A stretch of DNA of 64,000 nt, taken from Methyloversatilis discipulorum (GTDB lineage Bacteria > Pseudomonadota > Gammaproteobacteria > Burkholderiales > Rhodocyclaceae). The notes below the pieces were generated by a model. The model saw only the letters and a program-made list of their open reading frames with translations. It did no database searches and was not told where the DNA came from. Positions 1 through 64,000 of this stretch are shown one piece after another. Both the position numbers and the translations under genes were made by a program. The stretch covers positions 2,418,001-2,482,000 of the forward strand of contig NZ_ARVV01000001.1 of the NCBI RefSeq assembly GCF_000385375.1, given 5' to 3'. The number at the start of each line of letters is the position of its first letter. The stretch's first letter is position 1.

Positions 1-948
1 ACCACCGCCCTGCCGCGCGCGCTCAACCTCTACCTCGTCTGCGCGCTGCTGCCCTTCATCGTCAAGTCATGGCTGATGGGCGGGCTGATCAACATCGGCG
101 GCGGCCTCACCTTCCTGTTCTACCTGCTGGTACTGGTGTCCTTCGGCCGCAACGCGCACGGCACGATGCGCAACGCGCTGCTGCTCACCCGCCAGAACGC
201 CCGTCTGGCCGACGATCTGCGGCAGGAACGCGACGCCGTGCAGGCGGCGATGCGCGCCAAGAACCTCTTTCTGGCCGGCGTCACGCACGACCTGCGCCAG
301 CCGGTCCATGCGGTCGGGCTGCATGTGCGCTACCTGCGCTCGCAGGACCCGGCCGGTCTCAGCCGCGATGTGCTGGACGAAGTCTGCGGCGGCATGGACG
401 CCGCGGTGCGCGCGATGAGCAGACAGCTCACGCGCTTGCTGGAACTGTCGCGCCTCGAAGCGGGCGAGGCCCGTGTGCTGCGGCGGGCGGTGCCGCTGTC
501 CGAGGTGTGGGCCGCCTGCGCCGCGCAATTCGTGCCGCTGGCGCAGGAAAAGGGGCTGGACCTGCGCTTCCGTCCGACCGCGCAGGTGGTGGACAGCGAT
601 GCCATGATGCTGCAGTCCATCCTCGACAACCTGGTGTCGAACGCGGTGCGCTATACCGAGCGCGGCCGCGTCCTGATCGCCGCCCGGCCGCGCGGCAGCG
701 AGGTGGAACTGCAGGTATGGGACACCGGCCCCGGCATCGCCGCCGAACATCTGCCGCTCATCTTCGTTCCCTACCGCCGCTTCGATGATCGCAGCGCCCG
801 TCACGACGAAGGCCAAGGCCTCGGTCTGGCGCTGGCGCGCGGTCAGGCCGACGCGCTGGGCCACGCACTCGAGGTGCGCTCACGCCCCGGTCACGGCAGC
901 ACGTTCACCGTTACGGTGCCGCGCGCGGGGTCGGCGCCGCGCGGGTGA
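1..948 (+). CDS. Sensor histidine kinase, C-terminal part (5' end outside window)
   Basis: The reading frame is open from the first base, so the start lies upstream. The visible part begins with hydrophobic membrane segments, passes through a coiled linker and enters a HisKA domain. The phospho-acceptor histidine is codon 286-288, in the motif THDLRQP. An HATPase domain follows, with N-box LDNLVSNAVRY, G1 DTGPGIA and G2 GQGLGLALA. It should autophosphorylate in response to an unknown signal and pass phosphate to a response regulator. No regulator gene follows; the next gene is convergent parC, so any partner is upstream or elsewhere. The family assignment is firm, the signal unknown. Confidence 0.9.
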   Translation, partial: TTALPRALNLYLVCALLPFIVKSWLMGGLINIGGGLTFLFYLLVLVSFGRNAHGTMRNALLLTRQNARLADDLRQERDAVQAAMRAKNLFLAGVTHDLRQPVHAVGLHVRYLRSQDPAGLSRDVLDEVCGGMDAAVRAMSRQLTRLLELSRLEAGEARVLRRAVPLSEVWAACAAQFVPLAQEKGLDLRFRPTAQVVDSDAMMLQSILDNLVSNAVRYTERGRVLIAARPRGSEVELQVWDTGPGIAAEHLPLIFVPYRRFDDRSARHDEGQGLGLALARGQADALGHALEVRSRPGHGSTFTVTVPRAGSAPRG

Positions 949-1002
949 CCGACGCCGCCAGCGATGCTGCATCTACAGAGCGCCCTTCATCAACCGCTGC
1001 AA

Positions 1003-1025
1003 TCGCGAGCAAGCTCGCTCCCACG
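1003..1025 (-). repeat. REP-like palindromic element
   Basis: A GCGAGC-AA-GCTCGC palindrome is followed by TCCCAC. Read on the minus strand it is GTGGGAG, five-base stem CGAGC, TT, GCTCG, CGAT. It lies between the convergent histidine kinase and parC, the usual place for REPs. It shares the scaffold of three elements at 46443-46596 but has a different stem. Confidence 0.7.
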
Positions 1026-1050
1026 GGAGCCTGCAGACGCTGCAGGCCGT

Positions 1051-3303
1051 TCAGCCTTCGAGCTTCCTGCCCTTGGTCGCGCGCACACCGCGCCAGTTCA
1101 TCAGCGACGCCTCGTCGATGTTCAGCGTCTTCGGCCGGCCGCGCGAGCCGGGTACCGTGAGCGCGAGACGTTCGCGGAACACGTCGAGCAGTTGTAGCGA
1201 CGCCCCATCGGGCAAGGTCATGATCTTGACGCCCTTGCCGCCCGACAGCTCCTTCATCTCTTCCAGCGGGAAGGCGAGCAGGCGGTCGCCGCCCAGCGCC
1301 ACCACCCACTTGTCGCCCGGCCGCAGTTTCACCGGCGGCAGCGCAGTGCTGCCATCCGTATTGAGGAAAGCCTTGCCGGCGCGCTGGCGGCTCACCATGT
1401 CCTCGATCGCGCAGACGAAACCGTAACCACCGTCGGATGCCACCAGGAAGCGGCTGCCCGGCTCGCCAGTCAGCACCGCGACCAGCTTCTTGCCGGCGAG
1501 GTCGGCCAGCGAGGACACAGGCACGCCGTCGCCCTTGCCGCTGGGCAGATCGGTGGGCTTGATGGTGTAGCTGCGGCCGTCGCCGTCGATCAGCACCACT
1601 GGCCACACGGTGCGGCATTTCAGCACCGCGAGCGGACCGTCGTCCGCCTTCCAGGTCAGCGCGGCCTCATCGACGTCGTGGCCGGAGCGCAGCCGGCCGA
1701 AACCACCGCGCGACACGATGACGGTGACCGCCTCGTCGATCTGCGGCACTTCGCGCGTGCGCGTGGCCTGCGCGTCGGCATTGATCAGCGTGCGGCGCTC
1801 GTCGCCGAAGCGCTCGACGTCGGCGCGCACCTCGTCGCGCACGAAAGTGCGCAGTGCAGCGTCGCTGCCGAGGATCTTGAGCAGGCCGGTGCGTTCGGCA
1901 TCGAGCGCGTCGCGCTCGCCCTGCAGCTTGATGGCCTCCAGCTTGGCCAGCTGGCGCAGCCGGATCTCCAGCACGTCCTCGGCCTGACGCTCGGTGATGC
2001 CGAAGCCGGCCATCAGGTCGGCCTTCGGATCGTCGGCGGCGCGAATGATGGCGATCGCGCGGTCGATGTCGAGCAGGATGGCCAGCCGGCCATCGAGGAT
2101 GTGCATGCGCTCGTCGATGTCGGCGATGCGCTGCGTGAGCCGTCGCGACACGGCACCGAGGCGGTAGTCGCACCACTGGCGCAGCACCGCCGGCAGACCG
2201 ATCTGACCGGGGCGGCGATGGGTGTCGAGCAGCGTCAGGTTCAGGCTCGCATTGCACTCGAGATCGGTATAGGCGAACAGGAAGGCCAGCAGGTCTTCCT
2301 GGCTCACCGCGCGCGACTTCGGCTCGATCACCAGGCGCACCGGGTGACGCGCGTCCGATTCGTCGCGCACCGAATCGATCAGCGAGGTGGCCAGCGTCTT
2401 GGTGCGCGCCTGGTCGTCGCTGATCTTCTTCTTGTCGCCCTTGGGCTTGGGGTTGGCGAGGTCATCGATGCGGCTCATCACGCCGCCGGTGCTCACGCCT
2501 GGCGGCAGCGCCGTGACGACGATCTGCCACTGGCCGCGCGCCAGCGCCTCGACCTCGTAATTGGCCCGCATGCGGAATGAGCCACGCCCTTCCTTGTAGG
2601 CGGCGACGATGCTCTCGCGCGACGAAATGAGCGTAGCCCCGTTCGGGAAGTCCGGCCCCTGGAAGCAGTCGATTACGTCGTCGTCCGGCATGCGCGGATC
2701 GATCAGCAGCTTGCAGGTCGCGTCACCGATCTCGCGCAGATTGTGCGGCGGGATCTCGCAGGCCATGCCGACCGCGATGCCGGACGCGCCATTGGCCAGC
2801 ACCACCGGCAGCCGCGCCGGCAGCAGCGACGGCTCCTGCTGCGTGCCGTCGTAGTTGGGCTGGAACTCGATCACGCCGGCGTTCAGTTCGGACAGCAGCA
2901 CGTGGCGCGCGAACGGCGTCAGGCGGCATTCGGTGTAGCGCATCGCGGCCGCGTTGTCGCCGTCCATCGAACCGAAATTGCCCTGGCCGTCGATCAGCGG
3001 ATAGCGCAGCGTGAAGGGCTGGGCCAGCCGCACCATGGCTTCGTACACCGACGAATCGCCGTGCGGGTGGTACTTGCCGATCACGTCGCCGACCACACGC
3101 GCCGATTTCTTGTGCGCGGCATCGGGCCGGGCGAAGCCGTCCATCGCGTACAGGATGCGACGCTGCACCGGCTTCATGCCGTCTTCCAGCCCAGGCAGCG
3201 CGCGCGAGGTCACCACCGACATCGCATAGGTCAGATAGGCCTGCGCCGCGTGCGCATCGACCGGAATGTCGGCGATGTCGGGTTCGAACAGGTTGTCAGT
3301 CAA
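1051..3303 (-). CDS. parC: DNA topoisomerase IV subunit A
   Basis: ParC is the DNA-cleaving subunit of topoisomerase IV, which decatenates daughter chromosomes with ParE. The 750-residue protein has the usual length. The GyrA/ParC cleavage domain holds the catalytic tyrosine in [10 protein letters not shown]. The quinolone-resistance region reads [12 protein letters not shown], with the wild-type serine and glutamate at the positions matching E. coli Ser80 and Glu84. The C-terminal part is the beta-pinwheel DNA-wrapping region. It lies downstream of parE on the same strand, about 100 bp apart across a G-rich repeat, so the pair is probably co-transcribed. ParC rather than GyrA is supported by the parE partner and the short C-terminal domain. 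Confidence 0.95.
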
Positions 3304-3353
3304 CGGAGTGCTCCGGGTGTTTCGTTGTTTGTCTGTGAAGGGGCTGGGGATGA

Positions 3354-3395
3354 GGGGCTAGGGGCTAGGGGCTAGGGGCTAGGGACTAGGGCCTA
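3354..3395 (+). repeat. Tandem GGGGCTA heptamer array between parE and parC
   Basis: Four perfect GGGGCTA units (3354-3381) are followed by two variants, GGGACTA and GGGCCTA (3382-3395). The four G-runs with CTA loops fit a G-quadruplex on the plus strand, which is the template for the parE-parC transcript. The array fills most of the non-coding gap between the two genes. Confidence 0.9.
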
Positions 3396-3405
3396 GCCCC
3401 TGCCC

Positions 3406-5337
3406 TCACGCATCCGGCACCACCTTGTCGCCTTCCAGTTCCATCCAGCGGCGGCGACGTTCGGCTTCTTTCTTGCCCATCAGCATGGTGAAGGTGTTCA
3501 GCACCAGATCGGGGTCGGCACCCTGGGTGATGCGGATGAGGCGCCGCGTTTCCGGGTTCATCGCGGTTTCCTTCAGCTCGTCCGGATTCATTTCGCCCAG
3601 GCCCTTGAAGCGGCTCACCGTCAGCGCGCTCTCACTGATGCCGTCGGCGATCAGGTTGGCCAGTATGGTGTCGCGCTCGGCCTCGTCCAGTGCGTAAAGG
3701 CGGCGCGCCGGTCGCGTCTTGGTCGGCGCGATCTTCACGCAGTACAGCGGCGGTTGACCGATGAACACGTGGCCACGCTCGATCAGCTTCGGGAAGTGAC
3801 GCAGGAAGAGCGTGAGCTGCAGCGTCTGGATGTGCGCACCGTCGACGTCGGCGTCCGACAGGATGATGATCTTGTGGTAGCGCAGGCCGTCCAGCACCGC
3901 GTCCGGCGCATCCGGCTTGTGCGGATCTATGCCCAGCGCCACCGCGATGTCGTGCACCTCGTTGTTGGCGAAGATTTCCGACGAGTCGATCTCGAAGGTG
4001 TTCAGTACCTTGCCGCGCAGCGGCAGCACCGCCTGGAACTGGCGATCCCGCGCCTGCTTGGCGCTGCCACCGGCCGAGTCGCCCTCGACCAGGAAGATTT
4101 CGTTCTGCTCCGGCGACGTGCCGGTGGCGTCGGTGAGCTTGCCCGGCAGCAGCGTCACGCCGGAACCGGCGCGCTTCTCCACCACCTTGCCGGCGCGCGC
4201 GCGCGTCTGCGCGCTCTTGATCGCCAGGCCAGCGATGCGCTGCGCTTCGGTTGCGTGATCATTGAGCCAACGGTCCAGCGTGTCCTTGATCGCCTCGTAC
4301 ACCAGCTTCACCGCCTCGCGGTTGTTCAGCTTGTCCTTGGTCTGACCCTGGAAGCGCGGCTCAAGCACCTTGGCGCTGAGCACATAGCTCGCATGCTGCG
4401 ACACGTCTTCAGACTGCAGCGCGAGCTTGGCCGGCATCAGGCCGTGGTGGGTGGCGTAGTCCTTCACCGATTCGAACAGCGCCTGCCGCATGCCCGATTC
4501 GTGCATGCCGCCGCCCGGCGTCGGAATCAGGTTTACGAAGGACTCGCGCACCGACACGCCCTCGGGGAAGGCGATCGCCCATTCAGCGCCCTCGCCTTCG
4601 TCGTAGCCGGCAATCGCGGTGCGCGCGCCGCAGAACAGCTCGCACTTCGCGTCGCCGATCTCCTCGCGCAGATAGCCTTCGAGTCCGTTGGCGTACTGCC
4701 ACTCCTGCACGACGCCGCTTTCCTCGTCCTCGAAGCGGATGCGCACGCCGGGCAGCATCGCACTGCGGGCGCGCAGCAGGTGCTCGATGTCGGCACGCTT
4801 CACCTTCGAACTGGCGAAGTACTTCGGGTCCGGCCAGGCGCGCACGCGAGTGCCGGTATGCGACTTCGGGCAGCTGCCGACCTCGGTCAGCCCCTGCGAA
4901 ATGCCGTGATCGAAGGTGATCGAATGTTCCTTGCCGCCGCGCTTGACCGTCGCCTCCAGCCGCGTCGACAGCGCATTGGTCACCGTCACCCCGACGCCGT
5001 GCAGGCCGCCGGCGATCTTGTAGGCCTTGCCCTCGAACTTGCCGCCCGAGTGCGGGATGGTAAAGATGACCTCGATCGCCGGCACCTTCTTGGTCGGGTG
5101 GATATCGACCGGAATGCCGCGACCGTTGTCCTCGACCGACACCGAGCCGTCGCCGTGCATCACGACGCGGATGCCGTCGGCGAAGCCGCCCTGCGCCTCG
5201 TCGCAGGCGTTGTCGATCATTTCCTGGATGATGTGGTTCGGACTTTCGGTCCGGGTGTACATGTCCGGCCGCTTCTGGATCGGCGCGATGCCTTCGAGCA
5301 CCTGGATTTCAGCGGCGTTGTAGCTGGGAGTCGTCAT
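3406..5337 (-). CDS. parE: DNA topoisomerase IV subunit B
   Basis: ParE is the ATPase subunit of topoisomerase IV. The 643 residues show the GHKL ATPase fold first (EMIDNACDEAQ, then DNGRGIP and GGLHGVGVTVTNAL), then the transducer domain. The TOPRIM domain follows, with LVEGDSAGGSAKQARDR and the metal-binding DADVDG. The length matches ParE, not the longer GyrB. It is the first gene of a parE-parC pair and is divergent from rdgC. Confidence 0.95.
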   Translation of the reverse strand: MTTPSYNAAEIQVLEGIAPIQKRPDMYTRTESPNHIIQEMIDNACDEAQGGFADGIRVVMHGDGSVSVEDNGRGIPVDIHPTKKVPAIEVIFTIPHSGGKFEGKAYKIAGGLHGVGVTVTNALSTRLEATVKRGGKEHSITFDHGISQGLTEVGSCPKSHTGTRVRAWPDPKYFASSKVKRADIEHLLRARSAMLPGVRIRFEDEESGVVQEWQYANGLEGYLREEIGDAKCELFCGARTAIAGYDEGEGAEWAIAFPEGVSVRESFVNLIPTPGGGMHESGMRQALFESVKDYATHHGLMPAKLALQSEDVSQHASYVLSAKVLEPRFQGQTKDKLNNREAVKLVYEAIKDTLDRWLNDHATEAQRIAGLAIKSAQTRARAGKVVEKRAGSGVTLLPGKLTDATGTSPEQNEIFLVEGDSAGGSAKQARDRQFQAVLPLRGKVLNTFEIDSSEIFANNEVHDIAVALGIDPHKPDAPDAVLDGLRYHKIIILSDADVDGAHIQTLQLTLFLRHFPKLIERGHVFIGQPPLYCVKIAPTKTRPARRLYALDEAERDTILANLIADGISESALTVSRFKGLGEMNPDELKETAMNPETRRLIRITQGADPDLVLNTFTMLMGKKEAERRRRWMELEGDKVVPDA

Positions 5338-5500
5338 CGGAATGAATCAGCGGAACGGAAGCGCGGCACGCGCCGCGCGGAAGGCCGCTAGTGTGCACGG
5401 AGAGGGGCGCGGCCGTCGATATTGACATGCGCACGCCGACGCGGCAGCGCCTGCCGCCTTTCTCCACTCATATACACTGCGTCCCTTTTTGCCCGACGCC

Positions 5501-6397
5501 ATGTGGTTCAAGAACCTGCAGATCTACCGCCTCACCGCCCCCTTCGCGCTCGCCCCTGAACAACTCGACGAAAAGCTCGCCGCCAAGGCTTTCCAGCCCG
5601 GCAGCAGCGTGGAGATGCAGTGCATGGGCTGGATGTCGCCGCGCGACAACGGCACGTTGGTGCATGCGGTCGGCGGCCAGATGCTGATCACGCTGCGCAC
5701 CGAAAAGAAGCTGCTGCCGGCCACCGTCATCAATCAGGTCGCCAAGGCCCGCGCCCAGGAAATCGAGGAAAAGCAGGGCTACAAACCCGGCCGCAAGGAA
5801 ATGCGCGAACTGAAGGACAGCGTGACCAACGAACTGCTGCCGCGCGCCTTCGCCATCTGGCGCGATACCCAGGTATGGATAGATCCGGTCAAGGGCCGCA
5901 TCGTCGTCGACGCCGCCGCCAGCGCCAAGGGCGACGAGGTGATGCAGTTGCTGAACGAGTGCGTCGAACAGCTGGGCGCACGTCCGCTGCAGACCGCACT
6001 GTCACCGGTGTCGGCGATGACCTCCTGGCTGGCCGCCGACGAAGCGCCCGCCGGCTTCAGCATCGACCAGGACACCGAGCTCCGTTCCAGCACCCAATCC
6101 AAGGCCACCGTGCGTTATGTGCGTCACGCGCTCGAAGCGGACGACCTGCGCCGTCACATCGAAGCAGGCAAGCAGTGCACCCGCCTGGCGCTGAGCTGGA
6201 TGGACCGTGTTTCATTCACGCTGACCGAGAACCTCGCGGTGAAGCGGGTCGCCCCGCTGGACGTACTGACCGAGAACGACGACGGCAGCGGCGACGAAGC
6301 CGAGCGCTTCGACACCGATTTCGCGCTGATGACCGGCGAAGTCAGCCGCCTGATCGATCACCTGGAAGAAGCGCTGGGCGGCGTCGCGTCGAACTGA
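5501..6397 (+). CDS. rdgC: Recombination-associated protein RdgC
   Basis: RdgC is a ring-shaped, sequence-independent DNA-binding protein that limits RecA activity in E. coli and Neisseria. The start [11 protein letters not shown] is the family's conserved N-terminus, so the ATG at 5501 is preferred over a TTG at 5489. The 298-residue product has family length and the conserved segment [20 protein letters not shown]. It is divergent from parE and a single gene followed by bfr about 160 bp later. The assignment is clear across its length. Confidence 0.93.
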
Positions 6398-6555
6398 GCG
6401 CACCGCCGCGAAGCACGACCGACATGGCGACTGCGAATGGAAACGGTTTGCGCCACGATTCCGCGGAATGCCATCAAACCCAGCACAGAAGCCAGAATTG
6501 GCGCATCATCGAGCAATCTTAGTATGCGCCGGACATCCGGAAAGTGAGATAAACC

Positions 6556-7023
6556 ATGCAAGGAAAGCAGGTCATCCTCGACGCGCTGAACGCGCTGCTG
6601 GTCTACGAACTGGCGGCACGCGACCAGTACTTCATCCACTCGCGCATGCTCGACGAATGGGGCTTCGGCAAGGCCGCCGCACGTATCGCGCACGAGATGG
6701 ATGACGAAACCGGCCACGCAGACGCACTGATACGCCGCATCCTGATGCTGAGCGGTACGCCCGACATGAAGCCCGCCCCGCTCAACGTCGGACACGACGT
6801 CGTCAGCATTTTCGAGAACGATCTGGCAGTGGAGATTTCGGTCGTGAAGCATCTGCGCGAAGTGATGGCGCTGACCGAGAAGGAGCAGGACTACGTTACC
6901 CGTGATCTGCTGCTGCCGATGTTGAAGGACACCGAAGAGGACCACGCGCACTGGCTGGAACAGCAGCTGCGCCTGATCAAGCTGATGGGCGAACAGAACT
7001 ACCTGCAGAGCGCTGCGGGCTGA
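6556..7023 (+). CDS. bfr: Bacterioferritin-family protein, heme methionine absent
   Basis: This is a ferritin-like four-helix protein of 155 residues, the normal bacterioferritin length. The diiron ferroxidase ligands are present: Glu18 (YELAARDQYF), Glu51 and His54 (DETGHAD), a Glu in LAVEIS, and EEDH near residue 127-130. The axial heme ligand, Met52 in E. coli Bfr, is threonine here (codon 6709-6711). The protein should store and oxidise iron but may not bind heme at the two-fold interface, unless it pairs with a second, heme-binding Bfr subunit. It has an SD-like GTGAG before the ATG and is followed by a strong hairpin. Family placement is secure; the heme statement is an alignment inference. 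Confidence 0.88.
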   Translation: MQGKQVILDALNALLVYELAARDQYFIHSRMLDEWGFGKAAARIAHEMDDETGHADALIRRILMLSGTPDMKPAPLNVGHDVVSIFENDLAVEISVVKHLREVMALTEKEQDYVTRDLLLPMLKDTEEDHAHWLEQQLRLIKLMGEQNYLQSAAG

Positions 7024-7032
7024 ACGCCGACG

Positions 7033-7069
7033 GCGGCGATGGCCGGGGAGCGAGCTCCGCCATCGCCGC
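7033..7069. terminator. Hairpin after bfr, possible bidirectional terminator
   Basis: A perfect 11-bp inverted repeat (7033-7043 with 7059-7069) and a 15-base loop lie 9 bases after the bfr stop, between bfr and the convergent tRNA operon. No T-run follows on either strand, so intrinsic termination is only possible, not shown. Confidence 0.45.
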
Positions 7070-7167
7070 ACGATGCGATGCCTCGGCACGTGCGATGACG
7101 GCGAGGACCTCGCGCGCGACGAATGCCGGCGCGACGGACTCGCACAATCAACAACAAGGGAATTTGG

Positions 7168-7244
7168 TGGGGTGGCTGATGGGACTCGAACCCACGACAA
7201 CTGGAATCACAATCCAGGACTCTACCAACTGAGCTACAGCCACC
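7168..7244 (-). tRNA. tRNA-His (GTG)
   Basis: Read on the minus strand, the sequence starts GGTGGCTGTAGCTCAGTTGG and has an anticodon loop with GTG, a TTCGAGT T-loop and an encoded CCA. The extra G(-1) opposite C73, the identity mark of tRNA-His, is encoded. It is the last gene of the Pro-Arg-His operon. Confidence 0.97.
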
Positions 7245-7296
7245 ACTGGAACGGCTGCCAAACGGCAACCGCTTTGAAACTCTCTCAGGCCATTGC

Positions 7297-7373
7297 TGGC
7301 CTGCCCGGCAGGAATCGAACCCGCAACCTACGGCTTAGAAGGCCGTTGCTCTATCCAGTTGAGCTACGGGCAG
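7297..7373 (-). tRNA. tRNA-Arg (TCT)
   Basis: The minus strand gives a 77-base cloverleaf: acceptor CTGCCCG pairs with CGGGCAG, the discriminator is G and CCA is encoded. The anticodon loop CTTCTAA has anticodon TCT, reading AGA/AGG codons, which are rare in this GC-rich genome. It is the middle gene of the tRNA operon. Confidence 0.97.
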
Positions 7374-7402
7374 GTACTAAGAACGGTGTTGCGGACCGAT
7401 TA

Positions 7403-7479
7403 TGGTCGGGGTGGAGGGATTCGAACCCCCGACATCTTGCTCCCAAAGCAAGCGCGCTACCGGGCTGCGCTACACCCCG
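7403..7479 (-). tRNA. tRNA-Pro (TGG)
   Basis: The minus strand gives a 77-base cloverleaf: acceptor CGGGGTG, anticodon TGG in loop TTTGGGA, T-loop TTCGAAT, discriminator A and encoded CCA. It is the promoter-proximal gene of the three-tRNA operon. Confidence 0.97.
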
Positions 7480-7489
7480 AGAGGCCGAG

Positions 7490-7518
7490 ATATTACCGGC
7501 CGACCGGGGTGCGGTCAA
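7490..7518 (-). promoter_or_regulatory. Sigma-70 promoter of the Pro-Arg-His tRNA operon
   Basis: On the minus strand a -35 TTGACC (7513-7518) is separated by exactly 17 bp from a -10 TAATAT (7490-7495). A start point near 7483 would lie just before the tRNA-Pro 5' end at 7479. The sequence after the -10 (CTCGGCC) is GC-rich, as in stringently controlled stable-RNA promoters. Confidence 0.75.
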
Positions 7519-7579
7519 TGCCTGCAGAGCGTTTCAGCGAAATTTCTTAAAAGAAATTCGCCGGACGCCCCGCAGTACA

Positions 7580-9694
7580 TCAGCCCTGCTCGCCGTTTGC
7601 GTCCGGCGCAGCCAGCAGTGCCTTCATCGACAGGCGGATGCGGCCCTTCTCGTCGGTCTCCAGCACCTTCACCTTCACCTGCTGACCTTCCTTCAGGTGA
7701 TCGGCGACGTTGGCGATGCGCTCGTTGGCGATCTGCGAAATGTGCAGCAGACCGTCCTTGCCCGGCAGCACACTGACGATGGCGCCGAAGTCCAGCAGAC
7801 GCAGCACCGTGCCGTCATAGACCTTGCCCACTTCCACTTCGGCCGTGATCGCCTCGATGCGGCGCTTGGCGTGCTCGGCGGCCTCCGAATTCACCGATGC
7901 GATGGTGATGGTGCCGTCGTCGCCGATGTCGATCGTTGCACCGGTCTCTTCGGTCAGCGCGCGGATCACTGCACCACCCTTGCCGATCACGTCGCGTATC
8001 TTTTCCGGATTGATCTTCATCGTCAGCAGACGCGGTGCGTAGGTCGACACGCCTTCACGGGCGCCCGACATCGACTGCTGCATGATGCCCAGAATGTGCT
8101 TGCGCGCTTCGTGGGCCTGGGCCAGCGCGACCTGCATGATTTCCTTGGTGATGCCCTGGATCTTGATGTCCATCTGCAGCGCGGTGATGCCGCTGTCAGT
8201 ACCGGCCACCTTGAAGTCCATGTCGCCGAGGTGATCTTCGTCGCCGAGGATGTCGGTCAGCACGGCAAAACGGTTGCCGTCCTTGATCAGACCCATCGCG
8301 ATACCGGCGACATGCGCCTTCAGCGGCACGCCGGCGTCCATCAGTGCGAGCGAACCGCCGCACACCGAAGCCATCGACGACGAACCGTTCGATTCGGTGA
8401 TTTCCGACACCACGCGCATCGAGTAGCTGAACTCTTCCGGCGACGGCAGCACGGCGAGCAGCGCGCGCTTGGCCAGACGACCATGGCCGATCTCGCGGCG
8501 CTTCGGTGCGCCGAAGCGGCCGGTTTCACCGGTGGCGAACGGCGGCATGTTGTAGTGAAGCATGAAGCGGTCACGATACTCGCCGCCGAGCGCGTCGATG
8601 ATCTGCTCGTCACGACCGGTGCCCAGCGTGGCAATCACCAGCGCCTGCGTCTCGCCGCGCGTGAACAGCGCGGAACCGTGGGTGCGCGGCATCACGCTGT
8701 TGCGGATGGCGATCGGGCGCACGGTGCGCGTATCGCGACCGTCGATGCGCGGCTCGCCGTTCAGGATGCGGCTGCGAACGATGCGCGCTTCCATGTCGAA
8801 GAAGTAGTTCTTGATCGTGTTCACGTCGGGCGCCGTCGCAGCGTCGGCAGTCAGCGCAGCGATCACTTCGTCGCGCAGGGCATTCACGCTCTGGCTGCGC
8901 ACCTGCTTCTGCGTAATGCGGTAGGCATCCTGCAGCTTGGCTTCGGCCAGCTCGGAAATGCGGCTCCACAGCGCTTCGTCGCGGGCCGGCGCCTGCCAGT
9001 CCCACTCCGGCTTGCCGGCGACTTCGACCAGTTCATTGATCGCGTTGATCGCGGCCTGCATCTGCTCATGGCCGTAGACCACGGCGCCCAGCATGACTTC
9101 TTCCGACAGTTCCATCGCTTCGGACTCGACCATCAGCACGGCCGCTTCGGTACCGGCGACGACCAGGTTCAGCTTGCTGTCCTTCAGCTGCGACGCGGTC
9201 GGGTTCACGATGTACTGACCATCGATATAGCCCACGCGGGCGGCGCCGATCGGGCCGCTGAACGGGATGCCGGAGATCGCCAGTGCGGCGGATGCACCGA
9301 TCATGGCCGGGATGTCGGCATCGACTTCCGGGTTCAGCGACAGCACCTGCACGATGACCTGGACTTCGTTGTAGAAGCCTTCCGGAAACAGCGGGCGGAT
9401 CGGGCGATCGATCAGACGCGAGGTCAGCGTTTCCTTTTCGGTCGGACGGCCTTCGCGCTTGAAGAAACCGCCGGGGATGCGGCCGGCGGCGTAGAACTTT
9501 TCTGCGTAATCAACGGTGAGCGGGAAGAAATCCTGGCCGGCCTTTGCCGACTTCTGGGCCACGACGGTCGCCAGCACGACGGTTTCTTCGACGTTTACGA
9601 TGACGGCGCCGCTCGATTGACGCGCAATCTCGCCGGTTTCCAGCACCACTTTCTGGGTGCCGAACATGAATTCCTTGCGGGTAGCGTTAAGCAA
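7580..9694 (-). CDS. pnp: Polyribonucleotide nucleotidyltransferase (PNPase)
   Basis: PNPase degrades RNA phosphorolytically 3' to 5' and is a degradosome component. Domain order is RNase PH 1, an all-alpha linker, RNase PH 2 ([13 protein letters not shown]), KH ([16 protein letters not shown]) and S1 ([19 protein letters not shown]), ending near residue 704. I take the TTG at 9694 as the start. AAAGGA lies six bases upstream, and the resulting MLNATRKEF aligns with the PNPase N-terminus, whereas an upstream ATG adds an unrelated extension. It follows rpsO, the classic rpsO-pnp order, with a terminator-like hairpin between. Confidence 0.95.
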
Positions 9695-9741
9695 GTCGAT
9701 TCCTTTCGATTCGATGAGTGACGGGCATCGTCCGCCCGCCA

Positions 9742-9781
9742 GAAAAAACAAACCGGCGGAGCCGCCAAGGACTCACGCCGG
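9742..9781 (-). terminator. Terminator-like hairpin between rpsO and pnp
   Basis: On the minus strand, CCGGCG (9776-9781) pairs with CGCCGG (9753-9758), with an internal GGCGG/CCGCC alternative, followed by TTTGTTTTTT. It lies about 48 bases before the pnp start, so it should end part of the rpsO transcripts or act as a leader structure for pnp. Confidence 0.7.
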
Positions 9782-9829
9782 TATGTGGTGTCAAGCCTCA
9801 GGAGGCCTGGACATTGCCTGCGGATGCAA

Positions 9830-10099
9830 TTACTTGCGCAGTCCGAGGCGGCCGATCAGCGAACGATAGCTGTCGGCGTTGGTGCGCTTCAGGTAGTCGA
9901 GCAGCTTGCGACGCTGGCTCACCATCTTGAGCAGACCACGACGCGAGTGGTGGTCCTTGACGTGTTCCTTGAAGTGACCGGTCAGGTCGTTGATGCGTGC
10001 GGTCAGCAGGGCGACTTGAACTTCGGGCGACCCCGTATCGCCGGCCGCGCGCTGGAAGTCGGCCACGATGCGGGCTTTATCGGCGGAAACGATAGCCAT
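9830..10099 (-). CDS. rpsO: 30S ribosomal protein S15
   Basis: S15 binds 16S rRNA early in assembly of the small-subunit platform. The 89-residue protein is full length and shows [22 protein letters not shown] and the [21 protein letters not shown] core. It follows truB by about 70 bp and precedes pnp, as in many proteobacteria. In E. coli S15 represses its own translation through its leader; I see no decisive evidence for that here. Confidence 0.97.
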
Positions 10100-10166
10100 T
10101 GATCTAAACTCTCTCGTTTGGAAAACCCAAAATTATACGCCACAGTTGCGCAATCTCAAGCCTATT

Positions 10167-11096
10167 TCAAGGCTTTTGCGCACTTTCCTGCGGCAACAGG
10201 CGCTTCACCCGCAAGCGGGCGCCGCGTACGACGACCAGACCGAGAAAAACCGGTCCGGCATAGGCGCGCAACACGCCCTCCTCTTGCAGTTCGATGTCCG
10301 CCTCGACCGCTGAAAGCGGCACCGACTGGCCGTTGATCAGGCGCTGCGCATCGGCGTCGGCAATCCGGCAGAGCGGCATGTCCTTCAACAGGATGTCGGC
10401 GGGGTTCAGCAGCGACGCGCGCGCGTCCTCGTCGAGCGCGGCGATCTGCTCAAGCGTCACCGCACGATCAAGTCGCAGGGGCCCGGTGCGAGTGCGGCGC
10501 AGTCCGGTCAGGTGGGCACCACAGCCCAGCATCGCGCCAATGTCTTCAGCCAGCGTACGGATGTAAGTGCCTTTGCTGCACAGCACGCGCATAGAGAATG
10601 ACGGCAGCGTGACATCCAGCAGTTCGATCTCGTGTATGCGTACATGACGCACCGCGCGCTCTATGGTCTCCCCTGCACGGGCGTATTCATAGAGCGGCTT
10701 GCCGGCGTGCTTGAGCGCCGAGTGCATCGGCGGAATCTGCTCGATGTCACCGGTATGCGCAACGAGCGCGCCGCGCAGCGCAGCTTCGTCGATCGCGACC
10801 TCGCGGGTTTCGAGCACGTCGCCTTCGGCATCTCCGGTCGTCGTCCGCACTCCGAGCCGTACCTGCGCGACATACTCCTTGTCGGCATCCAGCATCAGCC
10901 CTGCGAAGCGGGTCGCTTCGCCGAAGCAGACCGGCAGCAGACCACTGGCCAGCGGATCGAGCGTACCGGTGTGTCCGGCGCGGGCGGCCTGAAACAGACG
11001 ACGCGCCTTCTGCAGCGCGTCGTTTGAACTGAGACCTATGGGTTTGTCGAGCAACAGCACACCGTTGATCGCCTTCCAGCGCGAGCGCGGCTGCAA
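10167..11096 (-). CDS. truB: tRNA pseudouridine-55 synthase
   Basis: TruB makes pseudouridine at position 55 of the tRNA T-loop. The catalytic aspartate is in GHTGTLDPLASGLLP, near residue 46, and the N-terminal GVLLLDKPIGLSSN is the family hallmark. KGTYIRTLAEDIG and a C-terminal PUA-like region complete the 309-residue protein. Its start at 11096 is one base from the rbfA stop, so translation is coupled in the rimP-nusA-infB-rbfA-truB operon. Confidence 0.96.
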   Translation of the reverse strand: MQPRSRWKAINGVLLLDKPIGLSSNDALQKARRLFQAARAGHTGTLDPLASGLLPVCFGEATRFAGLMLDADKEYVAQVRLGVRTTTGDAEGDVLETREVAIDEAALRGALVAHTGDIEQIPPMHSALKHAGKPLYEYARAGETIERAVRHVRIHEIELLDVTLPSFSMRVLCSKGTYIRTLAEDIGAMLGCGAHLTGLRRTRTGPLRLDRAVTLEQIAALDEDARASLLNPADILLKDMPLCRIADADAQRLINGQSVPLSAVEADIELQEEGVLRAYAGPVFLGLVVVRGARLRVKRLLPQESAQKP

Positions 11097-11097
11097 C

Positions 11098-11469
11098 TCA
11101 ATCCTCGCCGGTGGAGGGGCCGGAATGCAGGGCCTTGTCGATCAGGCGGGACAGCTGGTCGGCACGCTCCATCGTCTGGTCATGCACGAAGTGCAGCTGC
11201 GGCGTGGTGTGTATGCGCACGCGGCGACCGATCTCCCGGCGCAGGAAACCGGAGGCGCGCACCAGACCTTCATGTATCAGCTTCTGCGCATCACCTTCAG
11301 CCAGCGTGCTGTAGTAGATCTTCGCGTGCGCATAGTCCGGCGTCAGCTCGACCGCGGTCAGCGACACCATGCCGACGCGCGGGTCCTTCAGTTCGGTGGC
11401 GATCAGCTGCGCCAATTCGCGGCGGATCGCCTCCGATACACGGTCACTGCGGGAGTAACGTTCGCTCAT
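11098..11469 (-). CDS. rbfA: 30S ribosome-binding factor A
   Basis: RbfA is a KH-type factor that binds the 5' end of 16S rRNA during late 30S maturation and cold adaptation. The 123-residue protein has the expected length and core (RRELAQLIATELKDPRVGMVSLTAVE, then YSTL and RVRIHTTPQLHFVHD). It sits between infB (18 bp upstream) and truB, the conserved order. Confidence 0.95.
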   Translation of the reverse strand: MSERYSRSDRVSEAIRRELAQLIATELKDPRVGMVSLTAVELTPDYAHAKIYYSTLAEGDAQKLIHEGLVRASGFLRREIGRRVRIHTTPQLHFVHDQTMERADQLSRLIDKALHSGPSTGED

Positions 11470-11487
11470 CGAATATGCACGTCAGGC

Positions 11488-14244
<2,757 letters not shown>

Positions 14245-14255
14245 ACCGTCCTCAA

Positions 14256-15728
14256 TTATTCAAACCAGTGCGCGCGCGCAGTGGTGATCAGCGATGTCGC
14301 GCGCGCAGCATCGATGCCGGCGATCTCGACCAGTTCATCAACAGCGAGATCAGCCAGATCATCGCGCGTGCGCACATTGGCGCGCGCCAGCTGCGCCGCC
14401 AGCTGCTTGTCCATGCCGTCCAGCGCCAGCAGGGCATCATCGACCTGCTCCAGCTGCTCTTCGTCGACAATGGCTTCGGTCAGCAGCACGTTACGTGCGC
14501 GGGTGCGCAGTTCGTTCACCGTGTCTTCGTCGAACGCCTCGATCTCGAGCATTTCGGCCAGCGGCACGTAAGCCACTTCCTCCAGCGTCGAGAAGCCTTC
14601 CTCGATCAGGATGTCCGCCACTTCCTCATCCACGTCCAGCTTGGCCATGAACAGCAGGCGGATGGCGGCGTTCTCGGCGTCGGACTTGGCGGCCGACTGC
14701 TCGACCGTCATCAGGTTGATCTTCCAGCCGGTCAGCTCGGACGCGAGGCGCACGTTCTGCCCGCTGCGACCGATGGCGATCGCGAGGTTGTCTTCGCTGA
14801 CCACCACGTCCATGCTGTGTGCGTCCTCATCCACCACGATGGAGGCGACTTCGGCCGGCGCCAGCGCGCCGATGACGAACTGCGCCGGATCAGGCGACCA
14901 CAGGATGATGTCGACGCGCTCGCCGCCCAGCTCGTTAGTCACCGCCTGCACGCGCGAACCGCGCATGCCGATGCAGGTGCCTTGCGGATCGACGCGCGGA
15001 TCATTCGACTTGACAGCGATCTTGGCGCGGATGCCGGGGTCACGGGCGGCGCCCTTGATCTCGATGAGACCGTCTTCGATCTCCGGCACTTCGAGCTCGA
15101 ACAGCTTCATGATGAACTCGGGCGCGGTACGCGACAGGATGATCTGCGGGCCGCGCGCCTGGCGATCAACACGCAGCAGCACTGCCTTGACGCGGTCACC
15201 GACACGCAGATTCTCGCGGGCAATGATGTGTTCGCGCGGCAGCAGCGCCTCCAGGCGACCCACTTCGACGATGGCATTGCCGCGTTCGATGCGCTTGATG
15301 GTGCCGGTGACCAGATGGTCCTTGCGCTCAAGGAAGTCGTTCAGGATCTGCTCGCGCTCGGCGTCGCGGATGCGCTGCAGGATGACCTGCTTGGCGGCCT
15401 GCGCACCAATGCGGCCGAAATCGACCGGCTCCAGGGCTTCTTCGATGTAATCGTCGACCTGGATGTCGGCGATCTGCTCGCGTGCGTCGATCAGGCCAAT
15501 CTCGGCCTCGTCGTTCTCGACCAGTTCGTCCGGCAGCACATGCCAGCGACGGAAGGCTTCGTACTCGCCGGTTTCGCGGTCGATCGACACGCGCACATCG
15601 GCGTCGTCATGGGTGCGCTTCTTGGTGGCCGAAGCCAGTGCGGTTTCGAGAGCGCCGAAAACCACTTCGCGGGACACATTCTTTTCGCGTGCCAGTGCAT
15701 CGACCAGCAACAGAATCTCGCGACTCAT
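14256..15728 (-). CDS. nusA: Transcription termination/antitermination protein NusA
   Basis: NusA binds RNA polymerase and nascent RNA and modulates pausing, termination and antitermination. The 490 residues comprise the polymerase-binding N-terminal domain, S1 ([18 protein letters not shown]), two KH domains ([46 protein letters not shown]) and two C-terminal acidic helix-hairpin-helix repeats. Its start overlaps the rimP stop by four bases (ATGA-type), and infB starts 11 bp after it. Confidence 0.97.
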
Positions 15729-16177
15729 CGTTTCAACTCCTGCTTGCGTTCAAAGTCCGGCACCAGGCGGGCACGTTCGATCTGCGACAGTTCGAACTCG
15801 TGGGCTTCGCCCTTGATCTCGAGGGTGAGCCGGTCGTCGGCCACGCCGGCCAGTCGACCGGTGAAATTGCGTTGATTGCCCACCGGCACGCGCAGACGCA
15901 GCTGCGCCTCCTGTCCGGTGAAGCGAACGAAATCGGCGGTCTTGCGCAGCGGCCGGTCAAGCCCCGGGGAGGACACTTCAAGACGGTCGTAATCGACGTT
16001 TTCGACCATGAAAAGACGGGTCAGGTGATTGCTCACCGTCACGCAGTCATCCACCATGATGCCCTTGTCGGTGTCGATGAAGACACGCAGCAGACGGCCT
16101 CTTGGCGAAGTTTCAAGATCGACGAATTCGTAGCCGAGCCCAGTTACCGCCTGCTCGATCAGTTCCGCAACACTCAT
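15725..16177 (-). CDS. rimP: Ribosome maturation factor RimP
   Basis: RimP assists assembly of the 30S 3' domain. I choose the ATG at 16177, giving 150 residues ([20 protein letters not shown]), the family length; an open frame continues upstream but encodes nothing RimP-like. Conserved parts include [16 protein letters not shown] and [10 protein letters not shown]. It is the first gene of the operon leading to pnp, and a terminator-like hairpin lies 27 bases before its start. Confidence 0.95.
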
Positions 16178-16203
16178 CCCAGCAACACACTTCCGGATGT
16201 ACA

Positions 16204-16229
16204 AATAAAAAATGGGCTGACCGCCCATC
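16204..16229 (-). terminator. Terminator or attenuator hairpin before rimP
   Basis: On the minus strand ATGGGC (16224-16229), loop GGTCA and GCCCAT (16213-16218) are followed by TTTTTTATTT. It should end transcripts from rluB. Only about 27 bases remain before the rimP start, leaving little room for a promoter, so it may also act as an attenuator. Confidence 0.7.
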
Positions 16230-16334
16230 GAAAAACGCCGGCAGGGCCAGCGCAACAAGCCGAGGAGTGTAACAGAGGCCATCCATCCCCTCAAGCTGCA
16301 AGGATGGACGGCCCCGCCCAACGGTGGTATGTCG

Positions 16335-17432
16335 TCAGGCCTCTCCGCCGCCTGCCGCAGGCTTGGCCGACGGGCGGCGACGGCGTCGCGGCGCCCGCTT
16401 GCGCGCCGGCGCATCGCCCTCGCCACCCTGCGGCGACGGTGCGCCCTGTTGCGGCGCAGCGCGATTGCCTCCCTCACCCGCTTCGCGGGGTTTGCGCGGA
16501 CCGCGGCGACGGCCGCGCTTGGGCGACGTCGGCGCCTCGCCGTCAACCGGCGGCCGGGCTTCTTCCGCCGGGCCCTTGCGCTGCTTGCCCTTGGCCGGCA
16601 CCACCGACAACAACTTCTCGACCTGTTCCGCCTTCAGCTCCTCCGACTTGCCGCGCGCCAGACGTCGCGGCAGCTCGAACGGACCATAGCGCACGCGCAT
16701 CAGGCGGCTCACGGTCAGACCGATAGCCTCGAACATGCGGCGAACCTCGCGGTTGCGGCCTTCGGACAGCGTGACGCGGTACCAGTGGTTCGAACCCTCG
16801 CCGCCACCGTCAGCCAGCGAGTTGAACTTGGCGATGCCATCTTCGAGCTCGATGCCCTCGGTCAGCTTCTTCGACTGTTCCGGCGTGAGCTCCCCGATCA
16901 GCCGCACCGCGTACTCGCGTTCGAGCTCGTAGCTCGGGTGCATCAGCTTGTTGGCCAGCTCACCGCTGGTGGTGAACACCAGAAGGCCCGACGTATTGAA
17001 GTCGAGGCGACCTACCGCGATCCACCGGCCGCCGCCTACCTTGGGCAGCTTGTCGAACACGGACGGACGCCCCTCCGGGTCGTCGCGCGACACGATTTCG
17101 CCTTCCGGCTTGTGGTAGATGAGCACGCGCGGGGCACGCTGGGCGAAGTGGATGTGGATCAGCTTGCCATTGACGCGGACCTTGTCCTCCGGCCCGACGC
17201 GCTGCCCCACGTGCGCCGGCAGCGAATTGACGCTGATGCGGCCGGCGATGATCCAGTCTTCCAGTTCGCGGCGCGAGCCCAGGCCCATGTCGGCCAGCAT
17301 CTTGTGCAGCTTCTGCGGCTCGTTGAACACCACCGGGCCGCGCCGCTTGTTCTTGCTGTCCTGCGAGCGGTAATTGGCCACATTGCCATTGACCTCGCCG
17401 CCGGCGCCCGGTCTGCGTCTACCTTGCATCAT
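16335..17432 (-). CDS. rluB: 23S rRNA pseudouridine synthase, RluB type
   Basis: RluB converts U2605 of 23S rRNA to pseudouridine. The 365-residue protein has an S4 RNA-binding domain ([21 protein letters not shown], about residues 40-85). The RsuA/RluB catalytic domain follows, with the nucleophilic aspartate in [11 protein letters not shown] and the family motif [15 protein letters not shown]. The last 90 or so residues are a Lys/Arg/Pro-rich tail, probably disordered and RNA-binding, common in betaproteobacterial homologues. It overlaps the scpB 3' end by 14 bases. RluB rather than RluE or RsuA is inferred from the scpAB context and the S4 domain. Confidence 0.9.
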
Positions 17433-17991
17433 TGAATTCCATCACCTTCTGTAGTTCGGCCAGCGGCGGCAGCTCAGCGAGCGTGCGCAGGCCCAGATCG
17501 TCGAGAAAACGTCGTGTCGTTGCATACAGCGCCGGCCGGCCGGGGACTTCGCGGTAACCCACGCTGTCTATCCATCCCCGCCCTTCGAGCGCCTTGATGA
17601 TGCCCGGCGACACCGCCACACCGCGGATGTCCTCGATGTCGCCGCGCGTCACCGGCTGGCGGTACGCAATGATCGCCAGCGTTTCCAGCACCGCTCTGGA
17701 ATACTTCGCGGGCTTTTCGTTCTTCAGTCGATCCAGGTAGGGCTGGACGTCCGCGGTGGTGCGGAAACGCCAGCCGGACGATACCTGGACCAGTTCGATG
17801 CCCCGCCCCGCCCAGTCCTCGCGCAACTCGTCGAGCAAACGACGGATCAGCGCGTGGTCGAGCTCCTGTTCGAACAGCTTGCGCAGTTCGCTGGTGCTCA
17901 TCGCGTCCTGGCTGGCGAGCAGCGCGGCTTCGAGTACGCGCTTGACCTCAGACGGGCTCGGCGACTGCTGCTGTTCGGGCAGTTCGGACAT
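17419..17991 (-). CDS. scpB: Segregation and condensation protein B
   Basis: ScpB is the winged-helix subunit that dimerises on the ScpA kleisin in the SMC condensin. The 190-residue form starting MSELPEQQQ (17991) is preferred over a 12-residue upstream extension that runs further into scpA. Conserved parts are [33 protein letters not shown] and [23 protein letters not shown]. It overlaps scpA by about 44 bases. No smc gene is in the window. Confidence 0.94.
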
Positions 17992-18787
17992 AGATCGGCG
18001 CAAAGGCTTCGAGCTGAAGCAGTTCAATCAGGTTCTCGCGGGCCAGTTCGAGCACCGCGAGAAAATTCACCACCATCTGGGCGGCCGGCGCGCCAACCTC
18101 GAACAGCTGGTCGAAGCGCAGATCACCTTCTTCGTGCAGCCGGCGCAGGATGCCGGACATGAACTCACGTACCGACAACGCCTCGCGCGTCACCTTGTGA
18201 TGGCGGGTCATGTCGGCACGGCGCATCAGCGCCAGCCAAGCCAGCTGCAGATCGGTCGCACTGACGTTCGGCTGGATCTCGACCAGCCGTTCGGCCACCT
18301 GCACGCCGACCCACTCGTGCTCGCGCTGGATGCGCGGAATCGCGTCCAGCGCCAGCGCGGCCGCCTTCATCTGTTCGTACTCGATCAGCCGGCGTACCAG
18401 TTCCGCGCGCGGATCTTCGCCCTCGTCGGCGGCTTCACGCGGCGGCCGCGGCAGCAGCATGCGAGACTTGATCTCGAGCAGCATGGCCGCCATCAGCAGG
18501 TATTCCGCCGCCAGTTCCAGGCGTTGCGAGCGCATCGCCTCGACGTAGACGAGGTATTGCGCGGTCAGCGGCGCCATCGGAATGTCGAGAATATCGACGT
18601 TGGCCTTGCGTATCAGGTAGAGCAGCAGATCGAGCGGCCCCTGGAACGCGTCCAGGAACACTTCGAGCGCGTCGGGCGGAATGTACAGGTCGAGCGGAAG
18701 TTTTTCCAGCGCCTCGCCATACAGGCGCGCCGGCGGCGCGGCCGTTTCGGCCGGCACCGGTTCAGCCATGAGCGCCTCGCCGGACAT
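17948..18787 (-). CDS. scpA: Segregation and condensation protein A (kleisin)
   Basis: ScpA bridges the SMC heads in bacterial condensin. The 279-residue reading from ATG 18787 contains the family signature [32 protein letters not shown] and [22 protein letters not shown]. The start codon overlaps the trpS stop in a TGATG arrangement, and the 3' end overlaps scpB, so trpS-scpA-scpB-rluB are coupled. A second ATG 18 bases downstream (MAEPV) is an alternative start. Confidence 0.94.
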
Positions 18788-19989
18788 CAGGCGTAGTTCA
18801 GGCCCATGGCCTCGCGCACGTCGCGCATCGTTTCCGACGCCAGCTTGCGCGCCCGTTCGCAGCCGTCGGCGACGATGTTGCGCAACAGCATCGGATCCTC
18901 CTCGTACTGCTTCGCGCGCTCGTGGATCGGCGCCTGTTCCTTCAGCACCGCGTCGATCACCGGCTGCTTGCACTCCAGGCAACCGATGCCGGCCGAGCGG
19001 CAACCTTCCTGTACCCACTGCTTGACCGAATCGTCCGAGTAGATGACGTGGAACTGCCACACCGGGCAGCGGTCCGGATCACCCGGGTCGGTGCGACGCA
19101 CACGCTGGGTGTCGGTCATCATGCCGCGGATCTTCTTGGTGACGACCTCGGGTTCCTCACGCAGCATCAGCGTGTTGTTGTAGGACTTGGACATCTTCTG
19201 CCCGTCCAGGCCCGGCATGCGGGCCGCCTCGGTCAGCAGCGCGCCCGGCTCCGCCAGGATCATCTTGCCGCCGCCTTCCAGGTAGCCGTATAGACGCTCG
19301 CGATCACCCATACTCAGACTCTGTGCCTCTTCGAGCAGCGCCTTGCCCTGCGCCAGCGCGTCTTCCTTGCCCTCCTGCTGGTACAGGCGGCGCAGTTCCT
19401 CGTACAGCTTGCCGCGCTTGCCACCCAACTTCTTCACCGCCTCACGCGCCTTGTCCTCGAAGCCGGGCTCACGACCGTACAGGTGGTTGAAGCGACGCGC
19501 CACCTCGCGCGTCAGTTCGACGTGCGGCACCTGGTCCTCGCCCACCGGGACCAGATTGGCGCGGTAGATCAGGATGTCGGCCGACTGCAGCAGCGGATAG
19601 CCGAGGAAGCCGTAGGTCGCCAGATCCTTGTCGGCCAGCTTTTCCTGCTGGTCCTTGTAGGTCGGCACCCGCTCCAGCCAGCCGAGCGGGCACATCATCG
19701 ACAGCAGCAGATGCAGTTCGGCGTGCTCCGGCACCCGCGACTGGATGAACAGCGTCGCCTGGTTGGGATCGACGCCAGCGGCCAGCCAGTCGATCAGCAT
19801 GTCCCACACGCTGCGCTCGATCACCTGCGTGTCTTCGTAATTGGTGGTCAGCGCATGCCAGTCAGCGACAAAAAACAGACAGGGGTATTCGTGCTGCAGC
19901 TTGACCCAGTTCTTCAGCACGCCGTGGTAGTGACCAAGATGCAGGCGACCGGTGGGGCGCATGCCGGAAAGAACGCGTTCTGCGTACAT
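18787..19989 (-). CDS. trpS: Tryptophanyl-tRNA synthetase
   Basis: TrpRS is a class I synthetase that charges tRNA-Trp. The HIGH-like motif is HLGHYHG near residue 18 and the KMSKS loop is GQKMSKSYNN near residue 260. At 400 residues it is the longer proteobacterial form, with an insertion after the KMSKS region compared with the 330-residue E. coli enzyme. It lies between the M50 protease (18 bp upstream) and scpA, the usual betaproteobacterial order. Confidence 0.96.
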   Translation of the reverse strand: MYAERVLSGMRPTGRLHLGHYHGVLKNWVKLQHEYPCLFFVADWHALTTNYEDTQVIERSVWDMLIDWLAAGVDPNQATLFIQSRVPEHAELHLLLSMMCPLGWLERVPTYKDQQEKLADKDLATYGFLGYPLLQSADILIYRANLVPVGEDQVPHVELTREVARRFNHLYGREPGFEDKAREAVKKLGGKRGKLYEELRRLYQQEGKEDALAQGKALLEEAQSLSMGDRERLYGYLEGGGKMILAEPGALLTEAARMPGLDGQKMSKSYNNTLMLREEPEVVTKKIRGMMTDTQRVRRTDPGDPDRCPVWQFHVIYSDDSVKQWVQEGCRSAGIGCLECKQPVIDAVLKEQAPIHERAKQYEEDPMLLRNIVADGCERARKLASETMRDVREAMGLNYA

Positions 19990-20007
19990 GTTATCGATTC
20001 ATCCGGT

Positions 20008-20664
20008 TCAGAAAAGCAGGGACATCAGCAGCGCGTTCGCCAGCACGAGCAGCGGACGCAGGATGTCGTCGAGTACGTGCGACACCAGCAGCGCGATCAG
20101 GATGAACATGCCGTAAGGCTCGATGCGCGCGAACACCATCGACAGGCCACGCGGCAGCAGGCTCACCATGATGCGTCCGCCGTCGAGCGGCGGTATGGGC
20201 AGAAGGTTCAGCACCATCAGCACCAGATTGATCAGTATGCCGGCCTTGGCCATCAGCAGCAGTGGCTCGGCAAAGTAGTGGCCGGGCATGCCGAGCGCCA
20301 GCTTCATTGCCAGCCCCCAGCCAAGTGCCATCACCAGATTGGCGGCCGGACCGGCCGCTGCAACCCAGAACATGTCCTGCTTCGGGCGACGCAGCCGCGA
20401 GAAATCGACCGGCACCGGCTTGGCCCAGCCGAACAGCAGGCCCTCGTGACCCGCCATCGCGCCGACGAAATACATGACCAGCGGCACCAGTATCGTGCCG
20501 ATCGGATCGATGTGCTTCAAGGGGTTGGCGGTGATCCGGCCGGCCAGATGCGCGGTCGGGTCCCCCTTCATCAGTGCGGCGTATCCGTGGGCCGCCTCGT
20601 GCAGCGTAATGGCAAGCACGACCGGCAGCACGATGACCGCCAAGCGTGCAATGCTTTCGTCCAT
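20008..20664 (-). CDS. Site-2-protease family (M50B) membrane metalloprotease
   Basis: This is a small intramembrane zinc metalloprotease of 218 residues. The zinc motif HEAAH lies in the first membrane segment (ITLHEAAHGYAAL), and the third-ligand motif LLPIPPLDGG in a later one. About five or six hydrophobic segments are visible. It has no PDZ domain and is therefore not RseP. Homologues sit beside trpS and YciO genes in many betaproteobacteria; the substrate is unknown. Confidence 0.9.
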   Translation of the reverse strand: MDESIARLAVIVLPVVLAITLHEAAHGYAALMKGDPTAHLAGRITANPLKHIDPIGTILVPLVMYFVGAMAGHEGLLFGWAKPVPVDFSRLRRPKQDMFWVAAAGPAANLVMALGWGLAMKLALGMPGHYFAEPLLLMAKAGILINLVLMVLNLLPIPPLDGGRIMVSLLPRGLSMVFARIEPYGMFILIALLVSHVLDDILRPLLVLANALLMSLLF

Positions 20665-20699
20665 AGGCGGGCGGATGCTAGCAGAACGCGGGCGGCACG

Positions 20700-21326
20700 T
20701 CAGTCCAGGCCGAAGCGCGCGACGTCGCCCGCGCCGGCCCGTACGAGTTCGGGCGTGCCCGACGACAGGTCGATCACCGAGGTCGGTTGCGTGCCGCAGT
20801 GACCGGCATCGATCACCAGATCAAGTTCGTGCTGCAGGCGCTCGCGGATGTCCTCGGCGTCGGTCAGCGGAAGATCCTCGCCGGGCAGCAACAGGGTCGA
20901 GCCGAGCAGCGGTTCGCCCAGCGCCTCCAGCAAGGCCGACACGACCGGATGGTCCGGCACCCGCAGGCCGATGGTCTTGCGCTTCGGATGCAGGATGCGC
21001 CGCGGCAGCTCGCGCGTCGCCTCCAGAATGAAGGTGTAGGGCCCCGGTGTCGCGCTCTTGAGCAGCCGGAACTGTGCGTTATCGACCTTCGCCAGAGTGG
21101 CGATTTCAGACAGGTCACGGCACATCATCGTGAAATGATGATGCACATCCACGTCGCGGATGCGGCGGATGCGCTCGAGCACGCGCGCATCGCCCATGTG
21201 GCCCACCAGCGACCAGGCGCAGTCGGTCGGAATGGCCGCCAGCCCGCCATCACGGAGGATGTCAGCGGCGTGTCGTATCAGTCGGGGTTGCGGATTATCG
21301 GGGTGTACGGTGAAAAGCTGTGCCAC
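20700..21326 (-). CDS. Sua5/YciO/YrdC-family protein, YciO type
   Basis: The 208-residue YrdC-fold protein has the nucleotide/tRNA-binding core AAIPTDCAWSLVGHMGDA and GPYTFILEATRELPRRIL, with TIGLRVPDHP. Such proteins bind threonine/ATP or RNA. The true TsaC/Sua5 makes threonylcarbamoyl-AMP for t6A in tRNA. The YciO subgroup has a related but less settled role, and this sequence and its neighbours (PHP phosphoesterase, M50 protease, trpS) fit YciO better. A TsaC role is not excluded. Confidence 0.88.
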   Translation of the reverse strand: MAQLFTVHPDNPQPRLIRHAADILRDGGLAAIPTDCAWSLVGHMGDARVLERIRRIRDVDVHHHFTMMCRDLSEIATLAKVDNAQFRLLKSATPGPYTFILEATRELPRRILHPKRKTIGLRVPDHPVVSALLEALGEPLLGSTLLLPGEDLPLTDAEDIRERLQHELDLVIDAGHCGTQPTSVIDLSSGTPELVRAGAGDVARFGLD

Positions 21327-21362
21327 GTGGATGCATTCGTCAGAGGGTGTGGAAAAGCGGCG

Positions 21363-22220
21363 TCAGGCCGGACAGGCGACCCTCGAGCCGAGCTCAGGCG
21401 CATGCCACACCGGCTCGACACCGGCCGGCAGATGGGCGCCTCGTCCAAGGTCGATCGGACTTTCGTCCGGCGCATGGAAGTCGGACGCGCGCGAGGCGTA
21501 GAAACCGAAATCGCGGGCCAGCCGGGCGAAATTCCTGACCTCGGTCTCGCCGTGCGAGCCGGACACCACTTCGATGGCCTGCCCCCCGGCATCACGGAAG
21601 TCGCCCAGCAGGCGCAGCAACTGATCGCCGGAAATGCGGTAGCGGCCCGGATGGGCGACCACGGCGACGCCGCCGGCGCCGCGTATCCACGCCACCGCCT
21701 GCTCCAGCGCCGTCCATTGGTGTTCGATGTAGCCGGGGCGACCGCGCACCAGATAGTCGCGGAACACCGCATGCACGTCCTGCGCATAGCCCTGCTCGAC
21801 CAGCACGCGAGCGAAGTGCGAACGACCAACGAGCGACGGATTGCCGGCGTGGCGCATCGCGTTGGCGTAGGCGTCGCGCACCCCCAGCGCTTCGAGCGCT
21901 TCGGCCATGCGCAACGCGCGCTCGTCGCGGCCGCTGCGCACACTGGCCAGTCCCTGCTCCAGCGGCGCGTGGCGCGGATCGATGCCGAGCCCGACGATGT
22001 GGATGGTGGTGCCGTGCCAGGTGACGGAAATCTCGACGCCATTAATGAAACGCATGCCCAGTACACGCGCCTGCTCGCGCGCTTCGTCTAGTCCGCCGAG
22101 ATTGTCGTGATCGGTGAGCGACCACAGTTCGACGCCGTTGGCCGCGGCGCGCGCGGCGAGCGCGGCCGGCGACAGTACGCCGTCGGAGTGGCAGGAGTGG
22201 CAGTGCAGGTCGGCATTCAT
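21363..22220 (-). CDS. PHP-domain phosphoesterase (YciV/RNase AM type)
   Basis: The PHP fold binds a trinuclear metal centre. Ligand motifs are visible in order: DLHCHSCHSDG at the N-terminus, LTDHDNLGG, GVEISV, VVAHPGRY and ASDFHAP. Characterised homologues (E. coli YciV/RNase AM) hydrolyse nucleoside 3',5'-bisphosphates and trim 5' ends of RNA. Its 285 residues match that family. It is the first gene of the PHP-YciO-M50-trpS-scpAB-rluB run and is divergent from gcvH. Confidence 0.9.
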   Translation of the reverse strand: MNADLHCHSCHSDGVLSPAALAARAAANGVELWSLTDHDNLGGLDEAREQARVLGMRFINGVEISVTWHGTTIHIVGLGIDPRHAPLEQGLASVRSGRDERALRMAEALEALGVRDAYANAMRHAGNPSLVGRSHFARVLVEQGYAQDVHAVFRDYLVRGRPGYIEHQWTALEQAVAWIRGAGGVAVVAHPGRYRISGDQLLRLLGDFRDAGGQAIEVVSGSHGETEVRNFARLARDFGFYASRASDFHAPDESPIDLGRGAHLPAGVEPVWHAPELGSRVACPA

Positions 22221-22301
22221 AGCCTCGGGATTCTAGCAGGCGGCCGCTGACGCTCCTGCGCGGCTACAATCTCGCCCGGTCAAACCCACCAGGAAACAGC
22301 A

Positions 22302-22679
22302 ATGAATCATCCGGACAATCTTCGCTACACCGACACACACGAATGGGTCAGGGTCGAACAGGATGGCACCGTGACGGTCGGCATCACCGACCACGCGCAG
22401 GATGCCCTCGGAGATGTGGTCTTTCTGCAGCTGCCCGATGTCGGCCGCACCGTCGCCCGTACCGAGGCGATGGCGGTGATCGAGTCGGTCAAGTCGGCCT
22501 CCGATATCCACGCCCCGGTGTCGGGCACGGTCACCGCGGTCAATGCCCCGGTCGCCGATCAGCCCGAATCGGTCAACCAGGATCCCTACGGCGCCTGGCT
22601 GTTCGTCATCAAGCCCGACAATGCGGCGGAACTGGACGAACTGCTGAGCGCCGACGCCTACAGCGCCTCGCTCGGCTGA
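22302..22679 (+). CDS. gcvH: Glycine cleavage system H protein
   Basis: GcvH carries lipoic acid and shuttles the aminomethyl group between the P, T and L proteins. The 125-residue protein is complete, with the lipoyl-lysine motif in VIESVKSASDIHAPVSG. An AGGAAAC ribosome-binding site precedes the ATG. It stands alone: gcvT and gcvP are not adjacent, and the neighbours on both sides are on the other strand. It may serve a distant glycine cleavage system or act as a lipoyl donor. Confidence 0.95.
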   Translation: MNHPDNLRYTDTHEWVRVEQDGTVTVGITDHAQDALGDVVFLQLPDVGRTVARTEAMAVIESVKSASDIHAPVSGTVTAVNAPVADQPESVNQDPYGAWLFVIKPDNAAELDELLSADAYSASLG

Positions 22680-22687
22680 CGCGACGC

Positions 22688-22709
22688 GGCGCCGGCCAGC
22701 CCCGGCGCC
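22688..22709. terminator. GC-rich hairpin between gcvH and the convergent GAF gene
   Basis: GGCGCCGG (22688-22695) and CCGGCGCC (22702-22709) form an 8-bp stem nine bases after the gcvH stop. There is no T-run, so terminator function is a guess from position and shape. Confidence 0.35.
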
Positions 22710-22715
22710 GATGAT

Positions 22716-23432
22716 TCACTGCCGGCCGCGCTCCATGCGCTGGCCGTGCTTGCGCAGACTGGCGGACAGCTGGTCGATGATCTCGCCCGCAGCGCCGACG
22801 ATCTGGTTGTTGCCGAAACCGGCCGCCTTCATTTCCCGATAGAAGGATTTAGCCAGCATGCGCGCCACCTGCGCCGGCTGAGCTGCCCCTTGCGAGAACG
22901 CTTCCGCGAGCGCCGTCACCTCCTCGCCCTGCAGAGCCCTCTGCGCAAACTCCGATTTGACCAGGAAAGCCAGTTGCGCGGTCTGCACCGACTTGCCGCC
23001 GAACAGCGCGAGGCAGTCGAGCATGCCCTCCTCCATTTCCGTGAATGGCGGCTGGCCGCGACCGCGTCGCACGTTGATCACGCCCAGTATGCGTCCGTCG
23101 AGCGGCAGCGGCGTGCAGATGAAGCTGCCGCCCTCGCCGCGCGCCCAGCCGCCCGCCTGAGGCGCGTCGGCGTCGATGACACGCCGCACCCGGCCGCTGG
23201 CGAACACCTCACCCGCCACCGAACTGCCGCTGCTGATCCGCGCATTGACCACTTCCTGCGCCAGTTCGCCACGCCAGGCTGCAATGCCCAGCACGGCCTC
23301 GTGGCCCTCGCCGTCGGCCAGCATGATGGTGACGCGTTCGCACGGCAGGCGCGCCCAGCATGCCTCCGCAACCTGATCCAATGCCGCCTGCAGCAGACCG
23401 TTGTCGCGTGGTGCTGCATTTCCCGGATTCAT
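22716..23432 (-). CDS. GAF-domain protein at the end of the Mla-type operon
   Basis: The 238-residue soluble protein has a GAF-like sensor fold at roughly residues 15-160 (CERVTIMLADGEGHEAVLGIAAW, then SFICTPLPLDGRILGVINVRRG). A helical C-terminal part with no known catalytic motif follows. It overlaps the upstream lipoprotein gene by four bases (ATGA), so it belongs to the lipid-transport operon. It could sense a small ligand or redox state linked to the transporter; no DNA-binding or kinase domain is visible. Confidence 0.75.
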   Translation of the reverse strand: MNPGNAAPRDNGLLQAALDQVAEACWARLPCERVTIMLADGEGHEAVLGIAAWRGELAQEVVNARISSGSSVAGEVFASGRVRRVIDADAPQAGGWARGEGGSFICTPLPLDGRILGVINVRRGRGQPPFTEMEEGMLDCLALFGGKSVQTAQLAFLVKSEFAQRALQGEEVTALAEAFSQGAAQPAQVARMLAKSFYREMKAAGFGNNQIVGAAGEIIDQLSASLRKHGQRMERGRQ

Positions 23433-24019
23433 GATTCACACCTCCTGCTCAGCCCTTCAGCCTCCGCCCGATCGAGCCAGTCGGCGATCCGCACACCGAG
23501 CGCATCGACGCCCCGCGACAGCGCAGCAACGCCGGACGGCGCATCGGCACCGGTCGCCTTCTCGGTCAGCGAGAAGCGGATGCGGTCGACGATGGTCCTG
23601 CCGTTGGCGCCGACCAGTGTGGCGACCCCGGATATCAGCGCGGCCGACTCCTGCGGCTGCTCGAACACCTGTATGAACTCGTCCAGCTCGACCACCAGAC
23701 GACAGGTCGACGGCGCCCCCGGGCTGTCCAGCATGCGTCGCAGCGCGACTGACAGCAGTTCGGCCGGTGGTGCCGCCCAGCGGCTCAATGCGTAACTGCG
23801 CCGGCGCGTTTCGCTCTCGTACGCAAGGCGATAGTGGATGGCAGTGCCGTCCAGCCAGTTCGGCGCACGCACATCGGTCAGCACCGGCACGCGCGCCAGC
23901 GGGCGCGCGGCACGCTGGCTGCCCAGATCGTGAAGTTCCGGCGTCGGCGAACGCGGCAGCAGCGGCCCGCAAGCGGCCAGCGTGATCGACAGCAGCGCGC
24001 TTGCCCAAAGTGCTTTCAT
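23429..24019 (-). CDS. ABC-transporter auxiliary lipoprotein (PqiC/LptE-like)
   Basis: The 196-residue protein starts with a short signal peptide and lipobox LAAC (about residues 14-17), so it is probably lipidated. The body matches the ABC_trans_aux/PqiC family found beside MCE-protein operons (YRLAYESETRRRSYALSRWAAPPAELL). It likely anchors or completes the periplasmic lipid conduit formed with the MCE protein encoded 12 bp upstream. Confidence 0.82.
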   Translation of the reverse strand: MKALWASALLSITLAACGPLLPRSPTPELHDLGSQRAARPLARVPVLTDVRAPNWLDGTAIHYRLAYESETRRRSYALSRWAAPPAELLSVALRRMLDSPGAPSTCRLVVELDEFIQVFEQPQESAALISGVATLVGANGRTIVDRIRFSLTEKATGADAPSGVAALSRGVDALGVRIADWLDRAEAEGLSRRCES

Positions 24020-24031
24020 CTCCGATGCTCC

Positions 24032-25000
24032 TCAGTCGCGCGCTCTGCCGGCGGCGGGTTCGAAACCGGGCTCGCCGGGCCCCGGCTGTTGCGTCTCGCG
24101 CCCGAGCAGCAGCATCTGTGGCGAAGACTCGAGTTCGCCCAGCACACGGCGCAACTGGCGGGCGTCGCGGTTCGCCTCGTCGAGCAGGGTCTGCAGCCGC
24201 GGCAAGGTGTCGCCGTTGATCTGCTGCCCCATGCTGGCAGCCAGCGCGTCCAGCCGCGATGACAGCTGCTGCATCGATGCCAGCGCGATTCGCAGTTCCT
24301 GCGCCAGCGGCTCACCCTGGGCGCTGACTGCTTCCAGCTGACTGAGAATGCGCCCGCTACGTTCGAGATTTTCAGCCGACAGCAATGCCTGCGCACGCTG
24401 CAGCGTTTCACGCAGATCGCCGGCGACCCCCGGCAGATGGACCAGCGTCCGGTCCAGGTGCGCAGTCGCCGACTGCAGGCTGCCCAGCGTCGCACCTATG
24501 CGTTCGAGATTACGGTCGTCGAGCAGCACATGCAGCCGCAACAGCACCTGACGCATCACGTCCATCGTGTCGCTGGCCTTGTTGCCCAGTCCGCCGAACT
24601 GCGAACCGCGCAGCGGGATGCGCGCGTCGGCCGGCGACAGCGGCGTCGGGTCGGAGCCATCGTCCGTCATCTCGATCAGCGCCAGACCGGTCACGCCGAG
24701 ATAGCCAAGTTCGGCGCGCGTGCCTGCGGTCACCGGATAGCGCGCCGGAATCGAGATGCGGACATGGATTTCGCGCGGGTCGTCCGGGTTGATGGAAATA
24801 TCTCTCACCTTGCCGACACGGATGCCGCGGTAGCGCACCTGTGCCTGAGGACTCAGGCCACCGACATCGGCCGTGGTCACCAGCAGATACTCCTGTCCGG
24901 CGTCATCCCCGCTCGACAGATACCAGATCGCCAGCCCGACGGCGACGCTCATCAGCAGCAGGAACAGACCTGCAGCCAGTGCGTGGGCGCGGCTTTCCAT
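24032..25000 (-). CDS. MCE/MlaD-family substrate-binding protein
   Basis: The 322-residue protein has one N-terminal membrane helix (about residues 8-30). An MCE domain follows (residues 40-115, YLLVTTADVGGLSPQAQVRYRGIRVGKV), then a long helical tail rich in Q, L and R. MCE proteins form hexameric rings that carry lipids between the membranes. The tail length is more like organic-solvent-resistance MCE proteins than short E. coli MlaD. It lies between the ATPase (2 bp) and the lipoprotein. Confidence 0.88.
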   Translation of the reverse strand: MESRAHALAAGLFLLLMSVAVGLAIWYLSSGDDAGQEYLLVTTADVGGLSPQAQVRYRGIRVGKVRDISINPDDPREIHVRISIPARYPVTAGTRAELGYLGVTGLALIEMTDDGSDPTPLSPADARIPLRGSQFGGLGNKASDTMDVMRQVLLRLHVLLDDRNLERIGATLGSLQSATAHLDRTLVHLPGVAGDLRETLQRAQALLSAENLERSGRILSQLEAVSAQGEPLAQELRIALASMQQLSSRLDALAASMGQQINGDTLPRLQTLLDEANRDARQLRRVLGELESSPQMLLLGRETQQPGPGEPGFEPAAGRARD

Positions 25001-25002
25001 GA

Positions 25003-25773
25003 TCAGCTCCCGCTGCGCGCGAGCACGCGCGACATGCGTTCGGCGCAGAAGAAACTGCGGATGAAGGGATGATCGTGTTTCATGACGTGATCAAGTGGAC
25101 CGTAGGCGAGTATACGTCGCTCGCCGAGCACAGCGACCTGTGTCGCCAGCGCAGCCAGTGTGTCGAGATCGTGGGTCACCAGCACCACGGTCAGACCAAG
25201 CTGATCACGCAAGCGGCGGATCAGCGCGACAAAAGCCTCAGAGCGGTCCGGATCGAGGCCGGCTGTCGGCTCGTCGAGCAGCAGCAGCTCCGGTTCGAGC
25301 GCCAGCGCGCGCGCGAGTGCAACCCGCTTGATCATGCCGCCCGACAGTTCGGCCGGCATCAGCCAGGCATGCTGCGGTTCCAGTTCGACCATGGCCAGCT
25401 TGATCATGACCAGATCGTTGATGGCATCGCGATCGAGCCAGCGCAGCTCGCGCAGCGGAAAGGCGATGTTCTCCAGCACGTTGAGTGCGGAAAACAGCGC
25501 ACCCTGCTGGAACAGCACGCCGAAACGACGCCGCAACTGGCGGTCGGCCAGCGCATCGCCGGAAAAGAGCGGCTGACCGAACACCCTTATCTGTCCCTGC
25601 TGCGGCCGCAGCAGGCCGATCACCTGGCGCAGCAGCGTGGTCTTGCCGCTGCCCGAACCGCCGACCAGCGCGAGCACCTCGCCGGCCGGCAGCGCGAGAT
25701 CCAGTCCGTCATGCACGACATTGCTGCCGAAGCGCGTGACCAGCCCGCGGATGTCGATGACCGCGTCGTTCAT
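25003..25773 (-). CDS. ABC transporter ATP-binding protein (MlaF type)
   Basis: The 256-residue ATPase has Walker A GGSGSGKTTLL, Q-loop LFQQGALF, signature LSGGMIKRVALARAL, Walker B LLLLDEPTAGLDP and the H-loop VTHD. The LSGGM variant is typical of MlaF/Ttg2A rather than general importers. The start overlaps the permease stop (ATGA). It powers lipid transport by the permease and MCE protein. Confidence 0.92.
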   Translation of the reverse strand: MNDAVIDIRGLVTRFGSNVVHDGLDLALPAGEVLALVGGSGSGKTTLLRQVIGLLRPQQGQIRVFGQPLFSGDALADRQLRRRFGVLFQQGALFSALNVLENIAFPLRELRWLDRDAINDLVMIKLAMVELEPQHAWLMPAELSGGMIKRVALARALALEPELLLLDEPTAGLDPDRSEAFVALIRRLRDQLGLTVVLVTHDLDTLAALATQVAVLGERRILAYGPLDHVMKHDHPFIRSFFCAERMSRVLARSGS

Positions 25774-26891
25774 GTCGGCATGCCGATGTGGCGCGTGGCA
25801 ATGGCGAACACCGCGTCGACCAGGATGACGCAGGTGATCGCACTGACCACCGAACGCGTCGTGTTGGCCGACAGACTCTCGGTGTTCGGCTTGACCGTCA
25901 GTCCGAAGTGGCAGGCGACCAGCGCGATCACCAGCCCGAAAGCGAGGCCCTTGCCCAGGCCGATGTAGAGATTGGCGATCGGCACTACGCGCGGCAGCGT
26001 TTCGAGAAAGAAACCGTAGCTGATGTCCAGCTGTATCGACGCCGCCACCATGCCGCCGAACAGCGCCGACGACGAGGTCCACAGCACCAGCAGCGGCATC
26101 GCCGCGAGCAGCGCCAGCACCTTGGGCAGCACCAGCCGCAGCGTGGCCGGCACGCCCATCGTGGTCAGCGCGTCGATCTCTTCGGTCACCCGCATCACGC
26201 CGAGCTGCGCCGTCATTGCCGAGCCGGAGCGTCCGGCCACCAGCACCGCCACCAGCACCGGCCCCAGTTCGCGCACGATGCCGATGCCAAGGATGTTGAT
26301 GATGAACACGTCGGCGCCGAAGGTTTTCAGTTGCAGCGCCGACAGGTAGGACAGCACGACGCCGATCAGGAAGCCCACCAGCGCGGTGATCGGCAGCGCC
26401 GTCACGCCGGTCTTGTACAGATTGGCCGACAGCTCGCGCAGCGGCGCGTCGTGCGGGCGACGCAATGCGGCGGCGAGATCGAACAGCATCTGGCCGGTCA
26501 GCGCAATCATGCCGATCAGCTGCCGCCACAGCGCGATGCCGACGCGACCGAGCGCGACAACCGAATCGCCGAAACGTGATTGCGGTGCGCTGGCACGGCG
26601 GCGTACTCCGAGCGTCGCAGCCGATTCCAGCATCCTGCGCGTGCGCGGATCAGCCTCCAGCCGCTCAGGCAGCCGGTCGCCCCAGCCGCGCCACAGCACG
26701 CTGGCGCCGAGCGAATCGAGACGGCTCACGGCGGCGAGATTCCAGCTCTCGATCTCACCTGCTTCGGCCGCGGCAAGTTGCGCACGCAAGGCGTCGAGGC
26801 GCCCTTCCAGTCCTGTCAGCGTCCAGTCGCCGGCAAGCACGGCAATGCGCAACGGCCCGGACATCTCGAACTCGATCGTCGGGACGCCCAT
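25770..26891 (-). CDS. MlaE-family permease with N-terminal STAS domain
   Basis: The 373-residue protein has a STAS-like domain at about residues 5-95 (MSGPLRIAVLAGDWTLTGLEGRLDAL), fused to an MlaE permease domain (residues 110-373). That domain contains the conserved GIGIVRELGPVLVAVLVAGRSGSAMTA, EEIDALTTMGV and about five membrane helices. In E. coli the STAS subunit is a separate protein, MlaB; here it is built in. The ATG at 26891 is preferred over upstream frame. It starts 8 bp after ppx ends. Confidence 0.9.
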   Translation of the reverse strand: MGVPTIEFEMSGPLRIAVLAGDWTLTGLEGRLDALRAQLAAAEAGEIESWNLAAVSRLDSLGASVLWRGWGDRLPERLEADPRTRRMLESAATLGVRRRASAPQSRFGDSVVALGRVGIALWRQLIGMIALTGQMLFDLAAALRRPHDAPLRELSANLYKTGVTALPITALVGFLIGVVLSYLSALQLKTFGADVFIINILGIGIVRELGPVLVAVLVAGRSGSAMTAQLGVMRVTEEIDALTTMGVPATLRLVLPKVLALLAAMPLLVLWTSSSALFGGMVAASIQLDISYGFFLETLPRVVPIANLYIGLGKGLAFGLVIALVACHFGLTVKPNTESLSANTTRSVVSAITCVILVDAVFAIATRHIGMPT

Positions 26892-26899
26892 GCTTGCGT

Positions 26900-28402
26900 T
26901 CAGGCGGCCGACTGGCCTTTGCCGCGCTGCGGCCGCAGCCGCAGCTCGATGCCTATGGCCGCCCACAGCCGCTGTTCGTCGTGCAGGCTGGCGGCCGTCA
27001 GCGGTGACGCCGACAGCCACTCGGCGCGAGCCGACATGACGTAGCCCGCGCCACTGCGGTCGAGGCGCAGCGGCAGTTCGTCGTAGTCGTCGCGGCTGCG
27101 ATGCAGCAGCACGGCCAGCCGCAGACAGAGGATGAGCGGCCAGTCGCGCAGGTCGGCGGCGGCGGAATTCACCTTCTCCAGCTTGCCGCGGTGCGCCAGC
27201 ACCAGCCGCGCGAGTCGCGCCTGGTCCATGCGCGAGAAGCCCGGCATGTCGGCGTTGCCGACGATGTAGGCGCTGTGCTTGTGATAGCCGGCGTGCGCCA
27301 CCGAAATGCCCAGTTCGTGCAGGCGCGCCGCCCAGCTCAGCAGGTGCAGATCCGGATGATCGTCGCCGGCGTCCGGCTCAAGCTGCCGGTAGAGCTTGAG
27401 CGCCGTGGCGTGGACACGATCGGCCTGCCGCTGGTCCACCTGGTAGCGGCGCACGAACTGCAGCACCGTCGCATCGCGCAGGTCACGATGGTGATAGCGC
27501 CCGAGCAGGTCGTACAACACACCCAGCCGCAGCGCCCCCTCGGAGAAACTCATGCGTTCGAGTCGGAAGGCGTCGAACACCGCCGACATGATGGCAAAGC
27601 CGCCGGCCAGCACCGGCAGGCGGTCAGGACGGAGCCCGGCGACGCCCAGACGGTTCACGTCACCGACGCGCAGCAGCAGCGAACGCAGCTTGTCCATGCC
27701 TTCACGCGTCAGCGCGCCCTGGCACCAGCCGTTCAGTTCCATGATGTCGAGCAGCGCGCGCGCAGTGCCGCTGGAACCCACCGCCTCGTCCCAGCCGAGC
27801 GAACGGTAGTCCTGCTCTATGGTTTCCAGTTCGCGCCGCGCCGCCAGTTCGGCTTCGCGCAGCGACTTCTTGTCCATGCGACCGTCGGGAAAATAGCGCA
27901 GGCTGAAGGCGACGCAACCCATGTAGAGCGATTCGAGCGCCATCGGCTCGAAGCTGCGACCGATGATGAACTCGGTAGAGCCGCCGCCGATATCGACCAC
28001 CAGTTGCTGGCTGGATGGATTGGGCAGCGTGTGGGCAACGCCGACGTAGATCAGTCGCGCCTCCTCGCGCCCGGCGATCACCTCGATCGGGAAGCCGAGC
28101 GCCGCCTCGGCCTGCGGCAGGAACTGCGGCGCGTTCTTCGCCACCCGCAGCGTGTTGGTGGCCACCGCGCGCACCTGGTCAGGCGCAAAGCCGCGCAGAC
28201 GTTCGTTGAAACGTGACAGCGCCTCCAGGCCCCTGAGCTGCGACGCCCCATCGAGCAACTTGCCGTGCCCCAGACCGGCCGCGAGGCGAACGGTTTCCTT
28301 CACGCCGTCCAGCGGGTAGATCTGGTCATCGATCACCCGCGCCACCTGGAGCCGGAAACTGTTGGACCCGAGGTCGACGGCGGCGAGAAGTTCGTAGCTC
28401 AT
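26900..28402 (-). CDS. ppx: Exopolyphosphatase, Ppx/GppA family
   Basis: Ppx removes terminal phosphates from polyphosphate; GppA relatives also act on pppGpp. The 500-residue protein has the ASKHA fold signature VDLGSNSFRLQV, then VVDIGGGSTEFIIG and SSGTARALLDI, with an HD-like C-terminal region (LSWAARLHELGISVAHAGYHKHSAYI). ATG 28402 gives the usual MSYELLAAVDLGSNSF start. It is divergent from ppk1, so synthesis and degradation of polyphosphate share one intergenic region, and it reads into the Mla-type genes. Confidence 0.93.
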   Translation of the reverse strand: MSYELLAAVDLGSNSFRLQVARVIDDQIYPLDGVKETVRLAAGLGHGKLLDGASQLRGLEALSRFNERLRGFAPDQVRAVATNTLRVAKNAPQFLPQAEAALGFPIEVIAGREEARLIYVGVAHTLPNPSSQQLVVDIGGGSTEFIIGRSFEPMALESLYMGCVAFSLRYFPDGRMDKKSLREAELAARRELETIEQDYRSLGWDEAVGSSGTARALLDIMELNGWCQGALTREGMDKLRSLLLRVGDVNRLGVAGLRPDRLPVLAGGFAIMSAVFDAFRLERMSFSEGALRLGVLYDLLGRYHHRDLRDATVLQFVRRYQVDQRQADRVHATALKLYRQLEPDAGDDHPDLHLLSWAARLHELGISVAHAGYHKHSAYIVGNADMPGFSRMDQARLARLVLAHRGKLEKVNSAAADLRDWPLILCLRLAVLLHRSRDDYDELPLRLDRSGAGYVMSARAEWLSASPLTAASLHDEQRLWAAIGIELRLRPQRGKGQSAA

Positions 28403-28502
28403 GCGGCGGCGCAATAAAAGAGATCAGCGCGGAGTGTAGCAGCGCGCAAGCCGCGCGCCGTCACGCACGAGGCGCCCGGACGCTGTAATAATTCCATAGC
28501 AC

Positions 28503-28513
28503 TTGTGTCACAA
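28503..28513. promoter_or_regulatory. Possible operator between ppx and ppk1
   Basis: TTGTGTCACAA is a perfect inverted repeat of five bases around one central base. It lies 44 bases before the ppk1 start, just after an AT-rich TAATAAT stretch (28486-28492) that could be a -10 element. I do not recognise the binding protein. Confidence 0.3.
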
Positions 28514-28557
28514 AATACCGGGTCGCATAACAACAACTTCAGAGACAGAAACCGATC

Positions 28558-30654
28558 ATGCCGTCCATCCTGCCGGTGCCGCGCTACGCACCCGATCACT
28601 TCATCAACCGCGAACTGTCGCTGATCGCCTTCAACCGGCGCGTACTGGCGCAGGCGGCGGACGAGCGCGTACCGCTGCTCGAACGGTTGAAATTCCTGTG
28701 CATCGTGTCGAGCAACCTCGACGAGTTCTTCGAGGTCCGCATCGGCGGCCTGCGCGAACACATCCGCATGGGCGCCCGTGGCGTCACCTCGGATGGCCGC
28801 TCCGCGCAGGAAGCACTGCGCCTGATCGCTGCCGAGGCGCATCAGCTGATCGCCGAACAGTATTCGCTGCTCAACGACGTCATCCTGCCGCTGCTGGAAA
28901 AGGAAGGCATCGTGTTCCTGCGCCGCGGCGACTGGACCGAAGCGCAACGCGACTGGGTGCGCGACTACTTCATGCGCGAGCTGATGCCGGTGCTGACGCC
29001 GATCGGGCTCGACCCCTCGCACCCCTTCCCGCGCGTGCTGAACAAGAGCCTGAACTTCGCCGTCGAGCTGGAAGGCCGCGACGCCTTCGGCCGCAGTTCG
29101 CGCTACGCCATCGTGCAGGCACCGCGCGCGCTGCCACGCGTGATCAAGCTGCCGAAGGAACTGACCGGCGTTGACCACGGCTTCGTGTTCCTGTCGTCGG
29201 CCATGCACATGAATGTCGGCGACCTGTTCGAAGGCATGAACGTGCTCGGCTGCTACCAGTTCCGCGTCACCCGCAACTCCGACCTCTTCCTCGACGAGGA
29301 AGAGGTGAAGAACCTGCGTCAGGCGCTGCAGGGCGAACTGCCGCAGCGCCATTACGGCGACGCCGTGCGGCTGGAGGTCGCGGACAACTGTTCCGAACAC
29401 ATGGCGGATTTCCTGCTGCAGCAGTTCAACCTGACGCGCGACGACCTCTACCGCGCACCGGGCATCGTGAACCTCGTGCGCCTGATGCAGGTGCCGGACT
29501 GGGTCGAGCGCCCGGACCTGAAGTACCCGCCCTTCGTACCGCAGGTACCGCGCACGATGGAAAAGCGCTACGACATCTTTGCCATGATCCGCAAGCAGGA
29601 CCTGCTGCTGCATCACCCCTTCCAGTCCTTCAAGCCGGTGATCGACCTGGTGCAGCAGGCGGTCGACGACCCTGAAGTCGTCGCGATCAAGATGACGGTG
29701 TACCGCACCGGCACCGACTCGGTGCTGATGGAAGCGCTGGTGCGCGCCGCACTGAAGGGCAAGGAAGTCACCGTCGTGGTCGAGCTGATGGCGCGCTTCG
29801 ACGAGGAAGCGAACATCAACTGGGCGTCGCGCCTCGAAGAGGCCGGCGCACATGTCGTGTATGGCGTGTTCGGCTACAAGACGCACGCCAAGTTGCTGAT
29901 GGTCGTGCGGCGCGAGCAGGTGGATGGCGTGCACCGCTTCCGCCGCTTCGTGCACCTCGGTACCGGCAACTACCACCCGCGCACCGCCCGCTTCTACACC
30001 GACTTCGGCCTGATGACCGCGAACGAGCAGATCGGCGAGGACGTGAACGAGGTTTTCAAGCAGCTGACCGGCCTCGGCCACGCGGGCACGCTGACGCACC
30101 TGTGGCAGGCGCCCTTCACGCTGCACAGCAATGTGATCGCCGCCATCGGGCAGGAAGCGGAGAACGCGCGCGCCGGCCGCAAGGGCCGCATCATCGCCAA
30201 GATGAATTCACTGGTCGAGGACGAAACCATCGAAGCGCTTTACGCGGCCAGTCAGGCCGGCGTGGACATCGACCTCATCGTGCGTGGCGTCTGCGCGCTG
30301 CGCCCGGGCGTACCCGGCCTGTCGGACAAGATCACCGTACGCTCGGTGGTCGGCCGCTTCCTCGAACATTCGCGCATCTATCACTTCCACGCCGACGGCG
30401 AAGAAAAGCTCTACCTCGCCAGCGCCGACTGGATGGAGCGCAACTTCTTCCGCCGCATCGAGGTGGCTTTCCCGGTGCTCGATCCGAAGCTGAAGCGACG
30501 CATCATGAAGGAAGGCCTGCGCCCGTATCTGCTGGACAACAGCCAGTCCTGGGAAATGGAACCGGATGGCCGCTACCGGCGCCGGGTATCGCGCGCCGCG
30601 CGGCATTGTGCGCAGGACACCCTGCTGGCCGAGTACTCGCGCGGCGCGCTCTGA
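28558..30654 (+). CDS. ppk1: Polyphosphate kinase 1
   Basis: PPK1 polymerises the gamma-phosphate of ATP into polyphosphate. The 698-residue protein has the N-terminal helical domain (FINRELSLIAFNRRVLAQA), the head domain and two C-terminal catalytic domains. The autophosphorylated histidine should be the one in YGVFGYKTHAKLLMVVRRE; GTGNYHPRTARFYTDFGL is the second conserved block. The length is typical. It is divergent from ppx. Confidence 0.96.
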   Translation: MPSILPVPRYAPDHFINRELSLIAFNRRVLAQAADERVPLLERLKFLCIVSSNLDEFFEVRIGGLREHIRMGARGVTSDGRSAQEALRLIAAEAHQLIAEQYSLLNDVILPLLEKEGIVFLRRGDWTEAQRDWVRDYFMRELMPVLTPIGLDPSHPFPRVLNKSLNFAVELEGRDAFGRSSRYAIVQAPRALPRVIKLPKELTGVDHGFVFLSSAMHMNVGDLFEGMNVLGCYQFRVTRNSDLFLDEEEVKNLRQALQGELPQRHYGDAVRLEVADNCSEHMADFLLQQFNLTRDDLYRAPGIVNLVRLMQVPDWVERPDLKYPPFVPQVPRTMEKRYDIFAMIRKQDLLLHHPFQSFKPVIDLVQQAVDDPEVVAIKMTVYRTGTDSVLMEALVRAALKGKEVTVVVELMARFDEEANINWASRLEEAGAHVVYGVFGYKTHAKLLMVVRREQVDGVHRFRRFVHLGTGNYHPRTARFYTDFGLMTANEQIGEDVNEVFKQLTGLGHAGTLTHLWQAPFTLHSNVIAAIGQEAENARAGRKGRIIAKMNSLVEDETIEALYAASQAGVDIDLIVRGVCALRPGVPGLSDKITVRSVVGRFLEHSRIYHFHADGEEKLYLASADWMERNFFRRIEVAFPVLDPKLKRRIMKEGLRPYLLDNSQSWEMEPDGRYRRRVSRAARHCAQDTLLAEYSRGAL

Positions 30655-30731
30655 GTCCGGCTGCGCGCTCAAGCAGCGGCGTGCGCTGCCGTAAACCGGG
30701 TGTGTGCCCAGTTTCCGGAAGCGCTTCCAAG

Positions 30732-31130
30732 GTGAAAGCTGTCCCCTCCATCGTGCTGATCGCGTGCGCAGTCCTCGTGACTGGGTGCGACAAGTTGCCC
30801 ATTCCCGATCCCAATCGCGCCGCGGCGCAGAAGGAGCTGGAGGCCAAGGCCGTCGGCGGCGCCTGCCGCCACGCGGGCCGCGCACTCGAGGACTGTTACG
30901 CCTTGAATCCGAAGGCGTCGAAGGCCGCCATCTTCGCCGGTTGGCGCGAGATGAACGACTATATGACGCAGAACAAGATCGAGGTCGTGCTGCCGACGGT
31001 CAACCCGAAGAACGCCCGCAAGCTGAAGCCGGTCGACGCCGAAACGGTCGCCGACGAGGCAGTGGTGGACGAGGCACCGGCCGCGAAGGAAACACACGGC
31101 AGCCGGAACCCGGCGCTGACCGCAGGCTGA
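30732..31130 (+). CDS. Small predicted lipoprotein
   Basis: From GTG 30732 the product has 132 residues, with a signal peptide ending in lipobox LVTGC (cysteine near residue 19). GGAAG lies about ten bases upstream. The mature part has two further cysteines (GACRHAGRALEDCYAL), which could form a disulfide, and a charged alanine-rich tail. I recognise no family. It follows ppk1 by 77 bp and ends just before a strong terminator, so it may be the last gene of the ppk1 transcript. Confidence 0.7.
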   Translation: MKAVPSIVLIACAVLVTGCDKLPIPDPNRAAAQKELEAKAVGGACRHAGRALEDCYALNPKASKAAIFAGWREMNDYMTQNKIEVVLPTVNPKNARKLKPVDAETVADEAVVDEAPAAKETHGSRNPALTAG

Positions 31131-31151
31131 TCCTCGGACGACAGGACAAAG

Positions 31152-31187
31152 AAAAAAGGCCCGGTGACTACCGGGCCTTTTTTCTTT
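31152..31187. terminator. Strong bidirectional terminator
   Basis: AAGGCCCGGT and its complement ACCGGGCCTT flank a five-base loop. A-runs lie before and T-runs after, so it works on both strands. It separates the ppk1-lipoprotein unit from the convergent SNase-like gene. Confidence 0.92.
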
Positions 31188-31195
31188 GGAACGAC

Positions 31196-31678
31196 TCAGC
31201 GCGTGCTGACCAGTTCGCTCACGTCGCGTCCGTCGACCCTTACCCGGGCCAGCGTCACGTCACCTCCGTCCATGCCCAGCGGTTCGATGCTGACTCGACC
31301 GGAATCGAGCAGTTGCTGCAAACGCTGCTTGGCCATGCCTGAGGCACCCGCCATTTCAATCCCCTCCAGACCGGCGGCGCGCACCCGCACGCCATCGGCG
31401 TAGAAGGTGCTGCCATCCACCGCATAGTGACGCTGCGCCGGCGGCTTCGGCGGGCGGAAGGCCGGCACCGCGACAGCAAGCGGCGCCGAGCGCTTGGCCG
31501 CGGCCTGCACGGTGGGCGAAACACGTTTCTTGGAGGCGATCTTGGCCGCAGGGCGGACCGCCGACTTGACCTGCTTGCCGCTGGCGACCGAACGCGCGGC
31601 AAGCGCGACATCGGCGGCAAACATCGAAAATCCGAAAACCAGCGTCAGGGCATAGAGGCCCGGGCGTCGAAACATCAT
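31196..31678 (-). CDS. Exported protein with short SNase-like domain
   Basis: The 160-residue protein has a signal peptide (cleavage near ADVALAARS) and a basic linker rich in K, A and V. A C-terminal domain of about 75 residues resembles the start of the staphylococcal-nuclease fold (VDGSTFYADGVRVRAAGLEGIEM, then VTLARVRVDGRDVSELV). The catalytic arginine/glutamate set of thermonuclease is not apparent, and the protein stops where the fold should continue. It is probably a non-catalytic or truncated relative. GGGAG lies before the ATG. Confidence 0.65.
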   Translation of the reverse strand: MMFRRPGLYALTLVFGFSMFAADVALAARSVASGKQVKSAVRPAAKIASKKRVSPTVQAAAKRSAPLAVAVPAFRPPKPPAQRHYAVDGSTFYADGVRVRAAGLEGIEMAGASGMAKQRLQQLLDSGRVSIEPLGMDGGDVTLARVRVDGRDVSELVSTR

Positions 31679-31882
31679 GCACGTCTCCCACTGTTGATGC
31701 CGCGAACGATCTTAAAAAGCCGATCAATTTCGCGTGCCAGTTTGTTGTTTCGGATAAATTTTCCAAATCTTAACCATTGCAGCACGATGACGCCAGCCCC
31801 GGGAGGGCAATTGTCACCCGCAGCAGCGGCGGGCCGTGCGACGTACAATGCGCGCTCTGCGGATTTCACCCCTGTACGCCCC

Positions 31883-32227
31883 ATGCTTCGCGTCTTCGGT
31901 ATCAAGCGCTGCGACACGATGTCGCGCGCCTTCGCCTGGCTTGCCGACCGGCACATCGATTTCCAGCTGCATGACTACAAGAAGGACGGCGTGCCGGCAG
32001 ACGCCCTGGCCGACTGGATACGCCGCGCCGGCTGGCAGGCCGTCGTCAATACGCGCGGCACCACCTTCCGCAAGCTGCCGCCCGACCAGACCACCGACCT
32101 CGACGCCGATCGCGCGTTCGCGCTGCTCAGCGCCAACCCGTCGGCCATCCGCCGGCCCATCGTCGATCACGGCGGCGAACTGCTGATCGGTTTCGATCCG
32201 CAACGCTGGGCGGAGGTGCTCGGATGA
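31883..32227 (+). CDS. ArsC/Spx-family reductase (YffB type)
   Basis: The 114-residue protein has a thioredoxin-like ArsC fold, with a single redox cysteine in FGIKRCDTMSRAFAWL and the conserved segment NTRGTTFRKLP. The YffB/Spx-like subgroup differs from true arsenate reductases, lacking the CGTSR context, and its substrate is not established. It overlaps hslO by four bases (ATGA). I start at ATG 31883; the upstream open frame runs antisense through the SNase-like gene. Confidence 0.88.
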   Translation: MLRVFGIKRCDTMSRAFAWLADRHIDFQLHDYKKDGVPADALADWIRRAGWQAVVNTRGTTFRKLPPDQTTDLDADRAFALLSANPSAIRRPIVDHGGELLIGFDPQRWAEVLG

Positions 32228-33096
32228 GCGCGACTGACCTGATCCAGCGCTTCATGTTCGAAGGTCTGGACATACGCGGCGCCCGCGTACGCCTGTCTGA
32301 AGGCTGGCAGTCCATGCTGCGTGGCCGCGGCTACGGGCCCGTCGTGACGCGCCTGCTCGGCGAGGTGACCGTGGTGTCGCTGATGGTGGGCGGCCAGCTC
32401 AAGCAGCCGGGCCGGCTGACCGTTCAGGTGCGCGGCAATGGCGCGGTGAGCATGCTGGTGGTCGATTGCGACCAGCAATTGCGCATCCGCGGCATGGCGA
32501 GTGCGCCGGCCGATCTGGTCGAAGCACCGCTGCCCGAGTTGCTGGGCGACGGCCATCTGGTCATGACCATGCAGCCGGAAAGCGCGCCTACGCCCTACCA
32601 GAGCGTGGTACCACTCGAAGGCGCGACGGTGGCCGAGGTGTTCGAACATTTCCTCGAACAGTCCGAACAGCAGCCCACCGCACTGTGGCTGGCTGCCGAC
32701 GGCGATACGGCGAGCGGACTGTTCCTGCAGAAACTCCCGGGCGCCGACCAGCGCGATCCCGACGGCTGGGCGCGGGTGTGCCATCTGGCCGCCACGGTGA
32801 CGCCGAACGAACTGAAGACGCTGGACACCGAAACGCTGCTCGGACGACTGTTCCACGAGGAGATACAGGCAGGCGGCATCCGCGTGTTCGAAGCACAGAC
32901 GCCCCGCCATCACTGCCCGCGCGACGAGGAAAAGGTCCGTCGGCTGGTGCTGTCGCTGGGCCGCGCCGAGGTCGAATCCATCCTCGCCGAGAAGGGCGAG
33001 CTGCACATCCATGACGACATGTGCAATCACGACTACCGCTTCAGCGCGGCCGACATCGCCCGCCTGTTCGGCGATCCGCCGGCTGCAGTGCATTGA
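32224..33096 (+). CDS. hslO: Hsp33-family redox chaperone with altered zinc site
   Basis: Hsp33 is a holdase activated when its zinc-bound cysteines oxidise. The 290-residue protein has the family fold (QLRIRGMASAP, SLGRAEVESILAEKGELHI and C-terminal YRFSAADIARLFG). The usual CxC...CxxC zinc motif is altered to His229-x-Cys231 and Asp264-x2-Cys267, so two of four cysteines are replaced. Zinc might still bind through His/Asp, but redox switching would differ. It is coupled to the ArsC-like gene upstream, which may suggest a shared thiol-stress role. Confidence 0.88.
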   Translation: MSATDLIQRFMFEGLDIRGARVRLSEGWQSMLRGRGYGPVVTRLLGEVTVVSLMVGGQLKQPGRLTVQVRGNGAVSMLVVDCDQQLRIRGMASAPADLVEAPLPELLGDGHLVMTMQPESAPTPYQSVVPLEGATVAEVFEHFLEQSEQQPTALWLAADGDTASGLFLQKLPGADQRDPDGWARVCHLAATVTPNELKTLDTETLLGRLFHEEIQAGGIRVFEAQTPRHHCPRDEEKVRRLVLSLGRAEVESILAEKGELHIHDDMCNHDYRFSAADIARLFGDPPAAVH

Positions 33097-33158
33097 AGAG
33101 CCGTGTTGCCCGCAGGTCGGGCACTGAGTAGACTTTCGACATTTCCCGCGGACTCCCC

Positions 33159-33959
33159 ATGGCGCGCAAGCCCGATACTTCGGCCATAGAACTCAAAAGC
33201 GCCACGCTCGAAGCGATGCGTGCCGTGCTGCGCAGCGACGACTGCTCGGCCATCGCCGCGGCGCTCGACGCACGGCTCGGCAACATGCCCGGCTTCTTCT
33301 CCGGCGAACCGGTGGTGATCGACTGCAGCGAACTGCCGGCCGACGCCCGCCCCGACCTGCCAGCCATCCGCGACGCACTTGGCCGGCACGCGCTGACCGC
33401 CGTGGCCGTGCAGGCCGCGTGCGATGAGGCGGCCGACGAAGCGCGCGCGCTCGGCATGGCCGTGCTGGCAGCCGAGAGCGCGCCGCGCGCCGTACCGGCG
33501 CCCACACTGGAATCCGCGCCAGAAACGCCGGCCCCGGCACCCGAGCCCGCACCCGCACCCGAGCCCGTGGCCGCAAGCGCGCCGGAAGCCGTGGTCACGC
33601 AGGCCCAGCGGCGCACCGAAATCATCGACAAGCCCTTGCGCTCCGGTCAGCGCATCTACGCGCGTGGCTGCGATCTGGTGGTGCTGGCCATGGTCAGCGC
33701 CGGCGCCGAAGTGATCGCCGACGGCAACATCCACGTCTACGCGCCGCTGCGCGGCCGCGCGCTGGCCGGCGCCTCGGGCGACACGCAGGCGCGCATCTTC
33801 ACCACCTGCTTCGAGGCGGAACTGGTGTCGATCGCCGGCGTGTACAGGACCTTCGAACACACGGCCAGCGGCGAACTGCTGCGCCGACCGGCGCACGTGC
33901 GCCTGGAAGACCATTCGGACAAACAGGTATTGACCGTCGCCGCTTTGGCGACCACCTGA
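33159..33959 (+). CDS. minC: Septum site-determining protein MinC
   Basis: MinC inhibits FtsZ ring formation away from midcell. The 266-residue protein has the N-terminal FtsZ-acting domain (residues 1-105), a linker of alternating Ala-Pro-Glu (about residues 110-145), and the C-terminal beta-helix that binds MinD ([49 protein letters not shown]). It is the first gene of minCDE. Confidence 0.95.
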
Positions 33960-33979
33960 ATCACAAGAGGGAGAACACA

Positions 33980-34795
33980 GTGACCCGTATCGTAGTCGTC
34001 ACATCCGGCAAGGGCGGCGTGGGCAAGACCACGACCAGCGCCGCGTTTTCGTCCGGCCTCGCACTGCGCGGCAAGAAGACCGCGGTGATCGATTTCGACG
34101 TCGGCCTGCGCAATCTCGACCTCATCATGGGCTGCGAACGCCGCGTGGTGTATGACTTCGTGAACGTGATCCACGGCGAAGCCAACCTGACCCAGGCGCT
34201 GATCAAGGACAAGCACTGCGAAAACCTGTTCGTGCTGCCCGCCTCGCAGACGCGCGACAAGGACGCGCTGACCGAAGAAGGCGTCGAGAAGGTGCTGAAG
34301 GACCTCGCCGACATGGGTTTCGACTACATCGTGTGCGACTCGCCGGCCGGCATCGAGCACGGCGCGGTGATGGCGCTCACCTTCGCCGACGAGGCGGTCA
34401 TCGTGACCAATCCGGAAGTCAGTTCGGTGCGCGACTCGGACCGCATACTTGGCATCCTGCAGTCGAAATCGCGCCGCGCGCGCGACGGCCGCGAGCCGGT
34501 GAAGGAACATCTGGTGGTCACCCGCTACTCGCCCAAGCGCGCCGTCGAAGGCGAAATGCTGAGCCACGTCGACGTGCAGGAAATCCTGCGCATCCCGGTG
34601 CTGGGCGTGATCCCGGAATCGGAAATCGTGCTGCAGGCCTCGAACCAGGGCACGCCGGCCATCCACATGGAAGGCAGCGACGTCGCCCAGGCGTATGAGG
34701 ACGTGGTTGCGCGCTTCCTCGGCGAAGAGCGCCCGCTGCGCTTCGTCGACTACGAAAAGCCCGGCCTGCTCAAGCGCCTGTTCGGAGGGAAGTAA
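33980..34795 (+). CDS. minD: Septum site-determining ATPase MinD
   Basis: MinD is the membrane-cycling ATPase that recruits MinC and is displaced by MinE. The 271-residue protein starts at a GTG behind a GAGGGAG site. The deviant Walker [10 protein letters not shown], the switch [10 protein letters not shown] and the C-terminal amphipathic membrane helix ([11 protein letters not shown]) are present. It is 20 bp from minC and 2 bp from minE. Confidence 0.97.
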
Positions 34796-34797
34796 GC

Positions 34798-35055
34798 ATG
34801 TCCCTGCTTTCCCTGATCTTCGGCCAGAAGCAGAAGACCGCCTCGATCGCGAAGGAACGCCTGCAGCTCATCATCGCGCGCGAGCGCGGATCGAACTCGG
34901 CGCCCGACTTCCTGCCGGCGCTGCAGCAGGAACTGGTCGCGGTGATTTCGAAATACGTGCGCGTGAACCCGGAAGACATCAAGGTCCAGCTCGAAAAGCA
35001 GGACAACTACGAGGTACTCGAAGTCAACATCGTGCTGCCCGAGCAGCGCAATTGA
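34798..35055 (+). CDS. minE: Cell division topological specificity factor MinE
   Basis: MinE stimulates the MinD ATPase and drives pole-to-pole oscillation. The 85-residue product has the N-terminal membrane-targeting/MinD-binding part ([17 protein letters not shown]) and the dimerising topological domain ([36 protein letters not shown]). Its stop overlaps the start of the next gene in a TTGA arrangement. Confidence 0.96.
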
Positions 35056-35849
35056 ACCTCGCTTCGCTGTTGGGCAGCGGCCGCACGAAGACACCGCGCA
35101 ACTCGATAGACGTGTCCGAGGCGGCCGGCGTGCGCTACCTGCACTTCGGTTCCGAATGGGTGCAGGGCGCGATGCGCGTCGCGCGCCCGTTCGCGCTCGA
35201 GCTCGAGTACACGCGCGAAATGATGCTGCCGCTGCTGTTCGCGCCGCACGACGCATGGCCTGCGCGCGTGCTGGTGATCGGGCTGGGTGCTGGCTCGGTC
35301 ACCAAGTTCCTGCATCGTTACTGCCCGCAGTCGGACATCACCGTGGTCGAGATCGATCCGCGCATGCCGGCCGTCGCGGCGATGCATTTCCGGTTGCCGG
35401 CCGAGGATGAGCGTCTGCGCATCGTCATCGGCGACGGCGCGAAGTTCGTCGCCGAAACCGAGACGGAATGGGACTTCATCCTGGTCGACGGCTATGACCA
35501 CCGGGCGCGCGCCAATGCGCTCGATACCGCCGCCTTTCACCAGCACTGCCGCACGCACCTCGCCGCCGACGGGCGCGTCTGTCTGAACATGTTCGGTCGC
35601 ACGCGCGGCTTCCGCGCCAGTGCGCAGCGCCTGATCGACGCCCACGACGGGCGTGCGCTGGTGCTGCCGTCACTGGATGAAGGCAATGCGATCTGCGTCG
35701 CCGGCGGCACCGAGGTGATCGACCTGTCGCTCGACACCTTGCGCGAGCGTGCGCGCCAGCTGCGCGCGCAGACCACGCTGAATCTTGCACCGACCTTGAG
35801 CCGGCTCGAAAAGGCCGGTTACTGCCCGGGCGGACGCCTCAAGCTCTGA
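35052..35849 (+). CDS. Spermidine-synthase-like protein
   Basis: The 265-residue protein has a Rossmann methyltransferase fold close to polyamine synthases: [21 protein letters not shown], the glycine-rich [15 protein letters not shown], and the acidic end VVEIDPRM. The canonical catalytic DSSDP-type motif is replaced by [12 protein letters not shown], so true putrescine aminopropyltransferase activity is doubtful. The TTG at 35052 overlaps the minE stop and is the only start giving the conserved N-terminus without a long extension. It ends at a strong terminator. Confidence 0.78.
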
Positions 35850-35872
35850 ACGGCGCCGCACGGCCGGCGGGC

Positions 35873-35907
35873 AACAAAAAAGCCGGCAATGCCGGCTTTT
35901 TTGTTGG
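35873..35907. terminator. Strong bidirectional terminator
   Basis: A perfect 16-bp stem (35873-35888 with 35892-35907) around an AAT loop, with A- and T-runs in the arms, sits between the convergent spermidine-synthase-like gene and the cytochrome genes. Confidence 0.95.
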
Positions 35908-35922
35908 AGCAGAGACGCAAAC

Positions 35923-36246
35923 TCAGCGACGGGTGACCAGCGGACCGGCCTGCGACGCGAAGTAGGCGGCCAGATCGGCCATGTCCTGATCACTCAGCGC
36001 ACCTACCTGAGCCGCCATGATGGCGTTCTTGCGCGTGCCCTTCTTGTACTGCTGCAGCGCCTGCAGCAGGTAGTCCTCGTGCTGACCGCCGATGCGCGGG
36101 AAAGCCGGTGCCGGGCTGTTGCCGTCGGCACCATGACAGGCGGCGCAGGCAGCCGACTTTTCCTTGCCCTTGGCGGCATCGCCAGCGTGGGCGACGGACA
36201 TGCCCACCATGGCGGCGAGCGCAACGAATGCGAATTTCTTCATCAT
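35923..36246 (-). CDS. Periplasmic monoheme cytochrome c (class I)
   Basis: The 107-residue precursor has a signal peptide ending near VAHAGDAA and one heme site CAACHGADG. The probable axial methionine is in KNAIMAAQVGALSDQDMADLAAYF. This is the c553/c4-half type of small electron carrier. It follows a paralogue by 12 bp and shares its plan, so the two are probably an old tandem duplication transcribed together. Confidence 0.9.
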   Translation of the reverse strand: MMKKFAFVALAAMVGMSVAHAGDAAKGKEKSAACAACHGADGNSPAPAFPRIGGQHEDYLLQALQQYKKGTRKNAIMAAQVGALSDQDMADLAAYFASQAGPLVTRR

Positions 36247-36258
36247 GGCCTGCGTTCC

Positions 36259-36576
36259 TTATTTCTGGGCGCCGTAGTAGGCAGCGAGGTCGGCCATGTC
36301 CTGCTCGGTCAGGCTGGCAGCGATACCGGTCATCGTCGGGTGCTTGCGGTCACCGTTCTTGTAGGCCTGCAGCGCGGCAACGATGTACTCCGGGTACTGA
36401 CCGCCGATGCGGGGCACCTTGTAGGTCTTCGGGAATGCGGTCTGGTAGCCCGGAATGCCGTGACAGCCGACGCACATCGAAATCTTGTCCTTGGCTGCGT
36501 CGGCATTGCCCTCGGCAGCGAAGGCGAGCGGGCTGGCGCAGACGGCTACGACAGCAAGAAGGGTCCTGGCGCTCAT
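36259..36576 (-). CDS. Periplasmic monoheme cytochrome c (class I), first of a pair
   Basis: From ATG 36576 (GAGAG upstream) the 105-residue precursor has a signal peptide ending near PLAFAAEG and one heme site CVGCHGIPG. The axial methionine candidate is in RKHPTMTGIAASLTEQDMADLAAYY. It resembles its neighbour at 35923-36246 along its whole length. An FNR-like box lies 66 bases upstream, so use in low-oxygen respiration is plausible. Confidence 0.9.
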   Translation of the reverse strand: MSARTLLAVVAVCASPLAFAAEGNADAAKDKISMCVGCHGIPGYQTAFPKTYKVPRIGGQYPEYIVAALQAYKNGDRKHPTMTGIAASLTEQDMADLAAYYGAQK

Positions 36577-36641
36577 CGAGTCTCTCTTCTTATGGGTTGA
36601 AGTGGATTCCTGCAAAATCGCGGCGCAGTTTAGCCAAGTAC

Positions 36642-36655
36642 TTGATGAGCGTCAA
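36642..36655 (-). promoter_or_regulatory. FNR/Anr-like box upstream of the cytochrome pair
   Basis: On the minus strand TTGAC-GCTC-ATCAA matches the FNR consensus TTGAT-N4-ATCAA at nine of ten positions. It lies 66-79 bases before the first cytochrome start, a distance that fits a class II activator site. A weak -10 (GATTTT, near 36614-36619) is at the right spacing. Confidence 0.55.
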
Positions 36656-36702
36656 AATTAGTGCGCCGCAACAGTGCTTGGCAACCGCGCCGCCGGTGCT
36701 CC

Positions 36703-37692
36703 TCAGACCACCGAAGTGTCGACGACGAGACGGCCGCGCACCTGACCATCGATGAATCGTGGGGCCACGGTGATCACATCGGCCAGCGGCACCACCTGCG
36801 TGATGCGGTCCAGCAGGTCCATCGGCATGTCGCGCACGATGCGTGCCCAGGCCGCCTCGCGCGGAGCGCGGGCGACGGTGACGCTGTTGATGCCGTACAG
36901 CGTGACGCCGCGCAGGATGAAAGGCGCCACCGTGGCCGGGAAGTCCATGCCCTGCGCCAACCCACAGGCCGCCACCGCACCGTTCTCGCGCGTCGCCGCG
37001 CACGCATTGACCAGCGTGTGCGAACCGACGCTGTCGACGACGCCCGCCCAGCGCTCCTTCGCCAGCGGCCGGCCGGGCGCCGACAGCGTGGCGCGGTCGA
37101 TCACCGATTCGGCGCCCAGCGATTTCAGGTAATCGGTCTCCTCCAGCCGGCCGGTGCTGGCCACCACGCGGTAACCGAGCCTGGCGAGCAGCGCCACGGC
37201 AACCGAGCCGACGCCACCGCTGGCGCCCGTCACCAGCACCTCGCCATCACCCGGCTGCAGGCCGTGACGTTCCAGCGCCATCACGCACAACATGGCGGTA
37301 AAACCGGCGGTGCCGACCGCCATCGCATGCTTCGCATCCAGCCCCGCCGGCAGGCCGACCAGCCAGTCGCCCTTCACCTGAGCGCGCTGTGCCAGACCGC
37401 CCCAGTGACCTTCGCCGACGCCGAAGCCGGTCAGCACGACCGGGTCGCCCACCTTCCACAGCGGGTGACTGCTCTGTTCCACCGTGCCGGCGAAATCGAT
37501 GCCCGGCACCATGGGCCACTTGCGCACGATGGGGCTGCGCCCGGTGATGGCCAGCGCGTCCTTGTAATTGAGGCTGGACCAGCTGACGGCGACGCGCACA
37601 TCGCCTTCGGGCAGCGCTGCGTCGTCGATATCCTTCAAGCTGGCGATCGTCTTGCCGCCCTCGCCCTGCTCCAGCAATATGCCCTTGAACAT
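36703..37692 (-). CDS. YhdH/AcuI-type quinone oxidoreductase-family protein
   Basis: This is a medium-chain zinc-free NADPH dehydrogenase/reductase of 329 residues. The nucleotide-binding motif VTGASGGVGSVAVALLARLGY is near residue 150, and the N-terminal SSLNYKDALAITGR and PMVPGIDFAGTV blocks fit YhdH/AcuI. The characterised members reduce acrylyl-CoA to propionyl-CoA. The ATG at 37692 follows GGAGGAAAG. It is monocistronic and divergent from the arsS-led operon. Confidence 0.88.
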   Translation of the reverse strand: MFKGILLEQGEGGKTIASLKDIDDAALPEGDVRVAVSWSSLNYKDALAITGRSPIVRKWPMVPGIDFAGTVEQSSHPLWKVGDPVVLTGFGVGEGHWGGLAQRAQVKGDWLVGLPAGLDAKHAMAVGTAGFTAMLCVMALERHGLQPGDGEVLVTGASGGVGSVAVALLARLGYRVVASTGRLEETDYLKSLGAESVIDRATLSAPGRPLAKERWAGVVDSVGSHTLVNACAATRENGAVAACGLAQGMDFPATVAPFILRGVTLYGINSVTVARAPREAAWARIVRDMPMDLLDRITQVVPLADVITVAPRFIDGQVRGRLVVDTSVV

Positions 37693-37828
37693 TCTTTCTT
37701 TCCTCCGGTCGTTAGCCCGGGAGCGTCGATGACGTGTCCCGCTGCCGGCGAAGCATACTGCAGCTCGGCCGTAAGGTTTTCCGCCCGCAGGCGGTCTGCT
37801 GCCGCACAGACATCGAGGACTTCTCCGC

Positions 37829-38791
37829 ATGCACGCCACCCTGCCGCTGCTGTCCCGCACCGACTTCCCGCCACTGCGCCGCCATCGCACCGAAGTGCTG
37901 CAGGTCAATCTGGGCTACACCTGCAACCAGAGCTGCCTGCACTGCCACGTGAATGCAGGCCCGACGCGCACCGAACAGATGAGCGCCGAGAACATCCGCG
38001 CCGTGCTCGACTTCATCCGCGCCAGCGACGTTCGTCAGCTCGATCTGACCGGCGGCGCACCGGAAATGAATCCGCACTTCCGCGCGCTGGTGGTCGAGGC
38101 GCGCGCGCTCGGCGTATCGGTGATGGACCGCTGCAACCTCACCATCCTGTCCGAACCGGGCCACGAGGGATTGGCGGCCTTCCTGGCCGAGCAGAGCGTG
38201 CAGGTGACCGCGTCGCTGCCCTGCTACCTGGAGGACAACGTCGACCGGCAGCGCGGCAGCGGCGTGTTCGCACGCAGCATCGCCGGACTGAAGCAGCTGA
38301 ATGCGCTCGGCTACGGCCGGGCGGACGGCGGTCTCGAACTGAATCTGGTGTTCAACCCGCAGGGCCCCGCACTGCCACCGCCGCAGGCCCAGCTGGAAGG
38401 GGCGTATCGCGAGCACCTCGGGCGCGCATACGGCATCGTGTTCACCCGCCTGCTGACGCTGGCCAACATGCCGATCCAGCGCTTCGGCTCGACGCTGGTG
38501 TCCAAGGGTCTGTTCTCCGGCTACATGGAATTGCTGCGCGGCGCGCACCGTGACGACAACCTGCAGAACGTGATGTGCCGCAACCAGTTGAGCGTGGACT
38601 GGCAGGGCCACGTGTACGACTGCGACTTCAACCAGATGCTGGGGTTGCCGCTGCGCATCGAGGGACGGCCGCGCACCCATCTGTCGCAACTGCTGGGGCG
38701 CGATCTCGATGGCAATCCGGTGGTGGTGGCCGATCACTGCTATGGCTGTACCGCCGGACAGGGTTCGTCCTGTGGCGGCGCACTGAACTGA
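37829..38791 (+). CDS. arsS: ArsS-type radical SAM/Cys-rich protein
   Basis: The 320-residue radical SAM enzyme binds a 4Fe-4S cluster through Cys32, Cys36 and Cys39 (CNQSCLHCH). DLTGGAPEMNPHF is the family's SAM-binding motif. The C-terminal cysteine-rich domain (CRNQLSVDWQGHVYDCDFNQM, then CYGCTAGQGSSCGG) matches TIGR04167, the rSAM/SeCys family named ArsS in arsenosugar biosynthesis. The position that is selenocysteine in some relatives is an ordinary Cys here. It is the first gene of an eight-gene operon. No arsM lies nearby, so the substrate is uncertain. Confidence 0.88.
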   Translation: MHATLPLLSRTDFPPLRRHRTEVLQVNLGYTCNQSCLHCHVNAGPTRTEQMSAENIRAVLDFIRASDVRQLDLTGGAPEMNPHFRALVVEARALGVSVMDRCNLTILSEPGHEGLAAFLAEQSVQVTASLPCYLEDNVDRQRGSGVFARSIAGLKQLNALGYGRADGGLELNLVFNPQGPALPPPQAQLEGAYREHLGRAYGIVFTRLLTLANMPIQRFGSTLVSKGLFSGYMELLRGAHRDDNLQNVMCRNQLSVDWQGHVYDCDFNQMLGLPLRIEGRPRTHLSQLLGRDLDGNPVVVADHCYGCTAGQGSSCGGALN

Positions 38792-38801
38792 ACGCGCCGC
38801 G

Positions 38802-40196
38802 ATGAACGACCCTCTGCTGTTCGGCGCCGCCTTCTGGGGCTTCCTGATCCTGTACGGCGCCGGCATGTACGCGCTGTCGCCGCGCGCGGTCGGTCACGCC
38901 GGCTTCTTCCGCGGCCACGACGAAGCGGGCCGTCCGGCCGCCACATGGGCGCTCGGCGCCAGCATCTTCATTTCGTGGATATTCGCCAAGTCCATCACCA
39001 ACGCGGCGAACCTCGGCGCCACCTACGGCATCGTCGGCGGCCTCGCCTACGCCACCTACTGGCTGTCCATCCCGCTCGCCGGCTGGGCCATCCTGCGGCT
39101 GCGTCGCCGGTATGCGGCGACCGGTCTGCTGTCCTTCCTGATCACCCGTTACGGCCGCCTCGCCGCGCTGGCCTTTTCGCTGGCCATTCTGGTGCGACTG
39201 TTCAACGAGGTGTGGAGCAACACCTCGGTGGTCGGCGGTTACTACGGCGAAGCGGGTTCGGCCGGCTTCATCGGCGCGGCGCTGCTGTTCACCGCGGCCA
39301 CGCTGTTCTACAGCCTGAAGGGCGGACTGCGCTCGTCCATCTACACCGACGTGCTGCAGACCGTGCTGTTCGTCGGCTTCTTCGCCGTGGTCATGCTGAT
39401 GGTGCTGCCCACGCACGGACCGGCGACGCTGCTGTCGACCGGCGACTGGCGCTTCGACACGGGCGTCGACCTGTTGCTGGTGGCCGCGCTGCAGGTACTG
39501 TCCTATCCCTTCCACGATCCGGTGCTGACCGATCGCGGCTTCATCACCGACGAGCGCCGCATGCTGCGCGCCTTCGTCTGGGCCGGCCTGCTCGGCTTCG
39601 CCTGCATCCTGCTGTTTTCGCTGGTGGGTGTGCACGCGCGGCTGGAAGGCATCGCCGGCGGCGACAACGTGCCGGCCGCGCTCGCCCGCAGCATGGGGCC
39701 GGCTGCGCTGTTCGTGATGACCATCGTGATGGTGGCGGCCGCCGGTTCGACGCTGGACTCGACCTTCTCTTCGGTTGCCCGCCACGTCGCGCAGGAACTG
39801 CCGCAGCTGGCCGGCCGCCCGGAGCCGGCGCGCGCCATCGGCGTCGGCATGCTGGCGATGGCGGCGATCGCGCTGCTCGGCAACATTCCGATGATCGCTG
39901 GCACCGACATCCTGAAGGCGACGACGATCAGCGGCACCATGGTGATCGGGCTTGCGCCCATCTTCCTGCTGGCCGGTTTCACGCAGCCCGGCACAAGCGC
40001 CGCCGCGTGGTCCTTCCATCTCGCCTTCTGGACCGGCATGGTGCTCGGCGTGCTGCTCGCCGCCGGCCTGATACCGGACAGCTGGGCCATCGGCAGCGGC
40101 AAGTACGCCAAGCTGCTCGGCGTCAATCTTTACGGGCTGCTGCTGTGCACGGCAGGCTATCTGCTGCCCGCCCTGCTGACACGACGGGCGACATGA
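38802..40196 (+). CDS. Sodium/solute symporter (SSS family)
   Basis: The 464-residue integral membrane protein has about 12-13 hydrophobic segments and SSS-family features (SWIFAKSITNAANLGATYGIVGGLAYATYWLSIP, then SYPFHDPVLTDRGFITDERRMLRAF). It probably moves a small solute with Na+; the substrate cannot be read from sequence. It begins 10 bases after arsS and its stop overlaps the next start (ATGA), so it is an integral part of the operon. Homologues often accompany ArsS-type genes. Confidence 0.88.
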   Translation: MNDPLLFGAAFWGFLILYGAGMYALSPRAVGHAGFFRGHDEAGRPAATWALGASIFISWIFAKSITNAANLGATYGIVGGLAYATYWLSIPLAGWAILRLRRRYAATGLLSFLITRYGRLAALAFSLAILVRLFNEVWSNTSVVGGYYGEAGSAGFIGAALLFTAATLFYSLKGGLRSSIYTDVLQTVLFVGFFAVVMLMVLPTHGPATLLSTGDWRFDTGVDLLLVAALQVLSYPFHDPVLTDRGFITDERRMLRAFVWAGLLGFACILLFSLVGVHARLEGIAGGDNVPAALARSMGPAALFVMTIVMVAAAGSTLDSTFSSVARHVAQELPQLAGRPEPARAIGVGMLAMAAIALLGNIPMIAGTDILKATTISGTMVIGLAPIFLLAGFTQPGTSAAAWSFHLAFWTGMVLGVLLAAGLIPDSWAIGSGKYAKLLGVNLYGLLLCTAGYLLPALLTRRAT

Positions 40197-41140
40197 ATAT
40201 GGACAACGACATCGCGCACGGCAGGCCCGGTCGCAGCTGCCCGCTGCACTATCGTTACGGCGCCAGCGCACTCGCCAGTAACGCGCACGACGTCGCGGCC
40301 GACACGCTGTACGTGGTCGGTGGCCTGTACGGCAACCGCCCCGCGCTCGACGCGCTCGCCTGTTTGCTGGAAGCGGAGCGCGGCCCGGTGTGCGTGCTGT
40401 TCAACGGCGACTTCCATTGGTTCGACATCGACGCCGCCCACTTTGCCGACGTGCAGCGCCGCGTGCTCGCCTTCGATGCGATCGCCGGCAATGTCGAAGC
40501 CGAACTGGCCGACGACGCAGGCGACGCCGGTTGCGGCTGCGCCTACCCGGACGAAGTGCCGGAAGCGGTGGTCACCCGCTCGAATCTGATCCACGCCCGG
40601 CTGTCACAGACCGTGCGTCACGATCCGATGTGGCGCGGCGAACTGGCGGCGCTCGACTACTGGCGCGCGGTGCGCGTCGGCGAGGCACGCGTTGGGGTGG
40701 TGCATGGCGACGCCGAGGCACTGGCTGGCTGGACCTTCGACGCACGCGCGCTGCATGACCCGGCCCAGCGTACGGCGCACGAAGCGGCCTTCGCCGCCGC
40801 CCGCTGCGACGTGTTCGCCAGCAGCCACACCTGCCTGCCCGCGCTGGCGCGCTTCAACGAAGGCGTCGTGATCAACAACGGCGCCGCCGGCATGCCCAAT
40901 TTCCGCTACGCGCTGCATGGCGTCGTATCGCGCATCGCCGTAGCGCCGTCGCCGCACAGCCCTCTTTACGGTACCCGCATCCGCGGTGTGCATGTCGACG
41001 CCCTGCCGCTGCATTACGACAGCGCACGCTGGCTGGACGAATTCGACAGCCAGTGGCCGGCCGGCTCGCCAGCCGCACTGAACTACCGCGAGCGTATCCT
41101 GCACGGTCCGGCATGGACGCTGCGCGAGGCCGCGCCATGA
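40193..41140 (+). CDS. Degenerate calcineurin-like metallophosphoesterase
   Basis: The 315-residue protein follows the metallophosphoesterase pattern: GGLYGNRPALDAL where SDxHGN is expected, NGDFHWFD (GD at 72-73), GNVEAE (99-100), VVHGD and SSHTC in place of GHTH. The first metal-ligand motif has lost both Asp and His (Gly44, Tyr46). Either the metal site is altered or catalysis is lost. It overlaps both neighbours by four bases. The fold is inferred from the ordered motifs; the substrate is unknown. Confidence 0.75.
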   Translation: MNMDNDIAHGRPGRSCPLHYRYGASALASNAHDVAADTLYVVGGLYGNRPALDALACLLEAERGPVCVLFNGDFHWFDIDAAHFADVQRRVLAFDAIAGNVEAELADDAGDAGCGCAYPDEVPEAVVTRSNLIHARLSQTVRHDPMWRGELAALDYWRAVRVGEARVGVVHGDAEALAGWTFDARALHDPAQRTAHEAAFAAARCDVFASSHTCLPALARFNEGVVINNGAAGMPNFRYALHGVVSRIAVAPSPHSPLYGTRIRGVHVDALPLHYDSARWLDEFDSQWPAGSPAALNYRERILHGPAWTLREAAP

Positions 41141-43287
41141 ATGCCCGCAAGCTGGCGCTGCTGCTGATCCTGCTCGCGCTGGTCGGCGCCTTCTTCGTGT
41201 TCGACCTCGGCCGCTTTTTCGATCTCGCCTGGTTCAAGGCGCAACAGCAGATGCTGAACGAGCGCGTCGCCGCTGCGCCGTGGGCGGCGGCAGCGATCTA
41301 CTTCGTGGTCTATGTCGCCGTCACCGCGCTGTCCCTGCCCGGCGCCGCGGTGATGACGCTGGCCGGCGGCGCGCTGTTCGGCTTCTGGGTGGCGCTTGCG
41401 CTGGTGTCCTTCGCCTCCAGCCTGGGCGCCCTGCTCGCCTTCCTGATCGCGCGTTTCCTGCTGCGCGACTGGGTGCAGACCCGGGTCGGCAGGTCGCTCG
41501 ACGCGATCAACCGCGGCATCGAGCGTGACGGCGCCCTCTACCTGTTCACCTTGCGTCTGGTGCCGGCCTTCCCCTTCTTCGTCATCAACCTGGCGATGGC
41601 ACTGACCCGGCTGCCGGCACGCACCTTCTACTGGGTGAGCCAGGTCGGCATGCTGGCCGGTACCGCGGTCTACGTGAATGCGGGCACCCAGCTCGCGCAG
41701 ATCGACTCGCTCGCCGGCATCCTGTCGCCCGGCCTGATCGGCGCCTTCGTACTGCTCGGCCTGTTCCCGCTGATTGCGCGCAGGCTGATAGACATCGTGC
41801 GCGCCCGCGCCGTCTACAAGCGCTGGCCGCGGCCGGCGCGCTTCGACCACAACGTGGTGGTGATCGGCGGCGGCAGCGCCGGGCTGGTCACCGCCTACAT
41901 CGCGGCTGCCGTGAAGGCCAGCGTCGCGCTGATCGAGAAGCACCGCATGGGCGGGGACTGCCTGAACACCGGCTGCGTGCCGTCGAAGGCGCTCATCCGC
42001 TCGGCGCGCTTCATCGCGCAGGCGGCGAAGGCGCAGTCGCTGGGCATGAAGTCGGCGCCGGTCGATTTCGATTTTGCCGACGTGATGGAACGGGTCGCGC
42101 GCGTCGTACGTACGATAGAGCCGCACGACTCGGTCGAACGCTACCGCGCGCTCGGTGTCGAGTGCGTGCAGGGCGATGCACGCATCACCTCGCCATGGAC
42201 AGTCGAGGTCTACGCAGAAGACGGTCGCGCGCGCACGCTGAGCGCACGCAACATCGTCATCGCCGCCGGCGCCCGACCCTTCGTGCCGCCGATACCGGGC
42301 ATAGACCGGATCGAGGTACTGACCTCGGACACCGTGTGGTCACTGCGCACGCTGCCGCAACGCCTGCTGGTACTGGGCGGCGGGCCGATAGGGTGCGAGC
42401 TGGCGCAGGCCTTCGCCCGCTTCGGTGCGACGGTGACCCAGGTCGAGATGGCAGAGCGGCTGATGCTGCGCGAGGATCCCGAAGTGTCGGCGCTGGTCGA
42501 GAAACAGTTCGCCGCCGATGGTGTGCAGGTGCTCACCCGGCACAAGGCGGCACGCTTCGCGCTCGAGGGCGACGAGCGCGTGCTGTACGCCGAAGGCCCG
42601 GCCGGCGAAGTGCGTATCGTCTTCGACGCGCTGCTGTGCGCGGTCGGCCGCACGCCGAACGTGAGCGGCTACGGGCTGGAGGAACTGGGCATCGCGCTGC
42701 GCCCGAACCGCACGGTCGACACCAACGACTACCTGCAGACGCTGTATCCCAACATCTACGCCTGCGGCGACGTGACCGGCCCTTACCAGTTCACCCACAT
42801 GGCGGCGCATCAGGCCTGGTATGCGGCGGTCAATGCGCTGTTCGGCCGCTTCCGCCGTTTCCGCGTGGACTATTCGGTCGTCCCCTGGGCCACCTTCACC
42901 GAACCCGAGGTGGCCCGCGTCGGCCTCAACGAAAGCGAAGCCACTGAAAAGGGCGTGCCCTTCGAGGTGACCGTCTATGGCCTCGACGACCTCGACCGCG
43001 CGATCGCCGACGAGGCCGCACACGGCTTCGTCAAAGTGCTGACGGTGCCCGGCCGCGACCGCATCCTGGGTGTCACCATCGTCGGCGAACACGCCGGCGA
43101 ACTGATCGCCGAATACGTGCTGGCCATGCGCCACGGACTGGGTCTGAACAAGCTGCTGGGCACGATACACATCTACCCGACCATGAACGAGGCGAACAAG
43201 TACGCCGCCGGCGTCTGGAAGCGCGCGCACGCGCCGCGGAAGCTGCTCGAATGGGTCGGCCGCTATCACGCATGGATGCGCGGGTGA
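41137..43287 (+). CDS. TVP38/TMEM64 membrane domain fused to a disulfide-reductase flavoprotein
   Basis: Residues 1-230 form a DedA/TVP38-like membrane domain with several helices (SLPGAAVMTLAGGALFGFWVALAL, and FPFFVINLAMALTRL). Residues 245-716 are a pyridine nucleotide-disulfide oxidoreductase like mercuric reductase or dihydrolipoamide dehydrogenase. It has FAD motif VVIGGGSAGL, redox pair Cys275/Cys280 in GGDCLNTGCVPSK, NAD(P) motif LGGGPIGCELAQ, and C-terminal HIYPTMNEA in place of the usual HAHPT. The C-terminal mercury-binding CC is absent. It is thus a membrane-tethered thiol/disulfide reductase in the operon. Confidence 0.9.
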   Translation: MNARKLALLLILLALVGAFFVFDLGRFFDLAWFKAQQQMLNERVAAAPWAAAAIYFVVYVAVTALSLPGAAVMTLAGGALFGFWVALALVSFASSLGALLAFLIARFLLRDWVQTRVGRSLDAINRGIERDGALYLFTLRLVPAFPFFVINLAMALTRLPARTFYWVSQVGMLAGTAVYVNAGTQLAQIDSLAGILSPGLIGAFVLLGLFPLIARRLIDIVRARAVYKRWPRPARFDHNVVVIGGGSAGLVTAYIAAAVKASVALIEKHRMGGDCLNTGCVPSKALIRSARFIAQAAKAQSLGMKSAPVDFDFADVMERVARVVRTIEPHDSVERYRALGVECVQGDARITSPWTVEVYAEDGRARTLSARNIVIAAGARPFVPPIPGIDRIEVLTSDTVWSLRTLPQRLLVLGGGPIGCELAQAFARFGATVTQVEMAERLMLREDPEVSALVEKQFAADGVQVLTRHKAARFALEGDERVLYAEGPAGEVRIVFDALLCAVGRTPNVSGYGLEELGIALRPNRTVDTNDYLQTLYPNIYACGDVTGPYQFTHMAAHQAWYAAVNALFGRFRRFRVDYSVVPWATFTEPEVARVGLNESEATEKGVPFEVTVYGLDDLDRAIADEAAHGFVKVLTVPGRDRILGVTIVGEHAGELIAEYVLAMRHGLGLNKLLGTIHIYPTMNEANKYAAGVWKRAHAPRKLLEWVGRYHAWMRG

Positions 43288-43970
43288 GCCGGCTGTCCAT
43301 CGTCGTGCCGGTGCTGGACGAGGCGCCGGGCATCGTCGCGACGCTGCAGGCACTGCAGCCGCTGCGCGCATCCGGCGCGCAGATCGTCGTTGCCGACGGC
43401 GGCAGCCGCGACGACAGCTGCGCGCTGGCGCGGCCCTTGTGCGATGTGCTCGTCGTGTCGTCACGCGGCCGCGCGCTGCAGATGAATGCCGGCGCTGCGC
43501 ATGCCCGCGGCGAGGTGCTGCTCTTCCTGCACGCCGACAGCACGCTGCCGGACGGCGCGCCCTTGCTGATCGACAACGCGCTCGACAGCGGTGCGCAGTG
43601 GGGCCGCTTCGACGTCGCGATCGAAGGCCGTTCTCCGCTGCTGCGCGTGGTCGCCTTCATGATGAATCTGCGCTCGCGCCTGAGCGGCATCGCGACTGGC
43701 GACCAGGCGATGTTCTGTACGCGCGCGCTGTTCGATCACCTGGGCGGCTTCGCGCCGATCGCGCTGATGGAAGACATCGATTTCTCGCGCCGCGCACTGA
43801 GCCTCAGCGCGCCTGCCTGTCTGCGCGCACGCGTGCGCACCTCGGGACGCCGCTGGGAGAAGCACGGCGTGCTGCGCACCGTGTGGCTGATGTGGCGGCT
43901 GCGCCTGCGCTATTTTTTCGGTGCCGACCCGCAGACGCTGGCGCGCAGCTACCGGCCGCACCATGACTGA
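43272..43970 (+). CDS. TIGR04283-type glycosyltransferase (family 2 fold)
   Basis: The 232-residue GT-A enzyme has the N-terminal nucleotide-sugar site LSIVVPVLDEAPGIVATLQALQPL, then VVADGGSRDDS and the DxD-like HADSTLP. TGDQAMFCTRALFDHLGGFAPIALMEDIDFSRR is typical of TIGR04283, the rSAM/selenodomain-associated transferase 2. A GTG at 43284 (GTGA overlap) is an alternative start to ATG 43272. It should transfer a sugar to an unknown operon intermediate. Confidence 0.87.
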   Translation: MDARVSRLSIVVPVLDEAPGIVATLQALQPLRASGAQIVVADGGSRDDSCALARPLCDVLVVSSRGRALQMNAGAAHARGEVLLFLHADSTLPDGAPLLIDNALDSGAQWGRFDVAIEGRSPLLRVVAFMMNLRSRLSGIATGDQAMFCTRALFDHLGGFAPIALMEDIDFSRRALSLSAPACLRARVRTSGRRWEKHGVLRTVWLMWRLRLRYFFGADPQTLARSYRPHHD

Positions 43971-44592
43971 GTCGACGGCGGTACTGGTGTTTGCCCGCGC
44001 GCCGGTGCCGGGCGCTGCAAAGACGCGGCTGATGCCGGCGCTCGGCGCCGACGGCGCGGCGCGCGCCAGCGCGGCCCTGACACGGCGTGCGCTGCGCACC
44101 GCGGCCGATGCACGCCTTGGCGCAGTCGAACTGTGGTGCGCGCCCGACTGCAGCCACCCCTTCTTCGCCGACTGCGCTTTCGAGTTCGGGGTCACGCTGC
44201 ATGCGCAGTCGGCGGGCGACGTCGGCCAGCGCATGGCGCAGGCCTTCGACGACGCACTGGGGCGGCATGCGCGGGTGGTACTGATCGGCGCCGACGCGGT
44301 GTCGCTGCAGGCGGCCGATCTGGCCGCCGCGGCAATGGCGCTGAACGGGCACGACGCGGCCTTTGCGCCGGCCGAGGACGGCGGCTACCTGCTGGTCGCG
44401 CTGCGCAGCCGGCAGCCCGCCTTGTTCGACGGCCCGGCCTGGGGCAGCTCGTCGGTATGGACGCAGACCTGTGCACGCCTCGACGCGCAGGGTCTGCGCA
44501 CCTGCGTGCTGCCGACCGGCTACGACGTCGATCACCCGGCCGACTGGCAGCGCGCGCTGCGCGAGGGCCTGCTGGAGGGCGGCGCATGCTGA
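43963..44592 (+). CDS. TIGR04282-type transferase (DUF2064)
   Basis: The 209-residue protein has a nucleotidyl/glycosyltransferase-like fold, with N-terminal VLVFARAPVPGAAKTRLMPALG and the acidic metal site LIGADAVSLQ. The APAEDGGYLLVALR motif is near residue 140, and a WGSSSVW segment follows. It matches TIGR04282, rSAM/selenodomain-associated transferase 1. It overlaps the preceding glycosyltransferase by 8 bases and the next gene by 7. The two transferases probably act in sequence. Confidence 0.87.
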   Translation: MTESTAVLVFARAPVPGAAKTRLMPALGADGAARASAALTRRALRTAADARLGAVELWCAPDCSHPFFADCAFEFGVTLHAQSAGDVGQRMAQAFDDALGRHARVVLIGADAVSLQAADLAAAAMALNGHDAAFAPAEDGGYLLVALRSRQPALFDGPAWGSSSVWTQTCARLDAQGLRTCVLPTGYDVDHPADWQRALREGLLEGGAC

Positions 44593-45317
44593 CCCGCCTG
44601 CGCCTGCTGCTGTGGGCGACTGCGCTGGCGCTGGCCGGCGAAGTGTGTGCGGGCGGCGCGCTGCCGCGCTTTTCGGCGCAGTCCGCTGGTGCCGCCATCG
44701 CCGGCTGGACACCGTGGACGCTGGGCGGCAAGGCCGCGCCCGCGGATTTCCGCCTGACCGGACTGGACGGGCAGACGGTACTGCGCGCCGAAGCCGTCAA
44801 TGCCGCGTCGGCGCTGATCCACGCCGGTCGCTTCGACACCGCCGCAACACCCTGGCTGAACTGGCGCTGGCGCGCCGACCGCCTGCCGACCGGCAACCGC
44901 TTCGCGACGCGCGACGGCGACGACTACGTGCTGCGCGTCTATGTGCTGTTCGACTACGACATCGCCAAGCTGCCCTTCGGCGCCCGCACGAAGCTGCGCA
45001 TCGCCCGCGCGCTGCACGGCGATCAGGTGCCCGCCGCGGTGCTCTGCTACGTGTGGGACAACCGCGTGCAACCCGGCACGCGCGCCTGGAGTGCCTACAC
45101 CGACCGCGTGCGCATGATCGCGGTGGAAGGCGACGGCTCGCCGACCGGTGTCTGGCGCAGCGCCAGCCGCAATCTGCGCGACGACTTCCGCGAAGCCTTC
45201 GGCGAGGACGCTCCGCCGGTCATCGGCGTCGTCGTCGCGGCCGATACCGACAACACCGCCGGCAGTTCGCTCGGCCATTTCGGCGACCTGTCGCTCGACG
45301 CCCAGCCGCTGCCATGA
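44586..45317 (+). CDS. DUF3047 exported protein
   Basis: The 243-residue protein starts with a signal peptide (MLTRLRLLLWATALALAGEVCAG). A beta-rich DUF3047 domain follows: PWLNWRWRADRLPTGN, DYVLRVYVLFDYD, VLCYVWDNR and VIGVVVAADTDNTAGSSLGHFGDL. No enzymatic activity is known for the family. Its signal peptide places one product of the operon in the periplasm or outer envelope. It overlaps both neighbours (7 and 4 bases). Confidence 0.85.
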   Translation: MLTRLRLLLWATALALAGEVCAGGALPRFSAQSAGAAIAGWTPWTLGGKAAPADFRLTGLDGQTVLRAEAVNAASALIHAGRFDTAATPWLNWRWRADRLPTGNRFATRDGDDYVLRVYVLFDYDIAKLPFGARTKLRIARALHGDQVPAAVLCYVWDNRVQPGTRAWSAYTDRVRMIAVEGDGSPTGVWRSASRNLRDDFREAFGEDAPPVIGVVVAADTDNTAGSSLGHFGDLSLDAQPLP

Positions 45318-46411
45318 CAAAGCTGGTGCTGCTCGGCGGTGGCCACGCCCACCTCTTCGTGCTCGAAGCCTTCGCCCGGCAGCGGCCGGATGCCGACATC
45401 AGGCTGATCACGCCCGAGGCGCTGACGCCCTACTCCGGCATGCTGCCGGGCGTACTGGCCGGTCATTACCGCGCGCGCCAGGCCTGCATCGACCTGCGGC
45501 CGCTGGCCGACCGTGCGGCTTGTCTGCTGACGCTGGACAGCGCGGTCGGGCTCGATGCCGCGCGTCGCCGGATCACGCTGACCGGCGGCGAAGTGATCGA
45601 CTACGACCTGCTGTCCATGGATACCGGCTCGACACCCCGTCGCCCCGATGTGCCGGGTGCGGCCGAGAACGCACACGCGGTGAAACCGATAGCCGGCCTG
45701 CTCGCGCGCTGCGCTGACGCGGTGCCGCGCGCCATCGCCGTGCTGGGCGCAGGTGCCGCCGGCGTCGAAGTGGCGATGGCGCTGCATTACCGCTGGCCGG
45801 CAGCACGCTGCTCGCTGGTCGAACGCGGCACGGCGCCGCTCGAAGGTCTTGGCGCGCGGCTGCAGCGCAGCGTCGGTGCCGAACTTGCGCACCAGCAGAT
45901 CGAGGTCGTCGCCGGTGCCGAAATCACGCGGATCGACGCGAGCGCCATCGGGCTGGAAGACGGCCGCACCATCGCCAGCGATTTCACCGTGCTCGCCACC
46001 GGCGCCGCCGCACCCGCCTGGCTGCGGGACAGCGGACTGGCGCTCGACGCGCGCGGCTTCATCGAGGTCGGTGCCACGCTGCAGTCGACCTCGCACCCCG
46101 AGGTGTTTGCCGCCGGCGACGTCGCAACACTGAGTGCTTCGCCGCGACCGAAGTCCGGTGTCTATGCGGTACGCGCCGGGCCTCCGCTGGCCACCAACAT
46201 CGCACGCATGCTGGCCGGCCAGCCGCCGCTCGACTGGCACGCGCAGCGGCACGCACTGATGCTGCTCGCCTGCGGCCGCCGCCACGCCATCGCCGCCCGC
46301 GGCGGATGGGTGCTCAAGGGCGACTGGGTATGGCGCTGGAAGGACGCGATAGACCGCGGCTTCGTGCGCCGTTTCGATCCGCGGGCCGATATTGCGGCTG
46401 ACATGGGCTGA
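45314..46411 (+). CDS. FAD oxidoreductase of the Nterm-to-SelD type
   Basis: The 365-residue flavoprotein starts MTKLVLLGGGHAHLFVLEAF, the FAD-binding signature of NDH-2-like domains often fused to selenophosphate synthetase (TIGR03169). ALTPYSGMLPGVLAGHY, the second Rossmann motif AVLGAGAAGVEVAMAL and FAAGDVA are present. Here it stands alone: no SelD domain follows, and the next 200 bases hold only REPs. It is the last gene of the operon (ATGA overlap with DUF3047). The electron acceptor is unknown. Confidence 0.87.
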   Translation: MTKLVLLGGGHAHLFVLEAFARQRPDADIRLITPEALTPYSGMLPGVLAGHYRARQACIDLRPLADRAACLLTLDSAVGLDAARRRITLTGGEVIDYDLLSMDTGSTPRRPDVPGAAENAHAVKPIAGLLARCADAVPRAIAVLGAGAAGVEVAMALHYRWPAARCSLVERGTAPLEGLGARLQRSVGAELAHQQIEVVAGAEITRIDASAIGLEDGRTIASDFTVLATGAAAPAWLRDSGLALDARGFIEVGATLQSTSHPEVFAAGDVATLSASPRPKSGVYAVRAGPPLATNIARMLAGQPPLDWHAQRHALMLLACGRRHAIAARGGWVLKGDWVWRWKDAIDRGFVRRFDPRADIAADMG

Positions 46412-46442
46412 GCGAGGGCAGAGGCACCGCGCGTGTGCGGAA

Positions 46443-46470
46443 GCCGTGTCGCGGCCAAGGCCGCTCCCAC
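46443..46470 (+). repeat. REP element, copy 1
   Basis: This element has palindrome GCGGCC-AA-GGCCGC plus the TCCCAC tail. A 25-base stretch, 46443-46467, is identical to 46571-46595. It lies after the operon end at 46411. Confidence 0.85.
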
Positions 46471-46514
46471 AAGGGGAGGCGCCCGATCCGTGGCCGGAGC
46501 CCGGTCGGGGCTCC

Positions 46515-46537
46515 GTGGGAGGGGTCTTGACCCCGAC
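46515..46537 (-). repeat. REP element, inverted, variant stem
   Basis: GTGGGAG, GGGTC, TT, GACCC, CGAC reads in the opposite orientation to copies 1 and 3 and has a different but still self-complementary stem. A second hairpin (GGAGCCC/GGGCTCC, 46496-46514) abuts it. Confidence 0.8.
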
Positions 46538-46570
46538 AGCAGCCTGAATCGAAGCCTGCAGTATGAAGCG

Positions 46571-46596
46571 GCCGTGTCGCGGCCAAGGCCGCTCCA
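46571..46596 (+). repeat. REP element, copy 3
   Basis: This is a direct repeat of copy 1, identical over 25 bases, 128 bases away. It lies 30 bases before the ybbA stop, between convergent genes. Confidence 0.85.
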
Positions 46597-46625
46597 ACGA
46601 TCCGCGCACGGGCACGCTCAGGCCG

Positions 46626-47315
46626 CTACGCCATCATCCGCCCGGCAGACAGCCGGATGCGCCGGCTGCAGCGCGCAGCGAGCGCTTCGTCGTGCGTCAC
46701 CAGCACCAGGGTCGTGCCCTGTTCGGCGTTCATTTCGAACATCAGGTCGATGATGGAGGCACCGGTCGCCGCGTCGAGATTGCCGGTCGGTTCGTCGGCC
46801 AGCAGCAGCTGCGGCTCGGGCGCGAAGGCGCGGGCAAGCGCGACGCGCTGCTGTTCGCCGCCCGAAAGCTGACGCGGATAATGGGTCAGCCGGCTGCCGA
46901 GGCCGACACGTTCGAGCAACGCGACCGAGCGCTCGCGCACGCGCTCGGCATTGGCCAGTTCCAGCGGCAGCATGACGTTCTCGAGCGCGGTCAGTGCCGG
47001 CAGCAGCTGGAAGGACTGGAACACGAAGCCCACCTTGTCACCGCGCAGTTCGGCCCGCGCGTCCTCGTCGAGCGCGAAGATGTCCTGACCGGCGATGCGA
47101 ACCGAACCGCTACTCGGCAGGTCAAGACCGGCAAGCAGCCCGAGCAGCGTCGACTTGCCCGAACCGCTGGCACCGACGATGGCCAAGGCCTCGCCGGCAC
47201 CGACCTCGAAGGCGATATCCTGAAGGATCTGCAGCGGCGCATTGCCGCTGCTGACCTGTTTTCCCAGCCCGCTGACTTCGAGCAGCGGGCCTGATTGCGG
47301 AGTGTCTGTAGGCAT
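46626..47315 (-). CDS. ybbA: ABC transporter ATP-binding protein, YbbA/LolD type
   Basis: The 229-residue ATPase has Walker [19 protein letters not shown], signature [17 protein letters not shown], Walker [13 protein letters not shown] and H-loop VTHDE, with the MacB/LolD pattern [12 protein letters not shown]. Its position divergent from tesA matches ybbA. The permease gene ybbP, normally next, is absent: the following gene is convergent and belongs to the arsS operon. The start codon shares a CATG with tesA; an upstream in-frame ATG exists inside tesA. Confidence 0.87.
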
Positions 47316-47937
47316 GAAGAAGCTTTTCTGGTCCCTGTTCGTCCTGTTGTTCGCCGCCATGCCCGTCGCCGCGCAGACCGTGCTGGTGGTCGGCGACAGC
47401 CTGTCGGCCGGCTACGGCCTGCGCCAGCAGGAGGCCTGGCCGGTATTGCTCGGCGACAGGCTGAAGCAGTCCGGTTACGGTCATGCGGTGGTCAATGCCA
47501 GCACCAGCGGCGACACCACCGCCAACGGATTGTCGCGCATCGACGCCGCACTGGCCGCGCACAAGCCTGCCATCGTCATCATCGCACTCGGCGCCAATGA
47601 CGGCCTGCGCGGCCTGTCGCTGAAAACGATGCGCGACAACCTGGAAAGCATGACGCGCAAGGCGCAGGCTGGAGGCGCCAAGGTGCTGATCGCCGGCATG
47701 CAGCTGCCGCCGAACTACGGCCCCGACTACACGCAAAAGTTCGCCGCCACCTTTTCCGAGGTGGCAAAGTCCACCGGCTCGGCGCTGCTGCCCTTCCTGC
47801 TCGACGGCTTCGCCACCGATCCGCAGCAGTTTCTGCCGGACGGCATCCATCCTGTTGCTGCGGCGCAGCCGCGCATCGTGGACAATGTATGGACGCCGCT
47901 CCGCTCCCTGATCGGCAAGCCGCTGGCGCGGCGCTGA
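47314..47937 (+). CDS. tesA: Arylesterase / thioesterase I (SGNH hydrolase)
   Basis: TesA is a periplasmic lysophospholipase/acyl-thioesterase. The 207-residue precursor has a signal peptide ending near PVAAQTVLVVG. The SGNH blocks are VVGDSLSAGYGL (serine), the glycine in TSGDTTANGL, GANDGLRG, and DGIHPVAAAQ with catalytic Asp and His. A GGAG lies about 11 bases before the ATG. It is divergent from ybbA, as in E. coli. Confidence 0.93.
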   Translation: MKKLFWSLFVLLFAAMPVAAQTVLVVGDSLSAGYGLRQQEAWPVLLGDRLKQSGYGHAVVNASTSGDTTANGLSRIDAALAAHKPAIVIIALGANDGLRGLSLKTMRDNLESMTRKAQAGGAKVLIAGMQLPPNYGPDYTQKFAATFSEVAKSTGSALLPFLLDGFATDPQQFLPDGIHPVAAAQPRIVDNVWTPLRSLIGKPLARR

Positions 47938-47980
47938 GCGCGCCGCCGCGCACACCACGAACAGACAGGACATCCGCTGC

Positions 47981-49099
47981 ATGAACGCCCCTTCCGGCCA
48001 GCGCCGCCCGGCCGGCATCGCCCAGGTCGACCAGCTGTACGGCTTCGACGCCATCATCGACACCCGTTCGCCCGCCGAATTCGCACTCGACCATGTACCG
48101 GGCGCCATCAACTGCCCGGCGCTCGACAACGAACAGCGGGCGGAGATCGGCACGCTCTACAAGCAGGTGTCGCCCTTTGTCGCGAGGCGTCGCGGCGCGG
48201 CGCTGGTGGCGATCAACATCGGCCGTCACCTGCTCGAACGCTTCCAGGACAAGGGGCCGGACTGGCGGCCGCTGATCTACTGCTGGCGCGGCGGCAAGCG
48301 CAGCGGCGCCTTCGTCACCATATTCCGTCAGGTCGGCTGGGACGCCCACCAGCTCGACGGCGGCTACAAGGCCTACCGGCGCGAAGTGCTGGCACGGCTG
48401 GCGGCACTGCCGGCCGCCTTCGACTTCCGCGTCGTCAGCGGCCCGACCGGCAGCGCGAAGAGCCGCGTGCTCGAACGCCTTGCCGCACGCGGCGAACAGG
48501 TGCTGGATCTGGAAGCGCTGGCGGCGCACAAGGGCTCGGTGCTCGGTCGCCAGCCCGGCGTCGACCAGCCACCGCAGAAACTGTTCGAGTCGCGCCTGCT
48601 GCACGCGCTGTCGGCGCTCGACCCGGCGCGCCCGGTGTTCGCCGAGGCGGAAAGCCGCCGCATCGGTCTGGTCACTGTGCCGGACGCGCTGATCGAGCGG
48701 TTACGCGCCGCACCCTGCATCCGCATCGACGTGCCGGCTACGGCGCGCACCGAATTCCTGCTGCGCGACTACGACTACATGACGCAGGACGCCGAGTCGC
48801 TGATCGAGCGGCTGGAGCGCCTGACCGAGCTGCGCGGCCGCGACACCGTGGCGGCGTGGTCCGCACTCGCGCGTTCGGGGCAGTGGGCCGAGCTGGTTGC
48901 GAGCCTGCTCGGACAGCACTACGACCCGCTGTACCGCCGCTCGCAGTCGAACAACTTCAGCCGCCACACCGATGCCCCGACCGTCGCCGCCGAGCGGCTG
49001 GACGATGCCGGCATCGATAGTCTGGCCGGGCAGATCGCAGTCGCCTCGGGTCAGTTCAGCACCGGCAGCACGTCCGAGCGCACCGCGCAGATGCGCTGA
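47981..49099 (+). CDS. mnmH: tRNA 2-selenouridine synthase
   Basis: MnmH/SelU converts 2-thiouridine at the wobble position of certain tRNAs to 2-selenouridine, using selenophosphate and a geranylated intermediate. The 372-residue protein has an N-terminal rhodanese domain with Cys in IYCWRGGKRSG, then a P-loop domain with GPTGSAKSRVL (Ala where the third Gly is common). SelD must exist elsewhere in the genome for it to work. Its 3' end overlaps the convergent methyltransferase by 49 bases. Confidence 0.92.
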   Translation: MNAPSGQRRPAGIAQVDQLYGFDAIIDTRSPAEFALDHVPGAINCPALDNEQRAEIGTLYKQVSPFVARRRGAALVAINIGRHLLERFQDKGPDWRPLIYCWRGGKRSGAFVTIFRQVGWDAHQLDGGYKAYRREVLARLAALPAAFDFRVVSGPTGSAKSRVLERLAARGEQVLDLEALAAHKGSVLGRQPGVDQPPQKLFESRLLHALSALDPARPVFAEAESRRIGLVTVPDALIERLRAAPCIRIDVPATARTEFLLRDYDYMTQDAESLIERLERLTELRGRDTVAAWSALARSGQWAELVASLLGQHYDPLYRRSQSNNFSRHTDAPTVAAERLDDAGIDSLAGQIAVASGQFSTGSTSERTAQMR

Positions 49100-49602
49100 A
49101 TCATCGCCGGCGCCGGACGGGCGATCTCGCCCTGTTCGAAAGCGATCACGCTGCCCCAGCTGCGCACCCAGTCCAGCAGCTCATGCGGCCGCAGCAGGAA
49201 ATCCGGGTTCGACGGCTTGCCGAAACGCGCGTTGCCGTCCATGAAAGTTTCGTAGATCAGCAGGCCGCCCGGCTTGAGCAGCGCGGCGACACGATCCAGC
49301 CGCGGCCGGAACAGGTAGCGGGTCACCACCACCGCATCGAAGCAGGCTTCGCCCCAGGGCCAGTCGCCGCCCTCAAGGTCGGCGCACAGCGTGCGGATGC
49401 TCGGCTGCCCGTCCAGCGTTGCCAGCGCCGCGGCGTCACGGTCGGCCGCCAGCACGTTCAGGTCGCGTCCCGCCAGCCAGCGCGCGTGGCGACCACCGCC
49501 GCAGGCAAGATCGAGCACGTCGGCGCCGCGCGGGATCAGTGCGCCGAAACGCACCACCCAGTCCGACGCGTCCTGCATTGAAAAATGAGGATGAGATGCC
49601 AT
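49051..49602 (-). CDS. Class I SAM-dependent methyltransferase
   Basis: The 183-residue protein has motif I VLDLACGGGRHARWLAG, an acidic residue in AADRD, motif II FDAVVVTRYLFRP and motif III LLKPGGLLIYETF. This is TehB/UbiE-like in size and pattern; the substrate is unknown. The ATG at 49602 is preferred because the upstream frame runs antisense into the kinase gene. It is convergent and overlapping with mnmH and divergent from the PAS kinase. Confidence 0.85.
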   Translation of the reverse strand: MASHPHFSMQDASDWVVRFGALIPRGADVLDLACGGGRHARWLAGRDLNVLAADRDAAALATLDGQPSIRTLCADLEGGDWPWGEACFDAVVVTRYLFRPRLDRVAALLKPGGLLIYETFMDGNARFGKPSNPDFLLRPHELLDWVRSWGSVIAFEQGEIARPAPAMIQRICAVRSDVLPVLN

Positions 49603-49671
49603 CTGCGGGCCCTTATTCGGGTTTTCGTGTCGAGGGGTCGCATTATCATCCCGGGGATACCAAGGACAATA

Positions 49672-51378
49672 ATGTTCCGCTCTCCGGACCTTCCGCCGCC
49701 CACCCGTGGCGCGCGGACATTCTTTCTGTGGCGCGCATTGCCGCTCGCCCTGCTCGCCGCAGCGCTCGCCGCCACCGAGTCGCTGCCGGTCGGGCTCGCG
49801 GTGCTGGCCGCCAGCCTCGGCATCGGCGTGCTCGCGCTGCGCGAACAGGACCGGCTGGCGCGGGAGGTCGAACAGCACCGGCTCGACGCCGCCCGCCTGC
49901 GCGACTACACCGACCTTGCCACCGACTGGCACTGGGAAACCGATGCCGCACTCCGGCTGCAGTACTCGCGCGCCGAAGGTCACCTGGCCAGCGCACTCGA
50001 CCAGCGCGCCGTGCGCAACCGTCGCCTGTGGGAGATCAACGCCCTGTCGCCGGTGCACGGCGACTGGGAGGAATGTCATCGCCAGTTCCAGAGCGGCAAA
50101 TCGCTGCAGCTTCATCTGGTGCTGCACCGGCCGGACGGCGTAGTGCGCCACATCGAGCTGCGCGGGCGCCCGATCACCGACGGCAGCGGCCAGCTGTGCG
50201 GCTATCGCGGCACCGGCCGCGACGAGACCGCCTTCGTGCAGTCGACCCGGGCACTGCGCGAGGTCGAGACGCGACACCGCGAAATGGTGAATCACCTGCG
50301 CGAAGTCATCTTCCGCATCGACGCACGCGGCCGCTTCACCTACCTTAACCGCGCCTGGGAAACCTTGACCGGCCAGCCGGTGAATCAGGCCATCGGCCAG
50401 CGCATCCTGCGCTGGCTCAGCAAGGACGAGGCGCGCTATCTGCTCGCGCGGCTGGAGCCCATGCTCGACGGCCGCCGCGACTCGATGCAGATCGAGGTGC
50501 GTACCGGTACCGGCAGCGCGTCGGCGCGCTGGCTGGAAATCGCCATCGGTGCCCGTTTCGACGGCAATGGCAAGCTCGAAAGCCTGTCCGGCAGCATCGA
50601 GGACATCACCCAGCGCAAACAGGCCGAAGCGACGCTGTACGACATGAATGCGGAGCTGGAGCGCCGCGTGAAGCGCCGAACCGCCGAGCTGGAGGCGTCC
50701 AACCGCGAACTGGAGGCCTTCTCGTACTCGGTGTCGCACGACCTGCGCAACCCGCTGCGCGCCATCGACGGCTTTTCACAGATCATCATGGAAGACTATG
50801 GCGACCAGCTGGATGCGCAGGCGCACAGCCATCTCGCGCGCATCCGCGCCGCCTCGCAGAAGCTGTCGACGCTGATCGACGACCTGCTCGAACTGGGCCG
50901 GCTCACGCGCACGCCGATCAGCCGCGCCGAGGTCGACCTGTCGGCGCTGGCGCGCGCCATCATGCGCGACCTGCGTGCGGAATCGCCGGAACGCGAGGGC
51001 AAGCTGGCCATCGGCATGCACCTGATGGCGCGCGTCGACCCGATGCTGGCGCGCGTGCTGCTGGAACACCTGCTGCGCAACGCCTGGACCTTCACCGCCG
51101 GCCGCGAAACCGCGGAAATCGAGTTCGACGCCCGCCTGCGCAACCGTGAAGTGGTGTTCCACATCCGCGACAACGGCATCGGCTTCGACATGGCGCACGC
51201 GGCACAGCTGTTCAAGCCTTTCAACCGGCTGCACGACCAATCGGACCGCAGCGGCACCGGCATCGGTCTGGCCACCGTGCAGCGCATCGTCAACCGCCAC
51301 GGCGGCCGCATCTGGGCCGAAGGCGCCCCGGACAAGGGCGCCTGCTTCTACTTCACGCTGCCCGATCCGACACACTGA
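49672..51378 (+). CDS. PAS-domain sensor histidine kinase
   Basis: From ATG 49672 (AAGGA upstream) the 568-residue kinase has a short N-terminal membrane segment. Two PAS domains follow (about residues 70-190 and 205-325), then a coiled coil (AELERRVKRRTAELEASNRELEAF). HisKA has its histidine in SVSHDLRNPLRAIDGF, and HATPase has DNGIGFD and SGTGIGLATVQRIV. The N-box reads LLRNAWTF, with Thr where Lys is common. No response regulator is adjacent. Confidence 0.9.
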   Translation: MFRSPDLPPPTRGARTFFLWRALPLALLAAALAATESLPVGLAVLAASLGIGVLALREQDRLAREVEQHRLDAARLRDYTDLATDWHWETDAALRLQYSRAEGHLASALDQRAVRNRRLWEINALSPVHGDWEECHRQFQSGKSLQLHLVLHRPDGVVRHIELRGRPITDGSGQLCGYRGTGRDETAFVQSTRALREVETRHREMVNHLREVIFRIDARGRFTYLNRAWETLTGQPVNQAIGQRILRWLSKDEARYLLARLEPMLDGRRDSMQIEVRTGTGSASARWLEIAIGARFDGNGKLESLSGSIEDITQRKQAEATLYDMNAELERRVKRRTAELEASNRELEAFSYSVSHDLRNPLRAIDGFSQIIMEDYGDQLDAQAHSHLARIRAASQKLSTLIDDLLELGRLTRTPISRAEVDLSALARAIMRDLRAESPEREGKLAIGMHLMARVDPMLARVLLEHLLRNAWTFTAGRETAEIEFDARLRNREVVFHIRDNGIGFDMAHAAQLFKPFNRLHDQSDRSGTGIGLATVQRIVNRHGGRIWAEGAPDKGACFYFTLPDPTH

Positions 51379-51453
51379 CGGCTGCCGGCGCAAGGATGTA
51401 GGCTGCGCACCACACTCGCCGCGAAGTGTGGATTTCCACAAGCGGCATTTATG

Positions 51454-51470
51454 TTGCAATGCAATATACT
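51454..51470 (+). promoter_or_regulatory. Palindrome and -10-like element upstream of the Pat-type gene
   Basis: TTGCAATGCAA (51454-51464), a perfect inverted repeat about one central base, directly abuts TATACT (51465-51470), a good -10. No convincing -35 lies 17 bp upstream, so an activator or repressor at the palindrome is plausible. TTGC-N3-GCAA resembles TGC-N-GCA sites bound by PhaR-type regulators, but this is only a resemblance. Confidence 0.45.
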
Positions 51471-51560
51471 GGGGTCCAACGTGCACGGGCGCACTGCTCA
51501 CGGAAGCGCACAAGGCGGACACCCCACACTGCCTGAAAGCCTTCCCAGACACGGGAGTTC

Positions 51561-54254
51561 ATGATGCAGTACGAGCACTATCTCAAATCCATGTTCGAGC
51601 CGCAGTCGGTGGCCATCATCGGCGCCAGCGAGCGGCCGGACTCGATCGGCGCGGTCATCGTCCGCAACATGCTGGACGCGCAGTTCAGTGGCGAACTGCA
51701 TGCCATCAATCCGAAACACAAGGCGGTCTTCGGCGTGCCCTGCGTGGCGCGCATCGACGACCTGCGCAAGCGGCCCGACCTCGTCATCATCTGCACGCCG
51801 GCGCGCACGGTGCCCGGCCTGATCGACGAATGCGGTCGCGCCGGCATCAAGGCGGCCATCGTTATCAGCGCCGGTTTCGCCGAAACCGGCCCGGCCGGCG
51901 CCGAACTGGTGCGCCGCACCCGCTCCGCCGCCAAGCGCAACGGCGTGCGCATCATCGGGCCCAACTGCTTGGGCCTGATGCGCCCGTCTCTGGGTCTCAA
52001 CGCCACTTTTGCGCGCTCGCCCGGCAAGGCGGGCAGCATCGGCCTCATTTCGCAGTCGGGCGCCGTGTGCACCGCACTGCTCGACTGGGCGCAATCGAAC
52101 GGCGTCGGCTTCTCGACCGTCGTGTCGCTGGGCGCCTCGATCGACCTCGATTTCGGTGAAATCCTCGACTACATGATTGCCGACCCGAAGACGGAAAGCA
52201 TCTTCATGTACATCGAGGGCATACGCGACGCGCGCCGCTTCATGAGCGCGGTGCGCGCGGCCGCCCGCGTCAAGCCGGTGCTGGCGATCAAGGTCGGCCG
52301 TCATCCGGCCGGCACCAAGGCGGTCGCTTCGCACACGGGCGCCATGGTGGGCGCCGACGACGTGTTCGACGCCGCGCTGCGCCGCGCCGGCGTCGTGCGG
52401 CTGTCCACGCTGGGCCAGATGTTCTCGGCCGCCAATGCGCTGTTCACCGGCTTCAAGCCGGCCGGCAAGCGGCTGGCGGTCGTCACCAACGGCGGCGGGC
52501 CGGGCGTGATGGCCGCCGACCGTGCAGCCGACCTCGGCATTCCGCTCGCCCAGCTGGCGCCGGAAACGCTGGAAGTGCTCAACCGTACGCTGCCGCCGAC
52601 CTGGTCGCACGCCAACCCGATCGACCTGATCGGCGACGCCGACGATGCGCGCTACCGCGCGGCGCTCGAAGCGGTTCTGGCCGACCCCGGCGTCGATGGC
52701 GTGCTGACGCTGCTGACGCCGCAGGCGATGACGCATCCGACCGCGGTGGCGGAAGCGGTGATCGACATCGCCAAGACCGCCAACAAGCCGCTGATGACCT
52801 GCTGGATGGGTTGCGACCAGGTACGCGCCGCGCGCTCGCTGTTCGAGGCCGCACACATTCCGACCTTCCGCTCGCCGGAGCCGGCGGTCGAGCTGTTCCA
52901 TCACATCTCCTCCTACTACCGCAACCAGCAGCTGCTGCGCCACGCGCCGGCGTCGCTGGCGCAGGACCTCGATCCGCCGTCGGTGGAATCGGCCCGGCTG
53001 GTGATCGAAACCGCGCTGTCCGAGCGGCGCACCGTGCTGACCGAGATGGAATCGAAGGCGCTGCTCGCCGCCTTCCGGATACCGATCGCGCAAACCGTGG
53101 TTGCGCGGAGCGCCACCGAGGCCATGGTGTACGCCGAAGAGATGGGGCTGCCGGTGGCGATGAAGATCGATTCGCCGGACATCACGCACAAGAGCGACGT
53201 CGGCGGCGTGCGCCTGCATGTCGACAACCTGCGTTCGGTACGCGACTGCTGGCAGGAACTGATGGCCGAAGTCGGCCGCCGCAAGCCGGACGCCCGCCTG
53301 CGCGGCGTGTCGATCGAGCCGATGGTGAACAAGCGCAATGCGCGCGAGCTGTTCGTCGGCGTGGTGCACGACGACGTGTTCGGCCCGGTGATCAGCTTCG
53401 GGCATGGCGGTACGCGGGTCGAGGTGCTGCGCGACCGTGCGGTCACTTTGCCGCCGATCAACGTCGAACTGGCGCGCGACGCCATCCAGCGCACCCGCGT
53501 GTCGGCCATGCTGGGCGAGTTCCGCGGCATGCCCGCGATCGACATGGAAGCGCTCGAACGGGTGCTGATCCGCGTGTCGGAAATGGTGTGCGAGCTGCCG
53601 TGGATACGCGAGATGGACATCAATCCGCTGCTGGTCGACGAAAGCGGCTGCGTGGCGGTGGACGCCCGCATCATCCTCGCCGACGTGCAGCCGACGGCCA
53701 CGCCCTACTCGCACATGGCCATCCACCCGTACCCGGCACGGCTGGAGCACGTGGTGAACCTGCCCAACGGCACGCGCGCCATCATCCGCCCGATCCGGCC
53801 GGAAGACGCCGACCGTGAAGCCAAGTTCGTACGCGAGCTGTCGGCGGAAACCCGCTACCTGCGCTTCATGAGCACGATCAAGGAACTGCCGCCGCAGTTG
53901 CTGGCGCGTCTGACGCAGATCGACTACGACCGCGAAATGGCGCTGGTCGCGGTCAGCGAGGGCGAAACCGAGGAACAGCTGGGGGTCTGTCGCTACGTGG
54001 TGAATCCCGATGGCGAAACCTGCGAATTCGCCATCGTGATCGCCGACGCCTGGCAGCGTCAGGGCCTGGCCCGCATCATGATGAATCTGCTGATCGAAGC
54101 GGCGCGCGAGCGCGGCCTCAAGGTGATGGAAGGCGTCTTCCTCGCCAACAACGAACGCATGCTGCGTTTCGTGCAGAGCCTGGGCTTCCACATCAACCGC
54201 GATCCCGAGGACAGTTCGCTGGTGAATGGCGAACTGCTGCTGCGCCCGGCATGA
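51561..54254 (+). CDS. Acyl-CoA synthetase (NDP-forming)/GNAT acetyltransferase, Pat type
   Basis: The 897-residue protein is built like protein acetyltransferase Pat (PatZ/YfiQ). It has a CoA-binding domain (SVAIIGASERPDSIG), succinyl-CoA-ligase-like domains, ATP-grasp (residues about 490-710) and a C-terminal GNAT domain (about 735-890) with acetyl-CoA motif WQRQGLARIM. Pat acetylates metabolic enzymes such as acetyl-CoA synthetase. The segment SHTGAMVG keeps His258, where ADP-forming synthetases have their phospho-histidine. GGGAG precedes the ATG, and the stop overlaps tag (ATGA). Confidence 0.88.
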   Translation: MMQYEHYLKSMFEPQSVAIIGASERPDSIGAVIVRNMLDAQFSGELHAINPKHKAVFGVPCVARIDDLRKRPDLVIICTPARTVPGLIDECGRAGIKAAIVISAGFAETGPAGAELVRRTRSAAKRNGVRIIGPNCLGLMRPSLGLNATFARSPGKAGSIGLISQSGAVCTALLDWAQSNGVGFSTVVSLGASIDLDFGEILDYMIADPKTESIFMYIEGIRDARRFMSAVRAAARVKPVLAIKVGRHPAGTKAVASHTGAMVGADDVFDAALRRAGVVRLSTLGQMFSAANALFTGFKPAGKRLAVVTNGGGPGVMAADRAADLGIPLAQLAPETLEVLNRTLPPTWSHANPIDLIGDADDARYRAALEAVLADPGVDGVLTLLTPQAMTHPTAVAEAVIDIAKTANKPLMTCWMGCDQVRAARSLFEAAHIPTFRSPEPAVELFHHISSYYRNQQLLRHAPASLAQDLDPPSVESARLVIETALSERRTVLTEMESKALLAAFRIPIAQTVVARSATEAMVYAEEMGLPVAMKIDSPDITHKSDVGGVRLHVDNLRSVRDCWQELMAEVGRRKPDARLRGVSIEPMVNKRNARELFVGVVHDDVFGPVISFGHGGTRVEVLRDRAVTLPPINVELARDAIQRTRVSAMLGEFRGMPAIDMEALERVLIRVSEMVCELPWIREMDINPLLVDESGCVAVDARIILADVQPTATPYSHMAIHPYPARLEHVVNLPNGTRAIIRPIRPEDADREAKFVRELSAETRYLRFMSTIKELPPQLLARLTQIDYDREMALVAVSEGETEEQLGVCRYVVNPDGETCEFAIVIADAWQRQGLARIMMNLLIEAARERGLKVMEGVFLANNERMLRFVQSLGFHINRDPEDSSLVNGELLLRPA

Positions 54255-54835
54255 GTGCGGCGCCCGCCCGTTGCACGTGGTGCGGGCAGGATCCGCTCTA
54301 CGTCGAGTACCACGACAGCGAGTGGGGCGTGCCGGTGCGCGACGAACGCGAGCTGTTCGAGCGCCTGATACTGGAAGGTGCGCAGGCCGGACTGGCCTGG
54401 ATCACGATACTGCGCAAGCGCGACGGCTACCGCCGCGCCTTCGCCGGCTTCGACGCACAGCGCATCGCCCGCTATGACGAAGACGACCGCGCGCGGCTGA
54501 TGGCTGACGCCGGCATCGTGCGCAACCGGCTCAAGATCGACGCCACCATAGGCAATGCGCGCGCGCTGCTCGCGCTGCACGAGCGCGGCGGATCGCTGAG
54601 CGATCTGCTGTGGGACGCCGTCGGCGGACAACCGATGGTGAATCACTGGCGGCGCCTCGGCGACTGCCCGTCGAGCACACCGCTGTCCGACCAGCTGTCG
54701 AAGGAACTGGCGCGGCTGGGCTTCCGCTTCGTCGGCAGCACCATCGTCTATGCCTGGATGCAATCGGTGGGCGTCGTGAACGACCACCTGGTCGACTGCT
54801 TCCGCCATCGCGAACTGATCCGTCCGCTGGACTGA
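54251..54835 (+). CDS. tag: DNA-3-methyladenine glycosylase I
   Basis: Tag excises 3-methyladenine from alkylated DNA. The 194-residue protein has the zinc/HhH family start CTWCGQDPLYVEYHDSEWGVP, the catalytic region FERLILEGAQAGLAWITILRKR, and SKELARLGFRFVGSTIVYAWMQSVGVVNDH with C-terminal cysteine and histidine. It is translationally coupled to the Pat-type gene, an arrangement whose logic is not obvious. Confidence 0.95.
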   Translation: MSAAPARCTWCGQDPLYVEYHDSEWGVPVRDERELFERLILEGAQAGLAWITILRKRDGYRRAFAGFDAQRIARYDEDDRARLMADAGIVRNRLKIDATIGNARALLALHERGGSLSDLLWDAVGGQPMVNHWRRLGDCPSSTPLSDQLSKELARLGFRFVGSTIVYAWMQSVGVVNDHLVDCFRHRELIRPLD

Positions 54836-54850
54836 AACCGCCGGCGGTGT

Positions 54851-57265
54851 TCAGCCGACCGCGCGCAGCGGCCGGCTCTCCTCCCCCTGGACGGCGTCCA
54901 GCCCGCGCCAGCCATCGATGAAGGCGGCAATCTGCGGTTCCGGCAGCGGTCGCGACATCAGATAGCCCTGCGCATAGGTGCACTCCTTGCCGGCCAGCGC
55001 CGCCCACTCGGCTGCGGTTTCGACCCCTTCGGCCGTGGTATCCAGACGCAAGGCGTCGGCGAGATTGATGATGGCGCGCACGATGGCGCCACCGCCCTCC
55101 TCGCTGTTCAGGCTGGTGACGAAGGAGCGGTCTATCTTCAGCTTGGTCATCGGGAAGCTGCGCAGATAGGCGAGCGATGAATAACCGGTGCCGAAATCGT
55201 CGAGCGCGATACCGATGCCCAGTGCGCGCAGCGTGCTCAGCGTGTCGCGCGCCGCGGCGCTGTCGTGGATCAGCAGCGACTCGGTCACCTCGATCTCCAG
55301 CCGGTCGGGCGCCAGGCCGCTGTGTGCCAGCGCGTCGCGCACCACATCGACCACCGCGCCGCGCGCGAACTGGACGGCGGACACGTTTACTGCCACGTGC
55401 ATGTCGTCCGGCCAGCGCGCTGCTGCCAGGCAAGCCTGTTCCAGCGCCCAGCGGCCGATCGGCACGATGAGGCCTGTTTCCTCGGCCAGCGGGATGAATT
55501 CGCCCGGCGACACCAGACCGCGCTGCGGATGGCGCCAGCGGATCAGCGCCTCGAAGCCGGCGACGCGGCCGCTGCGCATGTGGATCTGCGGCTGGTAGTG
55601 CAGTTCGAACTCGTCGCGGTCCAGTGCGCCGAGCAGGTCGCTGTGCATGCTCAGCCGACGGCGCGCGCGCTCGTCCATGTCCTGCTCGAAGAAGCGCCAG
55701 GTATTGCGCCCGGCGGCCTTGGCCGCATACAGCGCCATGTCGGCGTTCTTCAGCAGCGCGTCCGGATCGCTGCCGTGCTGCGGCGCCAGCGCGATGCCTA
55801 TGCTGCTGCCGATCTGCACGCTGACGCCGTCAATCAACACCGGCGACGCGAAGGTGTCGAGCAGGCGCTGGGCAAGCTCGGCTGCGCCTTCCGGCGTGCG
55901 GCAGCCCCAGCAGATCAGTGCGAACTCGTCGCCGCCCAGCCGCGACAGCACGTCGCCCGCGCGGATGCGCTCCTGCAGACGCTGCGACACGAGCTGCAGC
56001 ACACGATCGCCAGCCGCGTGGCCGAGCGAATCGTTCACGTTCTTGAAGTCGTCGAGGTCGAAGAAATACAGCGCGCATGGCCGCGCCTCGTCCGACCCGG
56101 CCGGACGGATGGCCGCCAGCTGATTGCGGAAGTGGTGCCGGTTGGCCAGCCCGGTCAGCGAATCGAAATTCGCCAGCGTCGACATTTCCAGTGCTGCGCG
56201 TCGGCTGTCCGTGATGTCCGAACACACGCCGCGCCAGCCGGCGTGGTGACCGCCCTCGTCGAACAGCGGCTTGGCGGTGAGCGCCCACCAGCGCCGTTCG
56301 CCATCCACCACCAGCGCCACCTGCACGTCGCGGAAAGGCACCGGCTGCATCAGGTGCGCCGCCAGCGTGCTCAACGCATCACGCTCGGCCTCGTTCATGT
56401 CGCGGCCGCCCTGGGCGAACAGCTCGATGAAGGGCTGCGCGCGCAGTTCGTCCAGCGAGCGACCGAAGGTTTCGGCCAGCCGCGCCGACACGTGCTGCAG
56501 GAAGCCGTTGCGGTCGGTGTCCCACAGCCAGTCACTCGAATGCGCCTCGAAATCGTGCAACAGCAGGCCGACCAGCTGCTTCTGCCGCTCCGCCTCCGCT
56601 TCGGCCAGCAGACGGGCGCCGAAGGTGCGCGCGCTGGCAATGGCGCAGGCCAGCGCCAGCGCAGCATAGAAATTCATCAGCACCACGAGATCCAGGTTGC
56701 GCACCGGGTGGTCGATGACGAAGGCGAGTGAACTGGAGGCGCACAGCAGCAGCACATAGAGCACGGCTGCGCGCGGAATGTTGGCCAGTACGAAGCTGCC
56801 GGCGCACATCATGCCGCCCGAAATCAGCGTGACCAGCAGTGCGCTGTCGGGCTCGGCGCGGGTGAAGAACAGCAGCGACGGCACCGACCACAGCAGGGCC
56901 AGCACGCCGGCATGCAGCGCGGCACGGCGTATGGCGCGCTCGGACGCCCGCGCGGGCGGCGAGGCCTGATCGCGGCGCCAGGCGCGCAGCGTCGAGCGCA
57001 TCGCGGCGGTCAGTGCGGCCAGCCACAGCAGCAGTACCCAGGGCGGCTCGCTGTCCCAGAACACGACCACGATGAGCAGCGCATTGAACAGATTCGCGGT
57101 CAGTGTGAGCGGTGCAAACCGGAGGACCGAGCGCAGTTGCTGCGCTCGGATGCGGGCGGCCAGATGCGCATCGGCATTGCGTGTGCCGATGACGTCGTCC
57201 AGCCAGCGGTTCAGCCGCGAGGCGATTCCCGCGGAGCTCGGCGAGGCGGTTCCGGTTGTGCGCAT
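54851..57265 (-). CDS. Membrane GGDEF-EAL protein (cyclic di-GMP turnover)
   Basis: From ATG 57265 the 804-residue protein has several membrane helices (about residues 40-220), a PAS-like domain (about 240-365), a GGDEF domain and an EAL domain. The cyclase site SRLGGDEF is intact, with an inhibitory I-site RAGD five residues before it. The EAL domain keeps FEALIRW and DDFGTGYSS, so both making and breaking of c-di-GMP are possible. The frame stays open upstream to 57481, so the start is not certain. Confidence 0.9.
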   Translation of the reverse strand: MRTTGTASPSSAGIASRLNRWLDDVIGTRNADAHLAARIRAQQLRSVLRFAPLTLTANLFNALLIVVVFWDSEPPWVLLLWLAALTAAMRSTLRAWRRDQASPPARASERAIRRAALHAGVLALLWSVPSLLFFTRAEPDSALLVTLISGGMMCAGSFVLANIPRAAVLYVLLLCASSSLAFVIDHPVRNLDLVVLMNFYAALALACAIASARTFGARLLAEAEAERQKQLVGLLLHDFEAHSSDWLWDTDRNGFLQHVSARLAETFGRSLDELRAQPFIELFAQGGRDMNEAERDALSTLAAHLMQPVPFRDVQVALVVDGERRWWALTAKPLFDEGGHHAGWRGVCSDITDSRRAALEMSTLANFDSLTGLANRHHFRNQLAAIRPAGSDEARPCALYFFDLDDFKNVNDSLGHAAGDRVLQLVSQRLQERIRAGDVLSRLGGDEFALICWGCRTPEGAAELAQRLLDTFASPVLIDGVSVQIGSSIGIALAPQHGSDPDALLKNADMALYAAKAAGRNTWRFFEQDMDERARRRLSMHSDLLGALDRDEFELHYQPQIHMRSGRVAGFEALIRWRHPQRGLVSPGEFIPLAEETGLIVPIGRWALEQACLAAARWPDDMHVAVNVSAVQFARGAVVDVVRDALAHSGLAPDRLEIEVTESLLIHDSAAARDTLSTLRALGIGIALDDFGTGYSSLAYLRSFPMTKLKIDRSFVTSLNSEEGGGAIVRAIINLADALRLDTTAEGVETAAEWAALAGKECTYAQGYLMSRPLPEPQIAAFIDGWRGLDAVQGEESRPLRAVG

Positions 57266-57565
57266 GATCTGCAGACTCTTCTTTCCGGGACATGGCCGGC
57301 TGCGGCCCATCCCTGCTTGAACATCGATCCGACGCGTTGCTTCGCTCATATCGGCGCGGTGGCGCGCAGACTTGAACGCGCCGCTACACGCATCGCTGCT
57401 GCAGCGCAACAGATCGATGGTCGTTGCGACTGAGTCGGGCCGGGCAGCGCGCACGCCAAGCCTGCGCTTGAAGTGCCGCATTCCTCGGCACGATGACGCC
57501 GCCGGGCATAGAATGCGCGCCTGTGCTCGCCGGACCCGTCGGTCCGGCGACAGTCCGGTCCGAGC
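57266..57565. other. Divergent intergenic region
   Basis: These 300 bases separate the GGDEF-EAL gene from nnrD. I see TAGAAT (57509-57514) as a possible nnrD -10 without a good -35, and no repeats or RNA gene. Part of it may be an N-terminal extension of the GGDEF-EAL frame. Confidence 0.4.
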
Positions 57566-59107
57566 ATGCCCACCCCGCGAACCCTAAACACCTCATCGCT
57601 GACGGCGCTGTACGACGCCGAGGCGCTGCGACGCATCGAGCGCCATTACGCGCCCGCCAGTTCGCCGCGCCTGATGGAGCGCGCCGGTGCCACCGGTGCG
57701 GCCAAGGTGATGCAGATCCTCGGCGGGCGCCACGGTCGCGTGCTGGTCATGTGCGGCCCCGGCAACAACGGCGGCGACGGCTTCGTGCTGGCGCGCCAGC
57801 TGCGGCAGACCGGCTTCGACGTCGTCGTCGCCTACCAGGGCGACGAGCACCCGCAGGCCAGCGACGCGGTGTCGGCCTGGGCGTCGTGGCGCGCCACCGG
57901 CGGCGTCACCGTGCCGCGTCTGCCACGCGGCGACTTTTCCATCGTCGTCGATGCGCTGTACGGCATCGGCCTGACGCGCCCGATCGAGGGCGAACACGCG
58001 GCCTGGATAGACGCGGTCAACGACATGGACTGCCCGGTACTCGCGATCGACGTACCCAGCGGCCTCAATGCCGACACCGGCACCGTGCTCGGCCGCGCGA
58101 TTCGTGCCTCGCACACCGCGACGATGATTGCGCTCAAGCCCGGGCTGCTGACGCTGGACGGCCCCGACCATTGCGGTGAACTGTCGGTGCACGACCTCGG
58201 GCTCGACTGCGCCGCCGTGGTGCAGCCCTCCGGCTGGCAGGTCGGTCGCGGCCTGTTCGACCACCTGCTGCGGCCACGTGCGCGCAACAGCCACAAGGGG
58301 ACGAACGGCAATGCGGTACTGGTCGGCGGCGCGCGCGGCATGGCCGGCGCCGCGCTGCTGGCCGGTCGCGCCGCACTGAAGGTGGGGGCCGGACGCGTCT
58401 ATGTCGGCATGCTCGACCACGCCGCACTGCCGCTCGACCCGGAACAGCCGGAACTGATGATACGCACGCCGGCCGAAGTGCTGGCGGGCGATCTGGCCAC
58501 CTGCGTGGCCATCGGCCCCGGCCTGGGTCAGAGCCCGGCCGCTCTTGACCTGATGCGCGACGCGGTGCTGTCGCCGGCCACGCTGGTGCTCGACGCCGAC
58601 GCACTGAACCTGCTGTCGCAGCACGCCGACCTGGAGAAGGCGCTGGTCGACCGCGGCGCCGCCACGCTACTGACGCCGCATCCGATGGAAGCCGCCCGCC
58701 TGCTCGGCAGCACGACGGCCAAGGTGCAGCACGACCGCATCGCCGCCGCGCGCGAGATGGCACGCCGCTTCCGCGCCTCGGTCGTGCTGAAGGGCTGCGG
58801 CAGCGTGCTGGCGCTGCCGGACGGACGCTGGTTCATCAACACCACCGGCAATCCGGGCATGGCCTCAGCCGGCATGGGCGACGTGCTGACCGGCCTGATC
58901 GCCGGCCTGCTGGCCCAGGGCTGGCCGGCCGACCTCGCGCTGATCGGCGGCGTGCACCTGCACGGACTGGCCGGCGACCGCCTGGTCGCACTGGGCAAGG
59001 GTCCGAACGGCCTGACCGCCGGCGAGGTGATCGAATCGGCGCGAGCCGCCTTCAACGCACTGATCGCCGGTGCCGATCTGCAGGAAGTCGGCCATATCCA
59101 CCTCTGA
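57566..59107 (+). CDS. nnrD: Bifunctional NAD(P)HX epimerase/dehydratase
   Basis: The enzyme repairs hydrated NADH and NADPH. The N-terminal YjeF_N epimerase domain (residues 1-225) has VMCGPGNNGGDGFVLARQL. The C-terminal ADP-dependent dehydratase domain (about 235-505) has VLVGGARGMAGAALLAGRAAL, LDADALNLL, LTPHPMEAARLL and NTTGNPGMASAGMGDVLTG. The 513 residues match fused YjeF proteins. It is divergent from the GGDEF-EAL gene and overlaps the EamA gene by 38 bases. Confidence 0.94.
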   Translation: MPTPRTLNTSSLTALYDAEALRRIERHYAPASSPRLMERAGATGAAKVMQILGGRHGRVLVMCGPGNNGGDGFVLARQLRQTGFDVVVAYQGDEHPQASDAVSAWASWRATGGVTVPRLPRGDFSIVVDALYGIGLTRPIEGEHAAWIDAVNDMDCPVLAIDVPSGLNADTGTVLGRAIRASHTATMIALKPGLLTLDGPDHCGELSVHDLGLDCAAVVQPSGWQVGRGLFDHLLRPRARNSHKGTNGNAVLVGGARGMAGAALLAGRAALKVGAGRVYVGMLDHAALPLDPEQPELMIRTPAEVLAGDLATCVAIGPGLGQSPAALDLMRDAVLSPATLVLDADALNLLSQHADLEKALVDRGAATLLTPHPMEAARLLGSTTAKVQHDRIAAAREMARRFRASVVLKGCGSVLALPDGRWFINTTGNPGMASAGMGDVLTGLIAGLLAQGWPADLALIGGVHLHGLAGDRLVALGKGPNGLTAGEVIESARAAFNALIAGADLQEVGHIHL

Positions 59108-59966
59108 ACGCGGGCATCCGCTGATCGGCGTGGCCTTCATGCTGGCCGCGCTGTTCTGTTTCGCCGTGCTGGACACCACCGGCAAGTACCTGTCGCAGCG
59201 CTACCCGGTCGGCGTGCTGGTGTGGGCGCGCTATCTGGTGCCGGCCATCGTGCTCGGCGCGGTGCTGTGGCCGCGCATGCGGCGCAACCTGCTGGTGACG
59301 CCGCGCTGGCGGCTGCAGATACTGCGGGCCGCACTGCTGGCCGGCGTGTCCTTCCTGATCATGGGCGGGCTGAAGACGATACCGATGGCCGAGGGCACCT
59401 CGCTGTTCTTCGTCACGCCGCTGATCGTGACGCTGCTCGCAGGGCCGGTGCTGGGCGAACGGGTGACGGTCGCCAACTGGCTGCTGGCACTGTTCGGCTT
59501 CTCCGGCGTGCTGCTGATCGCTCGCCCGGACGGACATCTGCCGCTGCTGCCGGTATTGATGCTGCTCGGCGGCTCGCTGCTGTATGCCCTGTACCAGCTG
59601 GCCACGCGCAAGCTGGCGCCGACCGAGCGGCCGCTGACCACGCTCTACTACACCGCACTGGTCGGCGCGGCGCTGTCCACGCTGGCGCTGCCGGCGGCCG
59701 CGCACAGCGAATTGCCGGGGCCGGTCGACGCGCTGCTGGTGGTGTCGCTGGGCGTGTCCGGCATGGCCGGCCACTTCCTGCTGATACGCGCGATGGCCTT
59801 CGCACCGGCATCGGTGCTCAGCCCGCTCATATACGTGCAGCTGGTGTGGGCGACGCTGATGGGCTGGCTGGTGTTCGGCGACCTGCCGGGTGCCAGCGCT
59901 GTCGGCGGCGCCGGCCTCATCGTCGTCTGCGGGCTGGCCAGCGCCTGGCTGGCCCACCGGCGCTGA
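59070..59966 (+). CDS. EamA/DMT-family transporter
   Basis: The 298-residue protein has about ten hydrophobic segments and two EamA repeats (VAFMLAALFCFAVLDTTGKYLSQRYPVGVLVWARYL, and the second from LPVLMLLGGSLLYALYQLATRKLAP). The GTG at 59070 makes a 38-base overlap with nnrD. Starts near 59128 or ATG 59139 would also leave the first helix, so the exact start is open. The substrate is unknown. Confidence 0.85.
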   Translation: MPICRKSAISTSERGHPLIGVAFMLAALFCFAVLDTTGKYLSQRYPVGVLVWARYLVPAIVLGAVLWPRMRRNLLVTPRWRLQILRAALLAGVSFLIMGGLKTIPMAEGTSLFFVTPLIVTLLAGPVLGERVTVANWLLALFGFSGVLLIARPDGHLPLLPVLMLLGGSLLYALYQLATRKLAPTERPLTTLYYTALVGAALSTLALPAAAHSELPGPVDALLVVSLGVSGMAGHFLLIRAMAFAPASVLSPLIYVQLVWATLMGWLVFGDLPGASAVGGAGLIVVCGLASAWLAHRR

Positions 59967-59969
59967 AAC

Positions 59970-62123
59970 TCAACCGGCGGCCAGTTCGAGTGGCTGCGGC
60001 GTGTTGGCCGCGTCGGCCTGCAAGCCCTCGCCGAGGCTGCGTGCCCGGTTCGACAGGTCGCCCAGCTGCCGGCTGTGCAGCAGGGCCTCGATCTCGCCCG
60101 CCGGTACCGGTCGCGAGAAGTAATAGCCCTGTATCAGATCGCAGCCGAGCGCACGCAATGCAACCACCTGTTCCGAACGCTCGACGCCTTCGGCCACCAC
60201 CTCCATGCGCAGCGAGTGCGCGAGACGGATGACGGCCTCGACCACGTGGCGCGCCTCGGTGACGTGGTCCATGTCGATGACGAAGGTGCGGTCGATCTTG
60301 AGCTGGCGCGCCGGCAGCCGGCACAGATAGGCAAGGCAGGAATAGCCGGTACCGAAGTCGTCGATCGACAGCGTGACGCCCATCGCCTTCAGCTCTTCGA
60401 GTACGCGACGCACGCTGGTCGAGCTTTCCATCACCACCGACTCGGTGATCTCCAGCGCCAGCAGGCCAGGATCGATGTCGAACTCGTCGATGCAGGCGCG
60501 CACGCGCTCGACCAGATCAGGTTGGCGGAACTGCTGCGGCGACAGATTCACTGCCACCGGTATGCGCCGGCCGGCGTGCATCCAGCTGCGGATCTGACCG
60601 CAGGCCTCGCGCAACGTCCAGAAGCCGATCGCGTTGATCAGCCCGAAGCGCTCGGCCACCGGGATGAACTCGACCGGCGGCACCATGCCGCGCTCCGGGT
60701 CCTGCCAGCGGATCAGCGCCTCGACGCCGCGCAATTCGCCATCGACCGCACTCACCTTGGGCTGGTAGTGCAGCACGAATTCGTCGTTGTCGAGCGCACG
60801 GCGGATCGCCCGCTGCATGCCGAGAATGTCGGCGCCGCCGCCGTCCATGTCCTCGCAGTACAGGCGCCAGGTGTTGCGCCCCGCATGCTTGGCGGCGTAC
60901 ATCGCGGTATCGGCGCAGACGAGCACGCGATTCTCGTCGCCGTCGTCCGGAAACAGCGCGACACCGACCGACGCCGACACCTGAATCTCGTGAGTGCCGA
61001 TCAGCATCGGCTGGCTGGCGGCATCGACCAGGCGCTGCGCCAGCCGGCCGGCACCTTCAGCATCGATCGCACCTTCGGACAGCATGACGAACTCGTCGCC
61101 GCCAATGCGGGCCACCATATCGCCCTCGCGCAGACCGTTGCGCAACCGGCGCGCCACGCACTTGAGCACCTCGTCGCCGACGTGGTGACCGAGCACGTCG
61201 TTGACCGGCTTGAAGCCATCGAGATCGACGAACAGCACCGCCAGCCGCGCCCCTCGCCCCTGCACGCGCTCGGCGGCCTCGGCCAGCGCAGCATCGAAAT
61301 TGACGCGGTTCGGCAGATCGGTCAGCGGGTCGTGCAGCGCCGCATGCATCAGTTCGCTGTTGGCCGCCTTCAGACGCATCGCGAGTTGTCGCGTGCGGTG
61401 TTCCATGCGGGCATCGAACAGCGCGGCAACGCTGCCTATCCAGGTGAAGCCGATGGCCGCGACGGCGATGGTCAGCCCCAGCCAGGTCGGATCGATCTCG
61501 TGCTTGGCCAGGCTGACCGCATTCGCGTCGAAGCGGGCGGCCGCCATGCAGAGGTAGTGCACGGCGCACAGCACGAGCCCCATCGCCATCGAGGCCAGCA
61601 CCTTGAACAGATAGAGCGGGCGGCCATCGAGTGCGCGCATCCTGAGCAGCGCGCGGGCAGTCGCCACCGCCAGCGCCCAGGCGAGCAGCACTGCCAGCGC
61701 CAGCAGGCCCGGGCTGTATCCGACCGCCGGTTCGATGCGCATCGCCGACAACGCAAGATGGAACACCATGACGACACCCGCGCCGACGACCAGGGCCAGC
61801 GGCGCGCGCAGCCGCTCAGCTGGTGCAAGCCGACTGGCGCACAGCAGCGCGAGCAGCGATACGCCGACCGATGTCAGCCATGACTGCACGGTGATGATCA
61901 GGTCAAAGCCGGTCTGCATCGGCAGCGCATAGGCGAGCATGCCGACGAAGTTCACCGACCAGATGCCGGTTCCGAGCACCAGTGCACCGGAAAAGAGCCA
62001 GATGCGCGCGGCGCGCCTGTCGGTGCTCTGGATGCGTTGCGACAGATCGAGTGCTGACCAGGCGGCCATCACCGCCACCAGCAGTGACAGCGCGACCAGA
62101 AGCGGGTGGTATTGCCCCGTCAT
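59970..62123 (-). CDS. MHYT-like membrane GGDEF-EAL protein
   Basis: The N-terminal 230 residues form seven membrane helices in the MHYT pattern, but the signature is worn: NFVGMLAY replaces MHFIGMLA, and FHLALSAM and VHYLCMAA replace the next two. GGDEF (RIGGDEF with I-site REGD) and EAL (VEALIRW, DDFGTGYSC) follow with active-site motifs intact. The 717-residue reading starts at ATG 62123; ATG 62141 is an alternative. It is convergent with the EamA gene. MHYT domains are thought to sense O2, CO or NO through copper. Confidence 0.88.
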   Translation of the reverse strand: MTGQYHPLLVALSLLVAVMAAWSALDLSQRIQSTDRRAARIWLFSGALVLGTGIWSVNFVGMLAYALPMQTGFDLIITVQSWLTSVGVSLLALLCASRLAPAERLRAPLALVVGAGVVMVFHLALSAMRIEPAVGYSPGLLALAVLLAWALAVATARALLRMRALDGRPLYLFKVLASMAMGLVLCAVHYLCMAAARFDANAVSLAKHEIDPTWLGLTIAVAAIGFTWIGSVAALFDARMEHRTRQLAMRLKAANSELMHAALHDPLTDLPNRVNFDAALAEAAERVQGRGARLAVLFVDLDGFKPVNDVLGHHVGDEVLKCVARRLRNGLREGDMVARIGGDEFVMLSEGAIDAEGAGRLAQRLVDAASQPMLIGTHEIQVSASVGVALFPDDGDENRVLVCADTAMYAAKHAGRNTWRLYCEDMDGGGADILGMQRAIRRALDNDEFVLHYQPKVSAVDGELRGVEALIRWQDPERGMVPPVEFIPVAERFGLINAIGFWTLREACGQIRSWMHAGRRIPVAVNLSPQQFRQPDLVERVRACIDEFDIDPGLLALEITESVVMESSTSVRRVLEELKAMGVTLSIDDFGTGYSCLAYLCRLPARQLKIDRTFVIDMDHVTEARHVVEAVIRLAHSLRMEVVAEGVERSEQVVALRALGCDLIQGYYFSRPVPAGEIEALLHSRQLGDLSNRARSLGEGLQADAANTPQPLELAAG

Positions 62124-62425
62124 GACAGCAGCGCCCCGCATCGACAGAGCGATGCCGGGCCGCGCGCCAGCGGCGCGTCCACGTGGATGAACATTTCCTT
62201 CTCCCCAAAAGGACGATGCGAGCGGAGCCTGTTCGAGTCGGCTCTCGTATTGATCCCCCTGCTACGGCAGCGGGCAGCGCAACTTTAAGCACGGCGGCGC
62301 ACGCGTGAAGCGGATTCGTGACGAACTTGGGAGGAAGGCCGGATTGCCTGTGCCAGCCTTGCGGCTCGCATGGGCCGGGGCAGGCCGATGCTAGAATGCG
62401 CCGCGACAAATACAGAAGACGAGCC

Positions 62426-63274
62426 ATGCGGGAAAACGATCAGCTGTCCATCGAAATACAACGCAATGTGTCGCAGGCGCTGGCCGAGGATGTCGGCACC
62501 GGCGACCTGACCGCACGGCTGATCCCGGCCGGACGCGCCGCCACCGGCATGGTGACGGCGCGCGAGGAAGCGGTGCTGTGCGGCCGCGACTGGTTCGAAG
62601 CCTGCCTGCGTGCGCTCGACCCGAAAGCGACCGTCGCCTGGCATGTGGCCGAAGGCGAGTGGGTCGAGCCGGACCAGCGGCTGTGCGAAATCCTGTCGGA
62701 AACCCGCGCCCTGCTGACCGCCGAGCGTGCGGCGCTGAATTTCGTCCAGCTGCTGTCGGCCACCGCTACCATCACGCGTCGCTTCGTCGACGCCATCGCC
62801 GGCACCTCGGCACGCATCGTCGACACCCGCAAGACCCTGCCCGGCCTGCGCCTGGCGCAGAAGTACGCGGTCACCGTCGGCGGCGGCCTGAATCACCGCA
62901 TGGGTCTGTACGACGGCATCCTGATCAAGGAAAACCACATCATGGCCGCCGGCGGCATCCGTCCGGTACTGGCGCGCGCGCGCGGCATCGCGCCGTCGAA
63001 TGCCTTCATCCAGATCGAGGTCGAGACGCTGGCCCAGCTGGGCGAGGCGCTCGACGCCGGCGCCACCATGGTGCTGCTCGACAACATGTCGATCGAACAG
63101 ATGCGCGAGGCGGTCGCCATCAACGCCGGCCGTGCCGAACTCGAAGCGTCCGGCGGCGTGAACCTCGACCGCGTGCGGGCCATCGCCGAAACCGGCGTCG
63201 ACCGCATCTCCATCGGCGTCCTGACCAAGAACGTCCGCGCCATCGACCTTTCACTTCGCCACGTCGAACGCTGA
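62426..63274 (+). CDS. nadC: Nicotinate-nucleotide pyrophosphorylase (quinolinate phosphoribosyltransferase)
   Basis: NadC makes nicotinate mononucleotide from quinolinate and PRPP in de novo NAD synthesis. The 282-residue protein has ALAEDVGTGDLTARLIP, the substrate-binding RIVDTRKTLPGLRLAQKYAVTVGGGLNHRMGLYDGILIKENH, and VLLDNMSIEQMREAV. The ATG at 62426 gives the family start. A TAGAAT -10-like element lies at 62392-62397. nadA and nadB are not in the window. Confidence 0.96.
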   Translation: MRENDQLSIEIQRNVSQALAEDVGTGDLTARLIPAGRAATGMVTAREEAVLCGRDWFEACLRALDPKATVAWHVAEGEWVEPDQRLCEILSETRALLTAERAALNFVQLLSATATITRRFVDAIAGTSARIVDTRKTLPGLRLAQKYAVTVGGGLNHRMGLYDGILIKENHIMAAGGIRPVLARARGIAPSNAFIQIEVETLAQLGEALDAGATMVLLDNMSIEQMREAVAINAGRAELEASGGVNLDRVRAIAETGVDRISIGVLTKNVRAIDLSLRHVER

Positions 63275-63323
63275 GCGCCCGGCGCCAGCCTCGTCCAGCC
63301 CCTATCCGCGGAGATTCCGTCTG

Positions 63324-63461
63324 ATGTGGTTCATCCTGTACTACGTTGTGGCGATCACGGTGCTCATCCTGCACTTCACTGGCTTTCTCGCCCGCAACAA
63401 CCTCGAATGGCTGGTGTTCGTGCTGGCCGTCACCGTCTTCCCGGCCGTGCTCTATCTCTGA
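63324..63461 (+). CDS. 45-residue two-helix membrane protein
   Basis: The short frame MWFILYYVVAITVLILHF... ends ...VFPAVLYL and has two hydrophobic segments (residues 2-22 and 28-45) joined by ARNNLEW. A GGAG lies about ten bases before the ATG. It is 49 bases after nadC on the same strand. I recognise no family. The composition and the ribosome-binding site make it more likely real than chance. Confidence 0.55.
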   Translation: MWFILYYVVAITVLILHFTGFLARNNLEWLVFVLAVTVFPAVLYL

Positions 63462-63771
63462 GCGACACCAGCCCCTCCCTCGCCTGAACCGGGCGCGCGA
63501 CGCTGCGCGCCCTCCCCCGCTTCCGTCTCAAGCAGCCTGCTCGCCCCGGGCGGCGTAGCGCCCGCACGTCCGACGGCCGCCCCGCCGTCAGCGCCCCGTC
63601 CGCCACGGATCCGTCACCGCCTTCATTCTTGTTGCGAAACATTCTTTTAAGCATTTGAGAAATATTTGCATTTCGTTTACATTGCGCGCGAATTGATTCC
63701 GGGCCGGTGCGCGCTGCGCCACAGGAGCCCGACACAACAACGGCAAGACGTCACCACGGAGAGGAAACCCG
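63462..63771. other. Intergenic region before the TonB-dependent receptor
   Basis: In this 310-base stretch the first half is GC-rich and featureless. The second half (63620-63690) is markedly AT-rich for this genome and holds the promoter/Fur-box candidate described separately. No RNA gene is recognised. Confidence 0.5.
63655..63683 (+). promoter_or_regulatory. Promoter overlapped by a Fur-box-like palindrome
   Basis: A -35 TTGAGA (63655-63660) and a -10 TACATT (63678-63683) are 17 bp apart. TGAGAAATATTTGCA (63656-63670) matches the 7-1-7 Fur consensus TGATAAT-N-ATTATCA at 10 of 14 fixed positions and covers the -35. It stands about 90 bases before the TonB-receptor start. Confidence 0.5.
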
Positions 63772-64000
63772 ATGTCCGCACACGTTCGCACCCAGCGCTT
63801 CCGCAGTTCGGCATCTCGCCGCAGCATCGATCGCACACTGCTGCCTCTGGGCGCCGCCCTGATGGCCGCCAGCTTTGGCACCAGCGCACAGGCGGAGGAA
63901 GCGAACGTCGTCACGCTGCCCGCCGTGCAGGTCGAAGGCCAGGCACCTGCGCCTTACAAGGCCGAGGCGCTGAGTTCGCCGAAGCGGCCGCAGGCCATCC
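63772..64000 (+). CDS. TonB-dependent (siderophore) receptor, N-terminus (3' end outside window)
   Basis: The first 76 codons give a long basic signal peptide, ending near GTSAQAEEA, followed by VVTLPAVQVEGQ and an AEALSSPKRPQAI segment. The last is the approach to the TonB-box and plug region typical of ferric-siderophore receptors. GGAGAGGA precedes the ATG. The barrel lies beyond the window. An iron-siderophore role is supported by the candidate Fur site but not proven. Confidence 0.82.
   Translation, partial: MSAHVRTQRFRSSASRRSIDRTLLPLGAALMAASFGTSAQAEEANVVTLPAVQVEGQAPAPYKAEALSSPKRPQAI

Follow-up and report, generated by a model that had tools for sequence, protein, structure and literature searches.

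We find that eight consecutive genes of Methyloversatilis discipulorum form one unit, and our best explanation is that this unit is an ArsS-type arsenosugar operon in which import of a small oxyanion has replaced methylation by ArsM, the most likely candidate being a methylated arsenical (dimethylarsinate, for example); we favor this explanation tentatively, at slightly less than an even chance. In the best reading of the data, a single ArsS chemistry is fed by either of two interchangeable modules, ArsM or an importer together with a protein of predicted phosphoesterase fold, and the bacterium may import its starting compound rather than produce it. To our knowledge, the arsenosugar makers described so far carry out both steps, methylation and glycosylation of arsenic. 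What is new here is an ArsS pathway with the same core in which ArsM is exchanged for an importer and the phosphoesterase-fold protein; in the open-licence literature on ArsS clusters, methylarsenic importers and HtxB with arsenic, such an exchange is not described among the matches listed.

The genome is a single contig of 4.25 Mb, of which we analysed a stretch of 64,000 nt, here called the window. The eight genes (g1 to g8) occupy positions 37829–46411, all on the plus strand, with successive gaps of +10, −4, −4, −16, −8, −7 and −4 nt, which agrees in coordinates, strand and range of gaps (+10 to −16 nt) with an earlier reading of this DNA made from the sequence only. The first gene, g1 (37829..38791), encodes an ArsS-type radical SAM protein in its Cys form, with a DUF3641 C-terminus ending in CYGCTAGQGSSCGGALN. 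It matches TIGR04167 over its full length with 447 bits (cut-off 300), and PF12345 as well, and it carries both the CxxxCxxC motif and the C-terminal Cys-rich domain that mark the ArsS family; its C32, C36, C39, C250, C265, C304, C307 and C315 are among the positions conserved to at least 97% in 115 radical SAM sequences. The product of g2 (38802..40196) is a sodium:solute symporter (SSS) and predicted importer, with 34.6 bits for PF00474 (cut-off 22.8) and 44 bits for TIGR00813, under the cut-off of 184. It is followed by g3 (40193..41140), for a 315-aa protein predicted to have a metallophosphoesterase fold, and by g4 (41137..43287), which by its domain matches encodes a VTT membrane domain fused to an FAD pyridine nucleotide-disulfide oxidoreductase, with C275 and C280 conserved and Tyr680 within HxYPTxxE. 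Both transferase families of the arsenosugar pathway are present above cut-off, namely the TIGR04283 glycosyltransferase g5 (43272..43970, with a possible alternative ATG start at 43251; 263 bits, cut-off 182) and the CofC-like transferase g6 of TIGR04282/DUF2064 (43963..44592; 185 bits, cut-off 134), for which the nearest solved structure is 3cgx. The last two genes encode a DUF3047 protein with an N-terminus that by eye resembles a signal peptide (g7, 44586..45317; 214 bits) and an FAD oxidoreductase of the 'Nterm_to_SelD' family TIGR03169 (g8, 45314..46411; 376 bits).

On the 5′ side, a divergent gene, alcohol-dehydrogenase-like by eye, lies 136 nt from the operon. The 3′ flank holds, in order, two 28-nt repeats directly after the operon (46443–46470 and 46571–46598, plus strand), an ABC ATPase gene on the opposite strand, a GDSL esterase gene and, 1.6 kb downstream of the operon, mnmH for tRNA 2-selenouridine synthase (47981..49099, plus strand). 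The repeats are GC-rich, 96% alike and REP-like, and their 22-nt core has no further copy in the window at up to 3 mismatches. Sigma-70-like promoters and Rfam families were also searched for at the locus, and none were found.

We regard the eight genes as a unit because five same-genus genomes besides that of the window keep all eight in the same order; the radical SAM gene is found in six of the eight genomes of the genus. One of the two genomes without it (G134, the other being G105) has abcA, the GDSL esterase gene and mnmH with none of the eight genes adjoining, and its DNA aligns to window positions 46635–54835 at 74–81% with an unrelated three-gene stretch before it; this comparison covers the right flank, as no alignment was obtained for the left one within 32 kb. 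We considered g8 as a partner of mnmH and rejected this, since G134 has mnmH without any of the eight genes beside it. In the comparison of gene order proposed in the sequence-only reading, the exact eight-gene order was seen only within the genus (and, without the symporter, in one near relative, L077), but the core pair of radical SAM and TIGR04283 genes occurs together in 65 of 66 genomes that carry the former.

That reading had also seen no arsM within reach of the operon, and had named a co-regulated arsM elsewhere, with an ordinary arsenosugar product, as a finding that would speak against its interpretation. No recognisable ArsM was found genome-wide by two models and a loose search. 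With NF008823 there was none at E ≤ 1e-25, where 12 of 23 candidates were scored; a second model, for the type of ArsM linked to ArsS, gave nothing at E ≤ 1e-20 (10 of 25 scored); and in the loose search, in which each of the 28 candidates was scored, the highest match reached 30 bits and covered part of the model.

The same genes were then counted in 199 genomes of the family with completeness of at least 90%, at thresholds of E ≤ 1e-15 for g3, E ≤ 1e-70 for the g2 clade, E ≤ 1e-50 for an HtxB-like binding protein and E ≤ 1e-20 for ArsM-like proteins (for the latter, no more than ten candidates were scored in each genome). The radical SAM gene is present in 66 and TIGR04283 in 67 of them, with both in 65 (Fisher 6e-49, kinship ignored); the two that have TIGR04283 but lack a match to the radical SAM gene, G083 and G145, are drafts. 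All 29 genomes with g3, all 23 with the g2 clade and all seven with the HtxB-like binding protein are radical-SAM-positive, and none of these seven has g2. An importer is present in 24 of the 29 g3-positive genomes. A long ArsM with a Cys-rich tail (>400 bits) occurs in 20 of the 199 genomes, 18 of them radical-SAM-positive, and any ArsM-like match in 21 of the 66 positive against nine of the 133 negative genomes. Among the positive genomes, ArsM-like matches are found in 17 of the 36 that lack an importer, against 4 of the 30 that have one (Fisher 0.004, uncorrected for descent; a test corrected for descent had only 3 usable pairs). The four genomes that combine the two (G050, G138, G149, G166) count against the reading of an exchange. 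As a separate observation, ArsM-like matches in G108 (C10:204625–205287) and G048 (C1:60969–61631) contain an in-frame TGA and are possibly selenoprotein forms.

Also counting against an exchange are 16 of the 66 positive genomes that have neither an ArsM-like match nor an importer nor g3. As these genomes must have another supply, they could suggest that the operon is an ordinary arsenosugar operon and that an unrecognised methyltransferase elsewhere in the genome does the methylation. We consider this very unlikely, since nothing ArsM-like scores above 30 bits in the operon's own genome and since it would leave unexplained why g2 and g3 are found only with g1 across the 199 genomes.

In the radical SAM neighbourhoods, stretches of up to 20 kb from the 65 other positive genomes, several of which end at contig ends where absences are weak, ArsM is found in 10, g2, g3 or the HtxB-like ABC importer in 27, none of these in 28 and both kinds in 0 (Fisher 0.004, uncorrected for descent). 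In eight mapped loci ArsM follows directly after the radical SAM gene, and in L069 a single run holds selD, radical SAM, ArsM, g4, g7, g5, g6 and g8; operons of the ArsM type and the g2 type therefore share a core. A second sample, partly overlapping the 199 genomes, comprises the 80 best of 391 loci found via g3. On the strand of g3 and up to 3.6 kb upstream of it, 42 of these loci have g2 and 21 the HtxB-like ABC importer; in 14 the radical SAM gene comes immediately before g3, and 3 have something else. ArsM is found in 0 of these best 80 of 391, the radical SAM gene is present in 62 of the stretches, and 73 hold one or more core genes. The import step proposed from the sequence is thus strengthened, as relatives can have an ABC importer in the position that the symporter occupies here. 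In three loci of one genus (L011, L017, L025) the radical SAM gene is followed first by ArsM and next by a PstS-like ABC importer, possibly for arsenate or phosphate, and an importer is therefore compatible with ArsM.

Some further features of these stretches may be recorded. A cluster of sigma factors (one member scanned: TIGR02943, above cut-off) occurs in 19 of 66 mapped stretches, including L008, L036, L052 and L069, and a cluster of small Cys-rich, zinc-finger-like proteins in 14 of 66; both are possible regulators. Beyond the transferases, L098 and L143 have proteins that by eye are DUF547-like, Rieske-oxygenase-like and rhodanese-like, with similar-sized genes in several other Burkholderiales loci. 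The ABC version is also present in L142, a metagenome-assembled contig titled Bordetella parapertussis, a label that looks doubtful.

The sequence-only reading had suggested that the operon makes a different sugar-linked compound, and this was not supported. When 115 radical SAM copies were aligned (uncalled copies and those outside 280–420 aa left out), no position had one residue in >80% of the 9 ArsM-type and <20% of the 74 g3-type sequences, so that a different compound arising through a changed radical SAM site was rejected by this criterion. Mapped onto a quick tree of the radical SAM proteins, the ArsM label requires 6 changes and that for g3 requires 16. With no separating position in g1 and neighbours that changed several times on one tree, the same chemistry is the simpler reading. 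A different sugar-linked product may still be made, as SelD-type genes accompany the pathway in some genomes.

What, then, could be imported? The window has the symporter g2 and not the HtxB-like binding protein, and the nature of the ligand is approached here through the relatives. Their ABC binding protein belongs to PF12974 (phosphonate-binding), and among solved structures its best match is HtxB (178 bits), followed by PtxB, with PhnD, AioX and ArrX further down. We consider dimethylarsinate a candidate: it is similar in build to hypophosphite but bears methyl groups where the latter has hydrogens, and an ArsS enzyme without ArsM would need it. According to an excerpt of PMC5700983, HtxB binds the two-oxygen anion hypophosphite, its F158, W52 and N128 occupy sites where PtxB residues serve a third oxygen, and its D206 and R178 form an ion pair; a passage of PMC5908839 states that AioX, of the same fold, binds arsenite. 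In an alignment of 17 of the 19 matches (two fragments left out), the equivalents of HtxB W52, R178 and D206 are kept in 17/17, and N128 and F158 are replaced by Ser and His, as in PtxB, leaving three of five HtxB residues. As the pocket is mixed in this way, phosphite, methylarsonate or selenite also remain candidate ligands. The imported anion is perhaps methylated arsenic.

The predicted phosphoesterase fold of g3, the placement of the binding protein in PF12974 with its two PtxB-like pocket residues, and the association of an importer with most g3-positive genomes would all be consistent with import of a non-arsenic compound for use by g3, g5 and g6, either an aglycone (a phosphorus compound or a sulfonate, for instance) or phosphite, with methylated arsenic entering unaided from neighbours. 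We find this unlikely, as an importer of an aglycone would not explain why ArsM and g2, g3 or the HtxB-like ABC importer never share one of the 65 neighbourhoods. The g3 fold does not obviously suit arsenic chemistry, and this counts against our favored explanation. A more specific form of that explanation, which we regard as possible though rather doubtful, is that g2 and the HtxB-like ABC system serve specifically to import methylated arsenic, as dimethylarsinate or methylarsonate, and that g3 is a former phosphoesterase rebuilt as a Cys-rich handler of arsenicals. If so, this would be a scavenging route from environmental methylarsenicals to arsenosugars, with methylation and glycosylation split between organisms, and the first dedicated uptake system for methylated arsenic known to us; none appears among the literature matches listed.

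Selenium has to be weighed as well. The same genome has selD, about 64 kb before the window; its presence was rejected as a discriminating mark, as 177 of the 199 family genomes have selD. A second match to TIGR00476 occurs in 14 of the 66 radical-SAM-positive genomes, against 3 of the 133 negative ones (Fisher 2e-5, uncorrected for descent). Thirteen of the 14 lie in frames of 758–989 aa with 156–298 bits and are probably g8-SelD fusions, bearing in mind that some ordinary selD genes also sit in frames >700 aa and frame length alone is a weak mark; such fusions were read directly in three g3 loci (L113, L121, L126), with CGGCGAK kept. In G151 a plain selD adjoins the radical SAM gene, lying before it. 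A COG1252-SelD fusion of cyanobacteria is proposed as a selenium reductant in an excerpt of PMC2432076, and a portion of PMC13188914 lists a selenoprotein version of TIGR04167. On this evidence the operon could make a selenium sugar, with g8 and SelD giving activated selenium and the importer taking selenite. We judge this improbable: the radical SAM gene is followed directly by ArsM in the eight loci above, adenosylation of arsenic by a radical SAM enzyme in arsenosugar synthesis is stated in an excerpt of PMC12159101, two positive drafts (G012, G174) have no selD match, and G134 has selD and mnmH without the operon. SenA and SenB of the selenoneine-type pathway are not among the families matched by the eight genes. 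The fusions in 13 positive genomes, probable as they are, nevertheless point to selenium and count against our favored explanation; SelD belongs to the wider pathway in some members, and a selenium product or a mixed role may exist.

Under the arsenosugar explanation that we favor, the steps would be as follows. The symporter g2, or the HtxB-like ABC system that takes its place in relatives, would import the anion, and g4 together with the Cys-rich g3 could help to reduce it or hold the trivalent form. The exact substrate of ArsS is dimethylarsinite. The radical SAM enzyme g1 would join the imported arsenical to the 5′-deoxyadenosyl group of SAM, a reaction reported for ArsS and predicted here from sequence. 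The product would be remodelled and glycosylated by g6 and g5, g7 may act outside the inner membrane, and g8 might contribute a redox reaction, perhaps together with SelD. Should many ArsS clusters of the family import a ready substrate, counts of arsM will miss possible makers. Two unrelated transporters alternating at one place furthermore make the question of the ligand directly testable with purified binding protein.

Several known systems resemble parts of the operon. With the calcineurin-like metallophosphoesterases, such as SapH and PH1004, g3 has in common the predicted fold and, by eye, the D/N/H/H of one metal site. Pfam and NCBIfam give no match for g3 at E ≤ 0.001 (a g3 relative matches PF12850 at E 0.0025, below cut-off) and a PDB sequence search found no relatives, but its predicted structure (pLDDT 93) has SapH as best structural match (E 8.5e-11, TM 0.57 by query length). 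Two-metal metallophosphoesterases have the ligand set DxH...GD...GN...H...GHxH. In 55 aligned sequences, with motifs assigned by eye, g3 keeps D73, N100, H171 and H212 and departs from this set in having Gly44 and Tyr46 at the expected DxH (55/55) and Cys214 for the last His of GHxH (54/55), with three more invariant Cys (C16, C114, C116). The COG1252-SelD fusion corresponds in its N-terminal half (TIGR03169) to g8, which in contrast stands alone in the window, with selD elsewhere in the genome. Compared with the HtxB/PtxB importers of reduced phosphorus, the relatives' binding protein is closest to HtxB, with W52 and the R178-D206 pair kept, but shares Ser and His with PtxB, a mixture of features like that of the 'hybrid' class described in an excerpt of PMC5700983, and it differs from them in setting, as 16 of the 21 ABC loci among the best 80 of 391 g3 loci adjoin core genes of the ArsS pathway. 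The closest system is the ArsM-ArsS arsenosugar pathway, with which the operon shares a radical SAM protein far above cut-off and both TIGR04282 and TIGR04283 above cut-off, and the g4, g7 and g8 types also adjoin ArsM in L069; it differs in that no ArsM was found in its genome and that g2 and g3 occupy the place after the radical SAM gene.
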